This document shows positions 1 through 64,000 of a stretch of DNA of 64,000 nucleotides, one piece after another (within the stretch, counting starts at the first letter, position 1; every line of letters begins with the position of its first letter). Under the pieces are notes generated by a model that was not told the origin of the DNA, searched no databases, and saw only the letters and a program-made list of their open reading frames with translations. The stretch comes from Earliella scabrosa (taxonomy: Eukaryota; Basidiomycota; Agaricomycetes; Polyporales; Polyporaceae): NCBI GenBank assembly GCA_022605405.1, contig JABYQQ010000011.1, positions 186,001-250,000 on the forward strand, given 5' to 3'. Made by a program: the position numbers and the translations under genes.

Positions 1-184
1 AAGCCATCCATCTCCTTCCCGCACGCCAAATGGTCCCATTCCTCGTCTGCGGCATCCTTTGACCTCGTTCAAGAGATTGGCAGCGTCCAGGTACTCACCG
101 GCATGATGTTTGGGCTTGAGGGCGTTGTCGTCCAGTCGTTGTCGCTGTCGGGGACGGTGCTGCCAGGAGGAAAGATTTGCTTAC
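1..184 (-). CDS. 5' part of an unidentified protein gene, running off the left edge
   Basis: On the minus strand an open frame (about 184 down to 99) ends in a consensus donor GTGAGT at 98-97, followed by a 42-nt intron (57-98) ending CAAAG, and the frame resumes at 56-1 in phase. The peptide is rich in P, S, T and D, then reads DAADEEWDHLACGKEMDG into the window edge. The start codon was not located: the frame is open upstream but has no convincing ATG, so another exon may lie between 184 and 354. I do not recognise the protein. The neighbour at 355 is transcribed divergently, so 185-354 would be a shared promoter. Support is only the splice-site pair and composition. Confidence 0.35.
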
Positions 185-354
185 GTGAGACGCGCGGCAG
201 TCGCGTAAAGCCACGTGCGCGACACTTGTTCAGAATCCCGATTCAGACTTGGCTGCAGCTGGTATGTACTCTGCAACTCAGCCCAGTGAGCCAATCTCAG
301 TTTCAGTAGGACGCAGTTAGGTCTGACATCAACGTTTTAGTGTCCTCCGAAGTC

Positions 355-1515
355 ATGGCTCGCTATCTCGTGTTTACTGGCATTCCGTCTGCAAATGCGT
401 TACTACACACTCCCGCTGACCGCGAGCAATTCAAGTGGCAAACATTCACGTCCACAACCGCAACTGTCCTTCCACCGCCGACCCTGCCTCCCTCCACGCT
501 CGCCATTGCCAACCGGCGCATTTCCAAGATTTACGAGAACGTCATCTTCGCCGAACCTAGCGAGCGCGAGCTTTCCCAGTACATAGAACCTGATGAAAAT
601 GAAGCAGCGCGGCTAGGTAAGCCCTCGGAGGACACGGCCATCTGTGTAGGCCGTCACTGAACACGCTCCAGGTCACGACAACCAAACGACGGTCATCACT
701 TGGCCTGCGACGACCCAGGGCGCCGGGGACACCTCAAGATTCTCCGTCGTAGACCTCTCTTTCCTCAGAACCTCTCCAAGTTTCTCACGTGTCCGGTCGC
801 AACTGATGACCCAAGAGACTCAAGATACCGCATCCTACACCTCCTCCGACACCTCCTCCATCGCCGACTTCCCCGCATTCCACTTCAACCCTCATTCGCT
901 CACCTCCCTCGCCGCACTTACCGCACACGCACAAGCCGTACGCAACAAGCACGCCCCGAAAGCTGCCCACAAAGTCAACCTTCTCGTCGCCGTCCTCGAG
1001 ATAGACGGCCCCGACACCATACGCGTCAAAAAAGGTCCGGACGCCGGAAAAGAAGTCTCCCTCCTCAAGATGGTCCTCGGCGACGAGTCAGGCGGCCTCT
1101 GCAGGCTGAGTGCCTGGCGAGAAGTGGCTGAAGCATGGTCTGGCCTGACCACGAACGCTTCTTCCCAGTCAACGAAAAAGGGCGACATCGTCTTCCTCGA
1201 GAGTGCGTAGTCATCGTTTTGCGCACACGGCAGCGGACGCTCATCCTCACGTCGCTACAACGTGCATCTCTAGATGTCCTCCCAGCATGGGATTCCGACT
1301 CACCCAGCAGCAGCAGCAGCGCGCGCTCCATGCCCGTCAGTTGCTCCGCGTCGCCCCAGCTACAATCTCGACTCCAAGTCTGCTACCGCGCTCTCCCGTC
1401 CGTTCCTGAAGATGCGCGCCTGCGACCCGACCTACGGGTCGGACTGAGCGACAGAGGGGTGCGCAAAGTAGCCTCCGTCGTCGACTGGTTTGAAAGCATG
1501 GCCGGCCTGTCATGA
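355..1515 (+). CDS. OB-fold-like protein, probably nucleic-acid binding
   Basis: Three exons, 355-616, 672-1202 and 1274-1515, join in phase to 344 residues; introns are 55 and 71 nt. The in-frame GTG at 340 was not used because ATG follows at 355. The centre (about residues 175-230) carries VNLLVAVLEIDGPDTIRVKK and then GKEVSLLKMVLGDESGG, a beta-strand pattern typical of OB folds of the RPA/shieldin type, followed by LSAWREVAEAW. The C-terminus (RPDLRVGLSD...VRKVASVVDWFESMAGL) looks like a conserved tail, which supports the last exon. A role in single-stranded DNA binding or repair is inference from fold only. The stop overlaps an ATG at 1512 belonging to the next, WD40-like stretch. The domain call could be wrong, but coding status is well supported by the phased exons. 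Confidence 0.6.
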
Positions 1516-2130
1516 CCGCCTCCATATCAATCGGGACCCGGCTCGACTCGGACGAACCCTCCCACAACCCGTGTGTTGTTGTGTGGTCCGAGGACGAACC
1601 GTCGGCGAATGGCGGGGGCAAGGCGAGAAGAGCGACATTGAGCTTCGCGTGAGCATGATTCACGGGAATGGCTTCGTACGACTGACATCCTATTACCCCA
1701 AAAGCAAATCAGGTACTACGGTCTGTGGCCCTGCGACGTCGCCGGCCTGGAAGGTGCCATCAACACCCAGCTACGAATCCTCGCTCGTTTGTCCGAGCGG
1801 TCATCTCGTTCAGGACTGCACTGGCGGCATAGCTGGTGATCTCTCAGAGTCGTCTCGTTTTCCCCGATGGAACCGAGATCCTGCCAGGCTCGTCCGACGT
1901 AACCATGAAGGTGTGCGACGCCCGCACAGGAGACAGGATTCTGTCTTTCAACGGCCACTAAAACCTCCATCAACGCTACAGCACTCTCCCCCGCCCCCAA
2001 CAGCCCCTATATAGCCTTAGCCTCAACCTCTTCAGATTACACCGTGCGGCTCTGGAACCAGCGCGATGGGTCGTGCGTAGGGACTTACAGTTCTCCGAAC
2101 ACGAGAGTCTCCTTTGATCTGGCTGCTTGA
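1512..2130 (+). pseudogene. WD40-repeat protein remnant
   Basis: An ATG overlapping the previous stop opens a short frame, with a plausible intron 1649-1713 (GTGAGC donor, CTGAC branch, CAG acceptor). Further on, two recognisable WD40 repeat pieces lie in different frames: SSDVTMKVCDARTGDRILSF (about 1887-1945) ending FNGH and a stop at 1958, and SSDYTVRLWNQRDGSCVGTY (about 2025-2088). One extra or missing base near 1957 separates them. The first repeat has Cys where the WD pair normally has Trp. A full propeller needs about seven repeats; only two are clear. I read this as a decayed WD40 gene, or less likely the end of a gene with an intron I failed to place. Confidence 0.45.
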
Positions 2131-2518
2131 ATGAAATGGTCTACGCTCGCTGTGCCCCGAGGAGATGCTTGCGAGCCACATAGGAAGCACATGACTGGAT
2201 TCATAGATTATACGAGTACAAATGATCTTCTCGAGGCCGAGGCTGCTGTTGATGCTACAAGTGTGTACAGTGTGCGATACGATAGATAATCAGTCAGGAA
2301 TGTGAACGTGAACTTTCGTGATGCACAAATGCGCGATATCGGATCCCATGCCTATGCGAACCAGGGAAATACAGCGAGTGCGAGCGGTAACGGTATAGAT
2401 GAATGATCAAGATGTGAATTGGAGGTATCCCGGCGATCCAAGAAGTTATCGTGTTCAGTGAAGGTATCTCGTCCGAATCCCCGCGTGCGCATTGCGAAGC
2501 TTCATCCCCCCTACCTCT
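2131..2518. other. gene-free stretch, 3' flank of two convergent units
   Basis: No frame with coding character is seen. It lies between the end of the WD40 remnant (plus) and the stop of the RING gene (minus), so it should hold their 3' untranslated regions. No terminator motif could be assigned. Confidence 0.5.
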
Positions 2519-5500
2519 TTAGTCACTCCGCCACGGGGGACGATACGTCGTCCAACGCCTCGGCGCACCGTCGTCGTCGTCGCTATCATCATCGCTGTCG
2601 TCCTCCTCGTCCAAAGCTCCCAAAGCATCACGAGCACTGGAGAACGTAGTGGTGATGGTGGTGGTACGTCGGATGCCACTACCGCTGGCCATGCCGGAAG
2701 CCAGTCCAGAGCCTGGACCGGAGCCTGAAGCCGAGCTGGACCCGGATCCGCTGGGGCCAGGGACGGGCGTAGAGGATGACTCGCCGGCCGAGCGGGGTCT
2801 ATTCACGCGCCCGCGACAGACGGGGCAGGTGCGTGCGCCCTTGAGCCATTGCTGTACCACAGGTCATCGTCAGACACAAGTACGACGATCACACTAAGCG
2901 CCGCAGGGGAGCATGGACATACCTGCAGACAGCCATCGTGGAACCAATGCAAGCAGCCGGGAACGCGGAGGCAGGGATCATGAGACTTGTACTGTCGACG
3001 AAGTGTTAGAGATGCTCAAGCCGGAGAGACAGCAGGAAGTGGCTCACATCGTCGAGACAGATCGGACACCGCTCCTCGGTCTCCCCCGGCGTCGCCCATT
3101 CCGCATACGTGCCCTTAGGAAGCGACGACACGATCTCCGACGGCGTCCCTCTGGGCTTCACGTCGCCCAACAGCGTCGAGAGCGACAGCAGGCCCTCATA
3201 CGACATGTCCAACTCGTCGTCCCTCTACGAGCAATCAACGAACCCATCAGTCGTAGCGCCCACAAGACATACCACGAACAGCGCACCATGAAGTCACCCA
3301 TAAACCGCCTCCTCCATCCCGGCGTCCTATTCGCCCCAGGCCCAGACGGCTGCAAACCCACCCAAACCATATCCGGCGGCAAGTGCGACGCAAACCCACG
3401 CGTCGTGCGCGCGAAACGTCCATTCAGCGGCGCCGCACGCTCCTCCCGCAGACCCGGTCCCGGAGGGTTCCGCGCCTGCCAGGCGCGGCGCGGCCCGGGT
3501 ATGCTTGGGATAGGCGGATGATGGGGTGCGTGTGGATGCGCATGAGAATGCGCGGGGTCTGCTTCTCGTACTCCCGGACCAGCGTGGGGAGCTGTGGTCG
3601 CAGGAGTCGAGCCTGAGATCGAAGATCCAGGATTGTTCATGTACGTGCGGTGGAGAGGATCCACGAACGAGAGACGGGATCCACCGCGCATAGCGACCCT
3701 TGCGCGGAGCTCGTGCCTCCGGGCAGCTCTCGCAGCATCGCTACCGATCTCGGAAGATCCGTCAGTGCTTCCGTGGAGGCCACTCAAGGAGTGTTCGCGC
3801 CCAAGCAAGGTACGATACCTGCTCATCGCGACTGCAGAGCTTGTGTTCGTGCTTGTACCCGATGGTGTTATGGACGGCCGGCGAATGAGCTCGAGTAGTC
3901 GCTCAGTGGGACCCCGCGGTTCGGACTCCGGCATGGTGCTCTGGCGAATGCTGTCAACGGAACCAGTCGTACTCGGTGCAGGCTCTGGGCGGCTTAGTTC
4001 TTGGTCCAGGTATTGTGGGCGGGAAGTCAGATGAGGTTGCCTATGACTATTGATGCTCGATGTTGTCGCCCGCGGGGCAGCGCGATCCAACAAGTCAGCA
4101 CGAGCCCTGTCGGCAAGAGCGCGCACATGTTCATCACGCATAGTCCGCTGGAGCGAGTAAAAGTGACGCGGCGCGGGCCTGTTGATCAAGATGGTATCTT
4201 CCTCGCTGCTGGAAGAGTCGTCCAGTAGCGCGGTCAGTGCATCTCTGCTGACCCTAGATCTGGGCCTTGTTGAAACAGGTCGTTCCTCCGCTTCGGCGCG
4301 CTCGTGTGTGCCTTGGATTTGGGATTGCAGCGCCATCGAGCGCGCCAACGTGGCGCGGAATGGTCCGTCGCGATACGCGTTCAGATCTATGCTGTCGTAC
4401 CTCCTGGGACGGGATGGAGGTACAGGTGCAGGAGGAGGGACCGGATCCGGAGGTGGAGGTTGAGCAGGTGGGGGCCCATAGTAATACGGGCGCGAGTCGT
4501 CGGAAACGAACAATCCGGTGAACCTCCGAGGAGGTCGTTCAGGAGCGCGGACCTCAGTCATCCTGGTGAAAGAAGAAGCGGTGTGACTGGCGGATGGACG
4601 TAGGCTGGGCTCAATGGTTTCGAATGCATTTGAGAATAACGACGTCGAGGTAGTAGAGGGCAACGGAGGAGATGGGGAGCGCTGCCGTGCTCTGCGCCGC
4701 AAACCGCTGAGCGTGTGCATTCTCGCGCGTCTGTTGGCTTCCAAAAGTGACGACTCAGGCAACGATGGTGCAGGCGCGAAGTAGGGAGGCTCGTCGAGTG
4801 GTAGGTCAGCTTCATGATGGGACAAGTCGAGGACGTCATCGCTCGGGCGAGTATCGATAGATTGTGATGTATGGGATAAGAGGTCGGTCAACGAGATGTA
4901 GCGAGACCTGGAAATGCGGTCTGCATGAATGCGTTCCAGGTTCAGTATGTCATTATCATCAGAATAACGCAGATTGCTTTCACGAGTCTCGGTGCTCAGG
5001 ACGGAGTTCTGGGGACGCGCCGAGGGCCGCCGCCTGAGAGACGAAGTAGCTCCGCTTCGGATAGCAGTGTCGTCCAACGCACCACGAAGGGTCGAATAGC
5101 TACTGGAGATGGAAGGAACAGGCTCCGGCCGATCGCGCGTGGTACGTTCGGCGAGGAGCCGAGAGGTGGTGTTCTCCGCTTCCGCGAGGAAGTCTGCGAT
5201 GCGCTGGCGGTGCGCCTCAGCCTCGCGGATAGTGCGGTCGAGATTGCGTATCTCGCGGTCATGCTCTCTGCGCAAGTATTCGTCAACATACGAGTACGAT
5301 GAAGGAAGCGCAGGTCGACGGTCGGTCTGTGTGAATGCTGTAGACGCCCCTGAACGCGTGCGTTCAAGTGGAGGCGGAGGCGAGTGCGAGGTCCCGAGTT
5401 CGGGGTAATCTCGATAAAAACGATGCCAGCCTGCTACGATGGAGGTGAACGAGGCGCTGACAATCAACAGGGCTGACACTTACCATCTTGAGAGCTCTGA

Positions 5501-6433
5501 GATGGATAGGTGGGTGGTTCGGATTCCAAGTAATTGAGCGAGCTGGCGAGAGTGGGACGCGACGAAGAGGACAAGCCGCTGTCTCTTGAAAGAGAAGAGA
5601 CGGGTGGTGGATAGCGCTCTGCGGGGCCCAGCTGCTGAGGAAGACGGGGTGGGAGGCCGAAGGCAGAGCCATACGGAAGAGGCGGCTCTGCAACACGTTG
5701 GGCATGTCAGATTGCAAGAGATGAGAGCATGATACGGACCATCTAAGGAGGGAGGTAGCTGTGCCGTCCACGGCTCCCAAGAGCCTGTTTGTGGCGGTCT
5801 GGACGGAGACTGGCGTAAGGCAGCCATTTCACGGTCAAAGGCACGTGCACGCTCCAAGTCCCGTCTGAGCTCCTCAGCACTGTCGGGGTGTTGCTCTGGC
5901 TGCGATGCGGACGCCAGGGTGGGAACGGAAGCGGGTGGGGGGATGAAGGGAAACGAATCCTCCATGGAGATGTCGATGCCAGCCTCGGCAGAGAGCGAGG
6001 AGAGAGTGTCGTCAAACGCGGACGGTTCATCTCTCGCATCTTCGTCGACGGGGAGCAGGGACGGCGAGGGAGCTGAGAGGGTGGACCGGGCGGAGTGGTA
6101 GCTGGAGTTGCTGCTGCCGCTGGTCGAGGAGGAGACGGAAGTGTTGGAGGAGATGAGAATATCGTCGACCTCGCTGGCGTAGGCCGAGTCCGAGTCGTTC
6201 CTCGCACGCTTGTTGCGCTCTCTGCTGCCCGACGGCGAGGTGGAGGAGCCGACCGAGTCTCTCCTGCTGCCACTCGGCCCTGGGCCGTCCTGCGTGTCGT
6301 CGTAGGTCCGTTTGTGGGCCAAGTTGGAGGAAAAGTACGGCTCTGCCATCGCACACGGCGGCGGAGGCGAGGGAGCGGGCGACGGGGACGATGTGGTTTG
6401 GGACAGGCTCACTGTCAGCTGCAGCGCGGCCAT
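2519..6433 (-). CDS. RING-H2 zinc-finger protein, probable E3 ubiquitin ligase
   Basis: Six minus-strand exons join in phase: 6433-5740, 5687-5484, 5433-3287, 3224-3048, 2991-2923 and 2851-2519, giving 1207 residues; introns are 50-71 nt. The long N-terminal part is low-complexity, rich in S, P, R and D, with a probable coiled coil at about residues 354-395 (RREHDREIRNLDRTIREAEA). The RING lies near the C-terminus: C1068-x2-C1071-x15-C1087-x-H1089-x2-H1092-x2-C1095-x10-C1106-x2-C1109, the RING-H2 spacing, split over three exons, so loss of any splice would break the finger. RING-H2 proteins normally recruit E2 enzymes; substrate and location are unknown. An in-frame ATG at 6349 is an alternative start. 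The tail after the finger is Ser/Gly-rich then acidic. Donors after 3287 (GTGCGC) and 5740 (GTCCGT) are non-standard but are the only ones that keep the frame. Confidence 0.85.
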
Positions 6434-6602
6434 TGTCCATGAGCGGATGGATGGGGTTAGGGTTGAGAATCAGGGTTAGGGCTTGTCTGCACCCACCGCT
6501 CTGGCAGTGCTCGACCTCAGGACCACGACCTCAGGCTGACTTCCTGCTTCTTCCCCACTCGCATTCTCCTCTCTTGCAGCCGCGCCTGGCGAGCGTACGA
6601 CC
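6434..6602. promoter_or_regulatory. divergent promoter with TTAGGG units
   Basis: Only 169 bp separate the start codons of the RING gene (minus) and YKT6 (plus). At 6453-6481 it contains three TTAGGG-type units in the reading GGGGTTAGGGTTGAGAATCA followed by GGGTTAGGG, the telomere repeat of most filamentous fungi. Such motifs inside promoters can bind Tbf1/TRF-type factors in other fungi (established for yeasts); a regulatory role here is inference. Confidence 0.5.
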
Positions 6603-7413
6603 ATGAAGATATTCTCCCTTGCTATTGTTCTCGCGCCCCCGAACAAATCCGCAACGGTTCTGAGCAGCGCATCCGATCTCTCCTCGTTCTCGTTCTACCA
6701 ACGCGGCTCCGTCGCCGAGTTCATCTCCTTCTTCACCAAGACCGTCTCGGAGCGCACGCCACAGGGCCAACGGCAGAGCATCCAAGAGAACTTGTACACC
6801 GCCCACGTCTACAACCGCGGCGGCGCGGAGCAGCTCGCAGGTATGTAGCGCGTCCAGCACCGTCCTGTCCTCCGTCCCTGCACGCCACGCTCGCAACGTT
6901 GGAAGACGGTACAAGATGACGTTGATCCACAGCGGTCATGATCACCGACCAGGAGTACCCCGTCCGCCCCGCGTTCTCCCTGCTCACCAAGCTCCTCGAC
7001 GACTTCATCGGCAAGGTTCCCCAGGCGTCCTTCAGCACACCCCAGGCCATCTCCTTCCCCGAGATCAACACCTACCTGCAGAAGTACCAGGACCCGCGGC
7101 AGGCTGACGCGATCATGAAGGTCCAGCAGGAGCTAGATGAGACCAAGATCATCCTTGTACGTCTCTCCGGTTGCGCTCCACCTGCGTGGCATCACGCTGA
7201 CCCTCCACCAGCACAAGACGATTGAGTCCGTACTCCAGCGCGGCGAGAAGATCAACGACCTCGTCGACCGCTCAAACGAGCTCTCGATGCAGAGCAAGAT
7301 GTTTTACAAGACCGCGAAGAAGGTCTGCCCGTGTCCTCCATCGTCGCCGTCCATCTCTGACACGTGATTCCTCGCTCGTTCTCTAGCAAAACTCATGCTG
7401 CGTCGTCATGTAG
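6603..7413 (+). CDS. YKT6: YKT6, prenylated R-SNARE of the secretory pathway
   Basis: Four exons, 6603-6840, 6933-7156, 7212-7322 and 7387-7413, give 199 residues, the usual length for YKT6. An N-terminal longin domain (about residues 1-135, starting [20 protein letters not shown]) is followed by the SNARE coiled-coil (about 140-190, [20 protein letters not shown]) with the central Arg of an R-SNARE. The last exon, only 27 nt, encodes NSCCVVM: a CAAX box (CVVM) with a preceding Cys, as in YKT6, which is farnesylated and palmitoylated instead of having a membrane segment. It acts in ER-Golgi, endosomal and vacuolar or autophagosomal fusion. Introns are 92, 55 and 64 nt. Single-copy housekeeping gene; it shares its promoter with the RING gene. 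Confidence 0.96.
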
Positions 7414-7924
7414 TCAGACCCTGACCGCGAGTCTTTCCCGAGCTTTGCATCGGACGGATGGCATTGTGCCATTCCCCTCCACCCTCCATCCATATCGAGC
7501 CCTTGTAGACCCTTCGAGCTCTTGTACGATTACTTACGCCCAATCACGGACACGCAGAGGCCATTCCTTATACCATGTTCTTACAGCGACCAATGCTAAT
7601 GTGCTACCTACCTGCCTAGTCCGCCCCTTGAATTCTCTGCCGCCAGTGTTCGCTCATGCCCGCATCGGGGGCGAGCTGCGCCATGCCATGCCTCCTGCAA
7701 ATTCGGTCTCGCAACCGTCATGAATGATAGTAAGTGCCAACGAGATGTTGTTCATTGGCTTACCGTGCTTTCTATGTATCTACTCCCCTCTAGGACACAG
7801 ACTATCGTCAACGCATCGGCACTTAGGATAGGATAGCGGCCAAAACACTCATGCCCCGCAGACAAGCCGCAGCATCCTTGTCACAAACTTGAGCTCCGAG
7901 TTACATCACGAGTTGGTGCAGGGA
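7414..7924. other. gene-free stretch after YKT6
   Basis: Pyrimidine-rich sequence downstream of YKT6; short open frames here have no recognisable composition. Expected to hold the YKT6 3' untranslated region. Confidence 0.5.
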
Positions 7925-9000
7925 AAGTAGTCAATCGTCCAGAGCGTTGGCTGGGTCGTCGCGGAGGATGTTGAGGCGGAGGATATCGTCAAAGACCGAG
8001 CAGTGGCTGTACTGGGCCAGCCAGGAATCGGTACGTTCACCAAGTCGTGTTCTCCGTTCCAGTCCGGTATGCTGATATTGACCCGCTATTAACAGGCAAA
8101 ACCATCTTCCTCTTTCACCTCCTCTCCTATCGCTTGGAACATCAGCTTCCAACGACGATTCAGCTTGACCCCCGAATCTGCTCCAAGGCGTGACGGCCCA
8201 TCCCGCCAACGCTCGTCTAGTCTCTCCTCATCACCTGAGGCGATAGTGGGTTTGAGCGACAGTAATGCGATTGTGAGCATACCAGCCTTGGACCTCCTCA
8301 CCTTCGCAGCTCTCGTTGTCCAGGCATCGTCGCCGACAGTCGTCAAGTCGTCAGGTTGTTCGACTCACAGGCAAGAAGTGTCACGCTCGCGATGGAGTTG
8401 CCTAGTGAGATCGGAGCAGTCACGTAAGTCAAATTCGTATCAGTCAGGCTACGGTCCTCACGCGAGCTCTCCTGCAGCAAGGAGCTCGAATACGACACGT
8501 CGTCCACGAACGTGCCATATGTTGAGAAGTTGGGGCCGTCTACCCGGACCATTGGAATTCGAGTAATTCTACTGGAGGCCTCTGCTGTCATGCTTGCCCG
8601 GAATCGACGCTCTTGAATCTTCTTCGCGATACCAACGGCCCCATATTCGCTCAGCAGGCGGCGACTCGGGAAGCAGCGGCGCATTGCAGTCCCATTGCTG
8701 GACTGCATCGCGCGTGGACCATCCTCCTCCCAGCAGTCCGAAGCGCGTGCATAGCCGTTGTTGCAGATCAGCAAGTCAGCCGATGACCTCGTGCAGCAGT
8801 TCTCAAAAATTGACTTACAGCGCCAGTGGACCGACGGGCTGGCAGGTCGAGGTTTGGGACTCCGTTCTTGAAGAATCGTGAAGGTCACCATTCGGTCGTC
8901 TCTCCTTCGTCCGACGCCCTCCCGCTCTCTCCTCCGTATCGACCTCGTCCAGGTCGACCTCACAGGAGATCAACGTCCTCCCCCCAATCGGGCCCTTCGT
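7925..9000 (+). pseudogene. decayed Crinkler-like P-loop NTPase gene
   Basis: A frame ending AVAVLGQPGIG is joined by a 65-nt intron (8031-8095) to KTIFLFHLLSYRLEHQLPTT, giving a canonical Walker A (GQPGIGKT), then stops near 8193. Downstream pieces in shifted frames match the gene at 59846-61201: LSDSNAIVSIPALDLLTF and AALVVQASSP (about 8250-8340), TLAMELPSEIGAVT before a GTAAGT donor (about 8408), then KELEYDTSST...GPSTRTI (about 8480-8560). Several frame changes and stops remove function. No start codon or N-terminal region corresponding to the intact paralogue was found. Similarity fades between 8600 and 9000. Confidence 0.65.
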
Positions 9001-9813
9001 CCGCACACGAAGTTGCTCGTTGGTCGTCGTGCTCTACAAGCCACAACTCGTTTGATACCAGGCTGTCACTACCGTCGCTACCCTCTTCCCCTCCCGCGCA
9101 TGCTGGCACACCTCGCCGTCACGAAGGTTTTGCTCCATCGATGCAGATCAAGCACCGAGTCCGTCGACGCCAAGGACGCGAGCGCCTCCGAGGCGACTAA
9201 CACCCACCCAAGGTTATTTGTCTTCACTTGATCACAACTTCAGGCTCCAAGGCTCTTCGGTACCCCTTCAGTCGGCGAGAACCCGGCGACGAGCGCGTTC
9301 GTGTACTGGTGCCGCCGCATTCGCCTTTCTGTCGTTGAGCCACCTAATCTGAGTTCAGGCTGTGGGCACCGCATCTCGGAGACGGTTCTGCAAGCAGGAA
9401 CCCGGGAGCTCGTTCCTGCATGCACACGAGTAACGCTCCCAATGACAGGGTCGACCACTTGGACAGCCATCGCACCGCTTGCCATGCCGGCTACACGGCG
9501 TTCTCGAGTACGGGAATGCTCGTGAAGAGAAACGCAGTTCGAGATGCGGAAGCGGTCTAATATTCCTCCAAGCTCCAAGGGATCTGTACGTCGTCATGGT
9601 TCTTCCAAGATGCTGTGAAGACAGCGGGGCAGTGCGCGTGCGGGAGGACGTGAGGCTGTATGAGAGGCTGTGTGTCCTGCTTCTGTACGTGACCACCAGC
9701 GTCCTAGGGTTGGATGGTACTTAGGCATAAATGGCACCATACAAGAGGAACTTCGTCCCGTCCCCTTCATTCCGCTCAGGCTCACCACTGCTGCTGCCCC
9801 TGCATACTTCAAC
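9001..9813. other. 5' flank of F-box gene 1, copy 1
   Basis: No recognisable gene. From about 9240 the sequence is partly alignable with 43600-44208, the corresponding flank in copy 2, including the CGTCCCGTCCCCTTCATTCC block just upstream of the ATG. Frame is open upstream of 9814 in both copies, but the flanks diverge more than the coding region, so ATG 9814 was taken as start. Confidence 0.5.
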
Positions 9814-11565
9814 ATGGATCACAGCCGACTCCCCATCGACGTTTGCGAGGACATCATCGACGCATGCTACGAACCGCCGACAGCGGGCCTTCCCGAGTCA
9901 TATTCCCACTGGTGCGCTACTGCACTTGTCTGCTCGGACTGGTCACCTCGAAGCCGATTCAACCTCCTCTACGAGGTGATTCTCTACGATGAATACCAGG
10001 TTGATCTTCTACTCCGGACGCTCGAGGATAGGCCTTCCTATGCGGACCTAATAACTAGGTTCGCTGTCTCTACGCTATACACCGGTGATTGTGTCCCATT
10101 CTCCCGGGTACCTCTGTTGGTGCGTTTGAAGAACTGCACCGTATTAGACCTATGGGATATCGATTGGCGTTTATATCCACGTCGATACATTGAAGCCTCG
10201 TTCCTTCCCTGGTCCCGATCAGGGATAGTGATGCTCTACATCGAGACTACTACTATCAGCGACGCCATGGTGTTACGTGCCATTGTCCGTTCTATCTGGT
10301 CACTTCACCGACTCGAAACATTGTACATATACCATGGGCGATGGGATTTGGATGGTGAAATTTCCAGACTACCAGGGCCCCCGAATTGGGCCACTGGTGC
10401 CTTGAACTTGAAGATGGGCAGGTGCGAGAAGTTGCGATTACTCTCACTGGTATGTTCTTTCTCGCTACGCGGGTCAGTGGCACATAACGTACCAAAGTCT
10501 TTGCAGAATGGCATATCTTCCAATATTTTCTGGCCAGTCTCCGCATTTGGTCACTCTGTTGAGGATCTGCGCCTTGACATTGTATTTGGGCTTTCCGGTA
10601 AGTAAGTGGCACTATGATGTTCGCGTACCTTATCTTCCTCTCATGACTGATCTATGTCAAGACTCTGTTCTGCAGTGCATCAAATCATTTTCCAGATTGA
10701 AACACTTAGCGGTCACACTCTACAATGTCTCTGTTTTGCCGGGGAAGGATCCATTGGGGACATATACACGTAAACTACAATCAGTACTGGATGCCGTGCA
10801 CTCAGGTTCGGGCTCGGCTCTACGAACTCTCAAGCTCAACATCATCAGCAGTGACAATCCTGATGGTGACCTGGCCTCGAGGTACTATGTCGACCGCATG
10901 GGCTTGCTGGACCTCCTCCTGGGTGAAGAGATGCCAGTGGTGGGTGCATTGTCCAAGTTCGCAGGCCTAAGTCAGCTCTATTTCACCCTAGTGGATAATG
11001 ACTGGGACTTTGACGATTGGTGGTGGACGGAAGAGATGGCACGCCGGCTCCCAGACCATATCTATGTCGAGGTGGATGTTGAATATGAATACGGTACTAT
11101 GTCATGCAGTGTTGTCCTTGATAGGATTCGTGATACTTATTGTCACTTACTGCAGGGAGTACACGACTGTGGCTATCAGAGGAACAAGTTCAACAATCCC
11201 TACGGGAGGCTGAGGAAGCCGAATATGCATGGAAGGAGGCAGCGAGACGATCGCAGGAAGCCGAACGAGCGCAGGTGGCCACAGCACGAATCCAATCCTT
11301 GCTACGGGCCCTAGGCTATGACGCCGAAGCACGCTCATGTGTAGCCCGCCTGATGGTAACAGCATTTGTCGACGACCATCATCGGGCCAGTCGCAGCCTT
11401 CCCCCAGACATACAAGCAAAGCATGCAACCGAGGTGGCAGAAGCCAGGATTACGATTGATGAGGAACGAAGAGATCGTCCTTTAAGTACGACGTTCTCCG
11501 CCATTCCGCGTCACGCAAACCTGAGCCCGTGGGAACATTATTCATACTCCGCTTACCTTAAGTAA
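9814..11565 (+). CDS. F-box/LRR-like protein, C-terminus replaced by an insertion
   Basis: Exons 9814-10597, 10662-11093 and 11156-11565 give 541 residues. Start MDHSRLPIDVCEDIIDACYE begins an F-box-like motif (LP.DV.E.IID with ALVCSDWSPRSR near residue 40), the substrate-adaptor signature that binds SKP1 in SCF ubiquitin ligases. The middle is an LRR-like array typical of basidiomycete F-box proteins (repeated L..L.L...). Exon 3 starts a charged helical tail (EEQVQQSLREAEEAEYAWKE) shared with the copy at 44209. After about 11449 the frame leaves homology and runs through foreign sequence to a stop at 11563; the original C-terminal module continues at 12497. So the protein is complete in the F-box and LRR parts but has a new tail. 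Target protein unknown. Confidence 0.7.
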
Positions 11566-12472
11566 GTAACGGTACTTACTGTAGCAGACGCCCAGTAAGA
11601 AACTGTTTACTAGCTCTAGCCCTAGTCTAGGGTTGGCCTGCCCCCCAGGCGCCCATGGCACTGCCACCTTGGCGCGCAAATAAGCGCCCAAACGCCGACA
11701 AATCCGATGATTTGTGCGACATGCTGGAAACATGTCGCACTCGTTTTTGTTGCTTCGGCCGATGGGCGCTTAATTTAATGACCACCTCGAATTGTAGCCA
11801 TATGTCGTGGGAACATATTGATTACATTATCATATGTTTCTGATCAAAACTGAGCGAGTTAGAACAGAAATAAACTTGCCCATATCAGGAAGAATGGGCT
11901 GTTTTGCGCATTGTGAATGGGCGCTTGAGCACAGCATTGGGCGCCTAACCTACCGGATTTGGAACATCTCAATGTAGGCAAGTTTGTTTCAATTCCAGCA
12001 CACTCAGTTTTCATCTAAAATATATAGTGTTATATACCATTAGAATCGTATGACCTGTGGCTACACGCTCAGGTGAGCCCTGGGTCGGTTCCGATATCTG
12101 GGAATTCGGGGCGGACAGATAATTTCCGACCGGCGCTTCAATACTGGAACGTCATGGGCCAGACATCGAACAGATATCGGGCAAAGCGATATGGGCTCGA
12201 TGACTAAGCGCCGGCCGCCAGATCACCGCCCAATATCCAGAGTTACACCCACAGATAACTTCCGACCAAATATCCCAGGCTCCCGGCGCACACCTGGGCG
12301 TGTACACACTGAGCCAGTAACTGAAGTGGTTTGTGAATGATTTCAATCAACCATAAGCAGTTCTGTGTAATAGAAACTCTAGCACAAACTTGAGCTAAAC
12401 AGTGTTGATCATCATAAATTCATATATCATTTCTATATAAATTATTCCCTTTTTCATCAATCGTACCCTGCC
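11446..12472. mobile_element. about 1.0 kb non-coding insertion with inverted ends
   Basis: Comparison with the uninterrupted copy at 44209-45876 shows foreign sequence between about 11449 and 12496. A perfect 12-bp inverted pair, TACGATTGATGA (11451-11462) and its complement (12454-12465), extends imperfectly outward as CAGG.TTACG. The interior is poorer in GC than its flanks, has no long frame, and repeats GGGCGCTTA-like motifs in both orientations (about 11683, 11764, 11921, 12206) and CAGATAA.TTCCGACC (about 12115 and 12253). A clean target duplication was not found, and about 24 bp at 12473-12496 is unexplained, so the element type is not assigned. Confidence 0.5.
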
Positions 12473-12496
12473 AGACAATGGCCCACTTCACAACAA

Positions 12497-13069
12497 GTCC
12501 GGACCATCCTATGGGCGCAAGGCTGCGATGATGAAGCACATCGGGCGGAGGTGGCAAGAAGATTCGTAGCAATGGCCATGGATCTTTATGGTTGGGATCT
12601 CCCACCACCATGGCAATGGGATCCAGCAGCCGAACATGCATGGAAGTATGCATGGAAGGAAGCAGCCAAACGATCCCAGGAAGTCGAACAAGCACAGGAG
12701 CGAGCCAAGCTGGCCACCGCACGAATCCAATCCTTGCTACGGGCGGTAGGCTACGACGCTGAAGCACACTCCAGTGCGGTGGCCCGCCTGATGGTTACAG
12801 CTTTTCTCGACGACCATCATCATGCCAGTCGTAGTCTTCCCCCAGACATGCAAGCAAAGCATGCAGCCACGGAGGCAGAAGCTAGAGTCCGGACCGTCCT
12901 ATGGGCGCAAGGCTGCGATGATGATGCACATCGGGCGGAGGTGGCTCGAATATTCGTCAAAGCGGCCATGGATCTTTATGGCTGGGATCTCCCACCGCCG
13001 TGGCAATGGGGTCCAGTCCCGGACTCACTCATCAGCGGCTCGGACACCGGCTCGACTGTTTCCCTTTAG
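12497..13069 (+). pseudogene. displaced C-terminal module of F-box 1, copy 1, internally duplicated
   Basis: In one frame from 12497 to the stop at 13069 the sequence reads VRTILWAQGCDDEAHRAEVA...YGWDLPPPWQW, then a second copy of the charged helix region (AWKEAAKRSQEVEQAQERAK), then VRTVLWAQGCDDDAHRAEVA...YGWDLPPPWQW again (12887-13017). The repeat period is 390 bp. The intact copy at 44209 has only one such unit. It is the tail of F-box 1, cut off by the 11446-12472 insertion; no start codon of its own is likely to be used. Confidence 0.7.
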
Positions 13070-14833
13070 CCTCTGCCAGATCTTCGCTCTGGCTGCTCCA
13101 GATCTGCTCTCATGCGCGGACTGTGCCGACTCACTGTCTGTCATTCGCGACACCACCCGCGCATACTCGAGCCCGCGACCAATCTCTTGCCGTTCGTAGG
13201 CGGTCCGAGTCTCCTCTGTTCCACTGCGCACTCTTTGCGTGTGCACCGGCGCGCCTCTGCCGTTGTCATGTCAGTCTTCGGTGGCAGGGGCCGGGGACGC
13301 AGGTTCGTCTCTTACCACTTCACAAAACATACCTACTGAAGCGTGCTGCTGCGATTACCTTGCAGGCACGCAGGACGGCACGCGCTCATAGAGAGAATAC
13401 TCAAGATCGCGGTGCTTTCTACCACTGGTGCCGCGCAGCCCATCATCGTAACCCAGTCGAGCGGGACTTAGGTTCTTTCTCTTCAAGACCCCTTTATCCC
13501 CTGCTTCAACCGGCCAACGCACGTGCACTCCTCGTTGACCCCCTCTCCCACTCCCTTTCGCCGCCATCGACTCCAGCCTGGCAGCCCTCGCGACGGATTA
13601 GACTCGGCTCTTCGCCCATCATGCGAACCACGTTCTCAGATACTCCCGCAGTGACCCCACGAGCATCCCGCTGAGATCGGACAACATTGTACCCCTCCTA
13701 CCGTCACGAATGCGGTCGGAATGCCCCTGCGAGGTGCAGGGCGTGAAACCGACCCACCGAATAGACCGCGCAAGACCCCATAGGATTGATCCCTGGAACC
13801 GTTCCCTGATCCGTACCCGTTCAGATCACGCTGTCACTGTTTGTACCCGGACTGTACTCAGCCTCTTCCCCACCTGCCGGACTCGGACATGGTCTCGTCC
13901 TCGGCGGACGCGTCAGGCGTGCTGCGAAGAGCGTCAACCTTCCACCCTCGTCTCCTTTCGCGTCCCGGAGTGCATTGCCGTCTACTCTTCCCGGACAGAA
14001 CTACTACGTGTACTCGCCATCCGTGTACCGATACTAGTATCGTTGTATCCGACTCGTACTGGCTTTTACCCTCGAGCGGCTCAAGAACGCACAGGCCCGA
14101 GGCGGTGACCGACTCTCAGACAAAGTTCGGCATGGAACCAGCTGTGTGGTCTATCGAGTCCGGACTCGTGTCAAGCACGCAGCCAGCCTCATGTCCGTAT
14201 CGTGAACCACGGAAGACCCTCGCGAACGCAATCTGTCCGGGTAAGACAATTCCCCTACCAATACTTATCGATACCATGATACTGATCAAACCGCATCTTC
14301 CTCCCAAGTTGCCAGCATCGGAATACAGGTCGTCCAGGGTCAGCGGCTGAGGAAGCCACCCCTCCTCGGCCCTTGCCGACCGTTGCACTCTTAACCGTTC
14401 CACCCTCCCACAGACTGTCACTGGATGCAACCTCTATTGGGTGTCTTGGACAGCGATACTGCTCCCCAAACCTCATGCCGCTCCTCGTGAAGGGTGCACG
14501 TGTCCGGCCAGGCTACGAGAACCCTTCGTGGGCGACCCTCCGAGCCGGGCACTGCGAGGTGGGCTGACGCTTCCTGGGCTCGAGATGTTCCAGGCCGCGT
14601 CAGCCCGTCGGTCAGAGGGACACCTTACAGCGTTACATGCCATTCGTGTGCCATTTCCTGTGCGCACTCATGAAGCGGAGCTCGAACACTGATATCATCG
14701 TATATAACATCTGCATTTGAAAGTACCCGGCGGCAATATCCAGCTCTTCTGCTTTGCCTTCCCCGAGTCGCTGCCCGGTGACCAACTTGCTGGTACTACT
14801 TTCTCCTTCCTCACCTCAGGCCAGTCCACCGTC
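13070..14833. other. inter-F-box region, copy 1, no assigned gene
   Basis: Alignable with 47040-48721 in copy 2. Most frames are not conserved between the two copies. One 37-codon stretch, 13927-14037, ends in the same stop as 47815-47925 and keeps its reading frame (LPPSSPFA.RSALPS.LPGQ, then SVYRY); no start or upstream exon could be joined. The region also includes the promoter of F-box 2. Confidence 0.5.
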
Positions 14834-15844
14834 ATGGAGCAAAGCCGCCTACCTATCGATGTACTATGTGAGTACATCATCGATGCATGTTGTGGCCCTC
14901 GACCTGGCCCCTCCACGGCATAGTGACTATCCGCCGCGATATCTTGACATCATGTTGTGTGCTTGGTCACGACTGGGCATCGTGAAGCTCAGTATGATCT
15001 TCGACCATTCCCCCACTCCGTCGCTTTCTCCGATTTCTTGGATCGCTCTGCCAGCTAGAAGATCTCACGTGGGACGTCGTCAGCTTGGATGAGGAGAAGG
15101 GCTGGCAGTGGCCGACGATCTTGAAGAGTGATAGGTGCGAGAAGTTGCGATCTCTGACATTGGTACGACTCTATTACGAGTTATTGCGCTTGACGGGGCA
15201 GTTGCATGTTCATGACGGATTCTATGTCAGTGCGAGCGAGCTGCCGTGGTCCCCTGGCCAGCAGGCGCATTTGGCCGTTCCATTCGGAGTCTAGAAATAA
15301 AGCAACCGCAACTTCAATCTAGATTGCATGGGCACATTCCTATCGGGCTATCAGGTATTTATAATCTTATGCTATCTGGAGCGCTCCATCGTTGGACTCA
15401 TCAGATGAACTCGTCGGAGACGACGCCAGGATTACCCTCCCGGGGTTGTCAGCGTTTGACCAGATCGAAAATTTGCACATCAGAGAAGAGAATGATGGTT
15501 CCCCCTATAAAGTACGAATGGTGCTAGACGGCCTGAAACCGAGCTTAGGTTTGAGGATCCTCAAAATCTCAGTTCGGCCTGGCCGTCGCTATGGGTTCGA
15601 CCGAAGTGGTCTCCTGGACTGCTTTCTCGGGGACAAGACTTTGGCTCGGAATCCAGCACTGCGTCAGCTGCACCTGGTGCTGCTGGAGAACGACGCGCGC
15701 TACAACTCTGGGTGGTGGACGACGGAGATCGAGCGCCGGCTCCAGGGTCAACTGGTCTCTGTCCAAGTGGATCTTCGACTTGATGGTGCGCCATCCTTAC
15801 CGCGACTGTATGCAGTGACAGTGATTGCTCAACTATTGCTATGA
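14834..15844 (+). pseudogene. F-box 2, copy 1, inactivated
   Basis: Begins MEQSRLPIDVLCEYIIDACC, close to the intact copy at 48722, but stops after 29 codons. Compared with that copy, about 180 bp coding for the region after the F-box is deleted, and the sequence resumes at the RYLDIMLCAWSRLGIVKLS block (about 14938). Later LRR-like parts persist in other frames (15392-15844: SALDQIE.LHI... GLRILKISV... ALRQLHLVLLENDARYNSG). Multiple frameshifts make it a pseudogene. Confidence 0.8.
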
Positions 15845-16531
15845 TAGAGCGTTTCGAGGATCTGTGGGCGAACGACTCAGGCTCGGACTCGGACCGCCAT
15901 GAGGCGATCGCAGACATAGGCTCGGATGATGATGAATCAAAGAGCCCCCCTCTCCGATTCCCTATGGGCCCTATCCTTCGTATTTGCTGGCATGATCACC
16001 CACCCTAGTTTAACTATGTCCCAGTCCGGGCGTCCTCGTCGCTTTTCCCGGTTGTCACTTTGCTGCTTTCTACTGTATGATCCGATCACCCCACTCACAG
16101 CTGTACATACATAAGTGCCCCATTTCGGATGACTGGCTCATTCCAAGTATCTTACTGTCGACGTTACGTACTGCCACTCATGTTCGAACTACTTACTATA
16201 CTGCAGACGCAATGTCACTGGTATGGTCCCTGCTTAGCCTCCTATCTTCCTCCCTTTTCCGTCCAGTTTCTGCCCGTAACCAATCGCATCCACGATGACT
16301 TGAACCTGTACGCAAGGATCCACCTGATGATGTTGGCTATCTTACCGCCTTTCGCTCACAGAACGAACGAAATATTACCCCTTGAAGCAATGCGCTCAAC
16401 CGACATCAACAAGTAAGATCGCCCTCGCACCGCTGAGGTAAATAACCAACCGAGACGGACGCTTCAAGATGAATTTGAAGCGACAATTCCGACGACAGAA
16501 AAGAAACCGCACATGCGACGAAGCCCCGGAC
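15845..16531. other. intergenic, copy 1
   Basis: Matches 50164-51284 in part (pyrimidine-rich blocks at 15990-16300 correspond to 50400-50730). The two genes on either side converge here. No coding signal found. Confidence 0.5.
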
Positions 16532-17770
16532 TCACACCAACAGATACAACGCCGCGCCTCGGAGAAATGACACCCACGACCTTGCTCAAGTCCAGCAAGT
16601 CGCCGCCGCTCGTCGCAACAAGGTCGCTCTCCAAGCCGTCCGTCTTGACGCCCAGCAGCTTCTCTACGTTCACCGACACGAGCGCAAGCGCATCCGCCTT
16701 CGAGATCTCGCCGTTGAGCAAGAGCGCGGCCTAAAAAGCAAGGTGAGTCTCGCTCATGTCGATAGGCCATCCTGACGAGAGCACGTACCCAGGCAGCGTC
16801 GAAACGTGCGTTGCGACCGTCCCAGCTCTCCGCAATCCCTAGTCCGACGGTCACGTTGTGCTTGAGGAACAGCGAGAGCGAGCTCTCTTTCGTCAAGGGC
16901 GGACCCGGGATGCTGCCCAGTGCGATGAGTAACACGACGACAATGACCTACATGCGTCGCTCTACCCAGGAGTTCGGGAACGGCCGTGCAGGAGAGAGGA
17001 TGACACCGACATTGGCCTCTCCGAGCTCCTTCGCAAGAATGTGAGCCTCCGCCGCGCCGATGACTGTGACTTTGAGCGAGGTATTGAGCTTGGACTCTAC
17101 TTCAGCCTTGAGCGCGATAATGGAAGCAATGATATCCGCGCTGAACGCTTCGACGACAAGCGGGCCCACCTCTCCCTGAAGCACCATATGTCGTGAGTAC
17201 TGCATTCGTGCCCCAGAATGACCGCCGGTCAGCTCACCGACTTGATCTTCCCGAACCACTCCTTCATATCCCCCGTCGTCTCTCCAACAAGCCGCAGCGC
17301 CGCGATTTGCGTGCTCACACTAGGCGACCCGACCTGGTGGATAGCAATATGCACTGCACCCGCGTCCTGGACGAGCGCACCCCGCGCTAGCTTGTGACCC
17401 GCTCCGGTCGAGAACGCGGTGTTGAGGCCAGCGAGGAAGCCACCTGACTGGGGCGCAACTATCCCAGTAGTCACTCCCGAGCGGTATGCGAGTCTGCGCA
17501 CACAAAATCAGCCCAGTCACTCGTTGCAAACGCGACCGAGGTGTCGGTACTCACAGCGCATCTCGGGTACCGAACAGGAGGCCATCCGCAGCGCGAATCA
17601 GCGCGCCCGACCCGCCCGCAAGACCGGGCACACCCTCGGACAGCGCATCGGAGACGTATCCATCATGCGTCGACCTCTCCTGATTGATCTCCTCGAGACC
17701 GAGGGGAGACCCGGTGCTGACGAGTCCGGGCGAGATCGCGCCGCCTTCGAGGTCGATACGTTCCACACCC
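16532..17770 (-). pseudogene. CE9-type amidohydrolase pseudogene, 3' part
   Basis: Minus-strand match to the last exons of the intact gene at 51285-55283, including the exons reading VNVEKLLGV and GGFLAGLNTAFSTGAGHKLA. Damage seen: a 2-bp loss just before the stop (about 16545) that changes the C-terminus, and a 6-bp loss in ALRHLLLGE. The exon equivalent to 52332-52938 is cut at 17770 by element A. The remaining pieces lie at 31924-32246 and 38765-39640. Confidence 0.85.
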
Positions 17771-18350
17771 TGATGAACTTCAGACCTGGAAGGCTGGGAG
17801 CCGACTGTAAGTCGAACAGAGAGAGATCTTCAGTCAGTGAGCGAACGACTATATTGCATAGATAAGTACCTGTAAGTCGAACAGAGAGAGACTACAAGTA
17901 CTTAGTCAGTAAGTAAGTAGAAGGCATATGTATGTAGGAGACTTACTCTTCAGTCAGTGAGCGAACGACTGAAGAGCAGAGGCGAAATGTGAGCTGCTTA
18001 TATAGAGAGAGGGAAGGTAGCTGAGTAAGCGTAGAAAGCAGTCACATGTTAGCCACAAGACGATGAGTAAGAGGCATACGAGGCTATGGTGCGAGGATGA
18101 GTCAGTATGATGCGAGGATGAGCACCAAGTCTGAGTCAGACATAAGGTCTGGAACTATCCGGAATATCGTAGAACGCACTGGTACGTAGAGGTAAAGTCC
18201 GGAAAGAAAGAACTATCGTACAGATGCAGAGTTATCTATATATAGTAACGAAGAAGCATAGCCCATGCTGTGCGTCATGTGAACGCATAGCCACAAGTCC
18301 ATATGGGGACATATCGGTCCGGACAGTGCCGGATAACCCTAAGTTCAACA
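17771..18350 (-). repeat. 3' LTR of element A
   Basis: 580 bp, TG...CA when read on the minus strand (starts TGTTGAACTTAGGG, ends GAAGTTCATCA). Long LTR form with the 55-nt intron-like segment and repeated R-region block described for element B. Confidence 0.93.
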
Positions 18351-18361
18351 CTCCCACTCGT

Positions 18362-21300
18362 TCAAGATGTGACATAAGCAAGACCAATCTCTTGGACAAA
18401 CTTCGACTGAATTGCCAAAGGCACATTCTTAGTCAGAGCGTCGGCGAGTTGATCCGCAGTCGCTACATAGAAGATCTCGGTCGATCCCAACTCCACCTGC
18501 TCTCGGATGAAGTGGTATCTAACCTCGATGTGTTTGGTCCGGCGGTCGATCACGGGATTGACGGACAGGAAGATAGACCCCTGATTGTCAAGACACATGG
18601 GAGTTGGTCGAGACATGTCATCGCCGAGTTCTTCACCGAACGTCCTCAGCCACACCAATTGACGACAAGTGTCAGAGGCCGCTTTATACTCCGCTTCGGT
18701 CGAGGAAAGCGAAATGGTAGGCTGACGCCTCGATGCCCACGATATAGCAGCACCTGCCATCAGAAAGATGAAGCCAGAGGTAGAATGCCGATCATCACGG
18801 TCTTCGGCCCAGTCCGAATCGGAGTACGAAATCAGACCGTCATTAGACGCTCCCTGGTAGCGCAGCCGGTACGCCTTAGTACCCTGAAGATACCGGAGGA
18901 CATACTTGGCATAGTGAAGATGCGCGTCTGAAGGATTGGCATTGAACTTCGAAAGCCGCGTGACAGCAAAGGCTATGTCGGGCCGCGTACCGAGCATGGC
19001 GTACAGAAGACTGCCAATCAAGCTCTGATAGCGCTGACGCGACGCATCGGTGGCGGTGTGCTCAGATGACTCTAGAACAGCACCAGCAGGGAGAGGGGTA
19101 CGCGACGGCTTACAGTCGGCCATGTGAAAGCGCTCGAGAACAGACTGGATGTACTCTTCCTGGTCAATCTCGATGATCCGCGAAGCACGGTCACGAGTGA
19201 TGCGAAGACCAAGGAAACGCTGAACTGGTCCCAAGTCCGTCATTTTGTACTGCTTAGAAAGCGAACGCTTCACGTGCTGTATGTGGCCAGGCTGATCGCC
19301 GAGGAGAAGTAGATCGTCGACATAAAGAACGACGATAGTGACGTGATCCCCCCCTTGTCGCCGATATACGTAGATCCCGGCATCGGAATAGGTCCGTTTG
19401 AATCCCAGGCTAATAAGCGACTGATGGATTTTCACGTTCCACTGACGGGATGCCTGCTTAAGACCGTAGATTGCCTTTTTCAGCAGACACACGTGATCCT
19501 CCTTGCCAGGAACGATCCAACCTTCCGGCTGTTCCATGTAGATCTCCTCATCCAGATCACCGTTAAGGAACGCGGTCTTGACATCCATTGACTCGATGTC
19601 CCAGTCCTCAAGCGCTGCATGCGCGAGAAGGTACCGGATAGACTCGAACCGCGCCACGGGGGAGAAGGTCTCGTGATAGTCCTCGCCCCACACCTGAGTG
19701 AAACCCTTAGCGACTAGACGAGCTTTGTACCGCCCATCGTGCTTGATGTCATAGACCCAGCGGTTAGAGACCACGTGCCGATCTTTCGGACGAGGGACAA
19801 GGACCCAAGTCTTCTTCTCGAGCAACGAGTCATACTCCGCTTTCTCCGCATCGCGCCATTTCTCAGCTTCAGGCGACTTCATGGCTTCCTTGTGGGAGTT
19901 CGGAATGCCAGTTTTGTACTGAGACGCCATGAGAAACATGAGAAGCGCTTGGTCCTCTCGCTGCGTGCCATCCGGATCAGTCCGGGCATCGACTTTAGCC
20001 GGTGGCTCGTCGCCGTACACGTTATCACGAGTCTTTGACTCGGACCGTTTACCCGCATTCTCACGCCGTGGTCTGTCACGCGCAAGGCTGGGAGGCTGTT
20101 CTCCCACTGGAGGGTGACGTCCTCGCTTGTGAGCAGGCTTAGGCGGTGGTACAGCAGGCGGTTGAGGCGGTTGCGGCGGCGGAGGAGCAGGGGCGTCGGC
20201 TGGAGGAGGCGCTTCAGCTGGAGGTGGCTGAGCATCCGCTGGAGGGTCAGGTGGTAGATCTGGGAGTTCAGGAACAATCTCGGGATGGAGGTCGTCCTCA
20301 TGACCGTCGACATCGGCTTCTGAAGCCTTATCAGACTGATCATCTGGGAACGGATGGTCATCCGGGGTAACAGGATGATTGCCGGGGAGTTTACGAGCAG
20401 GGAAAGACTCTTCATCGAATGTCACATCGCGAGACACTACGATAGAGCGGTTGGCTGGATTCCAAAACTTATACCCCTTGGAACCAGACTCATACCCCAC
20501 GAAGATCATCTCGACAGCCTTCTTGTCGAGTTTCCCTTCGCGCTTTGCCTTCTGCACGTGTACAAAGGCTTTGCACCCAAACACTCGGAAGTAGGAGACG
20601 TCTGGAATGGTTCCGTCCCACTTGGTGATGGGGCATTGCCATTTGTGTCGACGCATCGGTTGACGATTGTAGATATGAACGGCTGCATCAACGGCGAGTT
20701 GCCAGAAACCGTGACTAAGACCTGCCTGATGGAGCATGGCCATGGCCTTTTCGACGATAGTACGGTTCCAGCGCTCAGCGCGTCCATTCTGCTGCGGAGA
20801 GCCAGGCATAGTCTTCTGGTGCTCGATCCCGTGCGAACGAAGAAGCTCAGAGAACTCGGTAGAAGTGTATTCTCCCCCTCGGTCCGAGCGGACCTTCTTG
20901 ATCTTTCGACCGGTCTGGGTCTCAGCCCACGCCTTGTAGTCGAGGAACGCTTGGAACGCATCCGACTTCGACTTAAGGTAGTAAGCACGGGCGAGTCCGG
21001 AGTAGTCATCAATGAAACCGGCGAAATACTTGTAACCTCCGATAGCTTGGGTGCGCATCGGGCCATCAAGATCGGTGTGAACGAGCTCGAGTGGTTCCGT
21101 AGCACGCTTATCAGAAGGTGGAAAGGGGAGACGAGTGGATTTGCCCCAGGCACATCCCTCACACGGTTCATCTTCGTCTTCAGGGGAATCAACAGAATCA
21201 ACCCCTCGGACGTTCTTCGGGAGATGGCGCAGCGCATCCTTGCCGAGATGACCAAAGCGACGGTGCAAGGTACGAAAGCGGCTGACGTTAAGATGAACAC

Positions 21301-21422
21301 GCTGGCCATTGTGAAGTTCGAGCTTAGCCCAGTAGATATTGCTCAGGACGTTGTACTCCGCTTCAAGGATCTTGCGACCCTTGATTCGAATCGTCGAACC
21401 AAATTTGACAGCGCCTTCCGGC
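18362..21422 (-). pseudogene. element A pol, 3' part (integrase, reverse transcriptase, RNase H)
   Basis: One open minus-strand frame from the element B junction (21422) to the stop at 18362, about 1020 codons. It has GAG-pre-integrase HRRFGH...CEGCAWGKS, the integrase D,D35E core (HTDLDGP, SDRGGEY, NGRAERWNR), a Pro-rich linker, reverse transcriptase with YVDDLLLL, and RNase H with STEAEYKAAS. No internal stop. It cannot make a full product because gag and protease lie beyond the 7.6 kb element B at 29045-30293. Confidence 0.9.
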
Positions 21423-22002
21423 TGTTGAACTTAGGGTTATCCGGCACTGTCCGGACCGATATGTCCCCATATGGACTTGTGGCTATGCGTTCACATGACG
21501 CACAGCATGGGCTATGCTTCTTCGTTACTATATATAGATAACTCTGCATCTGTACGATAGTTCTTTCTTTCCGGACTTTACCTCTACGTACCAGTGCGTT
21601 CTACGATGTTCCGGATAGTTCCAGACCTTATGTCTGACTCAGACTTGGTGCTCATCCTCGCGTCATACTGACTCATCCTCGCACCATAGCCTCGTATGCC
21701 TCTTACTCATCGTCTTGTGGCTAACATGTGACTGCTTTCTACGCTTACTCAGCTACCTTCCCTACGTCTATATAAGCAGCTCACATTTCGCCTCTGCTCT
21801 TCAGTCGTTCGCTCACTGACTGAAGAGTAAGTCTCATACATACATATGCTCTCTACTTACTTACTGACTAAGTACTTGTAGTCTCTCTCTGTTCGACTTA
21901 CAGGTACTTATCTATGCAATATAGTCGTTCGCTCACTGACTGAAGATCTCTCTCTGTTCGACTTACAGTCGGCTCCCAGCCTTCCAGGTCTGAAGTTCAT
22001 CA
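21423..22002 (+). repeat. 5' LTR of element B
   Basis: 580 bp, TGTTGAAC...GTTCATCA. TATATAAG at 21769-21776. After the hairpin CTTCAGTC...GACTGAAG comes a 55-nt segment 21827-21881 (GTAAGT...TTACTGACTAA...TTGTAG) that interrupts a sequence repeated uninterrupted about 65 bp further on. The 460-bp LTR of element C lacks this segment and one repeat. Confidence 0.93.
21769..21776 (+). promoter_or_regulatory. TATA box in LTR of element B
   Basis: TATATAAG, followed by the pyrimidine-rich stretch where transcription would start. Expected Pol II promoter position in a copia LTR. The same motif is in all LTR copies here. Confidence 0.6.
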
Positions 22003-22019
22003 GGTTATGAGCCCTGCGC
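22003..22019 (+). promoter_or_regulatory. primer binding site of element B
   Basis: GGTTATGAGCCCTGCGC directly after the LTR. Its complement, GCGCAGGGCTCATAACC, is the anticodon-stem and CAU-loop sequence of initiator tRNA-Met, as in Drosophila copia, whose primer is a 5' half of that tRNA. Confidence 0.7.
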
Positions 22020-24796
22020 TCTGACTGGTTGCTACTTCGTCGACATCTTCGTGCGCACACCTCTCTCTTCGTCGACTCTCTGCCCGTGCTCCCTCCATCT
22101 TTCCTCACCTCTTGACTGTGCCCGCCGACACTGCTGCCAGGGGGACATTCCTGCGCTCGTGACGCAGCCCTGAGCGCTTTTGTTTAGTTGTCGCGTAGCT
22201 AAGTACTGTTGTACAGCCTGTTGTGCTCTCGAGGCATTTGGGCTTTCAGGTATCCCTCTGCCAGGCCACGCACTTGCGCCCGCCAGCAGTTGTATCCGGG
22301 GTGCTTATCACCTTTGGAGACGGAGGACAACCGTGTGGACCCTCCTTACCGTACCCTTTGCTCTCGTATAGCTACTATAGTCTTTCTGGGCACAGTTGGC
22401 AACTTCTATCCAGATTGTCGGGATCTCCAGCTTCCTGACTTTCTTGGCTCGCCTCAATAGGTGTTCCCCATCTACCGTTTCGCACGTGGCATCGTCAATC
22501 ATCGCACCCTTCTAGACCACAGTTTTGGAGCCGACACCAGCATCTCCTCCCTCTGAGGCGGAAGTCGAGGATCTGATTGACTCCCAGTCGTCATCTGATT
22601 CCTCTGACTACGTACCCACTGCTGATTCTTGCCGGGATCGTCCCCACATCCTAGACGAGGAGTTCCCTTCGGACTCTCATCTCCACTCGGACGGCTTCTG
22701 GTACAACTGTAACCGAGAACTTTGTCCTCATCGGTACAACGGAGTCCGACCCGAAAAATATCCTGGCACATTCAAGTGGGCTCTTCCATCACCCGATCAG
22801 GAGGATTTCCTTGCTGGAGTCAACACTGCCCTTCCAGTCGCATCAGACACACCCTATACCACTCCTCTTCCTTTCATCGTCCTAATCCCTCCTACTCCGG
22901 AGGTTATCCCTGAGCCATTCGAGACTCTCCCTCCTCCTCTCGTCGAGTTACCTCCTCCTATCGCAACACCGCTTCCGCCGGTCACACCGGTAACAACATC
23001 TATAGACTTCTCGGAGGACTATCTCGACTCATCGCACTTTCTCTTATCAATCATGGGAGACGTCAAGCTTGACTCTATCCCTTCCCTTTCGTCGGCGAAC
23101 CAGTACACCGACTGGTCTGCCAAGATGAAGGGCTACTTCATCTTCATGGGCTGTTGGGACGTCGTCAACGGCAAGACCACTCGTCCGACTGCTGCTGACA
23201 AGCAGGAGGCATGGGACAAGCTCGACGGGCAGGCTCGCGGCATGATGTACATGCAGGTCGCTCAGAGCTTCCATTATGTCCTCGATGCGGAGATACTTGC
23301 AACCGTCACAAGTGGTCAGTCCTCGACCACTACGTCTCGGGAACAGACCGCAGCCGAGATGTGGAAGTCCCTGAAGGACAAGTTTGGCACGCCGAACAGC
23401 GCTCATGTCTGGGGCCAGTTCGAGACCCTTGTGGCTGAACCTCGGATGAACGAGCAGAAGTCCCTCCAGGATCAGATGATGCGTATCGTCAACCGCATGG
23501 ATGACATCACCAAGAACAAGGTGACGCTCTCTGCCCAGATGAAGGCCCTCCTCCTTCTGTCGAAGATTCCGGAGTCCTATCGATCTATGATCTCTGCGCT
23601 CATGGCGACCATCGACGTCGACAAGGTCACAGTCGAGGACATCATGTCCAAGACCTTGGCCGAGGAGTCGCTGCGCAAGGCCGGACAATCCGCGAACCGG
23701 GTCTCGCAGACCAAGCCTAAGCCTAAGGGTCCTTGCTCTCACTGCGGTGGCTCTAATCATCATGAGTCTAACTGCTGGGACAAGCATCCCGAGAAGAAGC
23801 CCAAGGGCAAAGGCAAGGGAAAGGGAAAGGCGAAGGACAAGGACAAGGACAAGGACAAAGGAAATAACAAGGACAATCAGCCCCATGCGCATACCGTCGT
23901 CGAGTCTCAGTCTGTAAATGTAGTCGCGTCGTCTAACATTGTTGGTTCTTTCTACCCCGAGGCCCTCGTTGCCTCTAGTGAGAACTGGACTGCATGGCTG
24001 ATGGACTCAGGTGCCTCTCAACACATCACGGGCGACCTAAGTGACTTCTCCGAGTATCAGCCGTTTGATACGCCCATCAGCTTCAATACTGCTGATGCGA
24101 GCAACATGATCCTTGCTCTCGGAAAGGGCACAGTCCGTGGTAACACTTGGGTTGATGGTGACAAAGTTCCGATCGAGCTCACCCATGTGTACTACATTCC
24201 GAAGTTGAGAGGTCGTATCTTCTCGACAGGCACCATTGAGCGCAATGGGTACTCCCTTGTCCAAGGAGATGGGAAGATGTGCATCTTTGACAAGCTGCCG
24301 GAAGGCGCTGTCAAATTTGGTTCGACGATTCGAATCAAGGGTCGCAAGATCCTTGAAGCGGAGTACAACGTCCTGAGCAATATCTACTGGGCGAAGCTCG
24401 AACTTCACAATGGCCAGCGTGTTCATCTTAACGTCAGCCGTTTTCGTACCTTGCATCGTCGCTTTGGTCATCTCGGCAAGGATGCGCTGCGCCATCTCCC
24501 GAAGAACGTCCGAGGGGTTGATTCTGTTGATTCCCCTGAAGACAAAGATGAACCGTGTGAGGGATGTGCCTGGGGCAAATCCACTCGACTCCCCTTCCCG
24601 CCTTCTGATAAGCGTGCTACGGAACCACTCGAGCTCGTTCACACCGACCTTGATGGCCCGATGCGCACACAAGCTATCGGAGGTTATAAGTATTTCGCCG
24701 GTTTCATTGATGACTACTCCGGACTCGCCCGTGCTTACTACCTTAAGTCGAAGTCGGATGCGTTCCAAGCTTTCCTCGACTACAAGGCGTGGGCTG

Positions 24797-25491
24797 TAGT
24801 GCCGTAGGGTCAGGTCATACGACCGGTCAATGACTGGAAAATAACCGTAACTGATGCGTAAATAACCTGACCATAACCGTTTACAATCAGTTATGGTTAT
24901 GGTCATGGTCACGGTCATTGAGAATGACAAAAATTGTATAACTGCAGATGACTGGTTATGACCAGTCATATTTTACCTGCTAAGACCAGTCATGACTGAT
25001 CATTGACTGGTCATATACAAGGTACAATGGAAACACTTCGAAATATATTAAATTCAGCAGCGCTGGCAAGTGGAAAATACCAGTCTCTAGTTAACTCTGG
25101 TCTAATCAAACAGATCAAAGATGCTCAGTGCTGTCTATAGACAGACTGAATGACAGACCAATATCCATATCAATATCAATCCATGTAGATATAGAAGGCT
25201 CTCTCCAGTAATAAGCATGAAAATTACTTCTGTATTACATTTAAGATGTTTTTCTAACCTGGTGGATCAAATGACTGGTCTTAACTTGATCTGACCAGTT
25301 ATAACTGGTCATAACTGCATGTTCAGTCATGACCGGTCAATGACCGTAACTGGACCGTAACTGAACTGATAATAACCTGACCGAAAGATCAGTCAGGTCA
25401 TGAGCCATCTGCTGAAGATCAGTCATGGTCATGGTCATGGTCATGGCCCAGAGGGGTCAATGACCTGACTTGACCTGACCCTACGGCACTA
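24797..25491. mobile_element. hAT-type MITE 1 (695 bp)
   Basis: Terminal inverted repeats TAGTGCCGTAGGGTCAGGTC at both ends, flanked by a perfect 8-bp target duplication GTGGGCTG (24789-24796 and 25492-25499); element C shows the empty site. TIR start TAGTG fits the hAT pattern. No transposase frame. The subterminal parts hold many GGTCA/TGACC units in both orientations (for example repeated TCATGG near 25420-25445), which could be transposase binding sites. Interior is AT-richer than host DNA. Confidence 0.9.
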
Positions 25492-27007
25492 GTGGGCTGA
25501 GACCCAGACCGGTCGAAAGATCAAGAAGGTCCGCTCGGACCGAGGGGGAGAATACACTTCTACCGAGTTCTCTGAGCTTCTTCGTTCGCACGGGATCGAG
25601 CACCAGAAGACCATGCCTGGCTCTCCGCAGCAGAATGGACGCGCTGAGCGCTGGAACCGTACTATCGTCGAAAAAGCCATGGCCATGCTCCATCAGGCAG
25701 GTCTTAGTCACGGTTTTTGGCAACTCGCCGTTGATGCAGCCGTTCATATCTACAATCGTCAACCGATGCGTCGACACAAATGGCAATGCCCCATCACCAA
25801 GTGGGACGGAACCGTTCCGGACGTCTCCTACTTCCGAGTGTTTGGGTGCAAAGCCTTTGTACACGTGCAGAAGGCAAAGCGCGAAGGGAAACTCGACAAG
25901 AAGGCTGTCGAGATGATCTTCGTGGGGTATGAGTCTGGTTCCAAGGGGTATAAGTTTTGGAATCCAGCCAACCGCTCTATCGTAGTGTCTCGCGATGTGA
26001 CATTCGATGAAGAGTCTTTCCCTGCTCGTAAACTCCCCGGCAATCATCCTGTTACCCCGGATGACCATCCGTTCCCAGATGATCAGTCTGATAAGGCTTC
26101 TGAAGCCGATGTCGACGGTCATGAGGACGACCTCCATCCCGAGATTGTTCCTGAACTCCCAGATCTACCACCTGACCCTCCAGCGGATGCTCAGCCACCT
26201 CCAGCTGAAGTGCCTCCTCCAGCCGACGCCCCTGCTCCTCCGCCGCCGCAACCGCCTCAACCGCCTGCTGTACCACCGCCTAAGCCTGCTCACAAGCGAG
26301 GACGTCACCCTCCAGTGGGAGAACAACCTCCCAGCCTTGCACGTGACAGACCACGGCGTGAGAACGCGGGTAAACGGTCCGAGTCGAAGACTCGTGATAA
26401 CGTATACGGCGACGAGCCACCGGCTAAAGTCGATGCCCGGACTGATCCGGATGGCACGCAGCGAGAGGACCAAGCGCTTCTCATGTTTCTCATGGCGTCT
26501 CAGTACAAAACTGGCATTCCGAACTCCCACAAGGAAGCCATGAAGTCGCCTGAAGCTGAGAAATGGCGCGATGCGGAGAAAGCGGAGTATGACTCGTTGC
26601 TCGAGAATAAGACTTGGGTCCTTGTCCCTCGTCCGAAAGATCGGCACGTGGTCTCTAACCGCTGGGTCTATGACATCAAGCACGATGGGCGGTACAAAGC
26701 TCGTCTAGTCGCTAAGGGTTTCACTCAGGTGTGGGGCGAGGACTATCACGAGACCTTCTCCCCCGTGGCGCGGTTCGAGTCTATCCGGTACCTTCTCGCG
26801 CATGCAGCGCTTGAGGACTGGGACATCGAGTCAATGGATGTCAAGACCGCGTTCCTTAACGGCGATCTGGATGAGGAAATCTACATGGAACAGCCGGAAG
26901 GTTGGATCGTTCCTGGCAAGGAGGATCACGTGTGTCTGCTGAAAAAGGCTATCTACGGTCTTAAGCAGGCATCCCGTCAGTGGAACGTGAAAATCCACCA
27001 GTCGCTT

Positions 27008-27392
27008 TAAGGCTGAGCACGGATCGATCCACGTGTGATCTGGATCTGTACCTACAGGTCAAGCAGTCAAAAAATGCTCGACCTGGATCTGCACGGATCA
27101 TGATCTGTTGTGATCTGGATCTGTTTTGACCTGAACCTACAGGTCAGATCACGGATTGATCTGTGGATCAGCAATATGTTTCATGTATAAATAGATAAAA
27201 TTCATGAAAACAAGTGATATATTGCTCAAAAGTTTTGACCTGTGACCTGAATGTAAGATGGAAATCTCTGACCTGGATCCGCAATGACCTGGATCTGTTT
27301 GATCTGGATCTGTTTTGATCTGAACCTACAGGTCAAATTTCAGGTCGGATCCAGATCTACCTGTGCTTGACCTGGATCCATGCTCAGCCTTA
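27008..27392. mobile_element. hAT-type MITE 2 (385 bp)
   Basis: Terminal inverted repeats TAAGGCTGAGCA, flanked by a perfect 8-bp target duplication AGTCGCTT (27000-27007 and 27393-27400); the empty site is intact in elements A and C. The interior consists largely of GATCTGGATCTG and ACCTACAGGTCA units in both orientations. No coding capacity. TIR differs from MITE 1, so it belongs to a different family of the same superfamily. Confidence 0.9.
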
Positions 27393-28464
27393 AGTCGCTT
27401 ATTAGCCTGGGATTCAAACGGACCTATTCCGATGCCGGGATCTACGTATATCGGCGACAAGGGGGGGATCACGTCACTATCGTCGTTCTTTATGTCGACG
27501 ATCTACTTCTCCTCGGCGATCAGCCTGGCCACATACAGCACGTGAAGTGTTCGCTTTCTAAGCAGTACAAAATGACGGACTTGGGACCAGTTCAGCGTTT
27601 CCTTGGTCTTCGCATCACTCGTGACCGTGCTACGCGGATCATCGAGATCGACCAGGAAGAGTACATCCAGTCCGTTCTCGAGCGCTTTCACATGGCCGAC
27701 TGTAAGCCGTCGCGTACCCCTCTCCCTGCTGGTGCTGTTCTAGAGTCATCTGAGCACACCGCCACCGATGCGTCGCGTCAGCGCTATCAGAGCTTGATTG
27801 GCAGTCTTCTGTACGCCATGCTCGGTACGCGGCCCGACATAGCCTTTGCTGTCACGCGGCTTTCGAAGTTCAATGCCAATCCCTCAGACGCGCATCTTCA
27901 CTATGCCAAGTATGTCCTCCGGTATCTTCAGGGTACTAAGGCGTACCGGCTGCGCTACCAGGGAGCGTCTAATGACGGTCTGATTTCGTACTCCGATTCG
28001 GACTGGGCTGAAGACCGTGATGATCGGCATTCTACCTCTGGCTTCATCTTTCTGATGGCAGGTGCTGCTATATCGTGGGCATCGAGGCGTCAGCCTACCA
28101 TTTCGCTTTCCTCGACTGAAGCGGAGTATAAAGCGGCCTCTGACACTTGTCGTCAATTGGTGTGGCTGAGGACGTTCAGTGAAGAACTCGGCGATGACAT
28201 GTCTCGACCAACTCCCATGTGTCTTGACAATCAGGGGTCTATCTTCCTGTCCGTCAATCCCGTGATCGACCGCCGGACCAAGCACATCGAGGTTAGATAC
28301 CACTTCATCCGAGAGCAGGTGGAGTTGGGATCGACCGAGATCTTCTATGTAGCGACTGCGGATCAACTCGCCGACGCTCTGACTAAGAATGTGCCTTTGG
28401 CAATTCAGTCGAAGTTTGTCCAAGAGATTGGTCTTGCTTATGTCACATCTTGAACGAGTGGGAG

Positions 28465-29044
28465 TGTTGAACTTAGGGTTATCCGGCACTGTCCGGACCG
28501 ATATGTCCCCATATGGACTTGTGGCTATGCGTTCACATGACGCACAGCATGGGCTATGCTTCTTCGTTACTATATATAGATAACTCTGCATCTGTACGAT
28601 AGTTCTTTCTTTCCGGACTTTACCTCTACGTACCAGTGCGTTCTACGATGTTCCGGATAGTTCCAGACCTTATGTCTGACTCAGACTTGGTGCTCATCCT
28701 CGCGTCATACTGACTCATCCTCGCACCATAGCCTCGTATGCCTCTTACTCATCGTCTTGTGGCTAACATGTGACTGCTTTCTACGCTTACTCAGCTACCT
28801 TCCCTACGTCTATATAAGCAGCTCACATTTCGCCTCTGCTCTTCAGTCGTTCGCTCACTGACTGAAGAGTAAGTCTCATACATACATATGCTCTCTACTT
28901 ACTTACTGACTAAATACTTGTAGTCTCTCTCTGTTCGACTTACAGGTACTTATCTATGCAATATAGTCGTTCGCTCACTGACTGAAGATCTCTCTCTGTT
29001 CGACTTACAGTCGGCTCCCAGCCTTCCAGGTCTGAAGTTCATCA
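28465..29044 (+). repeat. 3' LTR of element B
   Basis: 580 bp, preceded by the purine-rich GAGTGGGAG as polypurine tract. Nearly identical to the 5' LTR. The adjoining element A frame reads on into this LTR on the minus strand, which creates a chimeric tail with no biological meaning. Confidence 0.93.
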
Positions 29045-30815
29045 CCGGCAGCTTGTCAAAGATGCACATCTTCCCATCTCCTTGAACAAGGGAGTACCCG
29101 TTGCGCTCAATGGTGCCTGTCGAGAAGATACGACCTCTCAACTTCGGGATGTAGTACACATGGGTGAGCGCGATCGGAACTTTGTCACCATCAACCCAAG
29201 TGTTACCACGGACTGTGCCCTTCCCGAGAGCAAGGATCATGTTGCTCGCATCAGCAGTATTGAAGCTGATGGGCGTATCAAACGGTTGATACTCGGAGAA
29301 GTCACTTAGGTCGCCCGTGATATGCTGAGAAGCACCTGAGTCCATCAGCCATGCAGTCCAGTTCTCACTAGAGGCAACGAGGGCCTCGGGGTAGAAAGAA
29401 CCAACAATGTTAGACGACGCGACTACATTTACAGACTGAGACTCGACGACGGTATGCGCATGGGGCTGATTGTCCTTGTTATTCCCTTTGTCCTTGTCCT
29501 TATCCTTGTCCTTCGCCTTTCCCTTTCCCTTGCCTTTGCCCTTGGGCTTCTTCTCGGGATGCTTGTCCCAGCAGTTAGACTCATGATGATTAGAGCCACC
29601 GCAGTGAGAGCAAGGACCCTTAGGCTTAGGCTTGGTCTGCGAGACCCGGTTCGCGGATTGTCCGGCCTTGCGCAGCGACTCCTCGGCCAAGGTCTTGGAC
29701 ATGATGTCCTCGACGGTGACCTTGTCGACGTCGATGGTCGCCATGAGCGCAGAGATCATAGACCGATAGGACTCCGGAATCTTCGACAAAAGGAGGAGGG
29801 CCTTCATCTGGGCAGAGAGCGTCACCTTGTTCTTGGTGATGTCATCCATGCGGTTGACGATACGCATCATCTGATCCTGGAGGGGCTTCTGCTCATTCAT
29901 CCGAGGTTCAGCCACAAGGGTCTCGAACTGTCCCCAGACGTGAGCGCTGTTCGGCGTGCCAAACTTGTCCTTCAGGGACTTCCACATGTCTGCTGCGGTC
30001 TGTTCCCGAGATGTAGTGGTAGAGGACCCACTGGTTGTAACGGTGTCGAGAATTTCCGCATCGAGGATGTAATGGAAGCTCTGAGCGACCCGCATGTACA
30101 TCATGCCGCGAGCCTGCCCGTCGAGCTTGTCCCAGGACTCCTGCTTGTCAGCAGCAGTCGGACGTTTGGTCTTGCCGTTGACGACGTCCCAACAGCCCAT
30201 GAAGATGAAGTAGCCCTTCATCTTGGCAGACCAGTCGGTGTACTGGTTTGCCGACGAAAGGGAAGGGATAGAGTCGAGCTTGACGTCTCCCATAATTGAT
30301 AAGAGAAAGTGCGATGAGTCGAGATAGTCCTCCGAGAAGTCTACGGATGTTGTTACCGGTGTGACCGGCGGAAGCGGTGTTGCGATAGAAGGAGGTAACT
30401 CGATGAGAGGAGGAGGGAGAGTCTCGAATGGCTCAGGGATAACCTCCGGAGTAGGAGGGATTAGGACGATGAAAGGAAGAGGAGTGGTATAGGGTGTGTC
30501 TGATGCGACTGGAAGGGCAGTGTTGACTCCAGCAAGGAAATCCTCCTGATCGGGTGATGGTAGAGCCCACTTGAATGTGCCAGGATATTTTTCGGGTCGG
30601 ACTCCGTTGTACCGATGAGGACAAAGTTCTCGGTTACAGTTGTACCAGAAGCCGTCCGAGTGGAGATGAGAGTCCGAAGGGAACTCCTCGTCTAGGATGT
30701 GGGGACGATCCCGGCAAGAATCAGCAGTGGGTACGTAGTCAGAGGAGTCAGATGACGACTGGGAGTCAATCAGATCCTCGACTTCCGCCTCAGAGGGAGG
30801 AGATGCTGGTGTCGG
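29045..30815 (-). pseudogene. element A gag and protease part
   Basis: Minus-strand frame from a TTG at about 30821 (ATG of MGDVKLDS at 30293) down to the element B junction. Gag, then the CCHC knuckle CSHCGGSNHHESNC, the Lys/Asp-rich KGKGKGKAKDKDKDK run and the protease motif LMDSGASQH. The upstream ATG-less extension is also open. Relative to B it shares the N-terminal block, and relative to C the block around residue 60-110, so the copy is a mosaic. Confidence 0.9.
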
Positions 30816-31320
30816 CTCCAAAACTGTGGTCTAGAAGGGTGCGATGATTGACGATGCCACGTGCGAAACGGTAGATGGGGAACACCTATTGAGGCGAGCC
30901 AAGAGAGTCAGGAAGCTGGAGATCCCGACAATCTGGATAGAAGTTGCCAACTGTGCCCAGAAAGACTATAGTAGCTATACGAGAGCAAAGGGTACGGTAA
31001 GGAGGGTCCACACGGTTGTCCTCCGTCTCCAAAGGTGATAAGCACCCCGGATACAACTGCTGGCGGGCGCAAGTGCGTGGCCTGGCAGAGGGATACCTGA
31101 AAGCCCAAATGCCTCGAGAGCACAACAGGCTGTACAACAGTACTTAGCTACGCGACAACTAAACAAAAGCGCTCAGGGCTGCGTCACGAGCGCAGGAATG
31201 TCCCCCTGGCAGCAGTGTCGGCGGGCACAGTCAAGAGGTGAGGAAAGATGGAGGGAGCACGGGCAGAGAGTCGACGAAGAGAGAGGTGTGCGCACGAAGA
31301 TGTCGACGAAGTAGCAACCA

Positions 31321-31343
31321 GTCAGAGCGCAGGGCTCATAACC
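31321..31343 (-). promoter_or_regulatory. primer binding site of element A
   Basis: Reading on the minus strand, GGTTATGAGCCCTGCGCTCT follows the 5' LTR directly; same tRNA-iMet anticodon-arm match as in B and C. Confidence 0.65.
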
Positions 31344-31923
31344 TGATGAACTTCAGACCTGGAAGGCTGGGAGCCGACTGTAAGTCGAACAGAGAGAGAT
31401 CTTCAGTCAGTGAGCGAACGACTATATTGCATAGATAAGTACCTGTAAGTCGAACAGAGAGAGACTACAAGTACTTAGTCAGTAAGTAAGTAGAAGGCAT
31501 ATGTATGTAGGAGACTTACTCTTCAGTCAGTGAGCGAACGACTGAAGAGCAGAGGCGAAATGTGAGCTGCTTATATAGAGAGAGGGAAGGTAGCTGAGTA
31601 AGCGTAGAAAGCAGTCACATGTTAGCCACAAGACGATGAGTAAGAGGCATACGAGGCTATGGTGCGAGGATGAGTCAGTATGATGCGAGGATGAGCACCA
31701 AGTCTGAGTCAGACATAAGGTCTGGAACTATCCGGAATATCGTAGAACGCACTGGTACGTAGAGGTAAAGTCCGGAAAGAAAGAACTATCGTACAGATGC
31801 AGAGTTATCTATATATAGTAACGAAGAAGCATAGCCCATGCTGTGCGTCATGTGAACGCATAGCCACAAGTCCATATGGGGACATATCGGTCCGGACAGT
31901 GCCGGATAACCCTAAGTTCAACA
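31344..31923 (-). repeat. 5' LTR of element A
   Basis: 580 bp; long form with intron-like segment. Followed by CACCC, the second copy of the target duplication. Confidence 0.93.
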
Positions 31924-32246
31924 CACCCTCCGCCTCGAGCTCGTGTACGGAGGCTGCACAAGCGCTGTCCACACCGCCCATGCATGCGATCTTCCCGTCA
32001 CGCACGACGACGACCCCAGCGGCCGACCCGTCCTGCGACCGTGCGGAGAACCCTTCCCGGACGGCGTTATCCTCGCGCACAAAAACGCTCTTCACATTGG
32101 TGAACACGACCGTGCGGGCGCGCGACGGCTTCGGCTCGAGCGGCGGAAGACCGTCGTACGCAAGGGTCTGCTCCCGCTCGTTGTCAAAGTTGGGCGTCTT
32201 CGGCAGCTCTTGGAACGCCTCGGGCTTGGTGAGGAGGTGCGGGGCG
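31924..32246 (-). pseudogene. CE9-type amidohydrolase pseudogene, middle piece
   Basis: Continues the exon broken at 17770 and corresponds to about 52541-52855 of the intact gene (NVKSVFVREDNAVREGFSAR, DGSAAGVVVVRDGKIACMGG). Reading frame is kept within the piece. Cut at 32246 by the solo LTR with duplication GGGCG. Confidence 0.85.
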
Positions 32247-32448
32247 TGTCAGATCTGTATGGTAGGCGCCTCTGTCCATGTGCTGTAGTACCTGAGGTCC
32301 TGGTGTCTGGGGTCCTCCCTGGTGCTAGCTCAGCGCTGTAGTGTAGCCTTCTGTTCTTAGTCCGCTCCATTACCATTGCGTTCCCAGCTGCTCCTGCGTG
32401 CTTCTGTGTGCTGTACCTGATCTGCTGCTTGACTGCTCCACGATCCAC

Positions 32449-32908
32449 TGTTGAACTTAGGGTTATCCGGCACTGTCCGGACCGATATGTCCCCATATGG
32501 ACTAGTGGCTATGCGTTCACATGACGCACAGCATGGGCTATGCTTCTTCGTTACTATATATAGATAACTCTGCATCTGTACGATAGTTCTTTCTTTCCGG
32601 ACTTTACCTCTACGTACCAGTGCGTTCTACGATATTCCGGATAGTTCCAGACCTTATGTCTGACTCAGACTTGGTGCTCATCCTCGCGTCATACTGACTC
32701 ATCCTCGCACCATAGCCTCGTATGCCTCTTACTCATCGTCTTGTGGCTAACATGTGACTGCTTTCTACGCTTACTCAGCTACCTTCCCTCCCTCTATATA
32801 AGCAGCTCACATTTCGCCTCTGCTCTTCAGTCGTTCGCTCACTGACTGAAGATCTCTCTCTGTTCGACTTACAGTCGGCTCCCAGCCTTCCAGGTCTGAA
32901 GTTCATCA
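32449..32908 (+). repeat. 5' LTR of element C
   Basis: 460 bp, short form: joins GACTGAAGA directly to TCTCTCTCTGTTCGACTTAC, lacking the 120 bp present in A and B LTRs. TATATAAG at 32795-32802. Confidence 0.95.
32795..32802 (+). promoter_or_regulatory. TATA box in LTR of element C
   Basis: TATATAAG about 115 bp before the LTR end; probable Pol II promoter of the genomic transcript. Confidence 0.6.
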
Positions 32909-32925
32909 GGTTATGAGCCCTGCGC
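32909..32925 (+). promoter_or_regulatory. primer binding site of element C
   Basis: GGTTATGAGCCCTGCGC starts at the base after the LTR. It is complementary to the anticodon arm of initiator tRNA-Met, not to a tRNA 3' end, as known for copia. It also contains the only ATG of the roughly 520-nt leader, followed by five codons and a stop. Confidence 0.75.
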
Positions 32926-33421
32926 TCTGACCGGTTGCTACTTCGTCGACATCTTCGTGCGCACACCTCTCTCTTCGTCGACTCTCTGCCCGTGCTCCCT
33001 CCATCTTTCCTCACCTCTTGACTGTGCCCGCCGACACTGCTGCCAGGGGGACATTCCTGCGCTCGTGACGCAGCCCTGAGCGCTTTTGTTTCGTTGTCGC
33101 GTAGCTAAGTACTGTTGTACAGCCTGTTGTGCTCTCGAGGCATTTGGGCTTTCAGGTATCCCTCTGCCAGGCCACGCACTTGCGCCCGCCAGCAGTTGTA
33201 TCCGGGGTGCTTATCACCTTTGGAGACGGAGGACAACCGTGTGGACCCTCCTTACCGTACCCTTTGCTCTCGTATAGCTACTATAGTCTTTCGGGGCACA
33301 GTTGGCAACTTCTATCCAGATTGTCGGGATCTCCAGCTTCCTGACTCTCTTGGCTCGCCTCAATAGGTGTTCCCCATCTACCGTTTCGCACGTGGCATCG
33401 TCAATCATCGCACCCTTCTAG

Positions 33422-36400
33422 ACCACAGTTTTGGAGCCGACACCAGCATCTCCTCCCTCTGAGGCGGAAGTCGAGGATCTGATTGACTCCCAGTCGTCGT
33501 CGGACTCCTCTGACTACAAACCCACCGTCGACTCTTGTCAGGAACTTCCACACGTTCTCGACGAGGAATACCCTGCCGATTCTCATCTCCATCCGGAGGA
33601 CGGCTTCTGGTACAACTGTCACCGGAGTCCTTGTCCTCATCGGTACAACGGGGTTCCCGTTCAACCCGAAGATTATCCTGACACATTCAAGTGGGCTTTC
33701 CCCTCTCCTGACCAAGAGGATTTCCTTGCTGGAGTCAACACTGCCCTTCCAGTCGCATCAGACACACCCTATACCACTCCTCTTCCTTTCATCGTCCTAA
33801 TCCCTCCTACTCCGGAGGTTATCCCTGAGCCAATCGAGACTCTCCCTCCTCCTCTCATCGAGTTACCTCCTCCTATTGCAACACCGCTTCCACCGGTCGC
33901 ACCGGTAACAACATCCGTAGACTTCTCGGAGGACTATCTCGACTCATCGCACTTTCTCTTATCAATCATGGGAGACGTCAAGCTCGACTCTATCCCTTCC
34001 CTTTCGTCGGCGAACCAGTACACCGACTGGTCTGCCAAGATGAAGGGCTACTTCATCTTCATGGGCTGTTGGGACGTTGTCAACGGCAAGACCAAACGTC
34101 CGACTGCTGCTGACAAGCAGGAGTCCTGGGACAAGCTCGACGGGCAGGCTCGCGGCATGATGTACATGCGGGTCGCTCAGAGCTTCCATTACATCCTCGA
34201 TGCGGAAATTCTCGACACTGTTACAACCAGTGGGTCCTCTACCACTACATCTCGGGAACAGACCGCAGCAGACATGTGGAAGTCCCTGAAGGACAAGTTT
34301 GGCACGCCGAACAGCGCTCACGTCTGGGGACAGTTCGAGACCCTTGTGGCTGAACCTCGGATGAACGAGCAGAAGTCCCTGCAGGATCAGATGATGCGTA
34401 TCGTCAACCGCATGGATGACATCACCAAGAACAAGGTGACACTCTCTGCCCAGATGAAGGCCCTCCTCCTTCTGTCGAAGATTCCGGAGTCTTATCGGTC
34501 TATGATCTCTGCGCTCATGGCGACCATCGACGTCGACAAGGTCACCGTCGAGGACATCATGTCCAAGACCTTGGCCGAGGAGTCGCTGCGCAAGGCCGGA
34601 CAATCCGCGAACCGGGTCTCACAGACCAAGCCTAAGCCTAAGGGTCCTTGCTCTCACTGCGGTGGCTCTAATCATCATGAGTCTAACTGCTGGGACAAGC
34701 ATCCCGAGAAGAAGCCCAAGGGCAAAGGCAAGGGAAAGGGAAAGGCGAAGGACAAGGATAAGGACAAGGACAAAGGGAATAACAAGGACAATCAGCCCCA
34801 TGCGCATACCGTCGTCGAGTCTCAGTCTGTAAATGTAGTCGCGTCGTCTAACATTGTTGGTTCTTTCTACCCCGAGGCCCTCGTTGCCTCTAGTGAGAAC
34901 TGGACTGCATGGCTGATGGACTCAGGTGCCTCTCAACACATCACGGGCGACCTAAGTGACTTCTCCGAGTATCAGCCGTTTGATACGCCCATCAGCTTCA
35001 ATACTGCTGATGCGAGCAACATGATCCTTGCTCTCGGGAAGGGCACGGTCCGTGGTAACACTTGGGTTGATGGTGACAAAGTTCCGATCACGCTCACCCA
35101 TGTGTACTACATCCCGAAGTTGAGAGGTCGTATCTTCTCGACAGGCACCATTGAGCGCAATGGGTACTCCCTTGTCCAAGGAGATGGGAAGATGTGCATC
35201 TTTGACAAGCTGCCGGAAGGCGCTGTCAAATTTGGTTCGACGATTCGAATCAAGGGTCGCAAGATCCTTGAAGCGGAGTACAACGTCCTGAGCAATATCT
35301 ACTGGGCTAAGCTTGAACTTCACAATGGCCAGCGTGTTCATCTTAACGTCAGCCGTTTTCGTACCTTGCATCGTCGCTTTGGTCATCTCGGCAAGGACGC
35401 GCTGCGCCATCTCCCGAAGAACGTCCGAGGGGTTGATTCTGTTGATTCCCCTGAAGACGAAGATGAACCGTGTGAGGGATGTGCCTGGGGCAAATCCACT
35501 CGTCTCCCCTTTCCACCTTCTGATAAGCGTGCTACGGAACCACTCGAGCTCGTTCACACCGATCTTGATGGCCCGATGCGCACCCAAGCTATCGGAGGTT
35601 ACAAGTATTTCGCCGGTTTCATTGATGACTACTCCGGACTCGCCCGTGCTTACTACCTTAAGTCGAAGTCAGATGCGTTCCAAGCGTTCCTCGACTACAA
35701 GGCGTGGGCTGAGACCCAGACCGGTCGAAAGATCAAGAAGGTCCGCTCAGACCGAGGGGGAGAATACACTTCTACCGAGTTCTCTGAGCTTCTTCGTTCG
35801 CACGGGATCGAGCACCAGAAGACCATGCCTGGCTCTCCGCAGCAGAATGGACGCGCTGAGCGCTGGAACCGTACTATCGTCGAAAAAGCCATGGCCATGC
35901 TCCATCAGGCAGGTCTTAGTCACGGTTTCTGGCAACTCGCCGTTGATGCAGCCGTTCATATCTACAATCGTCAACCGATGCGTCGACACAAATGGCAATG
36001 CCCCATCACCAAGTGGGACGGAACTGTTCCGGACGTCTCCTACTTCCGAGTGTTTGGGTGCAAAGCCTTTGTACACGTGCAGAAGGCAAAGCGCGAAGGG
36101 AAACTCGATAAGAAGGCTGTCGAGATGATCTTCGTGGGGTATGAGTCTGGTTCCAAGGGGTATAAGTTTTGGAATCCAGCCAACCGCTCTATCGTAGTGT
36201 CTCGCGATGTGACATTCGATGAAGAGTCTTTCCCTGCTCGTAAACTCCCCGGCAACCATCCTGTTACCCCGGATGACCATCCGTTCCCAGATGATCAGTC
36301 TGATAAGGCCTCCGAAGCCGATGTCGACGGTCATGAGGACAACCTCCATCCCGAGATTGTTCCTGAACTCCCAGATCTACCATCTGACCCTCCAGCGGAT

Positions 36401-38272
36401 GCTCAGCCACCTCCTGCTGAAGCGCCTCCTCCAGCCGACGCCCCTGCTCCTCCGCCGCCGCAACCGCCTCAACCGCCTGCTGTACCACCGCCTAAGCCTG
36501 CTCACAAGCGAGGACGTCACCCTCCAGTGGGAGAACAGCCTCCCAGCCTTGCGCGTGACAGACCACGGCGTGAGAATGCAGGTAAACGGTCCGAGTCGAA
36601 GACTCGTGATAACGTGTATGGCGACGAGCCACCGGCTAAAGTCGATGCCCGGACTGATCCGGATGGCACGCAGCGAGAGGACCAAGCGCTTCTCATGTTT
36701 CTCATGGCGTCTCAGTACAAAACTGGCATTCCGAACTCCCACAAGGAAGCCATGAAGTCGCCTGAAGCTGAGAAATGGCGCGATGCGGAGAAAGCGGAGT
36801 ATGACTCGTTGCTCGAGAATAAGACTTGGGTCCTTGTCCCTCGTCCGAAAGATCGGCACGTGGTCTCCAACCGCTGGGTCTATGACATCAAGCATGATGG
36901 GCGGTACAAAGCTCGTCTAGTCGCTAAGGGTTTCACTCAGGTGTGGGGCGAGGACTATCACGAGACCTTCTCCCCTGTGGCGCGGTTCGAGTCTATCCGG
37001 TACCTCCTCGCGCATGCAGCGCTTGAGGACTGGGACATCGAGTCAATGGATGTCAAGACCGCGTTCCTTAACGGCGATCTGGATGAGGAGATCTACATGG
37101 AACAGCCGGAAGGTTGGATCGTTCCTGGCAAGGAGGATCACGTGTGTCTGCTGAAAAAGGCAATCTACGGTCTTAAGCAGGCATCCCGTCAGTGGAACGT
37201 GAAAATCCACCAGTCGCTTATTAGCCTGGGATTCAAACGGACCTATTCCGATGCCGGGATCTACGTATATCGGCGACAAGGGGGGGATCACATCACTATC
37301 GTCGTTCTTTATGTCGACGATCTACTTCTCCTCGGCGATCAGCCTGGCCACATACAGCACGTGAAGCGTTCGCTTTCTAAGCAGTACAAAATGACGGACT
37401 TGGGACCAGTTCAGCGGTTCCTTGGTCTTCGCATCACTCGTGACCGTGCTACGCGGATCATCGAGATCGACCAGGAAGAGTACATCCAGTCCGTTCTCGA
37501 GCGCTTTCACATGGCCGACTGTAAGCCGTCGCGTACCCCTCTCCCTGCTGGTGCTGTTCTAGAGTCATCTGAGCACACCGCCACCGATGCGTCGCGTCAG
37601 CGCTATCAGAGCTTGATTGGCAGTCTTCTGTACGCCATGCTCGGTACGCGGCCCGACATAGCCTTTGCTGTCACGCGGCTTTCGAAGTTCAATGCCAATC
37701 CCTCAGACGCGCATCTTCACTATGCCAAGTATGTCCTCCGGTATCTTCAGGGTACTAAGGCGTACCGGCTGCGCTACCAGGGAGCGTCTAATGACGGTCT
37801 GATTTCGTACTCCGATTCGGACTGGGCTGAAGACCGTGATGATCGGCATTCTACCTCTGGCTTCATCTTTCTGATGGCAGGTGCTGCTATATCGTGGGCA
37901 TCGAGGCGTCAGCCTACCATTTCGCTTTCCTCGACCGAAGCGGAGTATAAAGCGGCCTCTGACACTTGTCGTCAATTGGTGTGGCTGAGGACGTTCGGTG
38001 AAGAACTCGGCGATGACATGTCTCGACCAACTCCCATGTGTCTTGACAATCAGGGGTCTATCTTCCTGTCCGTCAATCCCGTGATCGACCGCCGGACCAA
38101 GCACATCGAGGTTAGATACCACTTCATCCGAGAGCAGGTGGAGTTGGGATCGACCGAGATCTTCTATGTATCGACTGCGGATCAACTCGCCGACGCTCTG
38201 ACTAAGAATGTGCCTTTGGCAATTCAGTCGAAGTTCGTCCAAGAGATTGGTCTTGCTTATGTCACATCTTGA
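33422..38272 (+). CDS. Gag-Pol polyprotein of copia element C, intact
   Basis: First ATG at 33968 gives 1434 residues; the frame is also open and coding-like from 33422, directly after TAG, for 182 codons without ATG. Numbered from 33968: Gag with the UBN2-like pattern (1-220), CCHC knuckle CSHCGGSNHHESNC (about 228-241), basic/acidic KGKGKG...KDKDK run, aspartic protease DSGAS (Asp318), GAG-pre-integrase HRRFGH with CEGC (468-515), integrase D532, D595, E631 (exact D-D-35-E), Pro-rich linker (about 760-830), reverse transcriptase with YVDD at 1115-1118, RNase H with STEAEYKAAS near 1320. It copies element RNA into DNA and inserts it. No stop or frameshift seen; Gag and Pol share one frame, so their ratio must be set by processing or by other means. 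Confidence 0.95.
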   Translation, partial: TTVLEPTPASPPSEAEVEDLIDSQSSSDSSDYKPTVDSCQELPHVLDEEYPADSHLHPEDGFWYNCHRSPCPHRYNGVPVQPEDYPDTFKWAFPSPDQEDFLAGVNTALPVASDTPYTTPLPFIVLIPPTPEVIPEPIETLPPPLIELPPPIATPLPPVAPVTTSVDFSEDYLDSSHFLLSIMGDVKLDSIPSLSSANQYTDWSAKMKGYFIFMGCWDVVNGKTKRPTAADKQESWDKLDGQARGMMYMRVAQSFHYILDAEILDTVTTSGSSTTTSREQTAADMWKSLKDKFGTPNSAHVWGQFETLVAEPRMNEQKSLQDQMMRIVNRMDDITKNKVTLSAQMKALLLLSKIPESYRSMISALMATIDVDKVTVEDIMSKTLAEESLRKAGQSANRVSQTKPKPKGPCSHCGGSNHHESNCWDKHPEKKPKGKGKGKGKAKDKDKDKDKGNNKDNQPHAHTVVESQSVNVVASSNIVGSFYPEALVASSENWTAWLMDSGASQHITGDLSDFSEYQPFDTPISFNTADASNMILALGKGTVRGNTWVDGDKVPITLTHVYYIPKLRGRIFSTGTIERNGYSLVQGDGKMCIFDKLPEGAVKFGSTIRIKGRKILEAEYNVLSNIYWAKLELHNGQRVHLNVSRFRTLHRRFGHLGKDALRHLPKNVRGVDSVDSPEDEDEPCEGCAWGKSTRLPFPPSDKRATEPLELVHTDLDGPMRTQAIGGYKYFAGFIDDYSGLARAYYLKSKSDAFQAFLDYKAWAETQTGRKIKKVRSDRGGEYTSTEFSELLRSHGIEHQKTMPGSPQQNGRAERWNRTIVEKAMAMLHQAGLSHGFWQLAVDAAVHIYNRQPMRRHKWQCPITKWDGTVPDVSYFRVFGCKAFVHVQKAKREGKLDKKAVEMIFVGYESGSKGYKFWNPANRSIVVSRDVTFDEESFPARKLPGNHPVTPDDHPFPDDQSDKASEADVDGHEDNLHPEIVPELPDLPSDPPADAQPPPAEAPPPADAPAPPPPQPPQPPAVPPPKPAHKRGRHPPVGEQPPSLARDRPRRENAGKRSESKTRDNVYGDEPPAKVDARTDPDGTQREDQALLMFLMASQYKTGIPNSHKEAMKSPEAEKWRDAEKAEYDSLLENKTWVLVPRPKDRHVVSNRWVYDIKHDGRYKARLVAKGFTQVWGEDYHETFSPVARFESIRYLLAHAALEDWDIESMDVKTAFLNGDLDEEIYMEQPEGWIVPGKEDHVCLLKKAIYGLKQASRQWNVKIHQSLISLGFKRTYSDAGIYVYRRQGGDHITIVVLYVDDLLLLGDQPGHIQHVKRSLSKQYKMTDLGPVQRFLGLRITRDRATRIIEIDQEEYIQSVLERFHMADCKPSRTPLPAGAVLESSEHTATDASRQRYQSLIGSLLYAMLGTRPDIAFAVTRLSKFNANPSDAHLHYAKYVLRYLQGTKAYRLRYQGASNDGLISYSDSDWAEDRDDRHSTSGFIFLMAGAAISWASRRQPTISLSSTEAEYKAASDTCRQLVWLRTFGEELGDDMSRPTPMCLDNQGSIFLSVNPVIDRRTKHIEVRYHFIREQVELGSTEIFYVSTADQLADALTKNVPLAIQSKFVQEIGLAYVTS

Positions 38273-38274
38273 AC

Positions 38275-38283
38275 GAGTGGGAG
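38275..38283 (+). promoter_or_regulatory. polypurine tract of element C
   Basis: GAGTGGGAG directly before the 3' LTR, the expected site for plus-strand priming; one T interrupts it. Confidence 0.55.
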
Positions 38284-38743
38284 TGTTGAACTTAGGGTTA
38301 TCCGGCACTGTCCGGACCGATATGTCCCCATATGGACTAGTGGCTATGCGTTCACATGACGCACAGCATGGGCTATGCTTCTTCGTTACTATATATAGAT
38401 AACTCTGCATCTGTACGATAGTTCTTTCTTTCCGGACTTTACCTCTACGTACCAGTGCGTTCTACGATATTCCGGATAGTTCCAGACCTTATGTCTGACT
38501 CAGACTTGGTGCTCATCCTCGCGTCATACTGACTCATCCTCGCACCATAGCCTCGTATGCCTCTTACTCATCGTCTTGTGGCTAACATGTGACTGCTTTC
38601 TACGCTTACTCAGCTACCTTCCCTCCCTCTATATAAGCAGCTCACATTTCGCCTCTGCTCTTCAGTCGTTCGCTCACTGACTGAAGATCTCTCTCTGTTC
38701 GACTTACAGTCGGCTCCCAGCCTTCCAGGTCTGAAGTTCATCA
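38284..38743 (+). repeat. 3' LTR of element C
   Basis: 460 bp, no difference from the 5' LTR found by eye. Followed by TCCAC. Confidence 0.95.
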
Positions 38744-38764
38744 TCCACTGCGCTAGTTCTGACA

Positions 38765-39640
38765 GGGCGTTGATCTGCGCGACGCCGTCGATCCACACCT
38801 GCTGTGGCGTTGCACCGAGGGCAAGCGGGTGGGAGTCCCAGAGCACGATGTCTGCCAGGTGTGCGTCAATAGCGAAGTTTGTGAGCATCCGGTGAGATCC
38901 GCTTGGCCTTGCACTTACCGGCGTCATATCCTGTAGTATCCGCGAGTCAATCAGCGAAATATATGGCCGTGCACACACGAAAATACGCACCCTTTTTGAC
39001 ATATCCGATGCGGTGGTCCTGACCCATCCGACCTTTGCCGGCGTCGAGGTGACGGCGGCAAGGGCAAGGTTGTGCGGCAGCCCATAGTAGTGGGCTTGCT
39101 GGGCTTCGTATACCAAGTACCACGAGTTCAAAACCGGGTGATAAGACTGCATATATGGATGTGATTAGTAGCCCGTTCGCGCAGCACAGGACTCGACCAC
39201 GCACCTTCATGACAACCTGCAAGCCGTTATCCGCAAAGATCCTCGGTACAAACTTCGACCCACGGAAAGCCTCGCGTTTGTAGCGCGCCTGCGTCGCAAA
39301 GAGCGCAACCGCAGGAGGATGTCCTGTGCGACAGGTCAGTGATGGTATTATCACGTTGGGTCGACACCGATCTTACTTACCATATGCAGACTTGAGTGTG
39401 TCCGGCACGAGGTAGGTCTCGATGGAACGCGGCAATCAGCAATTGGAACTGTTGGTGATCTGTGGGTCCGGTTTAGCGATCGATGTTTCATCGCCTATCG
39501 AGTCTCGACTTGCTTACCCGGACAAGGCCGTCGAGATCAACACACACTCCTCTGCAAGGTTACCTCGCATCACAAGGGGTCCGCAAGTCGAATGGGGCAA
39601 GCTCGTGCAAGGCCAGCCAGCGCACGATGACGTGTCATAG
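38765..39640 (-). pseudogene. CE9-type amidohydrolase pseudogene, 5'-most remaining part
   Basis: Continues the broken exon (DIVLWDSHPLALGATPQQVW) and keeps the upstream exons: the 12-nt exon at 38919-38930, then YLVYEAQQAHYYGLPHNLAL (about 39130-39020) and HPPAVALFATQARYKREAFR (about 39310-39250). Homology to the intact gene ends near 39600, equivalent to about exon 9 there. The first half of the gene, with the HSH metal site and membrane anchor, is absent. Confidence 0.8.
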
Positions 39641-42600
39641 TCACAACGTTGCACTGGGCTTCGGCCGGAATTTTCTGCCTGAAAAGGTCCTGAAAAGTCC
39701 AAATGTTCGACAGCTTTTCCTCGTCTTTGCTAGCAGCAAATGTAGGGCAAATGAGCAGTATTTAGTACTTTTACTGGACCTTTTCGCCAACTTTTCCGTG
39801 AGCGCTTCGTGGAATGGTCGTGCCGTCGCCCGCATTTGGTTCGTTCATATTGCCATTCGCCCTTTGCTCCACGACGCATGCACACAAAGGTATGTTGCAA
39901 GGCAATAGATGTATTAGGTCGCATTGTATATACACCGGCGCAGTAGGAATGTCTTTGTATATATACATACTAGGCCTGGCACGCCGCCGTCTGGGTACGG
40001 CTGCGCAGGGGCTACAACCCCCGTGAGTGTTACAACGGATTCGAGAGGCACGTACAAGATGAGGACAAGGGGAACGGACAACAGCGGGTGCTCGCGTGGG
40101 TGGAAGTTGGATAGCGCGCGGTGGCTCTCGTGCGGTCCCTACAGTAGCGCTGGCAGTGGGTGCGAGCAACCGCGCGCCCGACAGCGCACCGGCGAAGCCT
40201 CGCGGGCCGTTCCCAATCGACGCGGGACTGCTGTGCGCGAGGCATGGCGTGAGCGCAGGTCGGGGCGCATGGAAAAGTGGGACCGGGAAAATGAAGGAGG
40301 AAAGGGGGCAAGGGCAGGGCGAGGGCAAGGTGGACGAAAATGCGAATATGGGAGGCGTAGTGGGTACTCACAACGCCGTAGCTCTCCCCGGATACCCTGG
40401 CTTGCCCATTCCGGGATGGTGGTACTTCCCGCTCAGAATGCCAGAGCTATAGCGAAGAGGTCAGCCATGTAGAGAGACGGGCTGAGCTCGAGGATGTTAG
40501 AGGAGTACTTGCCTTCGTATTAGCACTGGTATGAAATCTAATGATGGACAGGTATGAACAGTCGACATCCATAAATGCGGACATCAGACTTACGTTGTCG
40601 ATATTTCCCGCATATAGCCAAGTCGCCTACTGGGTGCAAACGGGATGAGTCAGACGCATACACTCATGATCAACGACGTACCTGTAGTATGCGGCCCATC
40701 GCCCAGCGTTGGAGAGGTGCGGGACGGAGGCTCGCTCGCAGTGATGAGGGTCGACGTCCACTAACAGCTCGCAGGTCGGTACAGTGCGTTGCATAATAAA
40801 CTGCAATCGCGATCCGTGACACGTTGTTTGTTAGAGCCAAATAGAGCCTTATCTGGAAGGTCAGCGTCTACCAGCTTTCAGCGCATTTCAGACTCAACTG
40901 ATGAGAATCCATCGGGATTGAGAGCTCTTGCAAAGGATATCAAGCCCTCAAGCCTCATGAGGTATGCATCGACCAGCCAGAACTCGGACCCTCCTTGTCA
41001 AGGCGCGTCTTGGACGCGTCCCAGGCGTTTCCCTGTGTCATCACCTGACCCGTCGAAGCTTTCCAATTAAGGCTTTGTTTGGTCGATACAAACAAGGCCT
41101 TCCCGAAGCGGACCTGCAGTTTCATTTGCAACACACTGTAAGCGGCGGAAGCTCGAGGGATATGAGAGTCAAGAAGCAAGGAGGAGTCTGACTGCAGAGC
41201 CGACAAGTATGCAGGCGTTCAAACTCCGACAGACGTCCGTCGCGTCATAACGCGTCTGCTGTCAGTGATCACATGGGCGCGATGAGACTTTGCTGAATGA
41301 AAATGCCCGGAACAGGCTGGTCGCAGGAAAGGTTCGGAAAAGCAGCTGAATAGTTGGAATTTCATTGATATTTTCTGCCAGTAAATCTCTGCTGACGTGC
41401 AGTGAACACTATGCTGCAAATATTGACTTCGTTGCTGCAGGGGGGATGACACAAGTGTTGTATCCACTTAAGGGTACATCATGCCGTCCAATGAGTGTGT
41501 GACAACACCTGATTGCACCGTGTGTCTATGACGGGAGTCTCCAGCGGTAGCATCAGCTAAGATGACTTGCAGAAGTGGCCAGCAAGTTGAGTCCTCCGTA
41601 GTAAGGTCCCTAGTACTAGCCAAGGTGCATTACTGACACCGCGTCGCGAGGGACGGCTGCCGGCCCGAGGTGGCCCGGACCCGGTCCGAGTATGAGACTG
41701 CATGGTTCGACCTGCCAGCTCTCGACCACCACCAGTAATGGACTTTGCGCTTGACATCGGGCTCAGCAAAAGCCCCCGCCGGAGCCTCTCCGTGGCGTAT
41801 TCCTTCGATCGCTCTCCCAGTCTTGATCTGGCTGGCTGTTCACCCGACTCCTTCAAGCACCAGATGAGAGTCTCATCCATCGCTCTGCTTCTGCGCTCCG
41901 ACGCTCGTTGACTACCCGTGATTCTTCTGCGCACAGCACGCGAGGACTGTATGACTGCTTCAGCAAGTCTGTATCACAGCGGTGGTGAGTACCTAATCGC
42001 TTTTGACTACTATATATATCATTGTGCGCCGCATTCTTCCCTCGCTGTCAGGCCGAGGGAGCACATTCGCATCCTCAACTCCCCATCAGCCCAGTCCTGG
42101 CCGGACAATACATTCTCCCTACGGCACGTTATGGAGAGCAGGCATTGGCGAAGGATGATAGAGCATGGTACGATCTCTTCACCGCGTGCGTCGTTTTCAA
42201 AACATCCTCCTGCATTTTGCCATCTCCTTCTGAATGTCTGGCAGCTCCGTCGTGTAGCCATGTACCAACTGGTCCCAAATAGAGCTGCAGTGCATTCTCC
42301 ACACGCCCCTTACCGCTCTAAGACGCATACAAGACGGGCACCCGGCGGTATCTGGAAGCGGTCACTCCCGCTTCAGTAGGGGTCTCTGGCTCGTATTCAT
42401 CCTTTCTCGTCGACACAACCCACGATCCGACACCACGATCCGATGCATCAGTCTGAGGTCTCAACTCTGCGGCATCCCCAACCTTTGTGACAAGACTAAG
42501 ATAGCCGACTCAAGCGCGCCGATACTCACTGTGCGCTAGCACCTCTCTGACCTCTCTCGACATCTGATGGTGGTAAGCACGGCAAGCACTCTCGTTGGGC

Positions 42601-44208
42601 CAACTGGGACGGGCGAGTCGAGTCGTCCGTGATGGAGGAGTCGATGATGAACGGAACTGAAGAAATCTATCGCGTGCGCTCCTCGTCCGTCTCTCTATGC
42701 TCTGTCCTCCGCCGTCGTCTTCAGTCGTCTCGCGGTCGAGCGGTTCACTCTCGACGCACATCCGCGAACTAACGCACATCCACGAACTGCGCTCTCCACC
42801 CGTCCGTCTGCTTCGGAGTATTCATTCTTCCGCCGTCCTGCCGCCATCGTGTTTCGAAACACCCACGGTCAATGCCACCTTCATTCGCACATGATCCACC
42901 ACTTTCCACCCGTGGCCTTGCGCCCAGTCTTCTCATTTGGCCCGCGGCGGACGTCCTCGTCAGCTTTCGAGCGCACACCCCGCGACTCGGACAGCGGTCA
43001 ATCCTAGTCAGCAGCCGTCGGACCGGGTTCCAATCTTGGACACCTACGGCGCCCTTTATATGCTACCACACACAGCCTCTCCGCTCGCCCATGCCGGGCC
43101 CAGGAACACTGGCCTTGTCTCATATCTGATACCACGGTGCCAGCACCGTCGACTTCGCCAAGAGCACCCTGTTCAACGAGGCATCCACATACCAAGAAGC
43201 ATGGCGATGCCATCCGACATGCGGCTGTGGTTGGGGAAGTTCATAGGTTAGAGTTTCGCGCAAGGCTGTATATGTGGCATTGTCAGACGAAGTTCCGCAT
43301 GAGGCAGCTTTGTGGTTCATTGAGCGTTCCACGCGACATCGGCAGCATTCAGGACCGCCCGCGTGGACACCCGCAGTGTCCGTTCAAGCGGCGATGCCGG
43401 TCGTGGAAGTCAGTACGTACTAGTTATCCTCGTAACCTTATTTTCGCATCAAGGATCTCACAATACACGTACTTGCAGCGAATTCGCACTGCCCAATCGT
43501 CGATGAAGGCTGTACATGCATCGCTCAGGCAGAAGGTGGTGACGGCAGTGCTCTAGAAGCGTATGGCACCGAGTATCCACGGCGGGCATCTTCGTGTACC
43601 GGTGTGCTCGATTTCGTCCTCCTGCCGTCTGATGAGCCCTTGAATATGACCTCAGGCTGTGGACACCCGCCTCAAGATGGTTCCGCAAGAAGGACTCCGG
43701 GAGCGAGTCATTCCTGCATGCCAGATGCACGGGCGGTGCACTCCACTTGGTGCGGGCTGCAAGGGCTCCCTCAAGGCACGAGGATGGCCGGACCGACAGT
43801 GCAGTTGGATCCGACGACTCGAGGAGAAGCTCGCCTAGCCCCGGAAAGCATTGCGCAATGCTGGAGCGCATTAATGCCATGTGTCTGCTACTTAGATTCC
43901 GTACTGCACCAAGCTCCAAGGAATGTGCCAACTTGTGCGTGTCTGTCTTTCAGGACGCTGTCAAGACCGCGCGTAATGTGGGAGGACGTGAGGCTGTCGG
44001 AGTTGCAAGATATTTCAAGAGACTCGTATACGACAGACAAGTTCTCATTTCCCGTGGAAAAGAGGCTGCGTGCACTGCCTCGCCCGCGTCCGCGGATCGA
44101 ATGGGTATAGGTACAAATGGCACGTGGGGAGGTGCTTCAAGAACGCTTTGTCCCGTCCCCTTCATTCCGCTCAGGCTCACCACTGCTGCTGCCCCTGCAT
44201 ACTTCAAC
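39641..44208. other. 4.5 kb spacer between the duplicated blocks, no assigned gene
   Basis: None of the frames has recognisable family features. On the minus strand 40800-40370 there are several splice-like junctions (for example GTAAGT at about 40592 with acceptor near 40512 before a frame reading KYSSNILELSPSLYMADLFA), possibly a gene remnant I cannot identify. From about 43600 to 44208 the sequence matches the 5' flank of F-box 1 in copy 1. AT-rich TATATA runs occur at about 39960 and 42012. Confidence 0.4.
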
Positions 44209-45876
44209 ATGGATCACAGCCGACTCCCCATCGAAACTTGGGAGGCTATCATCGACGCATGCTCCGAGGGCGATTTTGTGGGCGACTCATATCCCCACTG
44301 GTGCGCTACTGCCCTTGTCTGCTCGGTCTGGTCAATTCGAAGTCGATTCAACCTTCTCTACGACGTGAGTATCTATGAAGGAGACAGGGTCGACTGTCTA
44401 CTCCGGACGCTCGAGGAAAGACCTTCCTATGCGGACCTAATAGTTAGGTTCAGCGTCTCTACGCAGAAGGGAGAGGTTCATGTCGCATTTTCCCGGGTGC
44501 CTGTGTTGGTGCGATTGAAGAACTGCAAAGTATTGGACCTACAAGAGGTGTATTGGGCTCTATGTCCTCCTCGATACGTTGAAGCTTCACTCGTTCCCTG
44601 GTCCCGAATGGGGATAGTGAAGCTCTCAATTTACATCCCTGCGGACTCGTTCCGTACTATACTTCGTTTTATCTGGTCACTCCCCCGACTCGAAACGTTA
44701 CAAGTATTTTCCAATGATGGATCAAGGCCCGGGTTGCCAGGGCCCACGAATTGGCCCAGAGCCAAGACGGGCAGATGCGAGAAGTTGCGATCACTCGACC
44801 TGGTATGTTCTTTCTCACTTTGCGGGTCAGTAGCACATAACATACCAAAGTTTTTGCAGACTCAGGTCACAGCTCCGAGTCTCTATATTTACTGGCCAGT
44901 CCCCGCATTTGGTCACCATGTTGAGAGTCTGCGCCTCGGGACTGAAATGTGTATTTCAGGTATGATTTCCGTGCATCTTCAAATCCCCTCTACCATGACT
45001 CATCTGCGTCCAGACTGTTTTCTGCAGAGCATCAAAGCCTTCTTCAGACTGAAACGCTTAGAGGTCATATTTTTTGACGTCTCTCGATCGGAATCGCTCG
45101 AAACAAGTATACGTGACCTACAATCAGTCCTGGATGCCGTGCACTCAGGTTCGGGCTCGGCTCTCCAGTCTCTCCAACTCAACATTACAAGTTGTGACGA
45201 CGTGTACCCAAACTACTTTGTCGATCGCATGGGCTTGCTGGACCTCCTCGTTGGTGGAGAGATACTGGCTACACTGTCCAAGTTCTCCTGCCTACGTCAG
45301 CTCAACGTTACTCTAGTGGATAATGACGAGGAGTTTGACGATCGGTGGTGGACGGAAGAGATGGCCAGGCGGCTCCCGGGCCATATTGCTGTTGCAGTGG
45401 ATGTCAAATATGAATACGGTACGTCATACGTTGTTTCCTTGACGCAGTTTGTGATAAGTAGTGTTCCTGCAGAGAGGGTAGCGCTGTGGTTGGCAAAAGC
45501 ACGCCGGGTGCCGGAAGCACATCAAATAGAAAATGAGCGGAAGCGGGAGGAGAAGAGGAGAGCCCACGCAATCGAATATGCATGGAACAAAGCCGACCAA
45601 GCGGAGGAGCGAGCCAACTTGGCCACTGCACGAATCCGATCCATGCTACGGGCGCTTGGCTACGACGCTGAAGCACGTTCAGGTGTGGCCCGCCTCACGG
45701 CAACAGCGTTTGTCGCCGACGATCATTATGGTCTCCCATTGGTTCAAGTCACGCCAAAGGCAGAAGCCAGAATTCGGACGATCCTATGGGCGCAAGGCTG
45801 CGATGATGAAGCACATCGGGCGGAGGTGGCTCGAAGATTCGTAACAGCAGTCGAGTTTGCCAGTGATTATTGGTAA
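44209..45876 (+). CDS. F-box/LRR-like protein 1
   Basis: Exons 44209-44959, 45014-45418 and 45473-45876 give 519 residues. Both introns are 54 nt, so the unspliced sequence is also open; they were placed by matching the copy-1 gene, where introns are 64 and 62 nt. The start MDHSRLPIETWEAIIDACSE gives the F-box-like motif with ALVCSVWSIRSRFNLLY. An LRR-like middle follows, and the last exon codes for a charged helix (RKREEKRRAHAIEYAWNKAD) and one copy of the LWAQGCDDEAHRAEVARRFV module. Proposed role: substrate receptor of an SCF ubiquitin ligase; substrate unknown. The open frame extends upstream to 43747 but that part is poorly conserved in copy 1. Confidence 0.75.
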   Translation: MDHSRLPIETWEAIIDACSEGDFVGDSYPHWCATALVCSVWSIRSRFNLLYDVSIYEGDRVDCLLRTLEERPSYADLIVRFSVSTQKGEVHVAFSRVPVLVRLKNCKVLDLQEVYWALCPPRYVEASLVPWSRMGIVKLSIYIPADSFRTILRFIWSLPRLETLQVFSNDGSRPGLPGPTNWPRAKTGRCEKLRSLDLVCSFSLCGSVAHNIPKFLQTQVTAPSLYIYWPVPAFGHHVESLRLGTEMCISGMISVHLQIPSTMTHLRPDCFLQSIKAFFRLKRLEVIFFDVSRSESLETSIRDLQSVLDAVHSGSGSALQSLQLNITSCDDVYPNYFVDRMGLLDLLVGGEILATLSKFSCLRQLNVTLVDNDEEFDDRWWTEEMARRLPGHIAVAVDVKYEYGTSYVVSLTQFVISSVPAERVALWLAKARRVPEAHQIENERKREEKRRAHAIEYAWNKADQAEERANLATARIRSMLRALGYDAEARSGVARLTATAFVADDHYGLPLVQVTPKAEARIRTILWAQGCDDEAHRAEVARRFVTAVEFASDYW

Positions 45877-48721
45877 GAGCCGCCGTGGATGTGGGCTCCA
45901 ATCCTGGACTCGCCCATACGGACACTCTTTTTGTCTAGCCTCCGCCAGAGCTCCGCTCAGATCTGCTCTCCGAGTACCCCCCACAGTCCTACCGTATACT
46001 CGCGTCGGAGTGGCCACGACTATCTCTTCGATCGCTCCCTCTTCATCCTCGCATACACTCTCCTCCAAATCGGCGTTTGGGAGCCGACCGCTTTCAATCA
46101 GCCGTTGGGCAGGACTCTCACCAGCTGCAAGTCGTTCTCTTGACCATCGGTCTCAAGCTTCAAGCTTCAAGACTCGCGCAGGCACAGAGCCCAAGACCAC
46201 GCCTCAGTCCGTCCTTGCTTCCTCTCCGAGTTCTCCTCAGGCTATTCGTCAATTTGGATCCATGGAGTGGGCCGTGGATGGCAGCCCAACCTGGTTGCGA
46301 CAGGATATCGGTGTTTTTGGACCTGGTATGGAAGGGAAGGAGTGGTCGCGCAGGTTCGTATTATACCATTTTCTCTGTACAGCTTACCCTGATCTCAGCA
46401 TTCCTTCTCCTCGCGAACATCTTCCAGCAAGTCAAGACTGTACTCCTTCCCTTGTCCAACCCTGAATCCCTCTTGACTCCATCGATGCGTGTCGTCGCCG
46501 TCAGGCTCCTGGCTCATAATCGTCCTTCCTCTTTCTCTACACTCCAGCCTCCCGAACGGATATGCCGGTGCAATGCGCATGTTCAACAGCCATGCCGTGC
46601 GGTGCAGTGGTTATGATGCGACTCAAGCCCACGCGTTCCTACTCACGGTGCGCTACCTCAACTCGATCATCTCTCGACGTCTTGCCGCCACTGGACGATG
46701 GCAGACCGCACTCTGCACTTCTCCAACTTCGAGTCGGGGCCCATATCTTCGTCAATCACAGGGCATGAAGCGGAGCCGGTGGATGTGATCACTGCCAGAC
46801 TCCCTGTTCGCGCCTTCCTCATCCACTCCGTCCACCCACCCCGTCTCCTTCCTCGGCGACTCTGCTGTACCCCCTTGGATCGACCGGTATACACTCCGTA
46901 CCGTTCGAGCGGCGAACCTCTGTTTCGATCATCCCTCCATCCCATTGTCATCACGGCCTCAGACATACGGCGAATCCCGCACTATCCTCTAGCCGCGATG
47001 AACACTCGACACGATGGCCAGGAGTAAAGATTGACTTCATCTTTGCCGCGCATACTCGAGCCCGTGACCAATCTCTTGCCGTTCGTAGGCGGTCCGAGTC
47101 TCCTCTGTTCCACTGCGCACTCTTTGCGTGTGCAACGGCGTGCCTCTGCCATTGTCATTCGACAGCGGTCAGTCTTCGGTGGCAGCCGGGGACGCAACAC
47201 AGAGGTTCGTCTCTTACCGCTTCACAAAACACACCTACTGAAGCGTGCTGCTTGCGATCACCTTGCAGGCACGCAGGACGGCACACGCTCATAGAGAGAA
47301 TACTCAAGATCGCGGTGCTTCCTACCGACTCCGCGCACCCAGCCGAGCCAGACCTCCTCTAACTCCCTACGTCATTCGACCAACTTCGCGCGGGCAGTCC
47401 TCTTCGACCCACTCTCCCGCTCCCTTTCACCGCCGTCGACTCCAGTCTGGTAGCCCTCGCGACTGACCAAACACCGTCCTTCACACGTCATGTGAATCAC
47501 GTTTGGCACGTATCGCTCGCTCCGAGTCGGATCCTCTCGCTACCCCACCTCCATCTCGCCGAGATCGAACGATTCCCTACCTCTCCTCCCGTGGCGAATG
47601 CCCGAGCGACAGAGTGCAGGGGGTGACACCGAGCCACCGAATAGACCGCGCAAGCCTACCCCATAGATTAATCCCTGGAACTTCCTGATCCGTACCCGTT
47701 CAGATCACGCTCTTGTTTGTACCCGGACTGTACTCAGCCTCTTCCAACACCTGCCGTACTCGGACATGGTCTCGTCCTCGGACGCGTCAGGTCCCGCTTC
47801 CATCCTGTGCTGCAAAGAGCATCTCCCTACCACCCTCGTCTCCTTTTGCGTATCGGAGTGCACTGCCGTCTGCTCTGCCCGGACAGAACTACTACGCGTA
47901 CTCGCGATCCGTGTACCGGTACTAGTATCATGCTATTCGACTCGGACTTGCTTTTACCCTCGAGCGGCTGAAGAACGCACAGGCCCGGCGAGGCGGTGAC
48001 CGACTGCCATCAGACTAAGTTCTGCGTGGAGCAGCTGTGTGATCTATATATCGATGCCGGACTCGTGTCAAGCACGCAGCCAGCCTCATGTCATCGTGAT
48101 CCATGGAAGACCATCGCGAACCGCAATCTGTCCGTGTAAGAGAATTCCCCTACCCTTATATCCATCAAACCGCATCTTCCGTGACTTCCGAGTCGCCAGC
48201 ACCGGAATACAGGTCCTCCCTGGGTCCTCCAGGGGCTGAGGAAGCCACCCCTCCTCGGCCCTTTCCGACCGTTGTACTCTTAACCGTTCCACCCTCCCAC
48301 AGACTGTCACTGGATGCAACCTCTATTGGGTGTCTTAGACAGCAATACTGCTTCCCAAACCCCGTGCCGCTCCTCGTGAAGGGTGCATGTGTCCGACCAG
48401 GCTACGAGAACCCAAGTTCGTGGGCGACCCTCCGAGCCGGGCACGAGGTGGACTAACGCCTCATGGGATCGAGATGTTTCTACCGGCTCAACGTCAGCCC
48501 GTCGGTCAAAGGGGCACCTTATGGCGTTGCAGTCCATTCGTGTGCCATCTCCTGTCCGCACTCATGAAGCGGAGCTCGAACACTGATATGATCATATATA
48601 ACATCCGTACGCGGCGATATCCAGCTCTTCCGCTTTGCCTTCCCCCGGGTCGCTGCCCGGTCACGGTGACCAACTTGCTGGTACCACTTCCTCCTTCCTC
48701 ACCTCAGGCCAGTCCACCATC
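45877..48721. other. region between the two F-box genes, copy 2
   Basis: No confident gene. Two points: at 46261-46350 an ATG frame (MEWAVDGSPTWLRQDIGVFG) runs to a GTTCGT donor with acceptor CTCAG near 46400 and then AFLLLANIFQQVKTVLLPLS, which could be exons of a small gene without counterpart in copy 1; and 47815-47925 holds the 37-codon frame shared with copy 1. From 47040 on it aligns with 13160-14833. Confidence 0.4.
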
Positions 48722-50163
48722 ATGCAGCAAAGCCGCCTACCTATCGATGTATGCGAGCACATCATCGATGCATGCTACCGTCCGGTCGACCCGCGCCTGT
48801 ACAAGTCATACAAGGTCTTGCGTCATGCCTCCCTTGTTTGCTCCGCCTGGCTGCCTCGCAGTCGCCTCAACCTTTATTACTACGTTGATCTCAATTGGGG
48901 CTTCCGAACGCGACGAATGGTCTTGAACCTCTTTATGCGAACACTCCAGGAGAATCCACACTATGGGGGTCTGGTCCGCATATTCGAGATGGTAGATGAT
49001 GCCAGTGATCCTGCTGGCACTCCCTCCATCTACCGTCTCCCCAAGCTACTGAGCAACTGCGTGGCCCTCTACCTGACGCCTGAATGGCATGACTATTCCC
49101 CGCGATATATCGACACCATGTTGTGTGCCTGGTCACGACTGGGCATAGTGAAGCTCAGTATAATGTTCGACAACTCCTCCACTCCCTCGATGGTCCGTCG
49201 CTTTCTCCGATTTCTTGGATTGCTTCGCCAGCTGGAAGATCTCACGTGGATCGTGCATGAAACGATCGCGAGGTTGAAGGGGATGCGCTGGCAGTGGCCG
49301 ACGATCAAGAGTGATCGGTGCGAGAAGTTGCGATCGCTGACATTGGTACGACTCTACTACGAGTTGCTGCGCTTGACAGACCAGTTGCATGTTCATCACT
49401 GATTCTATTCCAGTGCGGGAAAGCTGGCGCGGTTCCCTGGCCGACAGGCGCATTTGGCCGTTCCATCCAGAGCCTAGAGGTGCAGGTGCAAGAAATTTTT
49501 CGTGATCCTATTCTGTCAAAGTTGGACCCAGCGGATGGACTGTTCGTAGAAGCCAGTACCCTCCAGTGGTTGTCAGCGCTTGACCAGATCGAAGATTTGC
49601 ACATCAGCGTAGAGGGTCTTCGCCATATACGATTGCTAGAAGACCTGCAACCGAGCCCAGGTTTGAGGATCCTCAAAATCGCAGTGGGCGTTGAACCCAC
49701 TGGATGGTCTGATATTGGCTACAAGGTCAACCGAAGCGGTCTCCTGGACTGCATTCTGGGGGACAACATTTTGGCTCGGTTCCCAGGACTGCGTCAGCTC
49801 CACGTGGAGCTGATGGAGAATGACGCGCGTTACGACACTGACTGGTGGACGACGGAGATCGAGCGCCGGCTCGAGGGTCGGATCGTTGGACCGGTCTCTG
49901 TCCAAGTGGATCTTCGACTTTGTGGTGCGTCATACAGTGCCGCGACCGGATGCAGTGATAACAATCGCTCAACTATTGCTATCATAGACGATCTCGAGAA
50001 TCTGTGGCAGGAGATCGACGCCGCGCTCCAGAGCCGGAAGCGGCCAGTGAGATCTGAGATACCAGTCGACTCGGACGTCAGAGTCGACAATAGTATACCA
50101 GCCCATTTGCCCCACCTTCGTCGGACGCCCGGAGGCGGTCGCAGACATAGGCTTGGACGATGA
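48722..50163 (+). CDS. F-box/LRR-like protein 2
   Basis: Exons 48722-49345 and 49414-50163 (68-nt intron) give 457 residues. The start MQQSRLPIDVCEHIIDACYR and ASLVCSAWLPRSRLNLYYYV form the F-box-like region; LRR-like segments follow (LEDLTWIV, RCEKLRSLTLV, IEDLHIS, GLRILKIAV, LRQLHVELMENDARYDTDWW). The WWT.E.ERRL block and overall plan match F-box 1, so the two are diverged paralogues that became neighbours before the segmental duplication. The C-terminus (after about 49925) could hold another intron; the read-through end is uncertain. Proposed SCF adaptor. Confidence 0.7.
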
Positions 50164-51284
50164 AGAATCAGAGAGCCCCCAAGTTCTCCCTATGGAGTGG
50201 CTTCGGGCACTGGCCGAGAGCCTGCCCTCGCCGCCCAAACCGCGGCTCACGCCAACTTCTTGGATGCCGCATGCTAAAAGTTCAAACTCATGAAACCCTT
50301 CCTATACGCCCAGGCCGTCCATCTACGATTTCCCGCGATCCCCATGGGGGTGCAGACCTTCCAATATCCGCTCTTCGCTCTTCTGTCCGCCATGCTCACC
50401 CACCCTCGTCTAACTCTGTCCCTGTCCACGCGTCCTCGTCGCTTTTCTCCCGGTTGTCACCTTGCTGCTTTCTACTGTATGATCCGAAGACCCCCTCACA
50501 GTTGTACATACATAAGTCCCCCCTTTCGGATGACTGGCTCATTCCAAGTACGTATCTTCCTGTCGACGTTACGTACTGCTCGGACTACTTATACTGGAGA
50601 CGCCGTTGACGTACTATACACAAAACCGCACTGGTATGCATTGGTCCCTGCTCTCCCACCGTCTTCCTCCCCTTTCCGTCCAATTTCTGTCTGTATCCAA
50701 TCGCATCCCCGATGACTTGAACCTATACGCAAGGTTGCACCTAATGAGGTTCGCTTTATTCCCGCGCTTAGCTCACGGTCCCCACTACCGACTGAGGTAG
50801 TGGGTCTCTATGAGTGATCGACTCCGCAAAACGTTACAAGATCACGTGCAAATCCACGTGATGGTCTCTTACGGTCTCGACTCTCGACTCACCTCCCAGA
50901 CTCCAGACTCCAGACTGCCAGTCCTCCCTCTTCACAAAAAAACTGGGCGCGTTGAAGGAGGACTTTAGTCCGACTGATGCGCGCCCTATAGTTGATGTTT
51001 CCGACCCATAGGACATGGTACTTACGGCTAGCAAAGTACTCCTACCCCGATTATCGACATTCCATCGTGAACGAGTCGGTAGTGGGCGATGCCGCTTGCC
51101 GGCGCTACCGACTTATACGAATGAAGACATCGCCCGTTGAAGCGATGCCCTCAACCGACATCAACACGTGATCATCCTCACGCCGCTGAGGTTAATAATC
51201 AACCAACTCAGACGCTTCAAGATGAATGTGAAGCGACGATTCCGACGACATAAAAGAACCCGCACATGCGACAAAACCCCGGAC
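50164..51284. other. intergenic between convergent F-box 2 and amidohydrolase
   Basis: 3' flanks of both genes. No coding signal. A GACTCTCGACTCACCTCCCA-type CTCCAGACTCCAGACTGCC repeat lies near 50880-50925. Confidence 0.5.
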
Positions 51285-54200
51285 TCACACCAACAGATCC
51301 ACAACGCCGCGCCTCGGAGAAATGACACCCACGACCTTGCTCAAGTCCAGCAAGTCGCCCCCGCTCGTGGCCACAAGGTCACCCTCCAAGCCATCCGTCT
51401 TGACGCCCAACAACTTCTCCACGTTCACCGACACGAGCGCAAGCGCATCCGCCTTTGAGATCTCGCCGTTGAGCTCGAGCGCGGCCTAGAAGGCAAGGTG
51501 AGCCTCGCTCATGTCAATAGGCTATCCTGACGAGAGCACGTACCCAGGCGGCGTCGAAACGCGCGTTGCGAGCGTCCCAGCTCTCCACAATCCCGAGCCC
51601 GACGGTCACGTTGTGCTTGAGGAACAGCGAGAGCGAGCTCTCTTTCGTCAAAGGCGGACCCGGAATGCTACAAATTGCGATCATTAACACAGCATCTCGT
51701 GCACTGAAGACAACCATGTCTTACATGCGTCGCTCTTCCCACGAGTTCGGGAACGGCCGTGCAGGAGAGAGGATGACACCAACATTGGCCTCTCCGAGCT
51801 CCTTCGCGAGGATGTGAGCCTCCGCCGCGCCGATGACCGTGACCTTGAGCGAGTTATTGAGCCGGGACTCTACTTCGGCCTTGAGCGCGATGATGGAAGC
51901 CATGATATCGGCACTGAACGCTTCGACGACAAGCGGGACCTCTCCCTGAACCACCATATGGTTATGAGTATTGCATTCGTGCGCCGGGATGACCGCTAGT
52001 CGGCTCACCGTTTTGATCTTCCCGAACCACTCCTTCACATCCCTCGTCGTCTCTCCAAGAAGCAAATGCCGCAGCGCCGCGATTTGCGTGCTCACACTAG
52101 GCGATCCGACCTGGTGGATAGCAACATGCACTGCACCCCCGTCCTGAACGAGCGCACCCCGGGCAAGCTTGTGGCCAGCTCCGGTGGAGAACGCGGTGTT
52201 GAGGCCAGCGAGGAAGCCGCCCGACTGGGGCGCGACGATTCCAGTAGTTACTCCCGAGCGGTATGCGAGTCTCCGCACACAGGGTTAGTCCAGCCACTCG
52301 TTGCGAACGAGACTGAGGGATCGGTACTCACAGCGCATCTCGGGTACCGAACAGGAGACCGTCCGCAGCACGAATCAGCGCGCCCGACCCGCCCGCCAGA
52401 CCGGGCACACCCTCGGACAGCGCATCAGAGACGTATCCGTCGTGCGTCGACCTCTCTTGATTGATCTCCTCGAGACCGAGGGGAGACCCGGTGCTGACGA
52501 GTCCGGGCGAGATCGCACCACCTTCGAGGTCGATACGTTCCACATCCGCCTCGTATACGGAGGTCGCACAAGCGCTGTCCACACCGCCCATGCATGCGAT
52601 CTTGCCGTCGCGCACGACGACTATCCCAGCAGCGGACCCGTCCTGCAACTGTGCCGAGAACGCTTCCCGGATGGCGTTATCCTCGCGCAGGAACACGTTC
52701 TTCACGTTCGTAAACACGACCGTGCGGGCGCGCGACGGCTTCGGCTCGAGCGGCGGAAGACCGTCGTACGCAAGGGTCTGCTCTCGCTCCTTGTCAAAGT
52801 TGGGCGTCTTCGGCAGCTCCTGGAACGCCTCGGGCTTGGTGAGGAGGTGCGGGGCGTTGATCTGCGCGACGCCATCGATCCACACTTGTTGAGGGGTTGC
52901 ACCGAGGGCAAGCGGATGAGAGTCCCAGAGAACAATATCTGCCACATTCGCGTCAGTATCCAATCCTACCAACAGCCCAGGGGTGGCTTGCACTTACCGG
53001 CATCATATCCTTGTGATAGTCATCAGTTGACGAACAGAACATACTGTCGTGAACAGACGTGAAGCCTCACCTTTCTTGACATATCCGATACGATGGTCCT
53101 GGCCCATCACCTTCGCCGGCGTCGAGGTGACGGCGGCAAGGGCAAGGTTGTGCGGCAACCCATAGTAGTGGGCTTGCTGGGCTTCGTATACCAAGTACCG
53201 CGAGTTCAAGACCGGATGATCGGACTGCATATATGGATGTGATTAATAGGCTATAGCCCGTTCACACAGCACTCAACCACGCACCTTCATGACGACCTGC
53301 AAGCCGTTATCCGCAAGGATCCTCGGTGCGAACTCCGACCCACGGAAAGCCTCGCGTTTGTAGCGCGCCTGTGTCGCAAAGAGCGCAACCGCAGGAGGAT
53401 GTCCTGTTCGACAGGTCAGTAGCGGTAACATTGGGTCGTCACCAATCTCACTTACCATATGCAGACTTGAGCGTGTCCGGCACGAGGTAGGTCTCGTGGG
53501 CGTGATGGAACGCGGCAATCGGGAATTGGAACTCGTTGGTGATCTGTGGGTCCAGCTTAGCGATCAATGTGTATCCAACAGAGCGACTTGCTTACCCGAA
53601 CCAGGTCGTCGAGATCGACAGTCTCGTAACAGTGGGTTTGCACCTGTCGAACAGCACATCAGCGATCCTACTTTCGCGATCCGGCGAGACTCACCTTGAC
53701 ACGCCCTCGCAGCACGTCGACCAACGCCTCCCACTGGAGATCCTCTGGGTACTCGCCGAGCCCGGCCCAATCGCCTCTAGTTGCCTTGTCACAAAATTCG
53801 TCCTGTGCCACCTTTATCTGCCGCGCGTGCTCGTAAGCCTGGCGGAACGCCCATGCCGTGTCCATGCGCGTCGCGGAGTATATCCTGTCTGTATCGGGGT
53901 CAGCCATAGCGTCGTTGTTGATTGAGTAACAAACGCACCAGGATTTTCTCCGCATGCATGTCTGCGTGATGTGAGCCTTTGCCAGGGAAAAGCGACCGAA
54001 AAACTCACTTCATCTGGCGGTAGCGGAAGTAGGCCCGCGGATCGTACACGCTTCCGTTGCGCTCGTACGGGTTCTCGAGGAGCATGCTCGTCGGAGAGCG
54101 TTCCGCGGTCGGACGAAGCTTGATCACAATGCCTTGCCCTCCGATCGCGTTCGCAGAGCCGGGTAGCACGAGCGCAGTCTATGAGAAGTGAGGCAGCTTT

Positions 54201-55283
54201 GTATCCGGCCTCAGCGGAGAGACGGATAAATGCTTACGGTGATGCCGCCGGAAATGCTCAGTTTGTAAGCATCATCGCGAGTGTTAAGCCCGTCGAGAGC
54301 GCGCAACCACTGCAGGTCTATCAGCTATGATTGGACATTGCACGCAGTTATATGCACATACCGGCAGGACCGGGCCCTTGAACGAGTTGGTGTCATCGCC
54401 ACCGCGGAGCTCGGGAACAGAGTCAACACCCCTTGCAGGACGCACTCTCTACATCAGAGTAATGCAGGTAAACTAGATGGGACCACACGTACAGATGGCT
54501 ATGCAAGTCGATGATCCTGCATGGGGAAGAGTATCAGCGCACTGCACATTCTACGCGCCTGGAGTGCACCTACCCAGGGGAGACCCATTTGCCCTTGGCG
54601 TCGACCCGGTCGATGTCGGAATACTTGTTGAGAACTGCGTCTTCAATGATGCCGACGCCCTTGATGATACCACCATCGAGTAAGATGTCACCCTTCAGCA
54701 CTTCCAGGCCATCAACACCGCCGGTCCAGATAGTGGCATTCTAAGGATGGATGCGTGAGTAACAGGGGGTCGAAGCGCAAAGCGGTCGACCGGAGTCAAG
54801 CGAGTATGAGCAAGACGATTATCCCGGAACAGCGACAAGGAGTGCTCCGACATCGTGCATGGCGAGCCATAGCACGATGACGTGGCAAAGTCTCCGAGAT
54901 GTAAGAACCTAATGCAAAGGCTCCTCCGTCCTGCAATGGTGAGCGGACTCGCTGCAGGTGCAAAGACTCACCGTTATCAGTGTTGCCCGGGTGCCGGGTA
55001 CGAAGCGGTCTGATTGCGTCCTAGTGTTGAAATCTGGAGGCGGGCCGGGTTTGACATTGAGACGTTGGCACTTGTCAAGCCATTCGGCCGCGCGAAGCGG
55101 CACTTGCACGCTCTCCGACGACCCAAGAGCACTCGAGTACAGCCGGAGGTATTGTAGGGAGAGCAACACAAACGCAGTCGCCAAGACGCCTCGCAAGCCA
55201 CGAGAGAGTCGACGGCGCCCATGGGCAGCCTGAGCCTGGGGCTCGTGTGTGTATGACGGAAGCTTCACGTCGCCGTCGCGCAT
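51285..55283 (-). CDS. CE9-type amidohydrolase (metal-dependent hydrolase), membrane-anchored
   Basis: Eighteen phased exons give 955 residues: 55283-54972, 54740-54574, 54516-54493, 54431-54362, 54309-54238, 54178-54009, 53961-53939, 53888-53695, 53643-53596, 53543-53456, 53403-53285, 53224-53071, 53010-52999, 52938-52332, 52270-52009, 51945-51725, 51667-51544, 51485-51285. A short basic cytosolic end precedes one membrane segment (about residues 32-48, LRGVLATAFVLLSLQYL). The amidohydrolase part has IIDLHSHL (His165, His167), THCYE (His348), FHHAHE (His373, 374, 376) and KSDHPV (Asp431), the expected metal ligands and catalytic Asp of the imidazolonepropionase/N-acetylglucosamine-6-P deacetylase superfamily. 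A second, related half follows (GLVSTGSPLGLEEI..., GGFLAGLNTAF). Fungal homologues are usually labelled carbohydrate esterase family 9; the substrate is unknown. Exons of 12, 23, 24 and 48 nt are notable. Internal exon joins agree with copy 1 where that survives. Confidence 0.9.
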
Positions 55284-55760
55284 CCTGGTCTTGTGGCTTG
55301 AGAGAGGAGTCGTGTGAGCACAGCTAGAGAAGCAGACTGCGCTAAGCCGCGCAAGGCCTGTGAATAACCATGAGTAACGGTGGTGTTCCACGACGACTCT
55401 TACGATAAGCGAGAAAACACGAACTGGGCTGTGGGCTAGTGTGAAGCTTGAGTGAAAACTCGATGTGCACACCTGTCCTCACGTTTGCGCTGAGCCTCCG
55501 GAACCTGAAGTCTCTTGGTTGCTGCTTGGTTGACAGTCAACCAAGCGAAGACCACCACTGAGTATTCATCGGATTCGGGCCGATTCGGGCCGAAGCGGCT
55601 GGGGGTAAGCGCATGTAACGAGTAATACTCCTCCTCCTCTTCGAAAGTCCAAGAGTCGCGAGGTAGCTGAGGGCCCGGTGCCCGGTGCGCTCTTTCTGCG
55701 TGAAGCCATATGCCCAACGTATAATGGCTCCGGGCCAGGAGTCTGAGTGCCCCGCGGTGC
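55284..55760. other. 5' flank of the amidohydrolase gene
   Basis: The frame upstream of ATG 55283 is open to 55472 but lacks protein character; ATG 55283 precedes the expected short basic N-terminus. Nothing else recognised. Confidence 0.5.
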
Positions 55761-55765
55761 AAAAA
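55761..55765 (-). terminator. Pol III terminator of tRNA-Glu
   Basis: TTTTT on the minus strand two bases after the tRNA 3' end, the usual RNA polymerase III stop signal. Confidence 0.7.
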
Positions 55766-55767
55766 CA

Positions 55768-55839
55768 TTCCGACACGGGGAATCGAACCCCGGGCTATCG
55801 CGTGAGAGGCGATAATGTTAGCCACTACACCATATCGGA
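55768..55839 (-). tRNA. tRNA-Glu(CUC): tRNA-Glu (anticodon CUC)
   Basis: 72 nt without intron. Acceptor stem TCCGATA/TGTCGGA (one G-U pair) plus discriminator A; D arm with TGGTGTAGTGGCTAACA (A box); anticodon loop CTCTCAC with anticodon CTC; T arm CGGGGTTCGATTCCCCG (B box). It lies between the amidohydrolase and the DUF5695-type gene, on the same strand as both. Confidence 0.97.
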
Positions 55840-55961
55840 TGTATGTCAGATTTCTCATAGATCATCTATTGTCGTCCACGAGGCCCGTCAGGAATAAGTC
55901 GTGAAATTCTGACAAATAACTGATGAAGATACAACCTCGGAACCTCTCAAAAACATCTTCC

Positions 55962-58900
55962 CTACAGGCTCAACGTGAGAGATGCAACTCCTCCGGAGAA
56001 TGGGATAACATATGCACCAGCATCCTGACGGACGCTACTGGTCGGCTTGAGCACGCCCAGCCCGTTACGGGCCGTGTTCTGCACAACCAACCGTGCAGCC
56101 GGGGCAGGCGCAGCCCCAGCGATCCCGCTCGCCGCCTCCCTCATCACCACAGTCACAGTACGCGCCGCCGGGTCGAAATCGACCTCCTCGAACGCGCCCG
56201 CATAGAGGGTGAGCCACGCACCAAGCGGCGCAACGAACACCCGCCGGCGCACCGAGTCCAGCCCCCGCACCCTGACCGTCGGCGACGTCGCGACGACGCT
56301 CCCGCCGAACGCCTGCCAGCCAAAGTCGGGATGGTCGACGATGTACGTCCCCATCTCGAGCGCGTGCCCGACAAAATTGGGCCCGTAGTCGCCCGAGTAC
56401 CCGTCCCACTTGAGCGTGTCCGCGAAGGAGTGGAAGGACGCGGACGCGAAGCCTCCTTGGTCGACGTTCGAGAGCGGCCCGCTCAGGCCCCCGAAGCCAA
56501 CACGGAGCAGGTAGTAGTCGGTGGGTGTGGCTCGATATTGGGAGATGAGAGGGATAGCGTTGAGGCCGCTGCCGTAGTGGTGTATCTGGCGCTCGATGCG
56601 CTGCAGTTTACCCCCATAAACGTTGTCCCTGCCAGTCGATATCAGCAACCGGATTGTGATGACGAAGCCGGAAGACTGACCAGTACCGGCGTGCGTTCCC
56701 GTTGTAGCCCCAGTGGGGAACCGTAGGCTGATACGCGAGGATGGAGTTGAGAGCGTTCGTAGCCGTCGTGGTGTCGTTGAAGTACGTCGCCCAGGCGAAC
56801 ACGCCTTCCTGGCCAGTCGAGTCCCACGCCATCTCCGAACCGAATCTAGCTACGAGTCAGCATCCTCCAAGGCGCATATAGCCAACATCAGACAGACTCA
56901 CGGAAACCTCTCTCCGGCCCATACTCTCTGCCTCGCCTGCATCCGACTCTCAACGAGCGTCGCATTCGCAGTCAGGCCTTCCCTCTTCAAGTCGTCCAGC
57001 AAGAACCGGATGACGGTCTCCTCCATCAGGCCGTCGTTCGCGTATCCCACTCTGCCGTTGGTCATCGTCGCAACAGTCAAAACGGCCTGGTTGATGTACC
57101 ATTGCCACGTCTGGGACTTCACGAGGCCTGGATAGTTGCGCGCGACGCGATACATCGACCAGTACGCTGCGATGACGTGGATATAGTCGTACGCGCGGTC
57201 GGTGGCATACGATGCGGCTTGGTTCCAGGACCACCAGTTGCCCCAGTTGATGTTTGATGGGTATCTGTAGTTCGGCACCAGGGTGGGCTGATAAAAGTAG
57301 ACAGACTGCGCGCAGTATCAGCAGCTGCTTTCCAAGGCAAAGAAGACACGAAGACCGGGTACCTTCTTCACAGTCCCTGCGGCGAATCAGACACACTCAG
57401 CGACCATCGGAGCGAGCCGTAAGGAAATGCTGAAACACACCATTGGTATTCTGAATAGACCCCCACAGCGTCTCGTTCACGAACCGCTCCATCTTCGCAA
57501 CTTCCGCCGCGCTCGGCTGCGCGAACTGCTTCAGTGAAGCAGCCAGCCACGATCCAGCGCCCGCCTCGTCACTCAACCCCGGGATCCACGCGCGCGGGTC
57601 ATCCTTCACAACCGCGTTCGACTCGCGGTCGTAGCTGATGACCGAGGGAGAGCGATGGAACGGGTCGGACGGATCGTCAAACCAGGACTCCGTGGTGAGG
57701 AAGTTCCCGAGGTCGGCGATGACCTGTGTCGCGCCCTTCGTCACAAGGTAGTGCACGGTCTGGACCGTCCCGTCGGCGTACGTGATTGTAAGTCGAGAGC
57801 GACCCCATGTCCGGGGGGTGATCGTGTAGCCAACCCAACTGGCGGACGTCGCATCGGCGTTGCTCGCCCACGACAGTGCACCGCTCGGGCTGACGGCAAG
57901 GGACTTGACAGCGGAGGGATAGCTGAGGAATAGCTTGCCCGTCTGGTCCGAGGGGAGGATGTACCCTGGAATACCGACGGCGACGGGCCGCTTAGCCGCC
58001 TGAAGTGCGTCGTCGATGCCTCGGATTGAGGGCGCTAAGACGAAGGTTAGGCCGTACGTCCTCGTCTCTCCGGGCTGCAAGATCGCAGAAGTCGGCGCAT
58101 TCCACGGAGTCACGTTCCTCCACTCGTTCTGCGCGTACGCTAGGGTATGGAATTGCCACTCGTAAAGACCTTCGAAGGTTTGCGACTGGTATCCGAGCGG
58201 CTGCGAGGTGCTTTCGGGGAGGAAACGCCACCCTTCGAGAGGAGACTTGCCAGCCGGGACCACAAGAAGAGGAGGAAGGGTGCCCAGAAGCGGTGTGACT
58301 TGGACGTATCCAGCGTCTTGACCGATGTACGGATCGAAGAGGCTACAGAGTTCGTTGGTCTGCGTAGCTGATCGACCCGTGAAGATCTGCAATGAGGCAT
58401 GTCGTTTGGTCAATACCGATGGAGCGTGACGGCGGGGTGCACTCACGTTGTTGAACTCGAGCGGGACTCCGAGCGCCCCTATTTCGACAGCTTGCCTCTG
58501 GGAGTTGGTCACATCGAAGAGTAATTGGAACTGGCCATTGGCGACGACCCATCTGCGCGTGATGTTCAGAAGTGAGTTGCTGGGCAACGTCGGAGCAAGG
58601 TTCGCTGCCGCGAGCGCGTTACCCGTGGCCGGGAGCTGCGAGACAATCCGCCGCTGTGCAGCAGAGTCCCCAGTCGTCCACGAGGAAGACCCGACGACCC
58701 TAGCCCGGAAGGTGATATCGCCAAGGTGGTAGTTGCCGTTGGACTGACGCTGCGTCATCACATCTCCGGGGATGAAGTCGAAGCCCGAGGAGTCCTTCGT
58801 CTTCAGGGAGTAGAGTGTCTGGGAGTCCTTCACCAGCTGCACGCTGAAGGACGGCGTGTCGAATGTGAGAAAGCCATCCTGGAGACCAAGTGTACCGCTC

Positions 58901-58965
58901 TGCGCGCCACCCTCGCGGATGAGGGCAAGCACGGCACCGAGAGTTGCAAGCAGTCGAGCCCGCAT
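55962..58965 (-). CDS. secreted DUF5695-type putative glycosidase
   Basis: Six phased exons, 58965-58447, 58386-57441, 57376-57363, 57305-56902, 56845-56681 and 56628-55962, give 904 residues. A signal peptide is likely (MRARLLATLGAVLALIREGG, cleavage near AQS). The N-terminal beta-rich half (FLTFDTPSFSVQLVKDSQTL... FDFIPGD) and C-terminal helical part (AYDYIHVIAAYWSMYRVARN, WDSTGQEGVFAWATYF, PHWGYNGNARRYW, HHYGSGLNAIPL, GFASASFHSF) follow the pattern I know from DUF5695 proteins, which are predicted alpha/alpha-barrel glycoside hydrolases. Substrate is unknown; a role outside the cell on polysaccharide is inference. The third exon is only 14 nt (GTVKK), needed to keep the frame. The 60-nt first intron is also open. 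Confidence 0.85.
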
Positions 58966-59845
58966 GGCTGCGATGGCTCAGTGATGTCCTGAGCCGCTCG
59001 CCCCCGGCAGCTTTATAGCGTGGCTGCAGATGACGTTCTCACTCCGTGAGATGCGGGACCGCATGGCTGCGAAACTTCGAGCGAGGAATTCTCCGACAGC
59101 TACCGTCGGCGAATGACCCTCGTTGACGCACTGTCACCTGAATGAAGTCCGTCAACGCTAACACAGCGACGCATAAACAATGATCACCTCTCTCTCTCTC
59201 GCCCAAGAGGACAAGACTTGGGGGTGTTTGCCATTCAGAAGCGTTTTCAAAGGTCGTCACTACCACACCCCTGTCGTCAGTCATGTATTTGTCTCCCCAG
59301 TTCTCAGAGCTCCTGCAGCTGACCGTCCACATCGAGAGACATCAGCTGGCTGGTATTTCGCATCCAAGAAGCATCTCAACGGTCCGCTGTCCACTGGTTC
59401 TTCCGCGAGTGTGACGGGCCGCGCATGACTCGTGGTGCCGCAGGTGCGTTGACGGCAAGTCTACAACATCACGAGAACGGACGGCGAGTCGGGTGTCTCT
59501 CTGATGGTCTTGGATGAGACGATAGATAGGCGAGAGAGATGGTGGTAAAAGGTCAACTGGCATTGGCGCCGAACTGGTCTAAGCTTGTTCTTTGCACACA
59601 ACGCCTGAGTACTGCTTTCACGTCGATACGTTGACCATGGCGCACCTCTCTCAAGACAGGCAGGCTGTCGGCTCGTCTCGCAAGCTGTCGCTGGCAGTAG
59701 GCGAACCCAGCTGGCTACTTAGCACCCAATGACGCGCAGGGCAGCCGTCCCTGACATTGGAACTCCGAAGATATGTTCATGCTCCCGCGCGAGGGGCTAC
59801 CACATTAATCTCACTCAGAACCATCAAGAGCAAATCAAGAGCAAC
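58966..59845. other. divergent intergenic region
   Basis: 880 bp between the DUF5695-type gene (minus) and the Crinkler-like gene (plus); should hold both promoters. In-frame codons upstream of 59846 are open to 59729 but not protein-like. No motif assigned. Confidence 0.5.
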
Positions 59846-61201
59846 ATGACTTCTCTGGTTCAATTACTCAAGCTGCTGCTCTCGCAAGCTTCCAGCTCAG
59901 ACCAGCGTGACCTCGCCGCTCAGGCTGCGGAAGCATCGTCCCTTCACGCCAAAGCCTGGGGCAGAAAATGGCCGGACACCTTCCAAGGCACCATCTGCCT
60001 CAGCGATCTCCAACCCCGTCCCACCACGACGACCAAGGGCAAAGCCGTCACCCAGGCCGTCGAGAGCGTCGAGCCCATCAATGAGCACCACGAGGACGAG
60101 CACTACGAGGAAGAGGACATCGTCGAAGACATCTTGAGCGTTCAACATGACACCCTCACTTACGACTATATGAAAGGCATGAAGGAGGTTGCGTACTATC
60201 TAGGCGCTCTTTCGTGGGTTGAGGATTGTCTGGTCATTCGCGAGGACTACCCCTATCTCCTCAAGGAGCTCGAGAAGTTGTCGGGCAGGACGCAGGCTGT
60301 GGCCATACTATGCCAGTCCGGAAACGGTGTGTCAATCTCCTCGAATGGCTACGACATACCACGTTGACTGATTGCTATCCGAGTCAGGAAAGACTGTCCT
60401 CCTCCTCTACATTCTTCTCTATCGCCTGGAACGCCGGCTTCCGACGGCGATACAGCTGTCACCCGATGTCTACTTCATCTTCGACGAACAAGGCGTTACT
60501 GCGCATTCTGCCCGTGCTCGTTCATTCAACTCTCCTCGCCTGAGACGGTGCTGGGCTTTGTCCGACAGTAACCATGCTGTGCAACAACCATGTCTCGACT
60601 TCCAAATAACCGCCGCTTTGGTCGTCCAGGCATCGTCGCCCAGAACCGATAGGTGGGATGGTTGGTTGAGGGACAGATCCGGCGTCAGGCTCGTGATGGA
60701 GTTGCCCACTGTGTTGGAGATCGGAGCAATCATGTAAGTTTTGTTGATTTCGGTCGAGCTATGGTGCTCACGCGTGCGCTCTACAGCAAGGAGCTCGGAT
60801 ACGATACCTCGTCGACGCTTGAGCATGTTGAGACCTGGGGACCATCCATTCGCACAGTCATGGAGCTCTCTCAGGGCAAGGCTACGCATTCTGTAGCCCT
60901 GGCGAAGGCCGAACTCGCTGCAGCAAAAGTCAGCAGGGCCCTGGCAGGGTTGGGGCCACAGAGTATCCTTGTCGACGATGTGGTGACGCACGAAGCTTAC
61001 AGCCTCGTCTTCCTGCGTCCTCACTACAACGACCAGGGCGAACGCTGCCAATATCCCGAAGTATTCATCCCAACCAAACACCTTGCCAATATTCTTTTGA
61101 AACATATCAAGTCGGTGGAGAACGCTAGGTCCCTCAAACTATTCAAACTCCTCCGCTCTCATCCTCACACAAGGTCATTTGCTGGATGGTATTTGGACTG
61201 A
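59846..61201 (+). CDS. Crinkler-like P-loop protein, 3' end probably frameshifted
   Basis: Exons 59846-60326, 60388-60733 and 60787-61201 give 413 residues. The N-terminus has an acidic His-rich stretch (EHHEDEHYEEEDIVEDI), then VAILCQSGNGKTVLLLYILL: the Walker A region, split by the first intron, with Cys where the paralogue at 8020 has Gly (GQPGIGKT). Then FIFDEQGV, CWALSDSN, AALVVQASSP and WGPSIRTVMEL follow the order I know from fungal Crinkler-like NTPases. The stop at 61199 comes right after SFAGWYLD; the +1 frame continues VFGLRLHVFPSGRRFESSSH, resembling the next conserved segment, so a one-base shift near 61186 may have truncated it. Crinkler-like proteins are effector or NTPase proteins of unclear role in saprotrophs. 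It may be a young pseudogene. Confidence 0.6.
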
Positions 61202-62476
61202 GACTGCATGTATTCCCGTCTGGTCGGAGGTTCGAATCGTCTTCGCATCGCAAGGTCTGCGCAGGACGGCCTGTATCTACGCCTTACAGGCAACGCTCTC
61301 AGAACAACATAGGAGTCCCGTCGATGGACTGCGTAACTGCTATGGGATTCACTCCCTCCTGCTGTGCGAAAGCATCGTCTCTTGCATGTGATCGTGGTCA
61401 CCGACTCGCGGTCGACAGCCGATACTGTGGTGGCGCGGTTCATAAGCTACTTGAAGCACGAGTGGAAACGTGGGCCGGTCGGTGTCTGGGGCTGCATTCT
61501 GGACAGAGATGGCAAGTCCTTCTCTCCTCTCCTAGTCCATCCTGCCTCTGACCCGCTTGCGCCCGGGCTCTTCTGCCACGTCTCAGGTTCGTCGACGGGC
61601 ACGGTTCTTGTGTAGCCTATGCTGATGCTTTCCACGTTGTATCCTTCTCTCATGGCAGCGCTGGCCCATCCGACTACATACTATCCAAGCAGCAAGCCCT
61701 TTGATGGATCGGCGCTCGGCTGATCATTGATGGAGTCGCTCCTTCTCGTGTTCTCCGTCATATGTCTGGTTTGGATGAAGTGCATCCTCCTCTATACAAC
61801 GCGGACTCATTGTTACGGTTGTCGGACTAATCATGTATCTCGTCTCGCCTCTGACAGTGATTATAAAAACGACTCGATCGCTCATTGATCACCCTCCGCA
61901 GTGCGTTGGTAGAAGGTTTCCAACAGTACTGGATGGCGCGTAGACGCTTGTCAACTAAGTGCATCGTAGCCATATTGTACCGTGCAAGAGCGGGTCGACT
62001 GCGTTCACGTCGATAGGTCAATGTTGACCATGGGCGCGTCGCGCACCTCGCTCAAGCGTACACGAAGCAATAGCCGCCTTCCACTGCATAGTCGACCTAA
62101 AGGTGCCAACCATCCGAAGGGATGATTGGCGCAACAACGCATGCACTCGCGAGGAAGATGTCATAGAATGGTATTGCTACATATAGCGTACGCGCATGCT
62201 CCATAGTACATCTAGCACATCAGCCAGCCTTCGTACCCCAGACAGAGTACTCATTAAAAACGAAGATAAGTCAAGCCCAAACGCACGAGACGACACAGAC
62301 TGCCTCAGCTCCCAATCGGCTCCCAGCCCTCTGCAGAACCGTTGGTGTAAGCGTGCGAGGCTTCATGTGGTGCATGACAGTCTGCGCGTGCGCGCCCTCA
62401 AGCCGACGTCCCCTCGTGTGTCCAAGAGCCGTTCCCGGTGAACGAGGAACAAAAGAAGGCGGCAGACAAGAAGTCT
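61202..62476. other. 3' remnant of the Crinkler-like gene, then no gene
   Basis: 61186-61551 stays open in the +1 frame after the presumed frameshift. From about 61700 to 62476 no coding signal is seen; it holds the 3' flank of RPL10A. Confidence 0.45.
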
Positions 62477-63443
62477 CTAGTAGAGACGGATGGGCTTGCC
62501 CATCGTCGACTTGATGTGCAGAGACTTCACGTTCTGCCAGTTCTTCTTCAGCAGCGAGACGAGGAAGTTGATGCCTGCGTTGCCGAACACGTTAGCATAT
62601 AGATAGACGTAGGGCGGTGGATGGTACGCACTCAGCATGACGTTGGCAAGGACCTGGTCGTCCGTCATCTGGACGTGGCCGACAGCAACACCCAAGCAGA
62701 GAACCTTCTTCAGCTGGAACTTGATCGTCGACCGGACCTCGTTGAGCTTGTTGTTCAGGTCCTCAGCGTGCGAGACGGGAGTGGGGAACTTGCCAGCTAT
62801 ACCGAGGGTTCAGCAACCCATGACGGCCTCTAGTGCAATCGGATATACGTACCCTTCGAGAGACCGGGACCAAGGAGACGGGGAATCTGCTTGATCAAAG
62901 CCTCAGAGGCCAAGAAAGCATCATAGCTCTTCGCAAGCTTCTTGACGAGCTTCTTGTTCTTGTTGAGCCTGCACGCATACGCTCCCCCATGAGCGGACCG
63001 GACAGAGCAAACTATACAGGGTAACGCACTTCTTCAAGTCATCGACAGACTTGTACTCGAGATCAATCTGCTTCGCGCGATCGATGTCTGCGGCATCGGC
63101 GAGAATGCAGATGGACATGCGGGGACGGGGGACATGGGGGAGCCTACGTACGGGCAAGGATCCATGTCGGTTGTGGGATTGGAGCTAGCAGGAGAGGATA
63201 CGCACTTGACGGTGCCCGAGAAACGCTTGTCACGCTGGGGGTCGTAGTTCTTGAGGCCGATCTGGAGCTCGACCGTCTCGACGAAGTTGCGCTTCTTCTC
63301 GCCGTTGGACTCGGCAAGGAGCTCTTTGATGGAGCCTCGCACACTTGACACTGAGAGCTTGCTTCCGCTGCTCAACGTCGTGCGGGTCAGCGTCGTGGAG
63401 ATTCGTGCATGCGCGGAGGCATGTATGCGCAGACGCACCTCAT
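62477..63443 (-). CDS. RPL10A: 60S ribosomal protein L10a (uL1)
   Basis: Six exons, 63443-63439, 63367-63206, 63143-63030, 62968-62853, 62796-62632 and 62574-62477, give 219 residues (family about 217). The first exon is just ATGAG, so the first intron (71 nt) splits codon 2, a common layout in fungal ribosomal protein genes. The protein matches uL1 along its length: [70 protein letters not shown], and the end [30 protein letters not shown]. It forms the L1 stalk of the large subunit, which guides deacylated tRNA out of the E site. Single-copy housekeeping gene marking the right border of the accessory island. Confidence 0.97.
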
Positions 63444-64000
63444 GCTTTTAGTTAGAGGGTTGGGTCTTGAGGGCTGTTTACCGTGAACGTCGCTCTCTTC
63501 GCCGCGTCGCGATCGCTGAATCTTGCGCGGTGGCTGCCGTGGGAATCAACTGTATAGCGTGACAGTGCTCACAGCGTGACCATCAAGTAACGCAGTCAGT
63601 AACGCGTATGGCCTTCGGCGATTTCCGGCTTACCGCTTTCAGGCTTCTGCCAGTGAGCCCTCGTCATGAACCACAACGTAAGTATGATTCCCTTCTCGAG
63701 CCTCGCACCAGTGCTTGAAGATAATAGGAAAGTTATGGATTGCCTATTGGAGACGGCATGACTGCATCCAGAACACTACCACTACTTCGCCAGGTTTGCT
63801 TACTTCCGCAGCTCAATCCAAGTCATCAACCATTGAATCACACATTGTGATCCAACGAGACTCCTGATGTATCTTACAGCCAATACAAGAACGCCCTTCA
63901 TAGCAGCATTCTCTGCGCTTCTGTACGAATGTGAACTCCATGTCAGATTCCATGGGACTCGAACAACCACATGCTCACCAGTATCTCAGGCTCCCTACTA
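63444..64000. other. RPL10A upstream region and unassigned right edge
   Basis: 63444-63600 should be the RPL10A promoter and 5' leader (minus-strand reading CAACCCTCTAACTAAAAGC just before ATG). At 63666 a plus-strand ATGAACCACAAC runs into GTAAGT, which could be the first exon of a gene leaving the window, but no second exon could be fitted. Confidence 0.4.

What the first reader, a model, noticed from the sequence alone, without database searches (positions are those of the whole stretch)
33422..33967. Coding extension upstream of Gag that has no AUG
In all three copies the frame upstream of the first Gag ATG is open for 179-182 codons and starts exactly after TAG in the sequence CACCCTTCTAG, which reads like a 3' splice site. 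Between C and B the block 33515-33715 differs at about 32 codons, about half silent, with only 3- and 6-nt indels, so it has evolved as protein. Yet the leader (32909-33421 in C) has a single ATG, inside the primer site, with a stop five codons later. Either translation starts at a non-AUG codon or an unknown 5' exon is spliced on.
Basis: partly seen in the sequence, partly recalled or inferred. Interest (0 to 1): 0.75.

Follow-up and report, generated by a model that had tools for sequence, protein, structure and literature searches.

The report
AUG-less Gag extension in fungal retrotransposons
Jumping genes in this fungal genome carry, in front of their coat-protein gene, a conserved protein segment with no normal start codon, apparently begun at UUG or GUG, and the same layout with a near-identical piece of leader RNA recurs in two other families of such elements in the genome.

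Summary
Copy C (32449-38743) is a Ty1/copia element with identical LTRs, open for 182 codons upstream of the first Gag ATG. The extension evolves as protein (dN/dS about 0.3). It has no ATG in any frame in 48 of 48 copies with a readable start; 45 of 48 leaders have none after the primer site.

Two other families repeat the layout: a second copia family (23 copies) and one with Ty3/gypsy-type Gag (28 copies with a readable start). A 131-nt leader element is 93% alike across the three. All 98 genomic hits of its core lie 73-172 nt upstream of such an extension; three other families looked at lack it.

Each family keeps one near-cognate codon in good context: UUG 48 of 48, GUG 22 of 23, GUG 26 of 28 with AUG in the other two. 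Best reading: non-AUG initiation of an extended Gag, ordinary Gag by leaky scanning. The splice reading is weakened: family 2 lacks the AG and no credible AUG exon is shared. Translation is inferred, not shown.

The parts
32449..32908 (+). 5' LTR of copy C, TG...CA, 460 nt, identical to the 3' LTR
38284..38743 (+). 3' LTR of copy C
32909..32932 (+). Primer-site-like sequence GGTTATGAGCCCTGCGCTCTGACC directly after the LTR; the tRNA was not identified
   Evidence: same sequence in family 2 and in L107, L108
32913..32930 (+). Only ATG of the leader; five-codon upstream ORF MSPAL-stop
33128..33258 (+). 131-nt leader element shared with families 2 and 3; predicted 36 base pairs
   Evidence: core 33228-33251
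33419..33421 (+). TAG stop that opens the frame (TAG 47, TAA 1 of 48)
33431..33433 (+). Predicted start codon UUG, context GTT_TTG_G, kept in 48 of 48 copies
33422..33967 (+). Extension frame, 182 codons, no ATG in any frame; predicted coding part 33431-33967
33536..33646 (+). C/H-rich motif of the extension (C39, H44, C66, C71 invariant in seven relatives)
   Evidence: model pLDDT 79-86 for residues 41-100
33968..38272 (+). Gag-Pol frame from the first Gag ATG (copia-type gag, integrase, RVT_2)
22516..23052 (+). Extension of copy B, 179 codons
22322..22345 (+). Core of the leader element in copy B
30294..30830 (-). Extension of copy A, 179 codons
31001..31024 (-). Core of the leader element in copy A

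Best explanation
The element makes two forms of Gag from one RNA. Ribosomes scan a long leader that is free of AUGs except the one in the primer site. A minority start at a near-cognate codon in good context (UUG at 33431 here, GUG in the two other families) and make an N-terminally extended Gag or Gag-Pol with a C/H-rich domain and a Pro/Ser-rich linker. The rest pass the AUG-free extension and start at the Gag AUG at 33968. Shown: the layout, coding evolution, codon conservation and absence of AUGs. Inferred: use of the codon, leaky scanning, the product ratio, any role of the leader element in initiation, and the job of the domain (my guess: a minor particle subunit that recruits or targets something).
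For: Protein-like evolution in three families: dN/dS 0.30-0.36 in four family-1 pairs, 0.41 in family 2 (L087/L086), 0.12 in family 3 (L090/L091, partial). One near-cognate with a purine at -3 and G at +4 lies before the motif in each family, kept in 48 of 48, 22 of 23 (C9:403341 not seen) and 26 of 28 copies; the other two family-3 copies, L097 and L098, have ATG at that codon, and L098 also has a frame-changing length difference just upstream. No ATG in 48 of 48 family-1 extensions and in 45 of 48 leaders after the primer site, in 3 of 3 family-2 extensions and in L090 of family 3. Under codon-preserving shuffles three families together expect 6.65 ATGs and have none (3 of 5000; with pol codon usage 8.67 expected, 0 of 5000), while gag-pol windows have out-of-frame ATGs at or above expectation in 7 of 7. 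Relatives P0002, P0005, P0006, P0008, P0009 and P0010 have no Met between their first residue and the Gag Met, 6 of 6 (read).
Against: No RNA, ribosome or peptide data. Copy C alone is not significant in the codon-preserving test (P 0.09-0.10; 0.06 with pol codon usage). UUG is a weak near-cognate (recalled). Two family-3 pieces, L094 and L097, carry ATGs inside the extension, L086 has a late leader ATG at -30, and L014, L052 and L053 have leader ATGs. Relative P0011 has an internal Met and no comparable Gag Met. First Met of relatives may be a gene caller's reading of ATG, GTG or TTG; their DNA was not seen.
Confidence: 0.78

Rival explanations
1. An exon with an AUG is spliced to the TAG boundary at 33421, so that the extension is translated from an ordinary AUG.
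For: CACCCTTCTAG looks like a 3' splice site and CTTCTAG is kept in family 1.
Against: Family 2 has TGA, not AG, at the boundary in three of three copies read. In family 3 the predicted start lies 16-18 codons downstream of the TAG in ten of the eleven copies compared. The only join shared by five of five copies is ATGAGCCCT to a GC donor. Other joins in C start in the LTR upstream of the TATA-like site at 32795. A leader removed by splicing would not need to be free of AUGs.
Confidence: 0.06
2. Ribosomes reach the non-AUG codon by shunting or internal entry, directed by the conserved leader RNA, as in plant pararetroviruses.
For: A five-codon upstream ORF, predicted long-range stems closing the leader in 3 of 3 family-1 and 2 of 2 family-2 sequences folded, and a conserved element found only with such extensions. 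RTBV uses a short uORF, a leader stem and an AUU start followed by leaky scanning (PMC5902531, passages).
Against: The leader itself is free of AUGs after the primer site, which shunting would not need. The first long stem starts tens of nucleotides after the uORF, not 7-8 as in the review's examples. Structure support by covariation is modest.
Confidence: 0.12
3. The extension is not translated; it is conserved as RNA, for packaging or folding.
For: The adjoining leader is strongly conserved as RNA: 20 mismatches in 512 aligned positions between C and L051, with single-base gaps.
Against: The extension behaves oppositely: 121 mismatches in 537, third-position excess, gaps of 3, 6 and 12, and protein-level relatives.
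Confidence: 0.04

Closest known systems
PEG10, mammalian gene derived from a Ty3/gypsy element, with a CUG start upstream of the Gag AUG (PMC2800197, passages)
   Same: Gag-like protein made both from a non-AUG codon and from the downstream in-frame AUG.
   Different: 34-residue extension in a host gene; here 149-207 codon frames, UUG or GUG, in mobile elements with an AUG-free leader and a conserved element.
RTBV-type translation in plant pararetroviruses (PMC5902531, passages)
   Same: Short uORF, structured leader, non-AUG start, then leaky scanning through a long stretch devoid of AUGs.
   Different: There the downstream AUGs open other ORFs; here the AUG is in the same frame and gives shorter Gag. 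The leader here is AUG-free.
Glycosylated Gag of murine leukaemia virus, CUG start (recalled; one search gave only a listing)
   Same: In-frame N-terminally extended Gag from a non-AUG codon.
   Different: Recalled: signal-peptide-bearing 88-residue leader. No sequence relation was sought.
Other retrotransposon families of the same genome (L089, L107, L108)
   Same: L089 matches the window Gag by tblastn (E 1e-11); L107 and L108 share the primer-site sequence.
   Different: L107 and L108 have an in-frame Gag-like ATG 102 and 224 nt after the primer site and no long extension; L089 has an ATG-rich upstream region. The element core has no hit in these stretches.

Membership tests
Ty1/copia LTR retrotransposon (copy C) | Copia-type gag, integrase before RVT_2 in one frame, between LTRs | tested here: met
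   Retrotran_gag_2, rve, SH3_retrovirus, RVT_2 in this order above cut-offs; LTRs
Ty3/gypsy (family 3, L090/L093) | Gypsy-type Gag with zinc knuckle and separate pol frame with protease | tested here: met
   Retrotrans_gag 24.4 bits (cut-off 24.1), zf-CCHC 30.2 (20.8); Ty3_capsid only 17.5 (29.1); protease in another frame
Ty3/gypsy (family 3, L090/L093) | Reverse transcriptase of Ty3 type, integrase after it | not tested
   That part was not fetched
Non-AUG-extended Gag (MLV glycoGag, PEG10 type) | In-frame coding extension upstream of the Gag AUG without its own AUG | tested here: met
Non-AUG-extended Gag (MLV glycoGag, PEG10 type) | Initiation at the non-AUG codon shown by mutation or peptides | not testable with these tools
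   No RNA or protein data
RTBV-type shunt | uORF ending 7-8 nt before a stable leader stem | tested here: not met
   uORF ends at leader nt 22; well-supported long-range stem starts near nt 79 (family 1) or 65 (family 2); weaker pairs nearer
RTBV-type leaky scanning | Stretch free of AUGs between the non-AUG start and the next start | tested here: met
   48 of 48 family-1 copies, 3 of 3 family-2, L090
Known RNA family for the leader element | Rfam match at gathering score | tested here: not met
   Best 17.7 bits, E 2.8, opposite strand

The most novel reading that the evidence does not exclude
A portable translation-control cassette, a conserved structured leader RNA plus a non-AUG-started C/H-rich protein domain, has moved between Ty1/copia and Ty3/gypsy retrotransposons and gives each a second, extended Gag. 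The leader RNA directs or tunes initiation at UUG or GUG and may link translation to packaging.
Probability: 0.4. Interest if true: 0.9.

Novelty: new variant of a known kind. Interest (0 to 1): 0.78.

Why it matters
Gene finding takes Gag to start at the first AUG, so extensions of this kind are lost: relatives P0003, P0007 and P0012-P0015 all begin at or near the Gag Met. Here three families in one genome keep a 149-207 codon frame that such annotation cannot see. A near-identical leader element together with a related motif in copia-type and Ty3/gypsy-type elements points to exchange of a 5' module across superfamilies, and offers a natural system, with UUG, GUG and AUG at the same kind of site, for studying start-codon choice in fungi. 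Ten answered paper searches in open-licence PMC texts (five gave no paper) showed no report of it in their listings.

Tried and rejected
Splicing inside the element: every ATG-donor join to the boundary was listed for five copies; only the three-codon primer-site join with a GC donor is shared by all five. CTG at codon 20 as start: present in C, CTT in L051 and L053. Viral contigs: no relative of P0002 and no leader core. Rfam: nothing. PDB fold search of a weak model (mean pLDDT 62.9, pTM 0.35): best E 2.5. Primer tRNA: a 17-mer had 90 hits; four extra ones gave no tRNA and two that I extended look like other retrotransposons, so the primer is unproven. Covariation: one pair changes on both sides (A-U/U-A, columns 39/68); 484 of 500 shuffles have as many such pairs, 27 of 500 reach the covariation score, so support is modest. 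Gag dN/dS of pairs with L053 (0.62-0.93) was set aside because its gag frame appears interrupted. Leader conservation may partly reflect recombination, since divergence is mosaic.

Full report
What was checked. Copy C (32449-38743) has identical 460-nt LTRs and one frame, 33422-38272, 1616 residues stop to stop, with copia gag, integrase and RVT_2 domains.

The extension is protein-coding. Fifty matches were found (the tool calls such counts lower bounds). 48 with a readable start were kept and two fragments (L054, L055) dropped. Nei-Gojobori dN/dS is 0.30 (C/B), 0.31 (C/L050), 0.32 (C/L051) and 0.36 (B/L051), P for synonymous excess 3e-4 to 1e-6. C/L051 gaps in the extension are 3, 6, 12, 6 and 3 nt, in the leader two single bases. 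Gag is more constrained, 0.06-0.16 in the pairs without L053. Six relatives align over the extension and the start of Gag at 25-43% identity, with C39, H44, C66, C71, W91 and Q98 invariant in seven sequences.

No AUGs. In 48 of 48 copies the extension lacks ATG in every frame and Gag's ATG follows; 45 of 48 leaders have none in the last 495 nt, the exceptions being L014 (6), L052 (12) and L053 (1). The C leader after the primer site has 0 against 4.1 in dinucleotide shuffles (P 0.0055). Under codon-preserving shuffles C alone is not significant (P 0.09-0.10), L053 is (0.001), and C, L087 and L090 together expect 6.65 and have none (3 of 5000; 0 of 5000 with pol codon usage). In gag-pol, out-of-frame ATGs are at or above expectation in 7 of 7 windows.

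Two more families. A search of the genome with part of P0008 led to a second copia family, 23 copies with the extension. Three were fetched: same primer-site sequence, about 500 nt of leader with the primer-site ATG (plus one at -30 in L086), then 149-152 codons without ATG, then Gag MSEAG. Two weak matches of its motif (E 9e-4) led to a third family. Its Gag passes the Pfam cut-offs for Retrotrans_gag and zf-CCHC, and a protease lies in another frame, so I call it Ty3/gypsy-type; its reverse transcriptase was not read. L090 has 564 nt upstream without ATG, 207 codons without ATG and then GCCACCATGT for Gag. The motifs read RDVFW...YNCDRQPCPNR (family 2) and RDVHW...KVCGNQPCPNR (family 3). dN/dS is 0.41 (L087/L086) and 0.12 (L090/L091, partial). 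Against strict AUG absence, two of eleven short family-3 pieces, L094 and L097, have ATGs within the extension.

Start codons. Before the motif each family has one near-cognate with a purine at -3 and G at +4: GTT_TTG_G, ACA_GTG_G (GCG_GTG_G in L086) and ATC_GTG_G. They are kept in 48 of 48, 22 of 23 (20, two more, one unseen) and 26 of 28. The other two family-3 copies, L097 and L098, have ATG there; L097 looks mutated, while L098 is a diverged copy with a frame-changing length difference just upstream. Relatives begin MASS or MASE (P0006, P0008-P0010), like VASS of family 2, and MEPTT or LEPTT (P0002, P0005), like LEPTP of the window. In P0002, P0005, P0006, P0008, P0009 and P0010 no further Met occurs before the Gag Met; P0011 is an exception with an internal Met.

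A shared leader element. Window 33128-33258 aligns with both other families at 93% mean column identity in seven sequences. Its 24-nt core has 98 hits at up to two mismatches and none in the reversed control; all 98 lie 73-172 nt upstream of an extension, 48, 23 and 27 in families 1, 2 and 3. Five of 103 listed extensions or fragments have no such hit. A 28-nt piece gives 99 hits at up to three mismatches, whose places I did not assign. Three other families (L089, L107, L108) have no core hit in the stretches read and no AUG-free layout. Between C and L051 the leader differs at 20 of 512 positions although gag dS is 0.27. RNAalifold predicts 36 pairs, one with a double change. Long-range stems close the leader in the five family-1 and family-2 sequences folded.

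Reading. The simplest account is leaky scanning: a weak non-AUG start for extended Gag, a stronger AUG start for Gag. If the primer site pairs with the anticodon arm of a Met tRNA (recalled; tRNA not found), its AUG cannot be lost, which would explain why just that one remains. What the extension does is unknown; a domain carried by a minority of Gag in the particle is my guess. Its model has pLDDT 79-86 for residues 41-100 and no PDB match.

Known and new. Non-AUG-extended Gag is known from PEG10 (PMC2800197, passages) and murine leukaemia virus (recalled). AUG-free leaky scanning after an AUU start is known from RTBV (PMC5902531, passages). What seems new is the length and conservation of the extension in fungal transposons, UUG and GUG as starts, and the sharing of leader element and motif between copia-type and Ty3/gypsy-type elements.

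Noticed in passing
window 21423-28868 within 17764-31928: Copy B appears inserted inside copy A; B is about 700 nt longer than C between offsets near 24800 and 25490.
   Followed up: no
window 33515-33715: Between C and B this block is far more diverged, also at silent sites, than its flanks, which suggests recombination between subfamilies.
   Followed up: partly
window 33017-33085: A second leader block is almost identical between families 1 and 2 but not recognisable in family 3 (alignment).
   Followed up: no
window 16546-17590 and 51301-52838: Another pair of direct repeats, 90-92% alike, about 34.8 kb apart.
   Followed up: no
P0004, Trametes punicea BD414DRAFT_541107: A predicted protein carries part of the motif and Gag start fused behind about 870 residues of unrelated sequence.
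   Followed up: no
G000:C8:2011187-2011942: One family-3 copy has an open frame of 1412 residues where most full-length ones have 472-477.
   Followed up: no
L107, L108: Other families in the genome share the primer-site sequence but not the leader element.
   Followed up: partly
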